From contig NC_092317.1 in assembly GCF_036785885.1 (NCBI RefSeq), positions 7,380,501 to 7,444,500 on the forward strand: 64,000 bases of DNA. The letters are read 5' to 3'. The DNA comes from Coffea arabica (Eukaryota; Streptophyta; Magnoliopsida; Gentianales; Rubiaceae). The notes beneath the pieces were generated by a model. It did not search any database and was not told where the DNA came from. It saw nothing but the letters and a program-made list of their open reading frames with translations. A program made the position numbers and the translations under genes. This document shows, in pieces, positions 1-64,000 of the stretch; position 1 is the first letter of the stretch; each line of letters opens with the position of its first letter.

Positions 1-444
1 TGGGTAAACAACAAAAAAGCCCCTTGTGGTTAGGCAATCATACATAAAAACCCCTTGTGGTTTCATATCATACCAGTCGATACCCCGTGGTTTGAATTAA
101 CTTGAAAAGTGGACGGAAATCGTCAAATATTCGGCGTGTGTCTTAAACGAACTGCAAAGGCGCGTGCATATGCGAAAAACAGATTTCCACCACAAACTTT
201 CACCTGATATGCCTATTTTAGCCTTCACTCTTTAATAATAAGAGACCAGCTTCCGTTTCTTCTGAGTCTTCATTCAATCTGTTTCCAGATTATTCATTAA
301 CTACTGTAGACACCAAATTTTTAGTGTATTTTTATTTACTGTTATTTTTATTTTTCATGCTAGTTTTTATTTACTTTTAGTCTTTTATTTTTGTTTTAAG
401 TCATTTTAGCATAGAATTTATTTTTTTTTTTAAAAAAAAAGAGG

Positions 445-464
445 GAAACCCGCAAGCGGGTTTC
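445..464. repeat. Perfect hairpin, copy 1
   Basis: A 9-bp perfect inverted repeat (GAAACCCGC / GCGGGTTTC) surrounds an AA loop. It is embedded in 'aggg..aggctattta'. The same 20-mer recurs at 663-682. Confidence 0.9.
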
Positions 465-662
465 AGGCTATTTAACAAATTACTTAAAAAAAAAAAATTT
501 TTTTTACATGCAAGCTGCGTTGAGTTGCACATGCCCATCGGAGGGCCCTAGGATGCCCAGCAAACCTCCCCTCTCATCCTCACCCTTCAGGTGAGGGTTT
601 GAGAGTATGTGTTTGATATAAATAGAACAGAAACGCAGCTTTTAGTCATTTTACATAAGGGG

Positions 663-682
663 GAAACCCGCAAGCGGGTTTC
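663..682. repeat. Perfect hairpin, copy 2
   Basis: Identical to the palindrome at 445-464, including the flanking 'aggc..tattta'. The two copies form a direct repeat 218 bp apart inside the LTR-like remnant. Confidence 0.9.
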
Positions 683-1539
683 AGGCAGGCAGGCTATTTA
701 AACTTACTTGCTTTTCTTGACTTCCTCTCCTCAACATTGCTCCTTTCCTGCATATTGTCCCCCACTGCCTCCATCATTTGCTTTCTTATGCCCTCCGATT
801 CCTTATTTAACACGATTTGCTTTGATTTTATTTAGCAGATCATCGACTCAAGCCCTGGATTTTGTCCAAGACATTTTTTGTTTTCATTTTGGATTTTTGG
901 GTGTGTATTTATCGCAGACTTGTTTCGTTTACTTTTTAATTGGAAAAGGCGCCAGAATGGAATTCCCTAAAATGCCCCTTTTGTATTGCACGATTATGAA
1001 CCTAATGGAAATTATACGGTGGCGCCGCTGCAAAGATCCTTGATTGGAACCGATATATAGGTTTAGGGATCCAATTGGCTAGAAATAATATATAGGGACT
1101 AAATTGACGGAAAAAAAAAGTTTAGGGATTAAATTGGCGATTTTCCCAAATTTTAGCCCACTAAGATTTTTTTCTGGCTCCGCCACTGCTGACACGTGGT
1201 AGTTGTCCCGTTTGATTTCAGCCACAATATCTCTTTCCTAATTCCTACTCTACCTTCTTGAAATTTCCATTTGTTATTTTACTATTTTCCATTAATAGAT
1301 TTCTTTTGAAAAAAAAAATTAGATTTCCAATTCAAGCATCCTACTTGGCACGTCACAAGCACAACACCCCAGCCCCCCCCCCCCCCTCTTCCTACTCTGT
1401 ATATTTCTTTCTTTGGTTCATCTTTCATATATTCACCACTCAAATCTCTGCTTTCAAGATCTCTCTGCCTGTTCAGCCTTCATCTTTTACTTGTTTACGG
1501 CAACCCATTTTCCATTTTTAGTAGTTCTTGAAGAAGAAA

Positions 1540-4334
1540 ATGGTGGCTGAGGCTCCTGTAAGTTTTGTTTATATGTACAGTGTTTTGAGTGGTATTACTT
1601 TTTCTTTTACAAGATTTTGGTTCTGCTGCTTTCCTATTCTTTATTTTAAAAAAAAAAAAAAATTATCCCATGATTTGTGGAGAATATTATGAATTGTTAA
1701 AAGGGTTGCGAAGAATGTTTCAATTGAATAGAGATATTGGTTACTAATTGGGATTGGTTGGTCAGTCGCTTTATGGACAATGGTGTGGTTATTTTAGTTT
1801 TGAGCTAATTATTTTGGATATTACAGCTAGAAGATATTGCTTTCTTGGAAAAAGTTTGATTCTTGAATTGACTTCTGTAACACTGAATAAAAGTTATCTT
1901 GATTAAAAGGCTTGTGAATTGGAATTGAAGGCTAGCTTTTTCATTCTGAGGCTATGAGTTTATAGTGGTTAAGTAGTTCAGCTAGCTTTAGTTTCGGTTT
2001 GATTGTGGTACAATTTTTGTGAGAATAGATGGCTATATAATCTAGTTTGAGACCAGGAGATTATGTTAGGAGAGAGGATGCTGTTGTAAACTAAAGAAAT
2101 TTAGAGCATAGGGGGATGTTGAGGATTTTTCGCTTGTATTCTTGGGCCTTTTGGGAAAGTGGATCGCTTGATGCGGTAGAAACGGGGGAGCTTTTGTTGG
2201 GGAAATTGCAAAAGGCTATCACTGGAGGCACTTCATAGCTTACGTGGTCTGTCCAAATTGGGTAAATAAGTGGGGCAGGATGGATCTTTTCTGGATTGAT
2301 GTATGGTTTGAATTGCATCTCAAAAATCTGAAGTTTTTATGCCCTATTTTGTAGGATCTAATTGAAGGCACTAGCCATGATGTATCTTTGGGTATGCGGG
2401 CTCATTTGGAAACTACAGCAGCTCAAACTCAGGCCTTAACTGAAATGGGAAATGGATATGCACCAAAGGTCTTACTCCCTTCTATGATGCTGCTAAACTG
2501 TTTACCCTCCTTTGCTCATTTTGGCTCCCAAAATTATTCATTTCTCCATAATTAGATGTTTAGTGCCTATATACAATAGGTGAGGAAGCCATATACCATC
2601 AAAAAACAAAGAGAAAAATGGACAGAGGAAGAACACCAGAGGTTTCTTGAAGCTCTAAAGCTGTATGGTCGTGCTTGGCGCCAAATAGAAGGTGAGTATG
2701 GAACAGGGTTGTTCAGCTGCATTACAATGTTTTTCCCTTCTTGATTGCTTGTTCTCGATAATCTTTCTTAAAGAGTAGAGGAAACAAGTGAATAGGCTGC
2801 CTGAACCTTAAGTGGAAAGTAGTATGTTAAACTTGTCTAAATACTATTCTGGCGATGCAGAACATGTAGGCACAAAAACTGCTATTCAGATTCGTAGCCA
2901 TGCTCAGAAGTTTTTTGCCAAGGTTGGTGTTGTATTTAAACTGATCCTTTCATAAGTTTTATGCATATTCACACTTCGATAAGCAAGTTGGCTGATCCGT
3001 TGCTCTGTGGTTCATATTACTCTAAGGTGATGAGGCAGAGGTGATGCCTTATCTTTCAGATTGCTGACCGAGATTTTCCTTTCTAACAGGTTGCACGTGA
3101 TTCTAATGAATGTGAGGGTTCCCTTAATCCAATTGAAATCCCTCCTCCTCGGCCCAAGAAGAAACCTGCTCATCCTTACCCTCGTAAAGTGACGGACGTT
3201 ACTAAAGCAATGCTAGATGATCCACATCAACCTGAACAAGCCCCTCCATTCAAGAGGTCAGGCGAAGAAAGGAACAGTAGGTCACCTACTTCAGTTCTGT
3301 CTGCACTTGGATCGGATACAAGTGGATCTCCATTTTCTGAGCCGCAAAGGTCTCACCTTTCGCCAGTGTCGTATACTACTGATGATGCACACTCTGCTAT
3401 TGTTCAGTTAACTGAAAATGATAATGAATGCATGACATCTGACTCATCTGTTGAGGAAGAGAAAGAATATGGTGATGCAATTCTGTTGGCTGCTTCTGCA
3501 ACCCAGGATGATGAATCAGCAATGGTACCGCAGCATATCCTATTATTTTCCTATTCCTATATTCTGGTTGTTTAGTCTACTAATGCCTATTTAGTTCTTT
3601 ATGAGTTTAGCTGTTTCTTATATTCATTTGATTTGTGGTTTCAGGAACTCGATTTGCTGACACTTGGTAGAGCGTGTCCTGCTGAAGATCCTGCTTTTGA
3701 ACAAGCTCCGGCCACAATTAAGTTGTTTGGAAGAATGGTAGAGATTAAAGAGAATCAAAAGTTGTCTTCATCAGCACCTGAGAATTCTGAACTATCCCCT
3801 TCCCACTCCATGAAAGAGAAATTAGACATTAGAAATGGCCGCCATATGATAGGTTCTGCAGAAAATACTATAGATTCACAGGTTAATTTGTCATTGGTTC
3901 CGAGCTGCATTACCCCAGTGGCTTGCTTAGTACCACAGTATGCAGTAAGTGAGGATTTTGGACAACTGGGTTCCATTCCCCATATGATACCGATGTGGAC
4001 TTGGTCTCATGGTCCACTGTTGCCAAATCTTTCTTTGAGCAACCAAACAGCTATAGAGAATTCTGTGAATAATCCATATAAAGGGGCTGTTGAGAATGAA
4101 GAACCTCAAAGGGAAGGATCCTTAACTGATTCAAACAGTGGGTTGGTTACTGCAGCCAAGAGCGGGCAGAAAATTTTTGATGCTATTCAGTCTAAAAATT
4201 TAGCTAATGTTGAGAGACAGAGGTCTACCAAAGGGTTTGTGCCATACAAAAGGTGTTTGGCAGAGAGAGATGCAACATCATCTCTTGTTGCAGCTGAGGA
4301 GCGGGAGGGCCAAAGAGCCCGTATTTGTTCATAG
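1540..4334 (+). CDS. RVE7: REVEILLE 7 (EPR1)-type single-MYB transcription factor
   Basis: A nuclear, clock-related MYB-like transcription factor of the CCA1/LHY/RVE family; members bind the evening element. Coding exons: 1540-1557, 2355-2468, 2580-2691, 2861-2922, 3090-3524, 3645-4334. Together they make 476 residues and all introns are GT-AG. The single MYB repeat spans about residues 48-102 and ends in the family signature SHAQKFF (residues 94-100). The family's proline-rich PPPRPKKKPAHPYPRK follows it. A C-terminal block GFVPYKRCLAERD, then TSSL and QRARIC near the stop, matches RVE7/EPR1 better than RVE1. The protein is longer than Arabidopsis RVE7 (about 350 residues), mainly through an expanded, Ser-rich middle. 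The start lies in a six-codon first exon with a purine-rich context (aagaagaaaATGG). RVE1 or RVE2 remain possible orthologues; family membership is firm. Confidence 0.9.
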
Positions 4335-5885
4335 CACCTTCGGTTATATCCTAATTCCCATGAAGCACTTTTTTCAGAATTTCTCAGTTTTATCTGGGCT
4401 AAGTCATTTTTATAGAGGGTTCCGATCCTATTGACGAGCTAATTCAGGTGATGTGCAGAGAATTAACAGTTTCATGTATGAGAAGATCTTCAAGATGCTA
4501 CCAATTGGTGGGATATTCTGTTGAAAATCAGAGTCAGATAAGCTATGCTTTTTCACAGTGATCAGGAAGCGCCGCCAACAAGGGAATGGCTTCCGACAAG
4601 TGATTTTTCATTGATCTGTCAGATAATGAATTTGGTAAGTTCATCAAGACGTGTTCATAAGTGTTTCTTTTTCACAATGATGTCTACTGACTTCTGTAAT
4701 CCTTTTCATTTCTTCTTTCTACATCTAACTGTAACCTGAGGAAAATATTTGTAATTGTGAATCTATCAATAACATTTCTTCCTGGAATTGATACAGCTTC
4801 CATGTTGTAAGTAGGGTTGCTTCTTTTCTAAATTTGTTTCCCCTTAAATTCTATTCATCCTCTTGCTGCTCTTGCTATATAAGCTGAAAGATGTTAGCCC
4901 TTTCTAGTTTGATAGGCTCTGAAGTGATCTATCATCTATGAGAAAAGTTGTGATGGAAGTAAGAGCCCGTGCCTGCCTGCTTGACTACCCAACTGTTGCA
5001 ACGTACAATATGACAGCTTTTATAGTGGAAAAGCTTGTAATTGTTACAAGGGAAACCAGTGGCTGGCTGGTTTGCAGCGGACAAGGGGCACGAACGGTTG
5101 TTGGTCGTCTAGAATATAAGGTTTAACAAACATCGTGCAGCTTTGACTTGATTAATATGTACAGGACCACATGAACAATAATAGTTGAAGATAATAATAA
5201 TGTCTCTCCAGTTGTCGTTCCTTCTCCTCTCTAGGTTGGGTTTGGGTGGATGCTATTGTGCATCGTCTAGGTAAGGTTGAAGGCCAAGATTGTCAGCAAC
5301 TAGTGAAATTATTTGGTTTGATAAAAGGAGGAAACTTTGACGGTACAATTAGGCAGCATGAAAGGTATTTAAGTGGACCGATTGCTGTGAATATCCGCAG
5401 ACATAATTAGGGTCGTCTTCCCAAATCAGGAAAAATGGAGAATATCAGCAGATTGAAAAACTTATTTGCAGTTGGACCATTTTCATTGAAAAGCCATTCA
5501 GAAGAAATGAATGATGAAGTTCAGACATTCTCAGTAATATTTTGAACAACCCTTATAGAGCTTGATTTTGAAGGGGATTCTAAGTAATATTTTGCTTCAT
5601 CAAATTATTTGCCTTTTTCATATTGTAATATAGAAAAGTAATTATAACATGTCCCATTCACTTTGGAGATAATAATTTATTAAAAAAAGGTCTGACTCAA
5701 GGATATCCCCGTGCATTGCACGGATTTGTTTGGATGGAGATTATTTGTCAAATTTTATTTCCTTACACGATCAACATATTTTCCAATCACTTTCTTATCT
5801 TGTATATATCATATAAAAAAAAAAATGTTACAGTATTTTTTTTTTCAAAAAATTATCCTAAATAATCCGCTGTCCAAATACATTG

Positions 5886-5958
5886 TTGCATTAAAATCTT
5901 TATCCTACCTTGTCTGATTCAAAGTATATGTGACCAGAATTAGCTCAAACCATAAGTG
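5886..5958 (+). repeat. Diverged direct repeat, copy 1
   Basis: It begins 'ttgcattaaaa' and contains 'tcctaccttgtc', 'atgtgaccag' and 'gctcaaac'. The same order of blocks returns at 6224-6297 with scattered substitutions. Confidence 0.8.
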
Positions 5959-6223
5959 ACTGATGATGAAGTTCAGATTTTCTAGCAAGTGAAGGCTGAA
6001 GATTGACATTTTTTTTTTTTTTTTTGCAACGGTAATATTTTTATAACCTATTTTAGGGGAGGGAGAGTCAATGAGTAGAAACTCCACAAGAGAAACCCAC
6101 TGAAAGTCGTCATGTATAGTAATAAATTGGTGGAAGGTAAGGGTTGACTATCAAGACTTGAGTGCTTAATGGTGACCACAAAGGGCTGCTGGCCTGATGA
6201 ATGACTGAGTAGTTGAAACTCTA

Positions 6224-6297
6224 TTGCATTAAAAGCCTGATCCTACCTTGTCAGATACAGAGTACATGTGACCAGCATCGGCTCAAACAAGAGGTGT
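6224..6297 (+). repeat. Diverged direct repeat, copy 2
   Basis: The partner of 5886-5958, offset about 338 bp. It lies just upstream of the LINE insertion point but outside its target-site duplication, so it predates or is independent of the insertion. Confidence 0.8.
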
Positions 6298-6402
6298 CTA
6301 TGTTTACAAGTACTTCCTGGTTGGCATACACATAAAGCCATAACTTGCCCACTGTGAGGTATATTACATTAGCCGAAAAAGAGGACCATATTTTCAAGTC
6401 TC

Positions 6403-6418
6403 AACTGTCAACTTGATT
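6403..6418 (+). repeat. LINE target-site duplication, 5' copy
   Basis: The 16-mer aactgtcaacttgatt is identical to 11088-11103, directly after the poly(A) tail. The two outer bases AA at the 3' copy could belong to the tail, so the duplication is 14-16 bp. Confidence 0.93.
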
Positions 6419-6420
6419 GT

Positions 6421-6861
6421 CCTCAAACTAAGGAGGATGTCAAACAGGACCGGGTGGAACTAATGGAAATAACGGTTGAAAACATCATGACGGATGAGAA
6501 CTTCACCTCTCTCGGAGATTCCGTTGTAGTGCCAGCAGATGCAATCCAAGGAGTAAGCAGACATAATCCTGCAGGGAAGGCGATGGGATTTAAAGGCAGG
6601 AAGCAGGTTAAGGTAGCCAGGAAAGATGGCAAAGGACAACAAAGTCAGCTGGGTAGAATACCGCTATCAGATGTGGACATGAACATTGAAGCTACTTCTG
6701 TGGCTGCAAAAAGGAAACCTTCAGAGGAGGAGGAAGAAATCAACCTTATGCAAATTGATGAGGGCTTGGCGAAGAGGTGTAAGCGGAAGCAAGGTTGCGA
6801 TGAGTTGCCAATTTCTGAGGTCATGGAGGCCAGCCTTAAGTGGTCTCCCAAGATCACATGA
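6421..6861 (+). CDS. LINE ORF1, C-terminal fragment
   Basis: The frame is open from the truncation point (CCT at 6421) to a TGA at 6859-6861. Its N-terminus is missing, so there is no true start; the first in-frame ATG is at 6463. The visible part is low-complexity and charged (KAMGFKGRKQVKVARKDGKG, then KRKPSEEEEE), resembling the nucleic-acid-binding tail of plant LINE ORF1. The upstream gag-like domain and zinc knuckle, if they existed, have been lost. It ends in a 4-base ATGA overlap with ORF2. Confidence 0.75.
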   Translation, partial: PQTKEDVKQDRVELMEITVENIMTDENFTSLGDSVVVPADAIQGVSRHNPAGKAMGFKGRKQVKVARKDGKGQQSQLGRIPLSDVDMNIEATSVAAKRKPSEEEEEINLMQIDEGLAKRCKRKQGCDELPISEVMEASLKWSPKIT

Positions 6862-9800
6862 TAGTTGCGGCGTGGAATTGTCGAGGGGCAGGGAGCTCCT
6901 TGACTATTCCCTGTCTTAAGGAGGTAATCCACCTTCACTCCCCTAATATTATTTTTTTATGCGAAACTAAAAACCAAAAAAAATTTTTAAATGGCTTTAA
7001 AAGGAAAATAGGATTTGAGGAAATGGCTTTAGTGGATCCTGTAGGTAAAGCTGGTGGTCTTGCTGTTTTTTGGAAAAAGGCTACCAATGTTTTGGATGTT
7101 TTATCTACCCCCTTTACTTTGGAACTTATGTTGAATATTGATAATGATGCTGGGACCTGGTGGTGCATTTTTGTTTATGCTAGCACTGATGATAATATGA
7201 GGAAGAACCAATGGGATTTTTTGACTAATAGGAGCAAAATCTGGGGTAAAAACAAAGTTTTAATTGGGGATTTTAATGACATTATTTCCAACGATGAAAA
7301 ATGGGGGGGCAGAGTGAGGCCTAATTGGACGTTCTCTGACTTCAAAGGCTTCATTAACAACAATGAGCTCCTGGATATTGGTTTTGAGGGCCTCCCTTGG
7401 ACTTGGAGTAACCTGTGGGAGGGGGATGGAGAAATTAAACAGAGATTGGATAGAGCTCTTGCAAGCGAAGAGTGGTGTGAAGTGTTCAAAGATGCAAGAG
7501 TGACCCATTTTGAAGTGGAAGCATCTGATCACAACATCCTCCTCCTGGAGACAGAGCCTAGAATCAGAAAACCAAAAAGAAGATTTCACTTTGACTCCAG
7601 ATGGTTGCAATACAGGGAAGTGGAGGGCATAATCCAAGAGGCGTGGGGTAAAAACCAAGTGGGGTCTAGAGGAGTGAGAATCAGCAGGAAGATCAAACAG
7701 TGCAGAATGAATCTTTCAGCCTGGAGTAGAACGCTGAAGCTAAATAGCAAAAAAGAAATCAAAAGAATCAAAGAGGAGATTCATGCTACAAGGTCCAGGA
7801 ACGGTAACAATGCTAAAGAGGCCATTAAAATGCTTAGGAAGCAGCTTTCTGAAGCTTATAAACAAGAGGAACTTTATTGGAACCAGAGGGCTAGAATCAA
7901 TTGGCTTCAAAAAGGGGATAAGAACACAGCTTATTTTCATGCTGTGGTGAATGGCCGAAGGAAGCGGAATAGAATTACCAGGCTTGAGAAGGAGCAAGGG
8001 GGTTGGTGCACAACCGAGGAGGAGTTTGGAGAGGAGATTACTCAATTCTATAATCAGCTTTTCACATCTTCGAAGCCATCAGACTTTGATGAGATATTAA
8101 ATGGTATTCCGAGGACTATCACTGAGCAGATGAATTTGCAACTTACCAGACCTGTTACTGAGAAGGAAATCAGAATTGCTGTGTTCTCCATGCACCCAAA
8201 CAAATCCCCAGGGCCTGATGGTATGTCCCCTGTGTTTTTTCAAAAATTTTGGAACATTATCAAAGTTGATATTATTGATACTATCCAAGGATTTTTTCAT
8301 TCTGGCTTCCTCTCCAAAGCTATCAATGAGACACTGGTCACTCTTATTCCTAAAATAGACAACCCCCTCAATCTTGCTCACTTTAGGCCTATCAGTCTGT
8401 GTAATGTTTTTTACAAAATAATTTCCAAGATTTTGGTGAACAGACTCAAACCTCTTCTTAACTCTTGCATTAGTTACTCTCAGGCAGCCTTTGTTCCTAA
8501 TAGGCAAATACTTGACAATGTCATGGTTGCTCACGAATATATGCACTGGCTGAAATAAAAAAGGAAGGGGAAGGAAGGGTACATGGCCATTAAGCTTGAC
8601 CTTTCCAAAGCCTATGATAGAGTCGAGTGGAATTTCCTTTATGCCATTTTCTGTAAAATGGGATTTGCCCCTCTGTGGATTAGATGGATGCATAGCTGTC
8701 TTTCCTCTGTGTCCTATTCTTTCAATATTAATGGTGTGAAGCGAGGGTATGTTAATCCTTCTAGAGGAATTAGACAGGGAGATCCCCTTTCCCCGTACCT
8801 ATTTCTGTTCTGTGCTGAAGGGCTTTCTAATCTCCTAAACAATGCTGTCAGTAACAAACAAATTTCAGGTGTCAAAATTGCCAGACAAGGTCCCAATATA
8901 TCCCATTTGTTTTTTGCTGACGACTCTCTCATTTTTTGTAAAGCTAATGGTGATGAAGCAGGGCACATAAAAGAGATACTGGAATGCTATGGAAAAGCCT
9001 CAGGACAACAAGTCAACATCAACAAATCAGCAGTCATCTTCAGTAAAAACACAGGCAGCAGGGAGAAGGAGGAGGTGCTACAGAAATTAGGAGGAATCCA
9101 ACAAGTTACACAAGGAAAGTACTTGGGCCTACCCCTAGTGGTTGGAAGATCGAAAAACAGCGTGTTCAGATTCATTAAAGAAAATTTGATGTCTAGGTTG
9201 CAGAACTGGAAGGGGAAATTGCTGAGTAATGCAGGGAAAGAGGTGCTACTCAAGTCAGTTGCCACTGCTCTTCCATCCTATGCCATGTCCGTGTTCAGAT
9301 TATCAAAGAGCCTGTGCAAAGAGCTAAGTGGTTTAATGGCCAGATTTTGGTGGGGAAATGATCAAGGGGAAACAAGAATGCATTGGAAGAAATGGGAGGA
9401 TATTGCTGATAGGAAAGAAAATGGTGGTCTTGGATTTAGGGATCTGCTCTGTTTCAATGAAGCTTTGCTTGCCAAACAAGTTTGGCGACTTATTACCTGT
9501 CCCAACTTGTTAGTAAGTAAAGTCATGAAAAACAGATATTTCCCTAATTCCAATATCTTTCAATCCAAAGTAAAAGCTGGAGCTTCATGGATTTGGCAAA
9601 GTTTGCATAGCTCTATTAAGTTGCTTGAAAGTGGAATCTGGAAGCAAGTTGGGGATGGATCAACAGTGGAAATATGGGAAGACAGATGGTTAGATATTTC
9701 AAAAAATGGAAGAATCTCCTCCCCAAAACCAAATGGCTACCAACTAACCAAAGTTAGCAGTTTGATCAAGGGGAGGAAATGGAACAATGACATCATTCAA

Positions 9801-11012
9801 GGACTGTTTTCAAAGGAAGAGGCAGAGGCGATTATGGCTATTCCCCTTAGCGTATTCCAAAAGAAGGACAGATTCAAATGGAGATTTACAGATAATGGTT
9901 GCTATTCTTCTAAATCTGGGTATGCTAAGGCCAAAGAGAGATTCAAAGAGAGCAGTGAGAAAAATAAGGCGAAGGTAAACTCCAGTACAAACAAGGAAAG
10001 ATCCAAGGTCTGGAATCAACTTTGGGGTCTGAATATCAAACATAAAATTAAACATTTCTTGTGGAAATGTCTTCATTGTATCCTCCCAACCAATGAGGAA
10101 ATTTTTAGAAGGACAGGCAAGGGTGATCCGTTATGCAAATGCTGCGGGGAAGAACCAGAAACGACTGAACATGCACTTTTTCACTGCAAATCTAGAGTGC
10201 TGGCTTGGGCAACATTTCCTGTCTCCTGGGACGGCATCGAAGAACATAACTGGAACTTTTGGAAATGGTGGGAACATATGCAGGGTGCCAGAGCAAGAGA
10301 GGATGGGATTAAACACATTGAAATTACAGCAAATTTCCTCTGGCAAATTTGGAAGGCAAGAAACGGGTGGAACTTTAACCAGGATCTAAAAGGAAGTGAC
10401 CTGATATCCAAAAAAGCAATGGAAGAATGGATAGAGTTTGATGAAGCAGGAAGGAATTCAGAGGTGACCAATGGTACGGGCCCCCAACCAGAGGACAGAC
10501 AGAGCATGTTAGCTGGTCTAATGGAACAACATGTTTCCATTATGTATACGGATGCAGGAATGAATCAAACCAGAATGAAAGCAGGAATTGGAATCATTGC
10601 TAAAACTATCAATGGCAGGATTCTGACGACTTGGTCTATCCCGCAGCCAGGAGGTAGAGATGCAGCTGAATTGGAGGCTATCGCTATTAGAACAGCTCTG
10701 AGCAAGGCTATTGAGGAAGATATGACATCCTTATTGATCCTCTCGGACTGCAAAGCAGTGGTGGATAGGATCAATTTAGGAGGCCATGGTCTAACCTCTC
10801 TGGACATGCTCATTGAAGACATAAAGCAGTTGAGTCTTTCATTCTGGAAATGCTCCTTCTTTCACATAAGGAGAGAATTGAACCTGTGTAGCCATAGGCT
10901 AGCTAAGTTTGCTGTTAACTTGGTACATGAAACTAGGTGGAAGCAATCCTTCCCTGTGTGGCTTAACAAAGAAGCCCACAATGATTTCCTGGCAGTTGCC
11001 AGCCTTTTGTAA
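6858..11012 (+). pseudogene. LINE ORF2 (endonuclease / reverse transcriptase / RNase H), one premature stop
   Basis: The frame starts at ATG 6858, inside the ATGA that ends ORF1. Endonuclease motifs are visible: WNCRGAGS, CETKNQ, GDFND and SDHNILLL. Reverse transcriptase motifs follow: NKSPGPDGM, PISLCNV, AIKLDLSKAYDRVEW (motif A), GIRQGDPLSPYLF and FADDSLIF (catalytic FADD). Next come the zf-RVT region (CKCCGEEPETTEHALFHC) and a C-terminal RNase H (YTDAGMN, AELEAIAIRTAL, LSDCKAVVDRI). A TAA at 8556-8558 interrupts the frame eight codons before MAIKLDL of motif A; both sides are in the same frame. A single A-to-T change (AAA to TAA) could explain it. No other stop or frameshift is seen up to TAA at 11010-11012. 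It is therefore a nearly intact but inactive copy, unless the stop is read through. Confidence 0.93.
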
Positions 11013-11087
11013 ATCTGCTATGCAGACTAATCATTGAATTATATAATACAGCTGAAGTTTGACAAAAAAAAAAAAAAAAAAAAAAAA

Positions 11088-11103
11088 AACTGTCAACTTG
11101 ATT
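11088..11103 (+). repeat. LINE target-site duplication, 3' copy
   Basis: An exact copy of 6403-6418, directly after the A-tail. It marks the downstream edge of the LINE insertion. Confidence 0.93.
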
Positions 11104-12086
11104 AACTCGTGGATAGACTATACTACTATGAAAATTAAGCATTGCCTAACACCGAAGTTCAGCATTTAACATAGACATTCAGCCATAAAAACAGGAAGGG
11201 TAGTGGTAGGCTTTGGCATTTCCTGACATCTCAAGCAACGTTATTTGCCTCCATGAAACACTAGAGAGGAGTTAAAATAGAAAATAGTTCTGAAATCAGA
11301 GGATTGAGTCGCACACAAATGGCAAATTTCTCCTGAAGTGTGCTTCCTTTGATTTGCAGGTTCACCTACTGCCAAGTTGCTATTTAGTTGCTTAAAGTCA
11401 CAATTTAGAAGTATTGCTTCCAAATGCTAATATGCAGCAAGCAGGAGGTATGTCCATTTCAAAGGAAAAGAGTGAAGAAAGCTATGTCCTTGGTCTTTAC
11501 CAGAAACGTTACTTGCTACAGTAACCAATGGTTCACTGATTCTCTAGATGATCTCGTAAAAATATTTAAATTCGCTACATCCGCTTTGCTGTAATTGAAT
11601 TCTATCAAGGGAAACTGTTAAACTGACTGGTACAGCATGTATAAACATCAAAATTACTCGATTAGGGAGACAGAGAAGAACGAGAATAGATGCTGATCTA
11701 GTGTATGATCACATATAAAACCTGCCTGGACTCCAGCAAATTCTAGTGTTTATTTCGACTTTGTAAATGATTGTCTGGAGAGACATTTGATGATTCCCTT
11801 TTGCTCTTCTACCCACATACAACCAATTCACCATGTGGAACGTGGTAAAATGACATTCAGATTGCTAAGAGTAGACATGGCCAGGAATCGCAGCTTACAT
11901 CTCAAATAGCTGGCTTAGATATCATTCACATCTTCCATTATTTGGGGATTCTTAAACGATGTTGCTAGTTGAATTTGACTGCAGGTGGTAGTTGTAAACA
12001 CACAGGTTCAGCCAGTCATCGAGACGTTTCTTCAAAAAGATTCAGGGCTTTGGGGCCTAATCCAGTGTGATTATATATCTTACCCA
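11104..12086. other. Intergenic, likely 3'UTR of ORRM6 at its right end
   Basis: No coding frame or RNA gene is supported on either strand. The rightmost few hundred bases are expected to hold the 3'UTR of the minus-strand ORRM6 gene, whose stop is at 12087-12089. Confidence 0.5.
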
Positions 12087-14517
12087 TCAAGTCAATTTTG
12101 GCTTTTGCTTGAGGCTTTGGCGAAGCTCTGATTTACTTTTAGCAAATTCAACAAATATTACCCTGCCATCCAGGAACTGAGAAGGTGTTTGTAAGTAAAC
12201 TTCGCGTCAGGAAAAACTTTCACTCCCACTAGGCAACTTTCATATCAAAGGATGTCAACAGTGTATCAAAGAGCTCTAGATCATAAATTCTAGAAAGAGT
12301 ACACAAGATTCGATAACCAAACAGGTGGAAGACATCATGTAGAATATGCTGGGAGTGCATTGATATCATGTATTGAAGTCTACTCGGAGCCCAAGTCATA
12401 TTCAAGCATCATATGTCTGTAGAGTTGCAAATTTAGTGGATGCCATTTGTGTTAGTCACAAAAGATTTGCATTCTTTATGCATCAGCAGACCCCAGATGC
12501 CAAAAATTTCACATAGACATGCCTATTAAATGCTCCAAATTTTCTTCCCAACAAGATAGACCATGATAGAGAAAGATCAGATAATTCTACCGCGAGAAGA
12601 CAGCTCAAAGCTGAAACCTTTCAATATTACAGCATTTGAAACAGCCGTCTTTAAGCACAGAATAGCATGAAACTCAAAAGGCTGCCTGTACTCTGCCTCT
12701 CCAACACTTGGACAGCAAAACAATGGATCACAAGTGTATTCAAATCTGACTCCATTCCAGTGTGTACAGAATTTGGAAACTCTAGTCACATTTGCTTTAA
12801 AAAAAAAAAAAAAGAACAAGCAAGATTGAGAATGGCAAAACTTTTAAATCATTTCCTCAAAAAAAAAAAAAAAACTTTTAACCATTAACATGCGGAGAAA
12901 ACTTTGTTATAACAGCACAAGGTACCAGTGTCATATTATTTTGACATATCTATATTAAGTTTTTGTCCAGACAATTTCCTCAATGACTATCCAAATATTA
13001 ATATTTTTATCGCAAATGAAAAGAGAAAGATTGTTGGTTTCATTCCTATTCCTAATCCTAATATTTTTCTTTTCCGGTCTTCTCCTCCTTCTGCTGCTAA
13101 TCTTATTCCTCTTTATCCAAAACTCCCTGCGCTCCTCCCTATCCTTCTTCTCTTCTCCTTCTTCATCAATTATATATGCACATACAAGAAGGGAAAAAAT
13201 AAAGTAGAAGAGCAAACACAAATGCAGATCATGTGCTGTGCCTCCTTCAGCATCTTTCACTCCCAATAATTCCCTCTGTACCACCACCGTCAATATCAAA
13301 CTACCACGGCAGATGTGCCTACTTTCATCAGCTGTGTCAGCCTAATCCCGACACCTTGAAATTTGAAAATAACAATGATAAAGATGTTCGAGTAGATTGC
13401 AGGCAGAGTGATATTGGTTGGTGGATGCTGAGGAGAGGGAAGAGCGGAGAAAATTAGGGAATTAAGAAAATCTGTCGCAGAGGAAGAAGAAGATTCAAGA
13501 AGTCGATTTCTAAGAGGCATCGATTAAAGTCAACCTTACAAAATCGGTTTCCTCAGTTCATTAACACCAATAAAACCAACAATATGTCAATTGGTTCCAG
13601 TAAACATATTAACATTTGGGTGTATAACCCAGAGCTTTGCAGTTGCCAAATTTCAGGTCAAGCTGAAGTAACTTATGAGTCTTGAGTCTATGACGACCCA
13701 AGACCTAATGCCAACATTCCTATATTGAACTACTAATGAAATGTTCTAGCATACCTCTGAAACCTAATAGTTCAAAAACCAGAAGTAGACCAGAAACTGA
13801 AAGATAAATTACATACACCAAATACACAAACCAGACAAATATTTCATCCAAGTCAACAATACAAATACACTTGATGAACAAATTTAGAGTACCTTGCCAT
13901 GCATCCCCTCAATGGCTTTCTGAGATTCCTCCTGCGTAGCATAGCGAATGAATGCAAAACCTCTCGGTCGATTAGCGATTTTATCCATTACCAAGTTCAC
14001 TGCACAAAAAAAAAAAGAAAAAAGCTAATTACTAGTCGTATATACCAAGAAAACAGAAAAGAAAAAGACTATTTATTGGGATTTGAGAATTCTGCAGCCC
14101 TTCTCACCTTCTAAGAGCTCGCCAAAAGCTTTGAAGGCATTTGTCAAGCTCTCCTCTGTGGTACGAAACGACAGCCCTGTAACAAAATATACATCATAAA
14201 ACCAACAGTAATAATCCTGTTTGGGACATTTCAGCGGGAAAGATGAGAGTGAGGAGAGAGCGCAAACCGCTGACAAAGAGCCTGGTGGAGGGATTGAAAT
14301 GGGTTTTGGACAACGGCAGCGGCGCAGGAGGGAGACACGATACTGTCGTGAAATGACATATCCGGGTTCGAGAGAATCGCTGTGCTGGGAGTCTTGTTCT
14401 ATCGGTAGTTGTCAGTCGAGTAGGTTGAATTCGTCTTTTCGTTTCAGAAAAAGAAATGCTACTACAAGCGGCTACGGGCACTCTGGTGATGGTTGATGTT
14501 GCTGCTGCTGCTGCCAT
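12087..14517 (-). CDS. ORRM6: Organelle RRM domain-containing protein 6 (RNA-editing factor)
   Basis: Minus-strand exons in order: 14517-14268, 14176-14108, 13999-13893, 12176-12087 (171 residues, GT-AG introns; the last intron is about 1.7 kb). The first 60 or so residues are rich in Ser, Thr and Arg and poor in acidic residues, like a chloroplast transit peptide. One RRM follows: RNP2-like LFVSGL (about residues 80-85) and RNP1-like RGFAFIRY, then EGMHGKFLDGRVIFVE. The order matches Arabidopsis At1g73530 (ORRM6), which is known to be needed for C-to-U editing of plastid psbF and accD transcripts. The last exon (FLDGRVIFVEFAKSKSELRQ) is only 90 bp and lies far from the rest, so automatic annotation could miss it. 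The start at 14517 is the first ATG giving a plausible transit peptide; an upstream in-frame ATG at 14697 would add a poly-Gly stretch encoded by a C23 tract and is less likely. Confidence 0.9.
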
Positions 14518-15189
14518 AATCGATAGGAGACGACGCCGGCGCAATTGAACCTGGCAAAGTTGGGAATTGGGACCTGGCTGAAGTGGGGTGGAAGACGAGA
14601 GCCTTAGGTCTTTTATGTCCTTCGTGTCTGCCTCGACAATTGGGTTCCCAGAACCCCCCCCCCCCCCCCCCCCCCCAAACACACCACAAACTACCAAAAA
14701 AAACCACCCCAGTAAATGGCAAATGAACTACTTTTTTCTTTGGTTTATTTAACTTATTTAGCTTTAGATTTATGAAATCAACTTTGCAGAATGAACGATT
14801 TCCAAAATCGTAAAACTCAAAAGAAAACAAAAAATGAAAAGGTGATAACTATTTAGTACTCCATTACTTCGAAGGGAAAAGGGGAAGAAAACCTTAAATA
14901 GACGTGAAACAAAATTTGAGGCACTCAAGCCAATTTACAACATGATCAGGTGTGACGCATTTTTCAAAACAATCGCATCCAGTATGACATCTACAAGTAT
15001 CAAGCAATACAAAAAATTCTGCCACACGGACCATACAGGTTACAACTCTTTCCTGAATGTAGTCTCCAATACCATCTTGGCCTGTTTCTGCAGAATAGTT
15101 GAAATGAAAGAAACAGCCACTTCTCACTTCCATAAGCAGTCCAGGGAGGTGAGAACAGCAGGCCCTGTGCAAGTCTTGGAACCTTGATG
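14518..15189. other. ORRM6 promoter side and BCCIP 3'UTR
   Basis: A 672-bp spacer between two minus-strand genes. The left part, with the C23 tract, is the 5' flank of ORRM6. The right part, down to about 14890, is probably BCCIP 3'UTR. No further gene is seen. Confidence 0.55.
14654..14676. repeat. C23 homopolymer tract upstream of ORRM6
   Basis: Twenty-three consecutive C on the plus strand (G23 on the sense strand of ORRM6), about 140 bp upstream of its start codon. It lies in the promoter or 5'UTR. Such a tract can form a G-quadruplex and is prone to length change or assembly error. Confidence 0.9.
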
Positions 15190-17961
15190 TCATGATTCGT
15201 CAATCAAAGAATGCAACTGCTTCCGGAATATGCCAACTTTACTTGCATCAACAGCCATGACTAAACCCATAGGGCGGTAATCTTTTAGCTGCAACAATGA
15301 GAAAATACAGGATAACTGTTAGGAGAAGAGTGGAATACATAACACAACTAGAAGTAATTGCTATATCACTCAATCGTACAAGACTGAACTATTACAAATG
15401 TCAAAAAAATTAAACAAAAATGAAAAAACGAGCAGAATTATTTGTATTCTTTGGGCATTGGAAACATTAAGCAAAATTTAAGTCATGTTCAAAGTAATTA
15501 TTTCACACACTCAGAAATGATCACTTCCTTTCCTCAAGAGATCAAAGAAGAACAGCCAAAAGCATGCTCTCTACCTCCATCCAACACTGCAACTTGTGCA
15601 CCAAAAGGAGGAGAACAGTAAACCAATGCTTACTTGAAATCACACAAACTCTAGAGCTAGCAGACATTCTCCAAACAACTAGTTCCTCTATCCAACGATT
15701 ATTAGCCTCATGTCCCTTTGGTGCTGTCCCAAGATTGTTCGCAAGACAAACAGAAGAATTTGATTAACATTATCAATAAATTACCAACTGTTAAAAGAGT
15801 TTGGATTGCTCAACTTTTTCCCACCAGAAAAGAAGTATTACTATTATGTCCTGAGTAAAAGAGTACAAAAAGAGGTCAAGAGAACATCTTTTAAGCTCAA
15901 CCATACTTAATCTGCAAATCACCCACCTTAAAACAACCCAATCGACTTATCATTGCAACAGTTACCATGAGAATTGTTCAATGTTCATAAATTTGTCTAA
16001 TCATTTGAAATAAGATGCTGCTCGCACATCCTTAAATAGCCAAATTAGAAAGTAGGCCAAAACATGGAAGCAAACTGAATAAGACCTGAATGTGCAACTA
16101 GAAATTATACACAATAGTGTAAACAACACACCGTGAAGGAGTCAATAAGCAAAAAATCAATGACATGAATCATTAAACTCAGCCAGCAGGATTACTAACC
16201 TCATTAGCTGTCACCTGCTGAGTGTGTAACGGGAAACTGAAGGACCAGGAGCTCAGCTGAATATTAATTTGGAGAAAAAGTCAGGTGCCATGTTCGAAGC
16301 ACAGAATGAGCGAAGATAGAAAACCATTGGTACCTGATCAAAAAGTTCATCTTCTGGCTTGCTATATATTATATCTTCTTCCCTATCTCCACTCTTCCCC
16401 ATTTTCTTGTTTGCATTCTTATGCTACAGTCGCCGATCCAGATACAAAGTCAGAAAAAGAGAACTCAGAATCTTCTAGACAACCAAAACAAAGTGAGAGC
16501 TGGAGTGTGAAATGTTAAAGAAGCATACCTTGTAGATTTTGCTGATCATTAGGTAAGACTTAAAACAAAAGGATTTTTGGAGCTCCTCTGTTGGCTTCAG
16601 AAAGCAGAAAAACACAAAGCTCAAGCCACTGAAATAACATTTTGTAGCAATTTACCAGAATATCCAACCAAGCTCATCCATTTACACAGATTTCTTATCT
16701 AACCTCATCTTCTGTTGCCCATGAGACTTCATCAAATAAAGCATCATAAAGGGGAGGCAAAAGCTGAGGAGGAAGATTAACTACACGTTGGGATACCAAT
16801 AGTCCGACATCTTGTGCCTTCTCTCCCAAAAGAGACCTCAAATTAGAGACCGAATCCTCTTTGCATGACTTAAGCAAAAATTCCTTCAGCTCGATCATAC
16901 ATTTATGATCCTGCAATGACCAGAGCATTATTACTTAAACTCTTGGACAATGCAGTTTCAATATACATGACCTCCAATATTGAGGTTATTCTGATTAGTC
17001 CTATAATTTAGAAGTAAAATTTGAGACTAGAGAAGAAAACTGAGGAACCTTGACTTTTGACATTAAAAAATGTAACACAATATCTATACAAAAATGATCT
17101 GCCACAGTATTTGGGCTACAAACTGCATAGACAACTTTAACTTGCCTTGTATCTTCCCATATTAAGAGCAGTAACAAAAGCATAAACTCCTTCATCTTCA
17201 TCATCCTCTATCTTGACAACTGTCCCGACGGTAGTTTGTCCCAATATCAAATCTACAAAGCCACTTAAATCCCATAGCTTATCATCCATGTAGGTTTGAA
17301 GGAGGACTTTCACTCCATTGAAATCATCAGGTTTTGGATCAAAGAATGAAAAATCTGCCTGGACAACTCCCTTCAGAGAAGAATTACAATGTTAAAAGGA
17401 CGTCAACTCACTTGAGTGCAGTTTATAAGTCAGAACTTGAATGCAGTTTATTCATCGGACATAAAATATCCCAAAGGATATATTACTCGTAATTGATGAT
17501 CACACAACACATAGTTAGGTTTATAGTTAAAATGGATTAGAAATTGTTTTACAACTTTATAGATGCATCTGATAATAATGAAACTGGTTTTTTAAAGACG
17601 AATTGCTTACATCAAACTCTCCATCATCCGAAGAATCTGAGGTTTCGCCATGATTCTGAAATGTACCATCCTTTACCACCCCATTAGCTGAAATTTCCAC
17701 GTCTGAATTCATGTTTGATATCGTTTAGGACAAAATTCCAAGCTACATAACCAGAAAACTATAGTACTACTGACACTAAATTCTACTAGGACAAGTAGAA
17801 AATTTCGAACAACCTGAAGTGCTGGGAGCAGACATGTCTTTAATAACAGAGTCCAAAATTTGGTGCTTCATCTTTTTGGTAGGGTAAAGAAAAGCCATTG
17901 AGCGACCAAATGGAGAAAAACTCACGGGTCGTTGCCGGCGCCTCCTGGGTTTTCGTGGCAT
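15190..17961 (-). CDS. BCCIP: BCCIP/BCP1 homologue (BRCA2 and p21-interacting protein family)
   Basis: Minus-strand exons: 17961-17814, 17702-17611, 17370-17146, 16910-16704, 16594-16529, 16423-16334, 16256-16200, 15288-15190 (327 residues). Animal BCCIP binds BRCA2 and p21; yeast Bcp1 is a nuclear chaperone for ribosomal protein uL14 (Rpl23) and is needed for export of the kinase Mss4. A Lys/Arg-rich N-terminus (MPRKPRRRRQRP) looks like a nuclear signal. An acidic stretch (SDSSDDGEFD) follows, then the conserved core: QADFSFFDPKPDDFNGVKVLL, LVSQRVVNLPPQLLPPLYDAL, FKSYLMISKIY and DYRPMGLVMAVDASKV near the end. Length fits the family. Intron 3 has a GC donor (AAG|GCAAGT); the only nearby GT would break the frame. 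A 5'UTR intron is likely at 17965-18306 (donor AAG|GTACC, acceptor TTGCAG just before the start codon). Confidence 0.93.
17144..17146 (-). other. BCCIP: GC splice donor of BCCIP intron 3
   Basis: On the minus strand exon 3 ends AAG and the intron begins GCAAGT. It joins GRYK to DHKCMIEL in phase 0. Using the GT four bases further on would shift the frame. The extended consensus typical of GC donors is present. Confidence 0.85.
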
Positions 17962-19809
17962 TTTCTGCAAAATCAACGCAACTTTTAAGCTCATTTTGGC
18001 TTTTGCAGATTCTGTGACAGGGGAAAAAAACAAAAACAAAAACAAAATTCTCTCCTTTCACCCTCCCAGTTCTTTACTTGGCCCAGCAGTGAATCCAACC
18101 ACGAACGTTACCGAAATTGAGGAGGAATGAAAGATTACTGCAGCTAACATAATTATTAAAAGAAACCATTTGGCCATATAAAAAGCGAAAAACAAAGTTT
18201 CAAAATGCAAATGCGAAGAAAAAATTGAGCAGAAGAGGTTTTCAACCATCTAATGATGATCAAAGTAAGAGATAATTTATAATTAAATCAGTAATTAAGT
18301 AGGTACCTTGATAATTTCAGCTCGTCTACGCGGCGGCGATTGGTGGTGGTGCCCGGTGGTGTAGCGGAGGTGGAGGTTAATGGGTTTAGGGTTTAACGGC
18401 AAGCCAGAAACCTCTGTGGTTAGGACTTAGCCTTGGGACTCCGTTTTAAAATGTTGTATAATTTAGCTTTTAAAGACTTGATTAAAGAAAAAAGACATAA
18501 TTTCAAAAGTTTCTAACAGTTTCACTGCCGTCCCCGAGGTTTTAAGAATTTCACTATCCTCACTTACAACTAATTTTTTTAACAAATCAGCCCAATTCAA
18601 AAAAGAAAAATCAACAACAAATTCACTCCGCCTTTTGTTTGTCGCACTCTGATTATCATTTATATTATATGATTTTCATTTATTAAATTATATGATAAAA
18701 AAAATTATGGGTGCCTGATTAATAAAAAGTGAACTACGATTACATTTTCCTTTGTTCAATTGGTGCCAAAACGTAATTCAATTGATAAAACATTAATTAG
18801 ATGATCATAAAATCCATAGATGGCTTTTAAGCCTTTTCATTTGAACAAACTGAAACCAAGCCCTCATACACGATTTAGATTCTTTTCCAACGAGTGCTAA
18901 TTACGTTATGGAAGTTGAATTTAATACCACAGGGAAATACAATGTTGTAAAACTCAAACTGGACAGCGAATTGGCTAAACTATTGGGTCAGAGGTCAACT
19001 GATCAGATTGGTCGGACCATTCTCAAAAACCCACTGACATCAGCATGATATTATAATTATTTTATATTTTTATAAGTTTCAAAAATATTGAAATTAAATT
19101 TTTGGTAATATTTGGTCAATCATGAAAAATGTTCCAAAAATATTAGCTTTCAATCAAATATACACCTAATAATTATGTATAAAAATGTAAATTCTTGGTT
19201 AAAATATGTCCATTCTCCAAAACTACTTAAAAAACTAAATTAAAACAAATTAATGCAAGTTGAAATCATTGATGCTAAATTAATGAGATCATAAGGATAA
19301 AAACATCTTAATTTAGAGATCATTTAGGAAAGCAAGTGATTTTGATATTTACACTAAATGGGTGACATTTTCTTATTTTTATTAATAAATGAAAGTGTTA
19401 CAATTTAAGTAACTCAAATTATGTTTTGGGAAAACAAGAAAGAAAAGTTTGAGAATTGGATCAACCAGTAAAATTGGGTCACTGGTGTAGCCGATTTTTA
19501 ATGATTTTGACTGATTTTTTACCAAAGCGATTTTATACTACAAACCAATTTGAAAAGAAGGTCAGTTCATGGTCATGCCAATCCGATCCGGGTCTAATAA
19601 CACTGGGGAAATGTCATACATACGATATGCAAGATTACACATGCATAACTCCAATAAACACCAAGAAAGGAATTTTGTGGGAAGAGACTATCATAAAATA
19701 GTTTTAAAAAAAAACACAGAAAGAAGGGAAATCAAATACTATTGTTGGCATTGAATATGATTGATTAGTTTATTTAGTTTACAATTGAAGACGGAATTGT
19801 GACACCAAA
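17962..19809. other. BCCIP 5' region, intergenic DNA and sucrose synthase 3' flank
   Basis: About 18308-18400 is probably the BCCIP 5'UTR exon (GC-richer, ends in a good donor), with the promoter beyond it. The rest is AT-rich. Around 18960-19020 and 19450-19540 there are gypsy-LTR-like phrases (e.g. 'ggtcaactgatcag', 'ggatcaaccagt') with partial inverted similarity, but I could not define an element. Bases to the left of 19810 should include the sucrose synthase 3'UTR. Confidence 0.5.
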
Positions 19810-22800
19810 TCATGGATTTTGCGAAGAAGATGCACCATCATTTAATCCACCATACAACTTTATCAAGGCATAAAGTAAGATAGAAGTAGAGATGCATAAG
19901 CACAGCCAACTGCAGTAGGGAAATGATGCAGGTTCAGTTCTTGTAATACTTTCATCAAGCTGCTTCTGCCGCTCTTTATCTTTTTCAGCCTCCTCAACTA
20001 TGCTGTTACAAGTTTAAGCAAAACACAACTATGATAATAGGTCCCTTTGGCTAAAGAATAAAAGACAGTAATGGTTGTCAAATTATCATCTCATTAACTT
20101 GTTACACACAGAAAGCAATTTTCTATCCATCCAATCTAACACTTCATCTTCTATTGTGAGCTGAATTGTTTTTATATTTATTTTTTTTCCCATTTTTGAA
20201 ATGCTTCAAGTGTAGAGGTGCAAAGTGTTACGATTCTATTAATTTGAATGTGTAACGTGGAGTAGCCATCGTGTTTTGTGCATAGTTTTTAGTCTTTCAG
20301 GGTGTTTCAAATTACAAGGAATGTAGTAAAAGAGAGGGATGAGTTTAACATGCCTTGGTTCTGGAAGGACTTCTTTTAGTGCTTCTGGTGCTGATTCTGG
20401 TTGTTTGGGAGCTGCTTCTTCTTTTGGTTGTTCGGGCTGTGCAGTTTCTGTCGGTGGAATTTGTTGGCTTTCTTCACTTTTGATGGCCATGTCCTGAGCC
20501 TAGTATAATATACATAAATAAGTCATCTGTAGCTATATTTTCACTGAGCAAATGGTATTAGTGCAGACAGCTTACCATCTTCTTGAACTGCAGATTGTAG
20601 AACAGATCAATGTATCTAAGCTTAGCATTCTTTTGTTCCTTCTTGAATTGCCTCCAGAAGCCATAGGTGGATCCTATATTTAGGACTTTCTTTGCATAGA
20701 TATTCCATGTATAGCTGGAACAATTAAAACAAAAGATTCGATGGATAAGAAAGTAGTACTAATAACACGAGTCATGGAATATTCTTCAGATATTAAAGGT
20801 TCATCTAATTGTACCATTCATATATGCGCCTGAGGCCCTCTTCAGACGTTCTGTTCCAGTGTCCAGATTGTTTCCTACACTTTGCAAAGAAATCAGCAAT
20901 CTTGTTGCTTGTCTCATCACCATTGTAAGGATCAATGTGAAAGCCTGAGACTCCATCCACAATTATTTCAGCCGGTCCTCCTTGAATGGTGGCAAAAGTA
21001 GGTAATCCACAATTCATGGCCTCAATTACTGTCAATCCAAAGGCTTCATACAATGCAGGCTGAACAAAAGCTCCCTTTGTGTCAGCAATGCATCGGTAAA
21101 GTTCACCATTCCTGTTTCTATCAGTCTGAGCTGCAATCCATCTCATTTGATCCTTGAGTTGGTATTTCTCAATTAAAGTATGCATCTTCTTAATTTCTTC
21201 CATTTCTTCCCTATCTTTAGACTTGGAAGGATCGAAACATCCCCCAACAATAACGAGGTTTACCAAATCTCGGAGCCTCTTGTTCTTTCCATACCATTCT
21301 GTCAGTCCTGTAATATTCTTCACTATGTCGATTCTTGACATTGAAAAGATTATTGGTTTCTTCCGGTCTGCAAGAACTCCACTGTTCCAGGAGCAGTTCA
21401 GCTTTAGTGCCAAAATTAGGTAGAACTGACTTATTTTGCAGATACAGGGAAAAGACTTACATATGCTCAGCGTTGTTGTCTTTACTGTACAGTAGCTCCT
21501 CGATGGCGGGATGAAACGAGGTGAATCGCTTCTTTTTCTCAGAAAAGGGGAAGTAGACAGATTGATCAGCTCCAGGAGCAGCAATGTTGAATTTTGGGTC
21601 AAAGACATCGATGCCTGAAACAACTCGATACAGCCCAGGCATTGTGAATGCCGTATGGCTTTCATATTGTCCAGGCCTGGTTTTACTGGATTATGAAAGA
21701 ACAAGAAAAGGTTAGTTCTGGCCATCTTTACTTTGAGCCCCTCGTGACCTATTGTGTCTCCAGGAACGTAAATGGTATTTAACAGACTAACCTTCCAGCA
21801 ATCTCTTGAAATGTGCTGGTAACTACAAAATCGGCAGCATTCATTGCTATTAAATCAGCAGTGAATTGGCAAGAAAAATGGTGCTTTTGATCAAATTCCT
21901 TCCATTTGATATCAGAATCTTCATATTTGGTTTTCTCAAGTGCATGAGCAATTGTTCCCTAATTGAAACTTTTCCATGTTAGATGTTCCACAATTTTCTG
22001 ACAAACACAATGTCACAAATCCGGAAGTATATAAATGATTAATCAAAATGGCCAACCAGAGTTACTCCAAGCTCTCTGGCCATTAGAGATGCGACTAAGT
22101 TTCCATCTGTGTAGTTCCCAATGATAAGGTCTGGTTTACCTTCCAGTAGTTCTAGGACCTTTTCAGCAGCATCCTAAAAACAAGGCAGAGAAGCGATAGA
22201 AAGTAATAAACAACTGATAAAAAAAAAATGATCAAGAATATGTCCCAAATGAATGCAGATTAATCACTTGCCTGGGCAAATCTCTCCAAATGCGGATATA
22301 TATCAAATCGTGAAATCCACTGGCGGAGAACCCCTTTCTCAGTTTGAAAAGGGACACGAACAATCTGGGAGTGTTTGGCGTTAATGATAGGCTCAATCTC
22401 CTGATTACACTTTGTGCCTTGTGCGTCTGGTATGAGACGAGTGACCTGCCCACATGCGAGAAGTTGAAAATTTAGCAGTCTTGTAGTTGTAGCCACCCAC
22501 AAATATCAGCCTGAATTGCGCCCATGCTTACCACTAGAATTCGAGGCCTCACATTCAAGCCTTGTTGCTTGATTCTTGAAAGTAATTCTTCCTCTAGAGC
22601 TTTTACTTGGTCCAGAATGTAGACTACCTTTTCAATGTAACAGATAAGTACAAAATTACTCTTCATTTTGCATTATCAAAACCAATACCTAGTTACTGAT
22701 GCTATTGGGAGCAATGAGTTGGAGAAAAATGTTGATACAAATATGCACCTGGCCTCCAGTATCGGGCAAACCTAGGACATCTGATTGGCCAAAGTACCCA

Positions 22801-24225
22801 TGAATGGAGAAGATTACAACGTTGAAAATAACTGGAAGCCTGCTGAAAAGTGATTCCACGTTTAGGGGGTCTGGAGCCTGAAGTATCTCAGAAAGCATCC
22901 TCATTGTTTCCTTAACTCTTTCTGCAGTATCCCCCCAACCTTTCTCAAAACCAAACTCTTTAAGCCTGGATCATCCAAGTAATCAAATAACATTCAGATC
23001 CTAAAAGCGGGAATATTATCATAACTGTATTAAAAGCAGCAAAGTCTACCTCTGCTCGAAGTTTTGATAAGGTGTGTCTTTTGCCATGGAAGAGAGAAAA
23101 ACTTCAGCAACAATCAGTGCTGTTCGAAGCTTTGTCACCGTGTTCAGGGTGTCATTGATCATCAGATTCTGCAATTTTGAGAAGTTAAAAGTAGAATGTT
23201 ATAGTCAGCTTTAAATGCACTATTTCAGGAAGAGTTGGCATTGACAATTGCGTAAACTTTTTCTAATTGCCAACCTCTCCTTGGTGATTAAGAGTTAGCA
23301 AGTATTCGACCAATGGTTTAGCACTCTCAGGATCACCAATGAACTTTGAAGCCATGAACTTTGAGATGTAGCTAATTCCCTTGCCAACTGAAGAAGTGAG
23401 TGCCAGACGTGGAATACCAAAGTCAAATGCTCTAAAATCTAGTTCCAGAGCATTTTCATCCTTTGACCTGTAGATGAAGATATTACCATGTCACGAACTT
23501 CAAAAACTGATTTCATAATGAGTTATATTCTCAAAATTGCAATACTAACTCATCAGTGTCATTTCTCTGCAATGTCCTGCTTACCAGTTTTCATCGTAGA
23601 TCATTTCTTTTAGTCTCAGGTATTCGGTTGCAGTAATATTATTAGCTGATAGATCCTCGGCATTCACCTTAACATAGTCGAAGCATCCAGAACCGTATCT
23701 CACTGCAAAAGCAACATAAGGCGGTACAACAGCCGCTTCCTGCAAATTTAACCAGAAAATTAGTTAGATCAGCAATGCCTAATCTGCTTTTTAATCATTA
23801 CGATTGCTTGTTGTGGAGCTTTTGGCAGGGAGCTGATCAGCTGACAGTCAAGTCGAAAAGATAAATTTCCTTTTACCTGTGTGGAACTCAGGATTTCACC
23901 GAGTGATACCTCCAAAACCTTGGCTCTGTCAGCCCTGTCCACGATTACACTCTCCATCTCTTCCATCAAATGCTGGTGTTTCATCAGCCTCGGTCCCATG
24001 CTAGTAAACCTTCACAAATCACAATACGTTTTATTTGCATTTTTTCCAAATTCAAGTGCCAAACACCGAAAGAAGTTAGAACTCTGCATGGTAAAGATTT
24101 GCAACCAAATAAAGAAAATCGCAATGATGAAGACTTGATTATCACCTGGCAAAGCATCTCTTCATATGGTACCGACTCTGCCTTAATGCATCAGGCATGA
24201 GACCATCTACCACTGCAAAAGCCAT
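19810..24225 (-). CDS. SUS6: Sucrose synthase, SUS III clade (SUS5/6-like), with C-terminal membrane-anchor tail
   Basis: It catalyses the reversible reaction sucrose + UDP to UDP-glucose + fructose. Minus-strand exons: 24225-24146, 24009-23877, 23739-23585, 23467-23275, 23168-23050, 22965-22749, 22627-22532, 22445-22272, 22173-22057, 21958-21792, 21685-21461, 21381-20815, 20714-20576, 20499-20354, 20002-19810 (906 residues; SUS1 types are about 805). N-terminal regulatory domain, GT-B catalytic core with [18 protein letters not shown] and the glycosyltransferase E-X7-E motif (E671, E679 in [12 protein letters not shown]). Many residues match Arabidopsis SUS5. After the core comes a Pro/Glu-rich linker (about 795-842), a charged stretch ([13 protein letters not shown]), then a hydrophobic segment [19 protein letters not shown] (about 872-890) and 16 final residues, the layout of a tail-anchored protein. 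Intron 8 has a GC donor (CAG|GCAAGT); intron 14 probably does too (AAG|GCATGT). The 5/6/7 number is by similarity only. Confidence 0.93.
20352..20354 (-). other. SUS6: Probable GC splice donor of the last sucrose synthase intron
   Basis: Joining CCAAG (then intron GCATGT) to the strong acceptor AACAG at 20003-20004 gives a continuous frame into the membrane tail. A weaker alternative (donor CAT|GTTAAA with acceptor GAG|GCT) enters the same frame, so the tail does not depend on which is used. Without splicing the protein would end about 33 residues later at a TAA. Confidence 0.55.
22270..22272 (-). other. SUS6: GC splice donor of sucrose synthase intron 8
   Basis: On the minus strand the exon ends CAG and the intron starts GCAAGT, joining ERFAQ to DAAEKVLE in phase 0. 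The GT four bases downstream would break the frame. The join matches the conserved sucrose synthase sequence. Confidence 0.87.
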
Positions 24226-25142
24226 TGATTGGGAAACTATCGACGAAATGGTTTTTATTTGCTTCTTTTTTCAATGGTTCAAAGATGAGAACTAGTAGGA
24301 TTTTGTTGCCTGTCTCTTTCGCATATCCATCAGGAAAACACCATGCATATTTATATATGGGGTTTGGAGGGAAAGCCTTGCGCGTGGAAATGAAGTTTTT
24401 GGCAAGGATTTAGATCGCATGAGGAAGAGAAAGAACATTCCTTGGGCCTAACCGTGGGAAATAAAAATGATAAGCCAAGAAAAGAATTCATCTCTCCAGT
24501 GAGAAAAACTAAGCTTTTGTCTTTCCCCCAACGTGAAATAGTAGAGGAAAAGCGGTGAACAATTCGGCATTTATTCTTTTCTTCAGTGGTCTCCGTGCTG
24601 CAAGCTTGACTGAAAAAACCTCTTGCTTTCATTGGTAAAACACTTTTATAACTTATTTGCAATCAATCAATAATGATTCTCTCCATGCACACACAAATCT
24701 TTCTTTACTTGTGAATTCAATTATTATTCGTCAATTCTCGCGTGCACTACTCAATTCTTACTTCTTCCCCGCTAAAAAAGAATCTTTCTTTTCCTCGAAT
24801 CTCACCCTTTCCCCGCTAGAATGTTTTTGAGAAAAAAAAAAAAAAAAAAAAAACCATGTTAAGTAACTTGTCCTTTTCTGATGTAATTTTTGAACTATAG
24901 TATGAGTACCTGCATTTTTTTTTTTCTTCAAAATGAGAGTCTAGTAAGGTACATATGAATCTGATATTTGCTGAAAAAGAACTTTTCATTAGATTAGTTT
25001 TGCGTCTGTCTGTTATAGTAGCATTTTTATGGGTAATCTTTTCAAGATATTTATCAAACATTTGTCCGTTAACTCTCTGAACCATATATTGACAAGTTAT
25101 ACCACAGTAAAATAGGATGCTTTTCTAAGACCTTTTTCTAAA
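24226..25142. other. Sucrose synthase promoter side and intergenic DNA
   Basis: It should contain the 5'UTR and promoter of the minus-strand sucrose synthase gene. A run of about 20 A lies at 24834-24854. No reading frame looks coding. Confidence 0.5.
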
Positions 25143-25232
25143 GGGTTAATTACATCTACCTCCCTCTTGATTTGGCCAAACTACTAGTGGACCCCTTGAA
25201 TTTTAAAAAATAACAGTAATCCCCTTACACTT
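25143..25232 (+). repeat. Left terminal inverted repeat
   Basis: A run of blocks 'tctacctccc', 'agtggaccccttgaatttt' and 'aaaataacagtaatcccc' that returns as the reverse complement at 26232-26310. Confidence 0.65.
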
Positions 25233-26154
25233 CAAAATTTTTTAACAAAATTTTTTTATCAACTCTCAATGTTGCCCCTCCAAATCTTTAATCGCCTTAC
25301 TTCAATTTGCTATTTAGGTTGGAGAGTATCCAAGAAAGTAACAAAAGCCCATCTAGTAAAAAATTAAAAATTTTAAAAAAAAATCAAATTATCAAAACAA
25401 AGGACAACCTTGGATGAATCCCAATAACCCATTCCATCACAAACTCCATTAAAATAACTCTTGGATGAATCCCCAACCGTCTCCTGTGACTATCATGTTT
25501 CCTTCTTCTTCATTACCCACAAGCCTTGCATCTTCCAATTTTTATTTGATGGGTTTGGATATATCATTTATACATGCCTATGCCAGTGAATTGCAAAATC
25601 CAATAGATGTTGTTTGCCATTGGCAGATGCAAGCAAACTAGTGAAGTCAGAAATCCCCAACAATTTGGAAGAACCAAAGCCTATCCTTGCATCATAAATC
25701 GCTAAGCAGATGCATCTATCTATTTCTATGGCTTATACTCTTCTTATTAGAAAATTGATTGTGGTTATTGGAGGTGCTTTTGAGTTGGGTATTGATATTG
25801 AGTTACAGAAAAAGCAGATGCATCTATTTCAAGGCTTTTGTTTGCATTGTTGATAAAATTAAAAAGAGATTTTAGGGTTGAGGAGTTAGGAGGGTTGAGA
25901 TGGTGGTGAGTTTTGGTCATGTGGCTAGAAAGCAACACAGTTTGATTTTCTTTCCATTTTGTATTGCAATTTTTTTCATTTTAAGATTTTTTTTCCCCCT
26001 CTTTCTTGGCTATATTATTTTATGGTTAAACGATTTTCATATTCACCTAGGATAGGTTAATTTTGTCCATATAAGAGGGAGGGCTGATTTCTCAGAATAT
26101 TGCCTAAAAAAATCCAGTTAACACCTTTTAGCATTTGTCAAGTCAGTGAGGTTT

Positions 26155-26310
26155 TGCTGTCATTTTCTAAAGCTCAAGGGGTCCACTGGTCATTGAGCAA
26201 AACTACAAGGGAGACAGATATCAAGAGCAGCGGGGTTAATTGTTATTTTCTAAAAGTCAAGGGACCTACTGATTATTGGGCAATACTACAAAGGCGATAG
26301 ATATAAATCA
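26155..26310 (-). repeat. Right terminal inverted repeats, two tandem copies
   Basis: Two units of roughly 75-80 bp in tandem (26155-26222 and 26232-26310). Each is the diverged reverse complement of 25143-25232. Confidence 0.6.
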
Positions 26311-27528
26311 CACTTTTTCGAATTTTCCTTTTTTAAACAGGGAAAGAGAGAGAGAGAGAGATTAAAGAGGCAACGAGAAAAGGAGGACTTAATCCCAAAA
26401 CCTTTAACCATTCATTAGACTAAAACATCCTCAATTCTTTACTTACTCTCGGAGCAAAAAGATTATAAAGCAGATGGAAAAGAGCACCGCATACTTCACT
26501 GAAAAGAAAAGATGAAATCGCCCCAGCAGTCAAAACCTCAAACCACATCGCTAGATAGAGCCTAGAGGATTCTAACCCTTCTCGTAGCAGTCTGCAACCT
26601 CTAGAGCCTAGAGGATATTGCCATCCTCTCAAGTTCGGCTGAAAAATTGTACGTCCTAGGCATTAGGACATCTGCTTTAGCAGGGGACCAAAGATTTCCA
26701 CAATAACTCATTTTTAGGAGAAGTCAAGGCGCTGCTACATCAAGCAACAAACACGCGTGATTCAAACATCCTACCATGGACAACTCATCATCAACAGACC
26801 AAGAGCCAAAAACCTTGCAGGTAAAGATGCAGCAGTTCCAAGACTGGTAGATTTAGAAGCATGATTTGAGAGGGTACTTCTATGTCTATGAAGCATAGCA
26901 AAGCCCACATACTTGAACCACAAAGAGCATAATTTTTTTTTTTTCCTGTATAAGCCTACTCTATCCTAATCTCCTATCCTAATCTACAAGGAGGGGAGCC
27001 TAAGGAAGCTTGTGTACCAAGGACTAGTAGGTATGCAAACCTAACTAGACTAAGGGAGTGTTATAACACCTCCCTTGGATTTTTTTGCAGGTGGGATTTG
27101 AACTCCCCACCTACTTCAGGCTACAAAGAACAATGAATATGCTAACAAAAAACAATTAATGCAACCCTTTCCAACTTCAGGCTACAAATGCAAAACAACA
27201 GAGCTGACGAATGAATCACTAAAATTGAAGCCCATGTCTAAATACACGACCTACCAAACAGTTCCAAGGCAGCATGATATTAAGCAATCACCAGCAAACA
27301 TAACACAAACAAGATTCGGTTGCACAACCCAGAAAACACGAAAACAAATACAAACTTAAACTCAACACACTGAGCAGTCAACCAAAAAAGTTTGGTTGAG
27401 ATCTAATGTCACGTTGAGCTATAGTCAGCCACGAAAGTTTGGCCGAGATCTAATGTTTCTCAGTACGTTACTAGCAAAACAAACCACTGTTCGACATAAA
27501 GCAGCAACTTCCAAAGAATGTGGCTGGC
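26311..27528. other. AGO1 3'UTR and 3' flank
   Basis: It begins with a GA microsatellite (about 26345-26361). A probable SINE lies at 26932-27120. Nearer the AGO1 stop codon, two short direct repeats of 'aagtttgg.tgagatctaatgt' occur at about 27387-27410 and 27435-27457, probably within the 3'UTR. No gene is seen. Confidence 0.5.
26932..27120 (-). mobile_element. Probable tRNA-derived SINE
   Basis: On the minus strand it runs from a pol III B-box-like AGTTCAAATCCCACC near 27090-27107 to an A-rich 3' tail (T run about 26932-26944). Candidate target-site duplications flank it: ctacaaagaaca (27121-27132) and ccacaaagagca (26918-26929), with two mismatches. The A box is missing or degenerate, so it may be 5'-truncated. 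Length of about 190 bp fits plant SINEs. Confidence 0.55.
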
Positions 27529-30500
27529 TTAACAATAAAACATAACCCTCTTCACGTTGTCCTTTAGGGCAGGAAGAGGCCGAACATTGACATTTGAACC
27601 CGGTGCACGCGTGCTCCTTGCACCACCCCCAGGACCAACACCACCGCGACTAGCAGCAGCACTACTTGTTACTGAACCACTATCAGATGTCTCTGGCTCC
27701 ATGTAGAATCGCGCACGAAAAGCAGCCAAATGGGCATAATAGGCGGGTGGCACTGCACAAAGGAAGAGTGAGCATCAGCATCGCCCCTCTCAACATACTT
27801 ATTCAACTTGGAAGAAACAGAAAAAATCTTACCAATGGAAACAGAACGAGTGCATCTTGCATAACTGCAACAGAAATGAAGAACAATTAGCTTAACCATC
27901 TAGAGGAACTAGGCAAAACATTACAAAGAGCAGAGTGATCCAACTACGTATAGCAGAGATCGTTTGTAAGAGATTGTAGGTGATCAGCTGAAAAGTTGTT
28001 CTCATCCCACAAGACATGATAATGTGCTGGTCGGCTGGTACCCTGTTAACAAGAATTCTCCATGACCATTCAATATTCATCATTATATATAAAGCAGTTA
28101 ATTTGTCTTCAACAGGAGAAAGCAAGATATGTCGTACCTGTATTCCAGCATGGCTGCAAAGGTAGAAATCAAATTCCGTTGGATGGCAGATCTTTGAATC
28201 TACAACAGTACCTGAGATTTCCCACAAGGGAGAAAATTTAAACATCAGTTTGTACCACTATCAAAAAAATTTTTGAGCAGTGTCATACGAAAAAAGATTA
28301 CGCACCAGGCAGAATATTTCCACTTCGGTCAACTGCATTCCGGTCATGATGGTTATTGGCAAACAATCTTGTATGGTGACGTTTCTGAACAACAACAAAA
28401 GTAACTGGGGGCTGATAGTTTGGTTCCAAAGAAGCACATGCCTGTAACAAACACAAGAAAACAGTAACTAAGATGCGACATATTCCATCTTAGCTGAGAG
28501 ATAGAAGGCAATCAGCGAGAGAGGCTTTTACCCTGCGTATTGCATCAAGTTCATAGAGTAATACTTGATAGAACTGCCCCTCACTGACACCATCTCTGCA
28601 AAAGGAGTACGACAAATCAGGCATAACAAGTGAATGGAAAAAACACAGGGATTGCAGCGCATCCACAATACCTATAAAAAATAATCCTCTGCGGTTTCTG
28701 TCCAGTTGCTTTACGGAAAGATATGAGGAGTTCCCTGTCAACACAAGTATAGTCGTCAGCTTGTAGACCAGAAAATGTGAAAAGTAATTGAGAACCTTCA
28801 AACAAAAAAGAACCAAGAGCGCGCAGAAGAAGACAGTCAAGGAAGTGAAATAGGAAGCGGCTGGAGGAGAGAAATCATACTTGATCATGCCACCTGTCAC
28901 AGTTCCCCTGCCAGGATCTTGCCAAGCTTTAAACAGATCTTGAATCAGCTCTTGACGATGTGCTTGAGCACTAACCAAACCAGCATATTTGGTAACTTCA
29001 GGCCAATCCTGAGATGCAACCACCTAGACTCGAACACAAACAACAGTCAATCATGGCACAATGAATCCCAACAGTTGCAGAGAGAGAGAGAGAGAGGGGG
29101 GAAGAGGGAGAGAGGTGCAACGAAAGCTGAAGCAGGATGAAGAGTGTCATACAGCTGCAATGGATGGGCTCGAATCCTCGCCAGGGTGGGGATGTGTAAC
29201 GTCAGCGCCAAAAATTATAGTAGGTCTGTCACTGACTAGGGGTATACGACGAGAAAGAGCATCAACAAGCACTGTGTTTCTTCCTCCAACCTTCACATTG
29301 ATCTTCAATGCAACATTGGCAAGATATTGTTTGCTCAGCCTGAAGACGTGCTTTGTCAGACAACACTGGGAGACAATTCCAAGATCTGTCTCACAAATCC
29401 GTTTCAAATCACCTGTTAAAAGGTCCAAAAAAAAAAAAGCACCAATTAGATGAGAAATAAATCATACGTAATATATCTGGAACACAGAAGACGATTTGTA
29501 ACAAGTGCTTCACCATAAAGAGAGCCATTATTGTCGGGCAAAATAACAATCAGCAAGTCCAGTTCCTTCTTTGGAGGTGGAAGGTTAGTCAAGGCTTCAT
29601 GGAATCTAGCTTTTAAGGCTCTTTCAACTTGATCAGGACGAACATACATTGGGGCCAAAACAGGATGAGGATTAAAGTTCTGCACAAATGAACAAACAAG
29701 TTCCATTTGTTAATATGGAAGTTTAAGATCTCAATCAGAGTGAAAGAACATCTCAAAACTGTACATACCATTCCAGAGGTTATACACATCTGGGCCAGCT
29801 CATGACAAAAGTCACGAACTGCTACATCTTTCACATTGCGAGAGAAATTTACACAAATCCAGTTATTTACTGTTCCTCCATTAACCATTTTCTGCAAGAC
29901 GTCAATGGTATTATAAGTACTCAGCATCCTAATTACTTTCATTAGAAGCAAGAACTCAAAAAGATAAAAATGGATAATATGCCAACTACAAAGACTACAA
30001 CAAATCCTTCCACACGAGCATCACAAACTTTTGTTTCTAATAGACAACTACTTCCAACATTTTACATGTAACATACTCCTCATACAATTGACAATAGTAT
30101 GCTACGTTAATCAAAATGCACAATTCATAACCACCAGCAAATAGACATGTCCCAGATGGCTGATACTTTTTAGCAACCATGTAGAATTAGCTTCACCTTC
30201 TTTTTCCCTTTACATAAGACTCTGAACAAGTGGACCAAAGGGTGGATTAGCACAAACACAAGGACTAGCATGATAACTTGCATCAATACAAAAAGAAAAT
30301 TTTCAGAGTTTATCATCACATCCTCCATTTTTGAGTCTTATTGGCAACCAGAAAAGAATCACTGTACAAGATTAACCCAATACACGTTAACATAACAGCT
30401 CTACTTGATGGAAATAACCTTGTTCATCATGTTCCATTGCCCGACTTGTGGCAGACAGTCCTTCTCCCGACCAGAATCGTGGTACTTGAGCTAGAAATTA

Positions 30501-33500
30501 GAAGTGCAGGGGAAAAAAAGATTAAACCAACAAGGTACCATACTGCGTAAACATTCAAGACCGCAATAGGCTGGAAAGTATATATGATATCCTTACCCGA
30601 GGAGCAGGTAAAATGCGGGCTTCAACTTGAGCCAGCTTCTCACTAATCCTGATACCGAACTCTTTAGCATATGGGTCATCAGCATAGGCATTATGACGTA
30701 CAGTCTGAAAGGGAAATACGCAAGATATTTGAAGCACTTCCAAAGGTCCAAAAAGTTATCCAAAAAGACAATTTAAATGAAAATACAAAATTATAGCCAA
30801 ATATCTTTTGACCACAAAAAATGAAGTACTTGCTGATGGAGACAATTTATTCTAAACCTTACCTGAAGAATATCACGTTCCCTCTCCTGAGGACGCTGGC
30901 AGGTCACTTTCAAAAGAGCAGTTATCTGTCTCTCATTCAACCTCTTGGAATACCTCTGGCCCTCAACAATCTTACAGACCTAAAACATAAAACATTATGT
31001 AAAAACAAGAGTCATAAACTTCAGAGAGAAATAGAACATTCGCATGTAAAAATGAAGTCAACCTCCATTGGCAAGTAATTTGGCCTTTGCTGATTTCCAA
31101 CTTGTAAACAAGGCAATTGCGTATGATGAATCACAAACCCATATGTCTCATGGAAGTACTCAACAACAGATTTCATTGTACCCCTCTCGTCGACAGGAAA
31201 ACTAGCAAAAATCAAAAAAAATAATTACCAGAAGCACATCAACAACTTTATATCAAGTTAACTAAGCATTCCAAATAGCCAGCCAGATCCTTGCCATCTA
31301 CAATTTTAAGAGCAAGAACCCAAAATTTGAGGTGAAGGAACACACACTAAGCTGTACATGCACATAGGGAAAAAATTGTTTTATCTTTAATGCCAATTTA
31401 CATGATTCTGTTGTGCAAAATGTAACTTCATTCCATTTCATTAATTAAATTGAAGTATCGATGTTAATGCAGCACTCTTTTGTCTTTTTATTCTGCATTT
31501 TGAGTTACTGTAGATCTTGGCTACTTTCTTTAGTGTAGAGAGTGAACCATCAAGAATATGCAGGACCAAAAATGTACTCTCCCAAATCCCGCTTTCAAGC
31601 CATGCAGGATAACCAACATATTGATTGATGAGAACAGGCAATTCTTACGACAGCTCGCGTGTTGCTTGTGATGTAAGACCAGAGATACGATATTTTCTGC
31701 GCATGTTTCCACGATGTGTAACCTCCACCCTCACTCCCCTCAGTGCTTTCTTAATCTGCATAATTGTCCAAACATCAGTACAAACACTGGTCAAAGACGC
31801 ACATACAGCAACACATTCCCAAATCAAGACTTCTCCATCTGACTACTGAGTACCACTTCCACAGAAATAATAATAATTGCCTAAGACATTATACATAGGG
31901 GTCAGACAGGTCTGACACACCAGGACACAAAATAGGTCTTGAGATGCACAGCATGGATCAACGATATTGCAGTCTTTGAGACTTTTTTGTGCCAAAAACA
32001 GTATTTCACAAATTCAGAATGCTTCAAAATTAACTCTCAATAAAAGTCAAGAAAATAAGTTCACACACCACAAAAGAAGAAGTTACAGAAACAGTGACAA
32101 TTTTTCAATGTTTTAAACTCAGTAATGTTGCTTAAAAACATCTAGTATTTCAAATATTCTTTTAAAAATAATAATAACAAAACATTTCCCAAATACGACA
32201 TTCTAATGAATCAGCTTCATAAATTTCTTTTTCCATTTCCAAAAGGTAATCGCATCCAAAAGAATTTCACTATAGTACCAGTAGTATCTTATTTTTATTT
32301 TATCGAATGCTATAACATACAATCTTCAAAACCACGAGCATAATCCTAGTAATCTTAAATGGTCCAAATATTTTTATCTCTAATCTTAGTGTAAATATGA
32401 GGTGAAATACTCATAAAATACCTGTTTTGAATACCAATTTTCAGGGGTAAAAAAAAAGACAGATTGTGACCACCATACCATTAGCCATCCTTCAAAGGTT
32501 AATAACAGAGACGAAAAACCTGTAATCTATGAGAACACAAACACGAGACAAGCTGTATGTAACATAACAGCTTTTTTGCTTCATAACAAGAATCCCACAT
32601 TAAAAAGGTAGCAGATACGATAAAGATGAGAACAGCATTAAGCTGAACGTTCAACAAATTTGAGGCCCAGGGTTAAAAAATATGGATGGAAGCCACAAAA
32701 AAGAAAAATCTTACCTTCACACGATCAGCATCAGACAAAGGTCTTGATGATACATCCCTGGCAAGAAGCTGAGTCACAAATTCGATAACGGGAAGTGGCT
32801 CGATGAAAGCCGTGGATGACATATCTGCTCCACAAACCACAACAATTACAATTGGGGAATAAACAGACAATTAATCACTATGATGGTCAAAATAATCATC
32901 ACAAAGAAACTGACTCCAAACAGAAAAGTGACAGCTTTTAACAAGTCAATGATCTACATCCATATAATAAGACAGTAGAAACCTTCCGACCAATATTGGG
33001 AGACCAAATTATATACAACAAAAACTACAAGAGCAATATGGAAGTATTTCTCACCAATATTTAGTGATAACCCCATCTGAGTAGGCCGAATGCTTTGATA
33101 AAAACCACGCCAACTTTCCAGACCTTCACCTAAAGGCTGCCTTCTTCCTAAATCAGGGGAATAAAAAGAGCGGCCCACAGGAGTATACCTTTGAAAAAAA
33201 AAATCAGAACAGAAATTAGCAAATACCTAAATGACAGCAGATTGATAAGATGATTAGAACTGCAAGAATGGAGCCAAAAAAAAGGTATGGACTGCATACC
33301 GAGTTGTCGGTAATTCACGAAGAACAATGTCCAAAACTTGAAGAGCTTCTTGAGGGGCATCTGCTTGTCTTCCCTGCAGAAACATCCCTAAATGGTGCAA
33401 GTCTGCACGCGCTGCCAATTTGATTACAACTTTAAAATCCCTCTCTCTCCTGCATCCATGAAAAAGCATGTGATAATCAATGAAATTTCCATTAAAAAAG

Positions 33501-34556
33501 GATTATATAAGTACAGAGGGGAGTTCGAAACAAATAATATACAACTAACCTGCCAGCACCTCCTTGATTTCCTTCATCCTCATCAATCAGGGTAATCTTG
33601 AACTCTTTGGAAACAAAAGGGAGTGGCCCTGCAGTATACAAACTCTTTCTCCCATCATAGGCAGGAAGCCTTTTTCCAAGATGAGATTCCTTGTACAGTT
33701 TAACCAGCTGGTCCATGACAGCACGGTTAACACCTCGGGATGTGATCTCAGGATTGATGGATACCTAACACCCATGAAAATTAACTTCTCATTTTAAGAT
33801 CAAACCAGCAGACAATTACAAAATATACACATATGAGAATTTAGATATAGCTAGCAAGAAAAAGCTCACATCATATTGGTGCAAATCTTTGTCTGGCAAT
33901 TCAGCAAAGAAGTGATTTGCCTTGACAATACACTTTATGCCAGTGCTACCCTTCCCTGGGCGCTGAGGAAACTTCATTGACTTGCTTGAAGCAGGTTGAA
34001 TTGCCTGGCTCACTTCAGGCTGGAGACTGAGTTGTTGGAACTGCTGCTCCACTGACGATGATGATGGCTCAGGTGCTCTGCTTGAAGAACTAGCTTCACC
34101 CTGTGATTCTACAGGTCTCCCATAAGGCATAGGCTGAGTGGTCACCCCAGACTGATAAGGAGCTGGGGTTGCTTGATGCAGCTCGGGAACTGGTGCCACA
34201 GAAGGCCCACCAGATGAAGGTATCCCACGGCCAACAGCACCACTTCGCTGGCGCTGGGCCGGTGCACCTCCTCGTTGGTACTGCTGAGTACCCCTGCCTT
34301 GCTGGTATTCAGGAGGCCCACCATGATATTGTTGAGGAGCCGTCCCACCTCGCGGTGCACCCCCTCCTCCACGGCCACCATATCCTCCACGCTGAGGTCC
34401 CCAGCCTCTCCCTCCACCTTGGAATCCACCTTGCTGCTGTGGCTGCTGCTGTTGAACTGGTTGGCTAGGTTGCCCACCACCACGGCCAGCCCCAGTTTCC
34501 TGGGAACTGGAACTCTGTCCCTCACTAGGAAGTTCCGTTCGCTTCTTCCTCACCAT
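27529..34556 (-). CDS. AGO1: ARGONAUTE 1
   Basis: The miRNA-loaded slicer of the RNA-induced silencing complex, in cytoplasm and nucleus. Minus-strand exons: 34556-33870, 33764-33550, 33449-33300, 33188-33055, 32824-32715, 31755-31649, 31201-31063, 30979-30863, 30704-30597, 30490-30419, 29891-29769, 29679-29514, 29412-29153, 29023-28881, 28734-28672, 28595-28532, 28441-28306, 28211-28138, 28042-27948, 27864-27833, 27752-27529 (1072 residues, close to Arabidopsis AGO1). A long Gly/Gln-rich N-terminus (about 1-190) precedes the N, PAZ, MID and PIWI domains. The complete slicer tetrad is present: D780 (GADVTHPHP), E821 (HRQELIQDL), D866 (YRDGVSEG) and H1006 (YYAHLAAF). MID shows [16 protein letters not shown]. 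It ends in the conserved MFYC. A 5'UTR intron probably spans 34565-35662. A miR168 site lies in exon 1. Confidence 0.97.
34169..34189 (-). promoter_or_regulatory. AGO1: miR168 target site in AGO1
   Basis: On the sense (minus) strand this 21-mer begins TTCCCGAGCTGC and ends ATCAAGCAA. It encodes the middle of VPELHQATP. It pairs with plant miR168 with only a few mismatches and sits at the conserved AGO1 position, just after the Gly/Gln-rich N-terminus. It is the known feedback site by which AGO1-loaded miR168 cleaves AGO1 mRNA. Confidence 0.92.
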
Positions 34557-35876
34557 GGTAACAACTACAACAAAAGCGTCACAGCAAGTAAGCAAGCAAC
34601 ACAATCCATATCTTAACTACATACCAAAGATGCATTGACCAAAGAGTCAGACTATCACATGCTAATTCACATTAAAATAACCAACAAATCCACCTAGACC
34701 GTATCAGCTAAAATCGATAACAAATTTCTGCAGTTACTTAAACCATCATTTTGACTAGGATAATCATGTAAATCACATCCAGATAACATGTCTACAGCCC
34801 AACTACAACTACAACAGCAAAATGTCCTATAAAAAGTACATCCACGTCTTGAATGCATGTAAAAACAGCCTTCAGGAAGGTAATCAACATAACAAAAATT
34901 AGAAAATAGACTATTAGCTGCGATTGTTCTCTCACATGAAAACAGTGATGTGAACTTGAAGCGAAGAAAGATTCTCCTACTAATTCATTAACTTCAATGA
35001 ACAATTTCCACAAAACAAACATCCCTGTTCATTCACAGAAGTATGTCATATGTAAATTATCACGACGCATAGGGAAGCATTGGTATTACCCGAGAACAAA
35101 ATACACGCATGACTGGCAGTAGTCTAGAACCCAAACCCAAAAAATCTGAAAAAAAATCATAATCAACCCCAAACCAGAAAAGAAAGAGGGAAGAAAAAGG
35201 GACGAAGCTTGACTAAACCCTCTCCAAAGGCAAAAAAAAAAAAAAAACTTACTAACAGAGCACACCCATTCACCGAAAGTATTCATCTAACAAACCCTAA
35301 GCCCAGAAAACAAGGGAAAAAACGAAAGTCAATTTCCAAAAATACAAAACATGAGGGAAAAGTTGAGTAAAATCAATTTTCCAAGTTAACCACAAAAAAG
35401 CCAGTAGTTTTTTCAGATTAGATCATCAAAAAATTCTAGAAAAAAACCCAAAAATGCCAACTGCAGTCAAGTGAAGAGTAAAAACTCAGATCCAAACAAT
35501 ATCATTAGTTAAATCACTAAGATCTCACTAAAACTCACTCGAAAACCCAAAATAGAAATCACGTTACACCACAAAAATCCCAAAATCCACTAAATTACCT
35601 AGATTCCAAAGCACTCAAACCCCAGCAAAAACCCAGTAATTTTTACCCATTTTTTTTTTTACCTTAAAACCGCTGATAAAAACCCGCCTTTTTCCTCTCC
35701 TCTTCTTCCTACTTCACCACAGCCTTCTCCGCCAGTAGCAGAGCGGAAGATCTTCGCTATTTGGCTACTCTCTCCGACTGCAATGGTACCTCCTCGCCTT
35801 TTAGAGAGAGAAGAAGAAGAAAAGATGATAGTGGAGACCGTCTATGATGAGTCAGACGTACCCCTCTATTTATTTA
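34557..35876 (-). promoter_or_regulatory. AGO1: AGO1 5'UTR, leader intron and core promoter
   Basis: Reading the minus strand, a probable 5'UTR exon rich in CT and GA ends at 35663 (TTTTAAG|GTAAAA). An intron of about 1.1 kb runs to an acceptor at 34565-34566 (GTTGTAG), eight bases before the start codon. A TATA-like TAAATAAATAG lies at 35866-35876, so transcription may start near 35840. Exon edges are inferred from splice signals only. Confidence 0.5.
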
Positions 35877-36576
35877 CCCCCGAAAACACACACACACAGT
35901 AAAAAGTTTGGGAGTTGAGGATGGAAAAGAAAAGAAGAGAAAGGTTAGGTTGAAAAGAAAGGAAAAGAAAAAAAAAAGATTTTAATGTTGTTTTGAAATT
36001 TACGAAAAAAGAGAAAATAATTTTGGACATATTAATCAATAAAATTTTCATTAAATAACTTTTTAAGGATAAAACGGATAATTTACAAATTTTTTGTGGT
36101 TTTCTTCAGCTTTTCTTTGCTTTTTGCCCGATTTGGAATGAAAATTTTTTTTTAATGGTAACTCCTTCCAAGTTAATTTAATTCTTTTCTTTTTTATTTC
36201 ATTAAAACTCCCAAATGTTGAAAATACCTAACTTTTCTTCCCTTCTTTTCTTTTCGGCTCAAATCTTATCTCACAAACTAGCTTATGGTTGGATTAGTTA
36301 CGAAAATACCAAGGCAATCCCACTCCCTCTTCTGCACTTTATAGCAGTGTCTTCAATTATTCTTTTTTTGGTTAATTTAATTGGAGAAATAAAACTCAAA
36401 ATCCAAACCCTAAAAGTAAATTTTTTAGACATCTATATTTGATTGGTCATGTTTAGGGACTCATAAATATTATTTTCTTCAATTTCTTTCTATTAAATAT
36501 AGATCTTATGTTTGGAAAAACTCCCACTGCACATCTAACAATTATAATAGATTCAAAAGTATCCCTTAGATGTGTT

Positions 36577-36990
36577 CATTGAACTTTCTTTGAAGTCTGA
36601 TTTGTGTATGAATCCCTCTCTCATTAACAATTTTTCTTATATTTTGCCGCAACAAAACTTAGTCCTTAAGTTTATTGAACTTTTTTTGAAGTTTTTTTTA
36701 AGGAACTTTCTTTGAAGTTCCATTTATGTACGAATCCCTGTTTTATTAACAATTTTTCTTATAGTTTACCACAACAAAACTTAGTCCTTAAGTTTATCGA
36801 ACTTTATTCGAAGTTCGATTTGTGTATGAATCGATCTCTCTTATTAACAATTTTTCTTTTTATTTTGCCACAACAAAACTTAGTCCTTAAGTTTATTGAA
36901 CTTTCTTCGAAGTTTGATTTGTGTATGAATCTCTCTCTCATTAATAAATTTTCTTATATTTTGCCACAACAAAACTTAGTCCTTAAGTTT
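36577..36990 (+). repeat. Tandem array of four roughly 100-bp units
   Basis: The phrase 'caacaaaacttagtccttaa' occurs four times, near 36652, 36774, 36873 and 36969 (spacings about 122, 99 and 96 bp). Each is preceded by 'aacaatttttctta' and 'tgtatgaatc'. The first unit interval is longer because of an extra 'tttttttgaag' block. Units differ at several positions, so the array is not recent. Confidence 0.85.
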
Positions 36991-37559
36991 TTTTTTTTAA
37001 GAAAAAAGTTTGGGTGGGTTCGACTCCTCACTATCTTTTGTGAGGAAATAATTCATTCTTACCAACAGAGTCAACTTGCGTTTGACACTTACTCCTTAAG
37101 TTACAACACCTATTTATAGTGATGAATTGTGTTTATTAAAGAAAAAACATTGATTTATTTTGGTTGTGCTAGTTGAGCCCTTGTTATAATTGGACTCCCA
37201 AATTCAAAATTATATTTTGAACATGTTCTATGTGAGCTAATCGTGTAGTAGATGCTAACATATGCTTGTTCGCTGTGTTTTGTGCAGAAGATTTTTTTTT
37301 TTGGAAAACTTTTTAGAATTGCTATTATTTGAAATTTTTGTGAAAAATGAACTATAATAATTTGATACATATGAAATAATAAGATTATTAAATAATGTGC
37401 CCACGAAAAATATAATTTTTTTTTAGAAAAAAATGATAATTCAAACAAGGCATTAGTATTCGGTTGCCAGCCGGCTTGAAGGAAAAAAACATGCAGACTC
37501 CAGAGTCTCCACCTTTTGGTATTGCTTTCGGTTGCTTTCCAGTTTTTGGGTTGTAGGGG

Positions 37560-38060
37560 CCTGGGCTTGGACAGTTGGACTCTAGCGCATGGGATTCTTT
37601 GAACGGGCTGACGTGGATATTCCTATGGCGTTGACTAGGTAAGTGATGACATGGCAGAACACGTGGCGAGGGCTTAGATGTTGACTGGTGGATATGCCGT
37701 GTAGGATGATGACATGGAGGGTAAACCGTACGCGTGGAGGCCCACTTAGAAGCGTGGGGTAGCAAACGAGGCCATGGGTCACATGATGATTGGCGGCCAC
37801 GACCCATCTCGATTGCTGCAGATGAGAGAAAGCTTAGGCGCAGCAAGACATTAGCTTTCTCCACGCGCCCCAAACTATCGAGCTGGTACTACTCGCTCTT
37901 TCAGATCGACACGTGTAACAATTTCAGAAGGTCTCTTCGCTGTAAAGGAACAAAGATTGGTATATTTACGAGATTGCCATCACTGCATCGATCACGTTCC
38001 TACAGAAGAGAATGGCGATTGTGGGATACACTGATTGGCGAGAGAGTACGGATAGGGTCT
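37560..38060. other. GC-richer island with G-boxes, no recognised gene
   Basis: Clearly richer in G and C than its surroundings. It carries two CACGTG G-boxes (37660-37665 and 37910-37915) and other ACGTG/GCGTGG cores. Both strands have open frames (minus 37388-37873, plus 37734-38144), but neither shows a known domain or a protein-like composition. It could be an orphan promoter, a gene fossil or captured DNA. Confidence 0.4.
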
Positions 38061-40365
38061 CTACAGTGTTTTTTTTTTTGGTCACTTTATTTGTTCACAT
38101 TTAAGTACTTTTTTTCAGAGATGGTACAATGTTTATTTTTTTAGTTTAATCAAAGTCATTAATTTATGCTCCTAGTATGTACTAGAGCGGCATATATTTT
38201 TTTTTCCGCAATTGGGCAAAAATAATTTTATCCTTCTACAATATCAATGACAACATATTAATTAATAATCAATCTGTCAAACAAGTGCCCTGTGACACTC
38301 GTTAAGATGGTGTTATATTTTTGAAATATAAGATTAATTTTGAAAAGTAAATAAATACAAGAGAAAGTATATAAAATTAAATAAATAAATTATATAAATA
38401 CAAGGAAAAATACTAATTGTAGATATATGTCTATATATATATATATATATAATAGGTTAGGTGAATGTTAAATCTATTACCACGTGCTCTTACGACACTG
38501 GTTAGAAAAATCCATTAATAATATACTAGACACTTTAGTTGTCAAGAAACGTACGGAAAAGGTGAGACACGTCCTTGGACTGTGGAACCTATAGATTTAC
38601 AAGTACTTTGAAATAAAAAATTGATAAATAAGCAACTAAAAAAGTTTTACTAGTAAAAGCACATATAATATGATTTATAATCCGCACAATTTTATGAAGT
38701 TTTATCAAATAATATGCTAATATGGAAATATATCTTCATCAAAGATCAGAAAAATGAAATAATAAACATTTATCTTTCTATAAATGCTAATATCTCATGA
38801 ACAGTGTTTTTGGCTCTGTTTGGTTGATGTTTAATTGACCATAGCTCAAAATAGAATGCCTTAAAATGTTTTAAATACTCTACCAAGGTGGCATTTTTTT
38901 TCTACTTCACATGTACAAATAAGTAAAAATGTAACACGTCAATGGATTCACCAACCGGTAATATTTATGGATACAACAAAAATTTGGATAGACCTGAATT
39001 TGTAAATCGCGTAGTTCAATAAATGTCACATTTTCAATTTTTGAATCAGCGATATAGTGTGACAAAATTTGAATCACACGGTCTATATAAGCTGGGTGTT
39101 ATTTGTGGATACACTGTATTATACTAGTATTATATTATATAGTACTAGTTTAATTTATTTTCATTTATAATCTACAACTTTCTTTATTCTGCTACACCCC
39201 AAGTAAACTTTTGGCCTTAGTGCATTAATATATCAAAGGAATGGCGCAATGACTAGTGGGTAGTGGGTGGTGACAACTCTCCCTCGCATGATTGCCCTTT
39301 TGGCTATAATTGTTAACACTATTAGTAGGGTCCCAGCTGGTGAAATGGGGACATGGCCAATCCAATTCTGATCTCTGAATATACACTACTGACCAAGTGA
39401 CCAGCTTAATTAAAGGGCACGGAGAGAGAAGGTGCAATTTTGATTTGCACTTGGAATAGGGGAAAAAATCAGAAAAAGGAGTCAAGCCTTGGAATGAACA
39501 GAGACGGCATTAACTAAGCATCTTTCGATGATTTGTCTCCTTTCATTTTTCGTTTTTAGTGTCTGTATTTAAGGAAAAAGTCACAAGAACATGTTTAAGA
39601 TTCTACACCATTTGTTAAACAACAAATGTTTTTTTTTTTGGTTTGTAACAATTAGCTCAGCAATGCTTTTGAAAACTTCCTGGTTTGTTGATATATAGTA
39701 CTTGTTTGTCCGTTTCATTTTGTAGAATTCTTCGGTTCGTACCATTATTAAATGTCCTGTTTGAATTGCTATTTTTTTTACTTTTTTTATTAAAAAAAAG
39801 TACTGTAACAATTTAACGTGTGTGAGATAAAAATATAACTGAGAACATAAAAAGTATTAAAAATTTTTCATGAAAAAACTGCAATCTAAACTAGGCTCTA
39901 CGAGCCTTCTTCCATTGTTTTAAATTCCTTCATCCTAATTGTAAACATTTACTCTTAGCATCGAAACTTTGTATAAAAGTATGAAGGTATGATATGGACT
40001 ATGGATGTCTAGATTTCAGAATTTTCTTGTACTCGTATTTGGATTTAATTATTCCCTTAAATATAATTGGATGAAAGTCCCATAGACATCTTTTAATTTA
40101 AACGATGACATCGAGTCTTTACTTGGACCAATGATAGCTTAAACAAAGGAATCATTTGATAAGTGTACCACAATCGAATGCATGGATAGGTCATAGGTGT
40201 TTCAAATAAAAAAGGTATTCTTTTCGAGCACCATTGCTATTGTGTTTAATAAATTTGTTGCCACTTTTCATACAATATAAAATTTACTTTTATAATAATC
40301 ACCTTTGTTCCTACTTACTACTTTTTAATGGTGAGAGTTGAATTATATATATATATATATATATA

Positions 40366-40521
40366 TGGATTAATCTTTCATACACTGACAGTGTATACAT
40401 TATCAGCGTTGGATGAATGACAACTATACAGAATTTGAATTTAAAATTTAATTTTTGCACATATGTCATGGATTTAATGGTGATAGTGTATGCACTGTCA
40501 GTGTCTATAAGATTTACTATA
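40366..40521. mobile_element. MITE with about 40-bp terminal inverted repeats
   Basis: The left end (40366-40405, with 'cactgacagtgtatacatta') is the diverged reverse complement of the right end (40481-40521, with 'gtatgcactgtcagtgtc'). The total is about 156 bp with no coding capacity. TA runs flank it on both sides, consistent with TA target preference as in Stowaway/mariner elements; the exact duplication is hidden by the TA runs. Confidence 0.7.
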
Positions 40522-42831
40522 TATATATATATCAAATTCAAGTTTCTTTCAAGTCCCAATTAATCAATTATGAATTTTGCATGTGAATCCATTAGTAAGA
40601 ATTTCAGATATTCATTGACACGATGCTGTGGAGTTAACAAGAAGGTGTCAAGTTCAATATATTCTTTTCATGATTTCCAACAAACACAGTAGTGTCTCTC
40701 TTTTTGCTCCAAAAAACACACAATTGTTTTTCCCTTCTTGTTGTATGTGTGTGTTTGTTGGGGGGTGAAAGTGAAACACACAAAGATTGGAGGTAATGAC
40801 AGATCACAGCTCAGTCAATTTTGGGTTCGTTGCATTTGTCTTCTTTTTTTTTTGTTTGAGAGGAAAGGCATTAGATATCATGAAATCCACCTTTCCTGAT
40901 GGCAGGAAAAAGAAGTCCAAAAGTTACTAAAGATATGATGAACATATGCCAATGGTGGAAGATTACTACAGATGAAAGCAACCAAGCACTTGATTGCTGT
41001 CAATCAGTGGAATCCATGCATGTTCAGAAAATTGTTTTCATGGTTCATATGCTCGAACACATTGCAAAGCGCCTGGCAAGGACTCTTTTAACTTAAAGCT
41101 ATGAATAGATTTTACTTGTCAGGAAAGAATCGAAGAAAAGATGCAGAAGTAGGATAAATTGATAGAGAGGTCTAATGGGATGAAGAAGATAGGCAGACAT
41201 AGAAAACTTTCGTGGATGTCAGCCTTTTTCTAAATATATAAATATCGGCATAGAACAAGAATTGAGGACAGATACACGAGAAAGGAAGAACATAGTGGGA
41301 ATAACAAGAATTGGGATGTTTGTATATGGTTAGGTGTCACGAACGTGTGGAAAAATCAAAGACATATATAAAGAAGGGAGAAAATTGTAGGAATAGCAAC
41401 CGTCCAAAAGTTAAATACGATGCCTATTGTTGATGATTTTGAGGCAGAAAACATATGTGATGGGATGTTTTCTGTCGTGAAAAACCCTTATTTCCTCATA
41501 GGCTTTTCTTTGAGGAATTTGCTTAGGGGCATGGGCTGGGTGCATGCATCCCTGTCGATGCTGCATTCTCTCTCTCTCTTTGCGGTAGGAAAAAATTTGG
41601 GGGGTTCACCTCTAGTCATCGTCATAGATTCACACGTAGTCTTGTTTGGAAGCCAAGTTTTTTACGAAGTTTATCTGTTACAAGTTTTTTAAAAACTTTA
41701 TTTAGTTCCAGCAATCTCAAAAAACTTTTCAAAATTTTTAAACTAATGTACTTCAAAATATTCAAAAAAATACACTCTACACTTTAAAATTTTTTTAAAA
41801 AACTTCTACAGCAACGTACAATAAAATTATAGACAAACACTAAAAAAACTCACATTTCAAACGGTTAGATCGCTCACAAACACATTTCTGATATCGACAG
41901 CGAAATTTAAATACATGTGATCTTTTGTGAAGAAGTGGCTCGTGTTTATCAACTGAACCAACTTGTGTTGACGCATTTTTTCCTCTTTTAAGTGAAGTGA
42001 CCTTGGGAGGAGGTAGGAACAAGTTAAAAGGTATCGTCTAGTGGCCTAATAGTTTGTTGGTTTGGCGTACACGAAAAGGGAGCAAGCGTAGTCATTCTTA
42101 GGTAGGGGTCACCGAGTGATTGCAGATTATTTTGTTGTTAGTCTTAATCAATGGGGACTCGGACTCACATCGGTCTCGCCATCGCTATTGCTTCTTAAGA
42201 AAAACGCACAATATGTAAACTCCAGATAAAAAGTAGCAAATTTTGAAAAACTACGCTCAATTGATAGAGACATTTAATTGACTGATGAAAAGTTTGTTAG
42301 TTCCAAACCCTCATCCTAACCTTTTGTCCTCCTAAGGTTAAAGTCTGAAATGAGCAGAAGGAGCAAAAAAGAATGCGTGCAAGACCTTAAAACATGGGAA
42401 GTTTGGGCCAGCTAGCATAGCACAAGGCCCAAGTCTCAAAAGAGACAAAGAACATCAAATCATGTCGAAAAGGTTTGAGCGCTTAATTTGGGCTATATCT
42501 ATAAAATGTTGACTCGTTTGTGGAAAAAAAAAGCTGAATTTGGGCTATAAAGAAAAGAAGAATAGAGGAAAGCGTTGATGAAACAAAAGCGAGAGCCCAA
42601 AATGGCATATTTAACCGACACAGCACGAAACCATTTCAGGCCCAAATTAACTAATCATAAACATTAATTCATAATCTCTAAAGTATTGGTACTAATCTAT
42701 TTACAAAATTAAGCAGAGGAGGAAAGCAAACTGAGGTTTTAGGAGGGTTTATATAACTGTCTATGAACAAGCTGCTTTCATTCAATTCTTTTTGGCAATA
42801 CTGAGAAAAAGAAAAAAAGGGCTCAATCAAG

Positions 42832-45800
42832 ATGGTAGCAAACGAGGACCTCCATAATCAACCTCAATGGTACTTAATGCATTTTTTTTCCTTAAATATA
42901 TTGAAGTTATAAACATGTTTATGTTTTGATTTTGATGTTAATGGTGGTATCGTTTATGCAATTCAGGTCAGGAATCGATAAACAGTTTCTTGCTGCCCCT
43001 GTAAAGTCTGCTGTGGACAAATTCCAGCTACTTCCCGAGTTTTTGAAGGTACTTGTTGCTTTATTTTTAAAGGGCTTTTGATTTTCTGTTGCTGAAGTTT
43101 TGCTCTTTGACTCCTTTCGCTTTCCCTTTATTTTTATTGCAACTGTTGAAAAGACAGGCAAAAAATAAAAAGAATACCAATTTATGTGTTTAAATTCCTG
43201 GTTTGTCGTTTTTTATTGGTAAAAATTTCAATTTTGCACTCCAAATGCCAAGGCCGTGTCGATGCAATTTGAATTTGGTAAAAGTTTCAAAACGAAAGAA
43301 AAGGGTATTTTGTTACATTGGAATGTAAATCTTTACTAAATAAAAGGAGAATTTTGAAGGAGAAACACTATTTTAACATGTTTTACCTGAAAAACTGACA
43401 TTTATTTTTGTAAAAACGTGAATGGAAGTTTTAAGAACATTTTTGTTTGAGTCAGGTGGCAATTTTAGGTAAGTTGTTTCTTTCTAATTATAATGCAAAA
43501 TGGTACTATAGTTGTGGTAAATTTCTTGGCATTGTAGGTGAGAGGGTTGGTGAAGCAGCATTTGGATTCCTTCAATTACTTTGTTAGGACGGAGATAAAA
43601 AAGATTGTGCATGCAAACAATGAAATCAGATCATCGAAAAAGGATGAAAATGTTTACCTAAGGTGAAAATGGTGTCCAATTCTCACTTTTTATTATAAAG
43701 TTAAAAGTTTTATCAGTTTTTCTTTGATTGAAGTTTAAAGAGTTATTGTGTTTCTTTGTCTCTGTCTTCCATTTGTTCTGATTGTGAAAGATACAAAGAT
43801 GTGCGCATTGGCGAGCCCTCAATGATAATTGATGGTGTAACAGAAAAGCTCAGTCCACACAAGTGTCGCCTCTCTGATACTACGTAAGTATCTGAAACTT
43901 GAAGACATACATTTAGCTTTTGTTCAGTGAGACAAGGTTTCGAAACAACAGACTTATGGAGCTTTAAATTAGCTTCTGACTATCATAAAGCTTATAGAAG
44001 AGGAGAAAGTTCATTCTATCACCTTATCTTGTTTTAATTCTAAATTATAGCTCAAAAGTACTTTTGCTATGTAGATTTACAGAGATTGCATCTACATCTA
44101 ACTTGCACTAGTTTAATGATGCCCTAAGGAGTTTGCTTTAGGATGTATTGATGAATGGGAAGAACAATCCAAGTATATTGCTGTTGTTGTGAGTTTTTGG
44201 AATAGAGTGAAAGTTTCGTTATGTTTTATGTTTTATTTTTTAGAAAAGTATCCAATGGAATTTGTTGTCATGTTATTTCACATTGCTATGAATAAACTAA
44301 CATTAATGGCAGATTATTTGACTTCTGTCAGTACTGCTCTGTTGGATCCAGAGCTTTTAGAGGAACTCATTTGATGGGACATTAGTCAAGTTGACTTCAG
44401 GAGGAGTCCTAAGTGGCTTGGCTGAACCTATTTAGACATGCTCTGTGGTTCAAGTTCAGGGTTCAACGCAAGTGGAATGAAATTGACATGTGTTTGACAG
44501 TTTCTTTCGAACCTCTTTGCTATTTTAATTTAAGACAATATCCATTATTTCTCTTTTTGATTAAGCAATGAGTTTTGATTTCCAAAATTAGAAGTAGCTT
44601 CAGAGACTGATATGCAGCACATAAATATACTTGATATATCTTGTAGTGGTTCTCTTTTATCTGGGGCCACGTGGTGTGAGATTCCTTTTGATGCACGGAG
44701 GGGAAGATGAAAAACATGATCAATGTAATACTTCATTACTACAGTTGGGTGACTATGGATCTGCACTGAGGCTGACCAGTGTGAGAAAGGTTCTTAAGCA
44801 GGGGGAGACATGTTCTCAAGTAGGATGAGTGTGGCATTGGTACCAATTTGCATTTACTTGGGGATCTTTTGCTTGCCCATTTGACTCCTCAGCCTCTTGC
44901 CTTTTGTTCTTTGGGTGAAATTTTGTAGTTACAGTTACAGTGTGTGTTATTCTGCAGCATATACTGAATTTCATGAATCAAGTGGTTCTTAATTTATGTA
45001 TCAAAACATGTGGGATATATGATCATGATGATCTCCAATTAGGGTTTCCTTTCAGATAGATACTCAGCTGAAAGTTTGAACTTGTTCCTCCAATTCTTTT
45101 TGTTATTATACTCAAATTTCTGGCTTCTGAGGGTAGTCGCATCGTAATTTTAACATTTTCCTTCAATTGATTTCTTTCTCTTATGGTTGCTATAAACTTC
45201 AGTTATGCAGCTCCAATATTGGTAACAATAGAATATACTACTGGGAGTGGTCAAAATACTTCCGTACAAACGAAGGTACTTTTTTGACGTCTGAGATTTC
45301 TGACAATGACAGTAAGGCACATCTTTTTGTACGTAAAATTAATTTTTTTATTTGCAGAAAGATGTTGTTATTGGAAGGATGCCTATCATGCTGAGAAGTT
45401 GTTGCTGTGTTTTGTATGGAAAGGATGAAGAAGAACTGGCAAGGCTTGGTAAGTTTTCTCTTTTCCAAGAAAGATGTAGCTCTTTGTCTGAACAAACTTG
45501 GCATGTTAGTGGACAATGACTGCACAATTACTGGCTTCCCGGATTCATTGTAGGTGAGTGCCCACTTGATCCAGGAGGCTATTTTGTTATCAAAGGAACA
45601 GAGAAGGTGATATTCTTCTGCCTTGGTAGTTTATTTTCAGTGAGTATATCGTCAGTTGTGGTGCTAAATCTGATGAACTGTACCAGGTGATTTTAATTCA
45701 AGAACAGCTTTCAAAGAACAGGATAATTATTGATGCGGATAAGAAGGGCTGGTGAGTATTTTACAATTCTCAAGTTGTTGTTTACTGTTCATTTTTGGTT

Positions 45801-48800
45801 TAATCCTCCCTTTGTGTGTTCTCATTTAAACCCTTTTGTTCTTGTGTTTTTCTTTTATCAATAATTGTTGATTTCTTGCTTCAAAGTTTTGATTGGGTTT
45901 TGTGAATGCTAAGTCTCATTTGCTTGGTTGAAATCATTGTATAATTTGTGTCTGGCTTGTGATCCTGGGGCATATAGGCTTCTGTATGCCTTGATTAGTA
46001 TGAACTTTTTTGCTTACTAATGTTTATACAGTTTTACTTAAATTCTTTGCTTACAAACTCCACCTTTTAGTGAAAAGAGACTCATTTATGTTTGAGGTGC
46101 TTGAGAACTTCAGGGAACTTTTGAAATTTTTTATGCTTAGTGTTTTCAATTTTAGTATATCTTCTCATGTTTCAAATGATAGAACCTGCAACTTAGATAG
46201 CTTAGTTAAACTGTCAGACCATGCAGATCTCATTCACTTTCTTTACTTGAATCATTTTATTTGCAGTGTATTATCTTTGTTTATTCTCTTGACCAAACAA
46301 ACCTGAAATTTTTAGGAATAATTCACTTGTCAAAAGTCACACTTTTAGCATTTGTGTATATGGATTAGTGTGCTTTAAAATAACGAATTCAATCCTATGT
46401 TTATCATTCGTCTCTTACTATTCTAACGAATTTATTGTTGATTTCAGAGCAAAGAGTAACATTATAAACATTGGACTTTAATTTTGAGTTTAATGCATTG
46501 AATCAGCAATATGTTCATTCACTTAAAATCTGGAATCACCAAGAAAAATAGCTGTATATATTTCTATTAATCTTTCATAAGTTGAATAATTCTTATTTTA
46601 CGTTTTTTAAAAAATTTGTATTCTGTTTTAACCTTTGCATGTATCTGTTTGGCCGATTATTTCTTCTGCAGTGTGCAAGCATCTGTTACTAGCAGTACTG
46701 CAGCTACAAAAAGTAAAACAGTCATCAAAATGGAGAAGGAGAAGATATATCTATACCTTAATCAGTTTAAAAGCAAGGTTATTCTTCCACCTTACTATTA
46801 GAGTATGTTTAGGTTAGAGAATCACTCAACAACAAAGAAAAAACGAAACATATGGTGTGGAAAAGGGCTGTGGTGGAAAAGAATGTAAACAATTACTAAT
46901 TTTTTTTCTGGAATCAAGGTTATTTGATGTCTATATGCAAATGATTGATTGAAATGGTCTTCTTTTTTGTTCTGTCCAATTTTGGCAAGGATAGGAAATT
47001 ATGCTCCATTAACTAAGCTATCCTACTGTCTCTCTCTCCATGTTCTTCCATTTGCTTTTCACCTCTCACAAGACTGACCTAAACATTAAGAGCTGCGTGC
47101 TCCTATTCCTACTAAATTTCTTTCATTCCAATTATAACCACCCAAATATCTCTAAATTTTTATAGTATATTCTGCTTATTACCGTTTGCGTTGTCTTTCA
47201 AACTTCCTTTTGCAGGTTCCTATAATGGTGGTTATGAAGGCCATGGGCATGGAGAGTGATCAGGAGGTTGTCCAAATGATTGGAAGAGATCCACGTTATA
47301 GTGCATTGCTGTTGCCTTCCATTGAGGTAGAACAGTACATGATATTTATTGTTTTAATTGATGTCCATTATAAATATACCTCCTGCAGTTCTATTTTCCT
47401 TCCACCTCTGTGCTATAGATATTTTATTCTCTCCCTTTTTGGGCATATTTTAGTTCTTAGTTTCCAGTGTGGGATATTCCCAAGTCGACTTCACTTTCAT
47501 TCTAAATAATTTGAGCTTTTTTGGCCTGTATACTATGTCCTTTTGAGAGGGCATGGTGTATGGAAATCTGTTAGTCTATTTAACCTTGTGAAACTTATTC
47601 TAGTTGCAAGATAGACTCAATGTTGTAACATCAACCCTGTACTTTTGCAGAATTAATGAGATAAAATAGTTTAATTAGTTTTCTTTTCATGTGTTATTTC
47701 CTCAAGAGTTAGACAGACAACCAAGAAATGCTTTAAGGTCAAGAGTGTTATGATGACAAACTTTCTATGTCTTGTGTTTCAACTATCATCATCTTCTATG
47801 AATATTTAGATTCTCAATGGATGTTTCTTTAATTATTTTTTTAGTCTTCATACTTTAGAAATTCTCAATTGTGTTCTAATGCATTATTCGTTTCAGGAAT
47901 GTGCAAAAGCAAATGTATATACACAACACCATGCCCTGGAATACCTTGAGAAGCAGGTTTGCTTTCTTGGTGGATTTCTGGAGATTTGCCATCAATATTT
48001 TCATCTCTTGTTGGATGCCAAATTACTTTTACATTAAAAAAAATTCTGTTTTCCAGTTTTCCGAATGCATTGCTTCAAAATTTCCATTAAGATGGAATAA
48101 GAAAATTGGGGAGATTAAAATGAGTACTTGATTTTAAACGCAAAGCAGATGTGGGTTGTTTTCTCCTTGGAGTGGAGTTTATTTGTTGTGGCAAAGGGTT
48201 TAAAGATCTCCTGAGCTGATCTCTCTTCATGAGAAATAGAAGTGCAGGAGGAATTGGGAACCATTCTTTGGATGTCATTTCTGGTTATGTTTTGACTGTG
48301 AGGGGAAGAAATTTTTTTTATATCAAACAGAAATCTTTAGAACCCTTGTTACTCAGGATGCAGAATTTATATAGCAAACTTTTTTTTTTCTGGTTCGTTG
48401 CACTGCAGTAATAAATTATGAAATGGTGCTTTATGGTATAACTTTTTTTTTGAGTGGGTTTTTATCTCTGGTGCCATTGATAGAGCATTTTGCTAAGCCC
48501 TTCCAGGGAGAAGAAATGGCAAAGTTGGTAGGAGAAAAAGCAACAAGCCACTTGCTCAACTAGTTTATGAGACCAGATTTATTTTTTTCTGGTTCATTGC
48601 ACTCCAGTAATAAATTATGAAATGGAGCTTTATGTTATAACTTATTTTTGAGTGGGTTTTTATCTCTGGTGCCATTGATAGAGCATTTGGGGAGAAGAAA
48701 CAGCAAAGTTGGTAGGAGAAAAAGCAGCTAGCCACTTGCTCGTCTAGTTTATGAGACCAGATTTAGGTGTGAAACTAGGTTCCTTGGAACATAACAATTG

Positions 48801-51800
48801 AATTCTACAGATTTAGGTGTGAAACTAGGCTCCTTGGAACATACAATTGAATTCTTAGTGTGACGTTAATATAGGTTGCTAGTAGTGGTTCATTTATGCT
48901 AGGACCCTTTCTTCTTTTAGTTTAGCCCAAAAATATTAGGCTAAACTAGTTTCAATCTCAGAAACCCTTTTATTGTGAGGCAGCATCTGTTATTCATTGG
49001 TAAAAGTGGTACCCCCATGAAAAAGATGCCCAAATTTATAATTGCAGTTAAATATATGCTGTTTTATCCTAAAATATATTTCACCAATACAAATATGTTA
49101 TCCAATCTAAATTGCTGTGTCAATTTTCTTCCCTTCAGTCTCGGTAAAATAGTTCTAGTATTTTTCTTAATTGACATAATCTTCTTTTACTATGCTTTTT
49201 GTTTTTACATAGTTCTTTTCACATATTGCAGGTTAAACAATTGCCATATGCTTATGCTCCAGTTGTAAGTGTATTTAGTTTTGCTTTGCCTCGTAGATTT
49301 CTTGAATCTAGTTTTCCCTTCATTAAAATCTTTTTCATATTGGTAGGAAAAAAGAGCTCTCAGTATCCTTCGAGACATATTTATTGCCAACATTCCTGTA
49401 AGAAATGTTCCAAAATTGTGAATTTGAATACAAGGTTCTAGGTGTTTGTTTCAGATCTTTTTTCTGTTTCTCTGTTTCACTGTCTCTTTCTTTAGGTGCG
49501 TCAATATAATTTTCGTTCAAAATGCATCTATGTTGCTGTAATGTTGAGACGCATGATGGAAGCAATATTGAATAAAGATGCAATGGATGATAAGGTACTA
49601 TATCTACTAACTGGTTGTCTTTTCCCTGTAACTTGTGAAGGTTTATGACTATCAGCCTATTTTACTTGATTAATCAACTAAAGTAACAATGATGATAGTC
49701 CGCAGCTGCAAATCAGAAACTTTTTGCACCACGTGAAGGGCAAAAACATGTATTTGATGTGCTTATTTATTAGCTTCACTTAAAAATTTGTGATAATAGA
49801 TGAATGGCAGAAACATGCATTTGATATGCTTATCTAATAACTACACTAAAAGTATGTGATCATTTACAACTTAGCTCTGGGTCTTCTCTCTAGATAAAAA
49901 ATGTACATCAGTAAATGATGCAAAGCATGGTGAAACTTATGGAGAAGTCTCTCGAACTTCAATTTGAGAAATAGCTTTTCACCAAATGAATTATATGGTT
50001 GGAAGTCTCCAAATTCCTATTTATGATGCAAACATTTTCTCTATGACAAAACCTGTTATTCACTCTGGGAAAGATATTTCTGATTCTTCAAAGGCTCTAG
50101 TTCCCTTCAACATACTCGAACTTGCAAGGAATGTGGTGACTGACCCATCTTACAATTCTGTTATTAGTCTTGCTCTATAATCCCATTTTTTTATAGTAGG
50201 ATATCCGAGAGAGAGCTTTTTAGTTTGGTCTACTAATCTTGGTACTTGATCCTTGCATACTTGCCTTGATGTTTGACATATCAGGTTTGTAGAACACGTC
50301 ACTGATTCCTGTCTTGAACCCTTTCTCCCCAGGGTTAGCTCCAATTTTCTTATGTTGTATTGGTGCTACTGACAAAAGAACGATTATGAAGGTCCTTACT
50401 GTGAACGCTGATTCATCATTTTATAATGATGCTTAAGCACTCTTTCAGTTTTCCTCTGAAAACAAATATTTGCTCTAAGGCTAGCATGGAGCAAGTTACC
50501 CTACAAAATTTCTGCTATTTTTATTTAGTTGGATATGAAGTGCTAATGGTTCTATACCAGAACTATGCTGTTTAAAATAGAAAGTTTGATGTAAAAATTA
50601 GGTCTTTAATGCTTATGTTGTATGTACCACTGGTGGATCTCCCTTCTATATTTTATTTAAATGCTAAAAGCTCTGATGCAATGAGATAAACTTATACTTA
50701 AACCTGGTGTTAATGCTTTGAAATGTAATTGTTGTAGGATTATGTGGGGAACAAACGATTGGAGCTGTCTGGGCAATTGCTGTCTTTGCTTTTTGAGGTA
50801 AATTATTTTGAATCCTGTATATATCATAATATACATCCTTTGTATGGTGGTACTATGTCTCATTCAGCACATGCATTGCAGGACTTGTTCAAGACGATGA
50901 ATGATGAAGTGAGGAAGACTATAGATGCTATCCTATCAAAGACAAGCCGTTCTAGCCGCTTTGACATGTCTCAGGTATATTTTCCTAAACATTCCTGCTG
51001 AGTTTACATTTCTGAGAAAAGGATGTTATTATTAAGGTTTACTGTGTGCCTGATGGTCAGGCTCCTTGTTCTTTACCCGTCTTTTAACTTTGAGAAAGTG
51101 ATTTCCAAAGTGGTAAAAGAAATGTGACAAATCAAAGTGCAGAGTTTTGTCTACAGATGCAAGTGATTTATTGCTGATTGAGGGGACTTTCATCCCAAAT
51201 TCTCATGTGGCTGATACAGCCAAATTAAGCTATGCTTTAATCTGTTCTAAGTTAACTGGGTTTGTTCGACTTTTTTCTCTCAAAGCCAAGCTGTTCTAGC
51301 CATGTTGACATGTTTCAGGTCTATTTTCCTAAACATCCTTGCCGACTTTAAATTTCTGAGAAAGGATGTTATATTGTTAACGTTTCCTTTGTGCCTGATG
51401 CTCAGGTTGCTTGTTTTAAACCCTTCCTTTAACTTTGAGAAAATGATTTCCAAAGCGGTAAAAGAAATGTGACAAATCAAAGTGCATAGCATTGTCTACA
51501 GATGCAAGTGATGTATTGCAGAGTGAGGGAACTTTTTCCCCGAATTTTCATAGGGCTGATACAGCCAAATTAAGCTATGTTTTCATCTGCTGGGACTCAA
51601 CTGGGTTGTCTGACTCTTTTCTCTCAATTTGGCCTTTGAAAATCAGTATTTTGATTCATGGATTCACCAATGTGCTTGATCTGTTAGCCATGCTCATTTT
51701 TCTTTTAAGTGTGCAAAAGAGATATAAAAAACAGGTAAGTTCTGTATTTGCCTTCTGTGATGATGATTGGCAGGCAGTCATTGTTAAACTATTATATGTC

Positions 51801-54800
51801 TTACAATTGCTGGCTCACATAGGATTGATTCTTTTTCAAAATGACCTAGCGAATGCTTTTTTTTTTTCTCCAAAATTTACGACAAAATGAGATTTCTTTG
51901 GATGAGAATCGCATTGCTGATTGGTTTGGCTCTGGGCGTTGATCAAAACTACTTTTACATCTTTAGTGTTGTGTTGTTTACTTCCTTTTATACTTTACAA
52001 TTTAAGTACTATATTTCTTATCAAACGTATCATGTACTGTTTGAAGTTAATATTCATCTCCATGAGGATCCTAATTATGTCATACCTTAAGAAATAAAAA
52101 AAAAAGAAGAAGAAATTGGCTTAATAAAATGATGCTGACAATAATTTGTTTGAATTTCATAACTCTTTTTTTTGCATTTACGCATGCACTTAACAAGTGA
52201 GAACCATCTGGTGACTTACTTTCTGCTTGTCTTATTCTGCTTGCAGTACATAGTGAAAGATAGCATTACTGTTGGTCTAGAAAGGACCCTTTCTACTGGC
52301 AACTGGGATGTCAAGCGATTTAGGATGCACCGAAAAGGCATGACACAGGTATTTATTTTCTTATCAACCCATAGGGGATCATATGAGCGTTGTCCCTGGG
52401 AGTCTTGCTATTGCTGTTCACATCAAACTCTGTACCGCTTTATCTATGTTTCCTGAGAGTTTGACATCATTAAAAAGGGACAATATCTCTCAACTGTGCC
52501 AGAAGATTTAAAATTCATAACTAACTGAACAGCTGATATTAGTTTCAGATGCAGGAGGATTTTTGCTAACGAATATGTCTGTTAGCTTTGAATAACTAAG
52601 TATTTTACATAATGTAAACTTCACAGCTAATGTATACAGCAAACAGTTTGTCTTACATTTTGCCATCCGCACTCATGCATATGTGTAACTGCAAAACTTG
52701 CATTATCCACAATCTGGTCCACAAAATTTGAAGAATCAGAAGACATTTTTTTCGAAAACTCTTGTGCTTGTAGAAATAATTGACAGACACATTCATCTGA
52801 CTTGTAATTTTTGAAAGTTCAGCTACCCTTTTGAGAGATTCTTCCAAGAAGAAATATTAAGTATAATGGAGTTGACTCCTTTTCACAACAGGTTGTGGCT
52901 AGACTTTCCTATATTGGATCACTGGGTCACATGACAAAGATCTCTCCACAGTTTGAGAAGTCCAGGAAAGTTAGTGGACCTAGAGCCTTGCAACCTAGCC
53001 AGGTGAGTCTGATGTTCATCCAATACTATGTCACTTAGGTACAATCATGTATTGCATAAATTCTTTCTTAGCTGTTGTTGAAACTATACTGCAGTGGGGA
53101 ATGCTTTGCCCCTGTGACACTCCAGAAGGTGAAGCTTGTGGATTGGTGAAAAATTTGGCCTTGATGACTCATGTTACAACTGATGAAGAGGAAGGCCCAA
53201 TTAGTTCTCTGGTACAGTTTCTTTTTCTTCAAACCATGACCATCTTGAATGAAAGCATCTTCTCAGAAGATACAACTGCATGTGCATATAACTGAAATGC
53301 ATATGCATACAATTGGACTTCTTGAACTTGGTCTTTTGGTATTTCACCTTGAGGTAGCATGATATGATTGCTTGGCACGTACCTACATGGTTGCTACAGT
53401 GAAAGTACTAACTATTCTACTTGATCTTGAACCTTAGAAGTACTTGTAATGGAGTATGATGCTGTATGCGGTGCAAAATCTCTATCACTAGTTATGCTCA
53501 TATCTCTTGCATTTGCTTGTAGGCATATTTGGAAATGAAATTCCACATCTTTGTGATCAACATTGTAAAATTGCATATGGTTTTTCAAAAATTCATGGCA
53601 ACTGCTGCTAGTTATTTGTCTTTTGACTAGCATTAGCATACTACTCTTAGCTACTAATCATATTCTGCTGTCATATCATTAAATTTTCCTTTGCTGCTCC
53701 TGGTGGTTCCAAATAAGCATTTTCTTTATCTGGTTTCAGATAAATTGTGAGCCTTAGACCAGCTAATTATTGGATCATTCAGTTGTTTTTTTAGTTTCTA
53801 AGCATCAATAGACCAATCAAGAATAGATGAGTCCTTGAGTAATTGGGAAGAAAAAAACATTTCTACAGCTGCAACTTTTTCATTCAAATATAAAAGTGCA
53901 GATATCATGTGGTATCATCAACTTTCTGGAGTGTGACTTTTTAGCCTCTAATCTTCTGCTTGGCTATTTATGCATGGCCATGCAGATTTAACATAATTTA
54001 TTCATAACTTTATTATGTTTTTAAATTTAGGAAAGTGATTTTTCAAAGCTGAAGCTTCATTTTTAGTCAAATTGAAACTAGATTGTGTTTAAGAACTTAA
54101 TGCTGTAGTGCTAGTGGAAGTAAGTGCAGTGTTTGATTGGATTTTAACTTGGATATGATGTCAGAAAAGGGAAAGCAAGGTTACAAGGTGTGGTGATGGT
54201 GACATTTACTAGTTATCGGTCTTGTAAATAGCTATATAATATTGTGGATCCTTTTTGATCTTATTATAATGTCAATTAAGTATGCGTGCCTTCATCTGTT
54301 TATCATAATTTATGTTAAAGGTTTGGCATTCTTTGTGGATCAGTGCTACTCTTTGGGGGTTGAAGACCTAGAACTACTATCCGGAGAAGAGCTTCACATG
54401 CCGAACTCATTTTTGATCATATTGAATGGTCTTATTCTTGGAAAGCACAGGAAGCCACAGGTAGATTAATACAATATTCTCGATAAACTGTACATACTAA
54501 AAGAGATGCTCTTTATGCATATCATTTGAACTACTGGCACTGGTTAAAGTTTTTTGAATCTAACAGTGATAGCTTATGATAGTGCTCCAGTCAAGTAATG
54601 AAGCTTTATATCTCAAAATAAAGACAGGATGGACATGTACTAAGTTGTCAATATTCTGTCAATTGAGTTGATTGGATTGTAGGGAATTGTTGCTGTTCAA
54701 TTTATATATGGATACTAATTCATGCTTATATAGGTCTCTCCTAACTGTTTTACCTTGTTTGGTGAATCTAAATTTAGCGTTTTGCAAGTGCAATGAGAAA

Positions 54801-57800
54801 ATTACGGAGGGCTGGTAAAATTGGTGAGTTCGTGAGCATTTTTGTGAATGAAAAACAGGTATTCTTTGACGCTATGCTTTGCTTTACCTTTGTTTCTGCT
54901 CTGACTATGGTTAAAGTGATTTTACATAGATGAGTAAACCTTAAGAAAGAATTCTCTTGCAGCATTGTGTTTATATTGCTTCAGATGGAGGCCGTGTTTG
55001 TCGTCCACTTGTTATTGCTGACAAAGGTGTATCTCGAATTAAGGAACACCATATGAAGGAGTTGAAGGTAACTCTTTTAACTAGCATGTATTTTCTAGCA
55101 ACATTGTCTATCACCTTACCAAAATTTGATTGCTTGTAGGATGGAGTCCGCACCTTTGACAGTTTTCTAAGGGAGGGCTTGATAGAGTACCTTGATGTTA
55201 ATGAGGAGAACAATGCTCTGGTTTGTAATTCCATTCTAATATTGATGCAGTTTTCATGAAGACCACTTATTTTAATACAGTCATACTTACTGCTGCAAGA
55301 TTATGCATTAAACAGATTGCTTTGTATGAAGGAGAGGCTACACCAGAAACAACACATATTGAAATAGAGCCTTTTACCATCCTTGGTGTTTGCGCAGGTT
55401 TAATTCCCTATCCACATCATAATCAGTCCCCTAGAAATACCTATCAGGTAGACTCATTTTTCTGTATCATTGTGAATATTTGTATATCAGAGGACTATAA
55501 AAGAAATTACAGATTTTCTTATAATGTTTGTAGTGTGCTATGGGAAAACAAGCAATGGGCAATATTGCTTACAACCAGGCAAGTAGATATTGACTTCACG
55601 TGTATTCAAATGAGGAGTTGTCCAAAAGTGTGCAATTAATGTTGGAGACTTCAATTTTTAACTCTAATTTTCTTTTTCTTCATTATCTGTTTGGATTTTC
55701 ATTGTTTGACACTAGGGAGCTATAGTTTGGATATGTTGGTTTCAGTTGATATTCTTGTCATGGCTCTCTATACCTGATGTTGTCCTTGAAATATGGACAA
55801 ACAGATGAAGTAGCTGCACTTTTTTCTGTTGGCATTTCTGAGAAAATAATCCCTCTATATTCTTATAATTAAGTAGTTAAATTTGTTTCTAAGGTCCTTA
55901 ATCCACAATGTGTTGAGTTAATACTGCTGAGTGTGATTATGTTTACTCCTACTAACCCGGTACTATTTTTGTAGTTACGTCGAATGGATACGTTAATCTA
56001 CCTTTTGGTATATCCTCAACGACCATTGCTGACAACCAGAACAATTGAACTGGTGCGTATGCATTACTCACATGTGTTGTGTAATCCATGCCATGGAACT
56101 AACAATTTGAGTTTCAGGTTGGATATGATAAGCTAGGAGCTGGGCAGAATGCAACGGTAGCAGTGATGAGTTATAGCGGTTATGACATAGAAGATGCAAT
56201 AGTTATGAACAAATCATCCCTAGATCGTGGTTTTGGTCGTTGCATTGTGATGAAAAAGTATATATCATAAAATACTTTTTTCAATACTTTTGCAAGTCGA
56301 ATATGTAAAAATTTTTGTTGAGCTTCTAGAATGATTTTCATTTTCTTTTTCTTGAAAACAGAATGTCAGCTATAGTTCAGAAGTACGAGAATGGCACATC
56401 TGATAGAATAATCAGACCTCAACGTGAGCGGTATGATCCAGAAAAGTTGCAGGTGTGATATTAGTGCAAGATTAAGGTTAACTAAGACTAGTTGAGTTTG
56501 GAAATTATGTATTTGGAAATCCTTGCTTTAGAAGATATTCTTGATCAAACTGAACTGCTGTTACATCATATTGCCTTTGAAACTTGGCATTTGAAGCAGC
56601 CTACAGGAATTTTAATGGTATAACGACAATATTTGGTCTGGAGGACCGCCTGATGTTGCCATATTCTTCAATTTTTTTCCTGGCCGAGGTTCTCGTCTTA
56701 AAATGGCAATTGAGAAAGAATAAAACAAGAACTATTCTGACTATTGTCTGTTCACATTTTTTAACCATTGGTTGTTTCTGAATAGAGATAAATGGGCTTT
56801 AATGTTAAGACCTCATACCTTAATTTTGGCCTAAGATTCTTTTTCCTGCAGCTATAGTTTTACTTATTGAATTCAACATTAAATCGATGCTGAAATGTTA
56901 TGTTGCATGCAGATTTTGGATGATGATGGACTAGCTGCTCCAGGAGAAATAGTTAGACCCGATTATATCTATATCAATAAACAGTCCCCCGTAGTTACAA
57001 GAGGGCCTATCACATCACCAATGGGGCTACCAGATAGGTTTATGACTCAAAATCTTATTGACTAATATTTTTGTCTTTTATGGTCTGGATTACATGGATT
57101 GGATTACATGGATAAAGTTTGTTTTACTTGTACTATATCAGTGCGTACAAGCCAAGCATACAGACGTATAAAGGTCCTGAAGGCGAGACACCTGTTTTGG
57201 ATAGAGTGTCTCTGTGCTCTGATAAGAACAATAATTTATGCATTAAATTTATGGTTCGACATACTCGTAGGCCTGAGGTATGAGACTTAAAGCTGAAGAA
57301 CACACTTGTGATTAAGAATTAAGTTCTGTCTTTTGATTTGAGTAGTTATAAGCTTGTCCTTCAACCAGGTTGGTGACAAGTTTAGTAGCAGACATGGGCA
57401 AAAAGGTGTTTGTGGGACCATTGTCCAACAGGAAGATTTTCCATTTTCTGAACGTGGCATATGTCCTGATCTTATTATGAATCCTCATGGATTTCCAAGG
57501 TAGCCCAATCACTTTTTTTGTTCATTTGGTTCTTGTAGTCACTCTTGAATTTATTAGTTCCATTTAGTAGAGTGAGAAATGAATGTTCAAAAGACTGAAG
57601 TGCTCTGGAACTGTGATATGAAAGTCAATTGTATAGTATGTGCACCATTGGTACTCTTTCAGCTATTTTGTCAGTAAGATAGGAAAGAAGATATTTATTT
57701 TATCTGTTTTATGAGTTCATGGACTGCATATACATAATTTGTATCTATCTGAGAGTTATTTCTGCTTACTTTGTTTTGGTCTGTTTTGAGATCTTGAAAT

Positions 57801-60800
57801 ATATGATGTGAGTTTTCTATGTCTGAATTTTACAAGCACAATCTGTTATTTCCTAGTTGATGGTTAATGTCTGATGTTTGCACCAGCCGTATGACAGTTG
57901 GTAAGATGATAGAGCTTCTGGGGAGTAAAGCTGGAGTTTCATGTGGTAGGTTTCATTACGGCAGTGCATTCGGAGAACCTAGTGGTCATGCAGACAAAGT
58001 TGAAGCGATAAGGTGCTCTATAGCTCCTATACCAGTGTCTTACATATCCTGATTTTTGGTTTTTGACATATGCTTGTCTTTGAACAGTGAAACCCTTGTG
58101 AAACATGGCTTTAGCTACAATGGCAAAGACTTCATTTATTCAGGTCTGTTATTTTATGGTCAGTTATGTGATTAGTATTTTTTTGAAGAGTACTAGTGGA
58201 AACAGATTTGGTGAAGCATGAGATAAACATTAGATATTCATCAGACAGTCCTAAATGAGCTGGATTGCCATTGTCTCAAGTTTATCAATATAATTATTAT
58301 GACATAATGGGTGAGCAACTGCATTGGTGTTGGAAATTTGTCATTTGTTGTTTCTATCAAAATGCTTCATTCAAGATCCCAAGTTTAGTTGTAATCGGCA
58401 TTTGGATAGATTACTTTGAAGTAGTTATAAGTAGTTTGGTACACTACTAAAGTGTAGTATTTACACATAAATTCTTTTCAACTGCACAAACATTGTCAGT
58501 GCACCAATTATCGGTGGAAATAATTTGTTTTGTTGCACAACACATAGATGGCAAAAAAGTTTCCTTTATTAGATGACTATTGGTGCATCATTTTTGATGG
58601 AACATGATGACAAATTCTAGTAACAAAGAACATTTCTGGGATCTAAGGGAGTTTTGGAGAGTAGGAACAATTTGAAATGTTCTTGATTCCATCCATTCAA
58701 TAGAATATTTCTAACAAGGATTTTGTAGGATCACAAGTTCTTCTCTGAATTGAAAGTATTAGAAGGTAGATTGATGGGACAGTTAAATGATCTTGTTATG
58801 CAATTTGAATGAGAGAGTGGGCGATATGTCAAAAAAGTACATATTATCCTCGAAGCAGCCAAAATACATATTTGCCTCAATTAAAAACAGAGGATGTGAT
58901 ATTCGTCTTTTCTTGATGATTTCATGAGTCAGCATATGAAAATTGACATTTGTCTGTTGTGTTGTGTATTGATATTGTTCTGTTAAGTAGCCTGGTCATA
59001 CATACAATTTCTCCTTTTCCAGGTATAACTGGCATGCCCTTACAGGCTTATATTTTTATGGGCCCAATATATTACCAGAAGCTGAAACACATGGTGAGAG
59101 TTTGATTCTTGTATGGTTTTTGTTCATTGGAGCTAATATTGGACAAAACTTATGCCTTGTGAAAAGTTACTACTTAATGTCTCTATTAGATCTAGTTTCT
59201 TCTATAAATTCAATATAACTGCCAAGAAATGGTTTGATCATGTGAAGTACCTTTTACCACAACATAAGACTATTTGTTCAGTGGAAAATACAATATATAG
59301 CTGCAAGGTTGAAGTTTGAACTCCATTTTATATTTTATGCAGCAGTGGCATGTGATATTGTGAGTTTTTTCTTTTTTATTGCTTTTGCATTCATTTCTTG
59401 ATTATGGCATGTAAGTAATTGATTAAAATAATTGGATGCAAGAGCATGTGAGATGACACTCCATGAGATCCACTGGTTTTGTAGTTTGATTATTTTAATA
59501 AGCAAATAGGTTGGCGCCTTACAGCTGTTGTCATCTGAATGGTTGGATTTTGGTAAAAGTTGAGTAAACCCCATGCAGTTTTATAAGCATATATTACACA
59601 ACACGATAAATTTCATAGTAACTTATGATACTCCATTATACTGCATTCTCCTTTCTTTGCTCTGATTTCTACTATTGTTTTGGGAGGGGTAGTGTAACAG
59701 AAAAGCTTCTTTTCTGGACAATTCACTTCCAATAACCAAAGAGATTCTTTTCTGAACAATTCTCTTCCGGTACTATATATTTAGAAAGAGGGAGACATGA
59801 GTCTTCTTCTTGTTTATATCTCCCTCATTTGCCCCTTAGGTGCAACTTCTTGCATAATTGCGTGTTCATCTCTCACTCTGTCTTTATGTGTGTCTGTGAG
59901 TCTCTCTCTATCCTAATGGACTTGGCTTGCCCAAAACATCAATGGCGTCATCCTGTTTTGGTTTTGAGCAAACTTTGAAACCCCTCTGCAATCCAAGCCT
60001 TAAAGCACCTTCTCAAACACAGGTCATAACCAGTGGCACCTTTTCTCTCCGTCTTGGAGCTCATTGTGCTGATTAGGATATCCCACTTAATACCTGAACC
60101 ACAATTTAGGCATCTATTGCCATCACCAGAATATAATCTGTTCTCTCTTTCATGATGCCAACTCCATGACTGCCATAGCCTTGTTATCACCTTATGATCA
60201 GGACACCAACATTTTATCAATTTTACCACTGCTACTATCACTATATTCAGTCAGTACTATCAAGTTTTGTCTGCCAACCTGCAGAGCCTTCTCAGAAGCA
60301 TCATCCGCCACACCTGCACCCTTTTTATGTCCACACTACTCAAGTTGACAGGATTCTTATGTTATTAAAAATGGGTTAACATGCTCGATAGGCTATGAGC
60401 TCTAGTATCATAAGTGTCTCTTCACAGGAACATCCACAAATTTGAGCAATGACTCTTCATGCTTTGTCAGCAGACATAAATATATGTTGACCTAAAGCAT
60501 AAACTTCTTTTTTTTAAGCATGAAGTTGTCTCCTATTATATTAAGCCAGTAGCTATACACTGTATAGACAGCCATGTATATAGCCATTTTTTTGTTTAAA
60601 CAGCATGTTGTACTCCCTTTCTGAATGATTAGAGAATTCTCTTCTTAAAGATACACACATTGTGTTTTGCCTACCAGGTTTTAGATAAAATGCATGCTCG
60701 AGGGAGTGGTCCCCGTGTGATGATTACAAGGCAACCAACAGAAGGAAGAAGTAGAAATGGAGGTCTAAATTTTGCTTGTCTTAATTGTTTTGCAGTTATT

Positions 60801-62879
60801 TTGCTGTTTGAAAATGTGTATTCTGATTCTTAAAACTTTTCAGGGCTCCGCGTGGGAGAAATGGAACGGGATTGTTTGATTGCTTATGGTGCTAGTATGT
60901 TAATATATGAGCGCTTAATGATTTCCAGTGATCCTTTTGAGGTTCAGGTGTGTCATAGACTCATAATTTAAAGATTTTTTTTCCTTGCTTTAATTGATTC
61001 TTCTATGGAAGTTGTTGGTTTCATTATCACTGGAGTCATCTTGCGTTATTATGTCAGAGCTGTTTTTTTTTTTTTTTTGTGGGTGATTTGATGGTTGTCT
61101 TCTTACTTTCCCACTGTCTTTTGTTTGTGATGGTCTTCATCACTATTAGTGTTTTCATCTCTAATAATTCCAAAAGATTGTCTGAGACTTAGTAAGTGGA
61201 AGTTATTTTTATATTTTAAGTCCTAATATTATCCAACATCATTCAATGTCATGTTAGTCAGTTTTTAATGTAAGTATTGGGCATGCAACAAAACTATCTC
61301 AGAACTACAGGTTTCTTTGTTTGGGACATTAGTATCAGGCAAATTGAGATAATGTTCGGCTCCAAGTGCCCTCAACTTGTAGAGAATGCAGGACCTGAAT
61401 TTATTCACTTCAATTTTGGAGAGTTAGACATGCAATTCCCTAAAGATTGACAGCCTCTGAATATCATATACTTCAAGAGAAGCAATATCTGTGCTGATGC
61501 ACTTGCAGGAAACTTCTTGTATTCTTAAGGAGGTCTTACATTGGCTCATTAATTTTATCTGCTTATTTTTTAGTTTTCTTGTGGTTGATCTTATGAGTAC
61601 GTGTCATCCAAGGTATCTTACTGGTTAAATGGGACTTCAAGGTCCCTGAAAAATTACAATTTGGAGACATTCTTGCTGTTCTTTCTGGGAAAGGGTTCTC
61701 CTACCTGTTGAATAATGTACATAAGAGACTGAATATGTGGTGAGCGCTCTATTTTTCAAAAATCCTTATTTGGTGCTGAAATGGTCAAATTTGCATTTGC
61801 TGAAGCCAATTGGAGAGTGCCACATAAGCAGTGTACATTAGGAAAATGCTGAATTTGCCCGATATGGCATTCAATAAATATCTTCCCTCGAAATGCTGAA
61901 TTTGACCAGTTCGGCACTTAAGATCCCTATTCTTAGTCTATGAGCTTTACTTTTAGCAGAAGCTGTAGTTCTAAGCCTAGGAGTCATGGAAAGCAGGAGA
62001 TTCTTCTTTCTTCTTTTCCTTTTTCATTTGTAAAGTGTTCAGCATCTTTTCAATTCACTTTTGGAAGTATAAATGAAGCTAAGCTTGCAGGTGATCGTTT
62101 TCATTATAGGAGGCTGTTTGTCATAAGTTCCTTGCATTTTATAAGATGCCATGCACGATTTGTGTCGCTGTGACATTTATGGGTCATATGGTCCAAATGT
62201 TGTTGTGTTCTTGTTACATGGAAGTTTGTTTGCCAACTTAGTTGCTGAAGTAAATTGAATTTGTTCTCGCTTCTAACTTCTGTTGGTTCCAGTCAGAACA
62301 ATCAACAAAAATAATAGCTAAAATATTGGCTGTAGTGAAATTCATAATGGTTGTGTTAAACTTTAATCAATTTATTTAGTATATCAAGTAACTTTAAGTT
62401 GTCATTGTCACAGGTCTGCCGAAAATGTGGTTTACTGGGATATTATAATTATAAGCTGAAGACTGGCATTTGTTCGACATGCAAGAACGGAGATAACATA
62501 TCTACTATGAAACTGCCATATGCATGCAAGCTCTTAATCCAGGTAAAATTGTGGACATTGATTAGGTATTGATGAGAAACTGGCAATTTTGTTCAATATC
62601 TACTAGCACTCGGTGTGCTATTATTGAAGTTCATTAAAGCTCTTTTTACTGGTCTACAACGGAAGCAATATCTCAGTTTTCATCTGAGTCAGTAATATTA
62701 GCGGTGGAGGTTTGAGTTCCTTAAACAGACTGTCAAAACTTGGAGTTCTCATTTATCAGTGTGTTTGTTTTTGTTGCTTCCGTTCACGAATCACTGACTT
62801 GCACTTCGAATTTTTGTTGGTCTTCCAGGAACTTCAGTCCATGAATATTGTTCCTCGCCTAAAACTCACCGAGGCATAG
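42832..62879 (+). CDS. NRPC2: DNA-directed RNA polymerase III subunit 2
   Basis: The second-largest catalytic subunit of nuclear Pol III, which makes tRNA, 5S rRNA and U6. It has 1148 residues. Exons: 42832-42869, 42967-43048, 43538-43662, 43791-43883, 45203-45275, 45358-45448, 45554-45606, 45687-45751, 46672-46777, 47216-47326, 47897-47956, 49232-49264, 49347-49397, 49496-49594, 50738-50797, 50882-50974, 52247-52348, 52892-53002, 53095-53211, 54344-54460, 54778-54858, 54963-55067, 55140-55220, 55316-55447, 55534-55578, 55975-56052, 56118-56257, 56362-56452, 56913-57037, 57142-57277, 57369-57499, 57887-58012, 58088-58143, 59023-59093, 60678-60762, 60844-60947, 62414-62542, 62829-62879. Diagnostic motifs: [50 protein letters not shown] (756-773), [12 protein letters not shown] (900-911), and a C-terminal zinc ribbon (C1091, C1094, C1109, C1112). 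VESDQE-type and VRRPE-type segments fit the Pol III paralogue rather than Pol I, II, IV or V. Intron 25 has a GC donor. Confidence 0.96.
48380..48766 (+). repeat. Tandem duplication of about 200 bp in NRPC2 intron 11
   Basis: Copy A (48380-48580) and copy B (48581-48766) share 'taataaattatgaaatgg', 'gagtgggtttttatctctgg' and 'agccacttgctc'. The offset is 199 bp at the left end. Copy B has lost a short internal block ('ctaagcccttcca'). Confidence 0.9.
48759..48855 (+). repeat. 50-bp tandem duplication next to the larger one
   Basis: 'agatttaggtgtgaaactag' followed by 'tccttggaacata' occurs at 48759 and again at 48809, nearly identical. It is younger than the neighbouring 200-bp duplication, judging by similarity. 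Confidence 0.92.
50937..51627 (+). repeat. 344-bp tandem duplication including the end of NRPC2 exon 16
   Basis: Copy A (50937-51280) covers the last 38 bp of exon 16, its GT donor and about 300 bp of intron. Copy B (51281-51627) repeats the whole, diverged: exon-like 'gttctagccatgttgacatg' then 'tttcag|gtctat'. Shared blocks include 'gtaaaagaaatgtgacaaat' and 'gctgatacagccaaattaag'. Copy B is not used in the conserved protein. Confidence 0.92.
55576..55580 (+). other. NRPC2: GC splice donor of NRPC2 intron 25
   Basis: Exon 25 ends AACCAG and the intron starts GCAAGT. It joins GNIAYNQ to LRRMDTLIY in phase 0, as conserved in Pol III subunit 2. Using the GT four bases later would break the frame. 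Confidence 0.88.
59948..60400 (-). pseudogene. Antisense open fragment in NRPC2 intron 34
   Basis: On the minus strand 59948-60241 is open for 97 codons with a protein-like composition (Trp, Cys and charged residues: [38 protein letters not shown]). I do not recognise the family. It is compositionally unlike the AT-rich intron around it, so it may be a captured gene or transposon fragment. A short, intact gene is less likely. Confidence 0.3.
61370..61560 (+). pseudogene. Relic of a retrotransposon RNase H domain in NRPC2 intron 36
   Basis: One frame reads [19 protein letters not shown] near 61457-61513. This resembles the C-terminal helix of RNase H in plant LINEs (the 'V.R..N..AD.LA' pattern). 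Stops interrupt both sides, and no reverse transcriptase or tail is visible. Confidence 0.4.
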
Positions 62880-63125
62880 ATAGATTCCGTCTTCTTCAGC
62901 CACCAGCAAACTCCGAAGTGCATCAAGTTAAAACTGGAAGCCTGCTGATTACAGAGTTCCATGTTCCTGCTTGTTGCAATATACATATGTGCAACTGACT
63001 GAGGCATAGATTAATTCTTCTTCTTTTTCGACCAGAATACTTCAAACGAAGGGTCAAATTGCACTGAAAGATTGCTGGTTAGTTTTAGAGTTGTACGTTC
63101 TCTCCTGCTTGTTTGGAATAGCTGG
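62866..63125 (+). repeat. Tandem duplication of the NRPC2 stop-codon region and 3'UTR
   Basis: 'gaggcatagat' at 62871 and at 63001 lie exactly 130 bp apart. Flanking similarity extends through 'cttcttc', 'accag' and 'cctgcttgtt'. The second copy even preserves codons for L-T-E-A-stop (CTG ACT GAG GCA TAG), although it lies in the 3'UTR. Confidence 0.75.
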
Positions 63126-64000
63126 GGAAGAAAATCTTCAAGGAAGGTCAAGCCATTTGCAGCTGAGGGTGCAAGAGACAAAAAAATATCTGCTGCTGAT
63201 CGAGAAGGAATAGCCCACAGATTTAAGAAAATATTACTCTACTACAAATGCGTGTAAAGCCTAAGGGTCTAATTTGGATATTGTAATCCCTTCTGCTATT
63301 ATAAAATTTTGTGTACAAAATGGTTGATTTCTTTCTGTTCTTAATGTTTGTTTTAACGGGCGTAAATTTCTTCAGCTAATAGTTATTCTTCAGTGTTCTA
63401 AGCTGGCATCAAAATAAGTTCTCATAATTATCAGTTATCACCATCACATCATGACGGTAAAGGATAAAATGACACGCGATGTATCTCTCAAGCCATCTGC
63501 TGTTTGTAGCTTTCTTTTAATCACGAACCAAAAATGAAAGTCCTTTTCGTGGATGAGTAACAGAAACAACACGAAGGTAAAGGCCAAAAAATGACCCGAT
63601 TTATTTCTTAGCCCCCTCCGCTGCTCGTTACTTTCACTTAATCCGGATATGCAAGGTAACTAACCGTACCGCAAAACTGATCAAATAAAATGCAGGATAA
63701 CCAACCATACTCTGTGCATTGAACTTTCTGTTTCCCAGCCATTAACGTTTGCCTCCCTTTTCTTTTTCCCATGAACATAAGCAAGGCAATTTAGACTCTT
63801 TGATCGAACAGATTTCATAATAGCAACGTGTTGGCACAGTAGGTAATAAAGAAAGGCTCTGGTTTCTTGGCAACATTTAAGTAGATGCTACATTTTACAT
63901 GTGCCTATGTTACAACTTACAACCAGTTAATAACAATGTGTCAACATACCTATCCACCCCAATAACATCCTTCGACTGGAAGTATTTAGCAGAGAGAGTC
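62880..64000. other. NRPC2 3'UTR and downstream flank
   Basis: It contains the duplicated stop region (see entry). Then there is a diverged direct repeat of about 77 bp at 63451-63527 and 63571-63650 ('ggtaaagg..aaaatgac..c.at'). No coding frame is supported; the 63072-63257 open frame lies in the 3'UTR and has no homology I recognise. Confidence 0.5.
63451..63650 (+). repeat. Diverged direct repeat downstream of NRPC2
   Basis: Two units offset by 120 bp share 'ggtaaagg', 'aaaatgac', 'ctgct.gt' and 'ttaatc' in the same order. Confidence 0.6.

Follow-up and report, generated by a model that had tools for sequence, protein, structure and literature searches.

A sucrose synthase gene with one additional 3' exon

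The window, i.e. the whole stretch of 64,000 nt of Coffea arabica that was analysed (C8:7380501-7444500), lies within a 1.2-Gb genome whose plant genes bear introns. On its minus strand, from 24225 to 19810, we observed a sucrose synthase (SUS) gene with 15 coding exons, which in the spliced model comprise 2721 nt and encode 906 aa without an internal stop (Table 1). Its neighbours include an AGO1-like Argonaute and an RPB2-like RNA polymerase subunit.

Table 1. Positions of the features discussed, counted from the first letter of the window
Feature	Position	Strand	Basis
Sucrose synthase exons 1-5	24225-24146, 24009-23877, 23739-23585, 23467-23275, 23168-23050	-	spliced model
Sucrose synthase exons 6-10	22965-22749, 22627-22532, 22445-22272, 22173-22057, 21958-21792	-	spliced model
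Sucrose synthase exons 11-13	21685-21461, 21381-20815, 20714-20576	-	spliced model
Exons 1-13, regulatory part and GT-B catalytic core	20576-24225	-	matches to Pfam, TIGR02470 and AtSUS1 3s27
Exon 14, hydrophilic P/E/K/Q-rich linker, ends EVLPEP	20354-20499	-	spliced model; mostly low pLDDT
Intron 14, GC-AG (AAG/GCATGT ... TAACAG), modelled	20003-20353	-	ends identical in C7 homoeologue
Exon 15, encoding a charged helix (844-863), the hydrophobic segment (872-890) and the last 16 residues; TGA at 19812-19810	19810-20002	-	spliced model
Codons of hydrophobic segment 872-890, predicted tail anchor	19861-19917	-	hydropathy, AlphaFold2 helix 871-897
AATAAA 35 nt beyond the stop, possible poly(A) signal of the tailed form	19769-19774	-	motif match only
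AATAAA within intron 14, A-rich run, possibly an early poly(A) signal that would yield an 880-residue protein lacking the segment	20177-20182	-	motif match only
AGO1-like Argonaute	29150-34616	-	Gly-rich_Ago1 and Piwi matches
RPB2-like RNA polymerase subunit	52999-53292	+	
LINE-type retrotransposon	6840-11009	+	endonuclease, reverse transcriptase, zf-RVT and RVT_3 (RNase H-like)
Run of 23 C	14654-14676	+	

The encoded protein matches the Pfam domains SUS_N, SUS_EPBD, GT-B_Sucrose_synth and Glycos_transf_1, and residues 19-799 of its 906 match the NCBIfam equivalog TIGR02470 with 1198.4 bits (cut-off 810.4). The nearest solved structure is AtSUS1 (3s27), with an alignment spanning residues 17-803. 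The motifs that hold H438, R580, K585 and E675, the catalytic residues of AtSUS1 (PMC11688632), are found in the window protein and align with their 3s27 counterparts.

Having equated the introns with the published SUS numbering by reading of the exon structure, we recognised the gene-structure traits of SUS III: the 12th intron is lost, leaving exon 12 as a single 567-nt exon, the 5th is kept, so that exons 5 and 6 are separate, and one additional exon follows the SUS I-like end. In tomato, SlSUS6 is described with 15 exons, 891 aa and one extra 3' exon, and SlSUS7 with 849 aa and two (PMC8124378); the window gene thus equals SlSUS6 in exon number and is similar in length. This match supports the clade III assignment made by the sequence-only reading that preceded this analysis, and the window gene is best read as a sucrose synthase of clade SUS III and of the SUS6 type with a long tail. 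We take the clade name from gene structure and published descriptions, AtSUS1 being the one named reference in the tree described next.

For the tree we compared ten SUS loci, the window gene and nine others, leaving out nine further weak PF00862 places (E 7e-6 to 2e-4). A FastTree analysis of these ten loci and AtSUS1, with 644-788 of 788 positions covered, grouped the window gene and its C7 homoeologue with the C13/C14 pair (support 1.0) and placed the remaining six loci separately. Identity to AtSUS1 is 58% for the window protein and 74-82% for those six.

Splicing into the last exon

The sequence-only reading had described a last exon encoding a charged stretch, a hydrophobic segment of about 19 residues (872-890) and the 16 residues that end the protein, in frame with the catalytic core by two alternative splice choices. 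The 906-aa model reproduces this arrangement exactly, and both routes into the tail frame were recovered: a GC donor after 20354, which reaches it with 2 of the 17 AG acceptors tried (20002 among them), and a GT donor after 20350, which reaches it with 6 of 17 (including 19992 and 19989). The GT alternative requires an acceptor deeper in exon 15. The GC donor matches U1 at 6/9 positions and the GT alternative at 5/9, the other 13 donors of the gene ranging from 4 to 8. The best predicted route is the GC-AG intron CCAAG/GCATGT...TAACAG/CATAG. Two of the 14 modelled introns start with GC, with GCAAGT after exon 8 (22271-22174) and GCATGT after exon 14 (20353-20003), and both donors are identical in the C7 homoeologue.

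The codon score of exon 14 resembles that of the core exons. Within exon 15 the hydrophilic half is coding-like (0.34) and the hydrophobic part is not (-0.34); the whole exon scores -0.02, a value that 17.5% of 1004 non-coding stretches, taken without a filter for open frames, also reach, and its other frames, at -0.02, -0.02 and 0.01, score about the same as the tail frame.

The hydrophobic segment

The most hydrophobic stretch of 19 residues is exactly 872-890, with a mean Kyte-Doolittle value of 1.85. It follows the charged stretch, which we could confirm, and leaves a C-terminal element of 16 residues with a net charge of 0; the transmembrane-like segment, judged by hydropathy alone, thus lies 16 residues from the C-terminus. 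Elsewhere in the protein (residues 1-800) the best 19-mer on the Kyte-Doolittle scale is 263-281, at 1.62. On a biological hydrophobicity scale, the flat sum is -0.13 kcal/mol for 872-890 versus +6.74 for the best 19-mer in residues 1-800, all others there being worse. The helical hydrophobic moment of 872-890 is near zero (0.07), which points to a spanning rather than an amphipathic helix. Cys, Ser, Thr and Tyr occur inside the segment, the cysteines on its N-terminal side (873, 877 and 879), and this moderate hydrophobicity together with three cysteines would fit weak insertion aided by S-acylation.

Single-sequence AlphaFold2 prediction of the last 142 residues returned a mean pLDDT of 67 and a pTM of 0.25, so that only local helices are meaningful. 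Two were predicted, 844-863 (blocks near 70) and 871-897 (mean pLDDT 90 and 88 in the two central ten-residue blocks, 62 and 57 at the edges), with a disordered linker separating the core from the tail.

To put the hydrophobicity in proportion, an equally or more hydrophobic 19-mer occurs in 35 of the 282 stop-to-stop frames of at least 60 codons in the window (coding frames included), and in 8.0% and 3.2% of 5000 random 64-codon frames at 36% and 45% GC, respectively. Permuting exon 15's own 63 residues gave at least equal hydrophobicity in 50 of 20000 cases, i.e. rarely, given the charged composition. The segment is real as sequence, yet its hydrophobicity alone is not beyond chance and is weak evidence by itself, since 3-12% of unrelated open frames reach 1.85.

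Searching the genome with the 63-residue tail gave significant matches only to its own locus and to the C7 homoeologue, the third match having an E value of 1.98; we therefore rejected the possibility that the tail was copied from another gene. A PDB search with the 113-residue extension returned 43 matches, the best with an E value of 1 and none useful. A putative AtSUS6 tail sequence contains a hydrophobic stretch of 1.64. Its alignment to the tail of the window protein is not significant, since 200 of 1000 shuffles, and 591 of 1000 when shuffling was done by segment, score as high, and we did not use it as evidence; a literature text search for the letters of this putative tail and for the window segment found no paper.

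The homoeologue and the C13/C14 pair

The window protein and its C7 homoeologue are 99.1% identical over 788 compared residues. C7 retains the donor and acceptor of intron 14 and the stop, its exon 15 has no indel, and codons 872-893 are unchanged (0/66 nt). In exons 1-13 we counted 15 synonymous changes against 7 nonsynonymous ones (pN/pS 0.13); exon 14 differs by 2/146 nt (one of each kind) and exon 15 by one synonymous and three nonsynonymous changes (pN/pS 0.84). Substitutions amount to 4/193 without gaps in exon 15, to 7/351 with 6 gap positions in intron 14 and to 0/200 with 3 gap positions in the 200 nt past the stop. The pair is too young and the changes too few for this comparison to give a sign of selection either way, and constraint on the tail is neither proven nor excluded by it.

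Identity to the window protein is 76.0% for the C13 protein and 74.6% for the C14 protein. In this pair the modelled exon 14 ends at AAAAG/GCATGA in phase 2, as in the window gene, and is followed by two exons versus one in the window gene. The likely extension of the pair (at L016 5562-6270 and L017 5632-6340) is a short basic one, reading AKNVAARRDETPKPETKEKPKPQPLKRRSQSRLQRLFGA in L016, without a hydrophobic segment, which is likewise absent from forms that lack the last splice or retain intron 14. The modelled penultimate exon of the pair measures 24 nt; when it is left unspliced, reading stops at its donor. Because the sister pair lacks the segment in its likely splice form, the hydrophobic tail is, by these models, not a trait of all SUS III. 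The splice from exon 14 to 20002 is probably real and old, since its GC donor is common to two pairs that show 75-76% identity over the cores compared; this shared donor is the best local evidence for it.

As an in-genome control, we allowed free acceptor choice 3' of the C13/C14 exon 14, with 17 acceptor choices each giving tails of at least 19 residues. Hydrophobic ends of up to 2.19 (L016) and 1.78 (L017) were obtained. These ends differ between L016 and L017; the window tail has no indel relative to C7.

Published extensions of SUS III proteins

Almost all SUS III proteins are described as having a C-terminal extension, derived from an ancestral gene with two extra 3' exons and of a function given as unknown (PMC6921546), and the significance of the tomato extension was likewise left open (PMC8124378). 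Cotton SUS III proteins also carry extensions; identity among extensions is poor, and those of GaSus7, AtSus6 and OsSus6 are reported to have little sequence in common with one another (PMC3505178). AtSUS5/6, SlSUS6/7, GaSus7 and OsSUS5/6 resemble the window gene in their divergent clade, in the fused exon 12/13 and in having extra 3' coding exon(s) or a longer last exon. In the number of extra 3' exons, C13/C14 with two are like SlSUS7 and the window gene with one is like SlSUS6 (PMC8124378). Unlike our reading, the accessible portions of these papers name no tail anchor (PMC6921546, PMC3505178, PMC8124378).

In common bean, the available text reports a TMHMM region, obtained from InterProScan, for PvSUS5 (929 aa) and for none of the other six PvSUS, and localisation predictors put PvSUS5 in the cell wall (PMC11688632). 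It is, like the window protein, a long SUS with a C-terminal extension; in that text its TMHMM region is listed without position, discussion or gene class. A transmembrane SUS had been proposed in 1996 and then disputed (PMC6375876), and tomato SUS3, of another subfamily, is reported as non-transmembrane (PMC10850397). The plasma-membrane-associated SUS of cotton and maize share with our reading a membrane-linked cleavage of sucrose beside glucan synthases, but, unlike in the window protein with its tail, their association is ascribed to N-terminal phosphorylation state and partners (PMC6375876, PMC13204778).

Our literature search for a tail-anchored or transmembrane SUS III yielded none among the matches listed, and an earlier description may exist. 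To the question raised by the sequence-only reading, whether such a tail has been described, the answer is in part yes: SUS III 3' extensions are already known and PvSUS5 has a TMHMM region on record, and what we did not find in this search is the anchor reading, with its separation of a SUS6 type from a SUS5/7 type.

Membrane placement and function of the tail

A segment near the C-terminus, preceded by a predicted disordered linker, supports a tail-anchor layout. SNAREs and cytochrome b5 are the familiar tail-anchored proteins; unlike these, the window enzyme would be a tetrameric metabolic glycosyltransferase, an unusual case. It resembles plant tail-anchored proteins in its C-terminal hydrophobic segment and short neutral element and, presumably, in having its bulk in the cytosol (PMC8644595). 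According to the rules described for plants, the ER is favoured when the segment is long and very hydrophobic and the element nonpolar or negative, and mitochondria or plastids are favoured when the element is basic (PMC8644595). The neutral element of the window protein fits the ER rather than mitochondria or plastids, though the predicted segment is only moderately hydrophobic.

Localisation data are available for Arabidopsis. AtSUS5 and AtSUS6 with a C-terminal YFP formed immobile parietal puncta in mature sieve elements, just inside the FM4-64-stained membrane and, in the portion of the study available, without co-localisation with FM4-64; in immature sieve elements they were uniform in the cytoplasm, and the authors call the signal cytoplasmic, suggest that it is trapped in the parietal layer and note that sieve elements retain smooth ER (PMC7242074). 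A 2026 review lists all six Arabidopsis isoforms as cytosolic, which counts against a membrane anchor there (PMC13204778). The sequence-only reading had proposed fixation to the ER or the plasma membrane. The layout and the neutral element suit the first; anchoring in the plasma membrane is not preferred, and the ER or sieve-element reticulum is the better guess because the YFP signal did not coincide with FM4-64. If AtSUS5/6 carry such a tail, its insertion into the sieve-element reticulum would agree with their puncta, although the YFP of that study was placed behind the tail. As the partner enzyme, callose synthase seems likelier than cellulose synthase, because the partners reported for SUS6 are PDLP6, to which it binds, and CALS7, and it acts together with both (PMC11371196).

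We lean, with modest confidence, towards a SUS6-type enzyme that is tail-anchored post-translationally, likely in the ER or sieve-element reticulum, and tethered beside the callose synthase complex. The tail would insert after translation and the catalytic core would stay cytosolic; the target membrane would most likely be the ER, becoming the parietal reticulum in sieve elements. The linker could let the tetramer remain folded while one or more tails embed. With such a tether, sucrose would be cleaved close to the membrane and to the callose synthase complex, and UDP-glucose would therefore be made where callose is deposited, at sieve plates and plasmodesmata.

Several other explanations deserve consideration. 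The most serious, which we regard as possible though doubtful, is that exon 15 is coding and its tail a protein-protein interaction helix, serving partner docking, oligomer contact or binding to P-protein or ground matrix, with the enzyme peripheral and cytosolic. The only moderate hydrophobicity and the Cys, Ser, Thr and Tyr within the segment would suit such a helix, as would the cytoplasmic reading of the YFP signal, trapped in a parietal protein layer off the plasma membrane, and the reported in vitro binding of SUS6 to a peptide of the PDLP6 cytosolic tail. However, a near-zero hydrophobic moment and a location 16 residues from the end are traits of tail anchors, and TMHMM reports a membrane region in PvSUS5.

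We think it decidedly unlikely that intron 14 is retained, or the transcript polyadenylated within it, yielding a soluble 880-residue protein and making the tailed form minor or tissue-specific. The frame does remain open from the start of intron 14 to a stop, with a best 19-mer of only 0.53 there; the intron contains an AATAAA, and the exon 14 donor is a non-canonical GC. Yet this GC donor is kept in the C7 homoeologue and, by model, in C13/C14, intron 8 of the same gene likewise starts with GC, and SlSUS6 is published with an extra 3' exon. Finally, a non-coding exon 15, whose hydrophobic frame would be open by chance in 3' DNA rich in A+T, is very improbable: the chance rates of 3-12%, a codon usage that does not favour the tail frame, the hydrophobic ends in the C13/C14 control and a divergence from C7 not below that of intron 14 speak for it, but the phase-matched splice with a donor common to two SUS III pairs, the published exon structure of SlSUS6 and the transmembrane prediction in PvSUS5 speak against it.

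If the tail indeed anchors the SUS6-type enzyme, it would provide an anatomical reason for the immobile parietal SUS5/6 signal in sieve elements. What keeps sucrose synthase beside glucan synthases has been under debate since the mid-1990s (PMC6375876), and a defined 36-residue tail, which can be deleted or moved, makes the membrane question a simple localisation and rescue test. We further put forward, as a speculation less likely to be right than wrong, that eudicot SUS III might comprise a membrane-anchored, long-tailed SUS6 and a soluble SUS5/7 with a short basic tail (ending KRRSQSRLQRLFGA here), and that the SUS6 tail might tether mixed tetramers to the sieve-element reticulum or desmotubule, where they would make up a callose-feeding unit with PDLP6 and CALS7. 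The immobile parietal puncta would then be an ER-anchored metabolon.

Other features of the window and genome

The LINE-type retrotransposon in the window consists of two adjoining open frames. The run of 23 C lies beside a small minus-strand open frame; its length may be an error of sequencing or assembly. In the genome, the ten SUS loci compared fall into five close pairs, a pattern expected of a recent polyploid, with copies on C7/C8, C11/C12 and C13/C14 and at two places on C2. The two C2 copies, on one contig and oppositely oriented, are separated by about 1.6 Mb, and a further weak PF00862 match with seven stops at C8:18649521 may be a broken copy.
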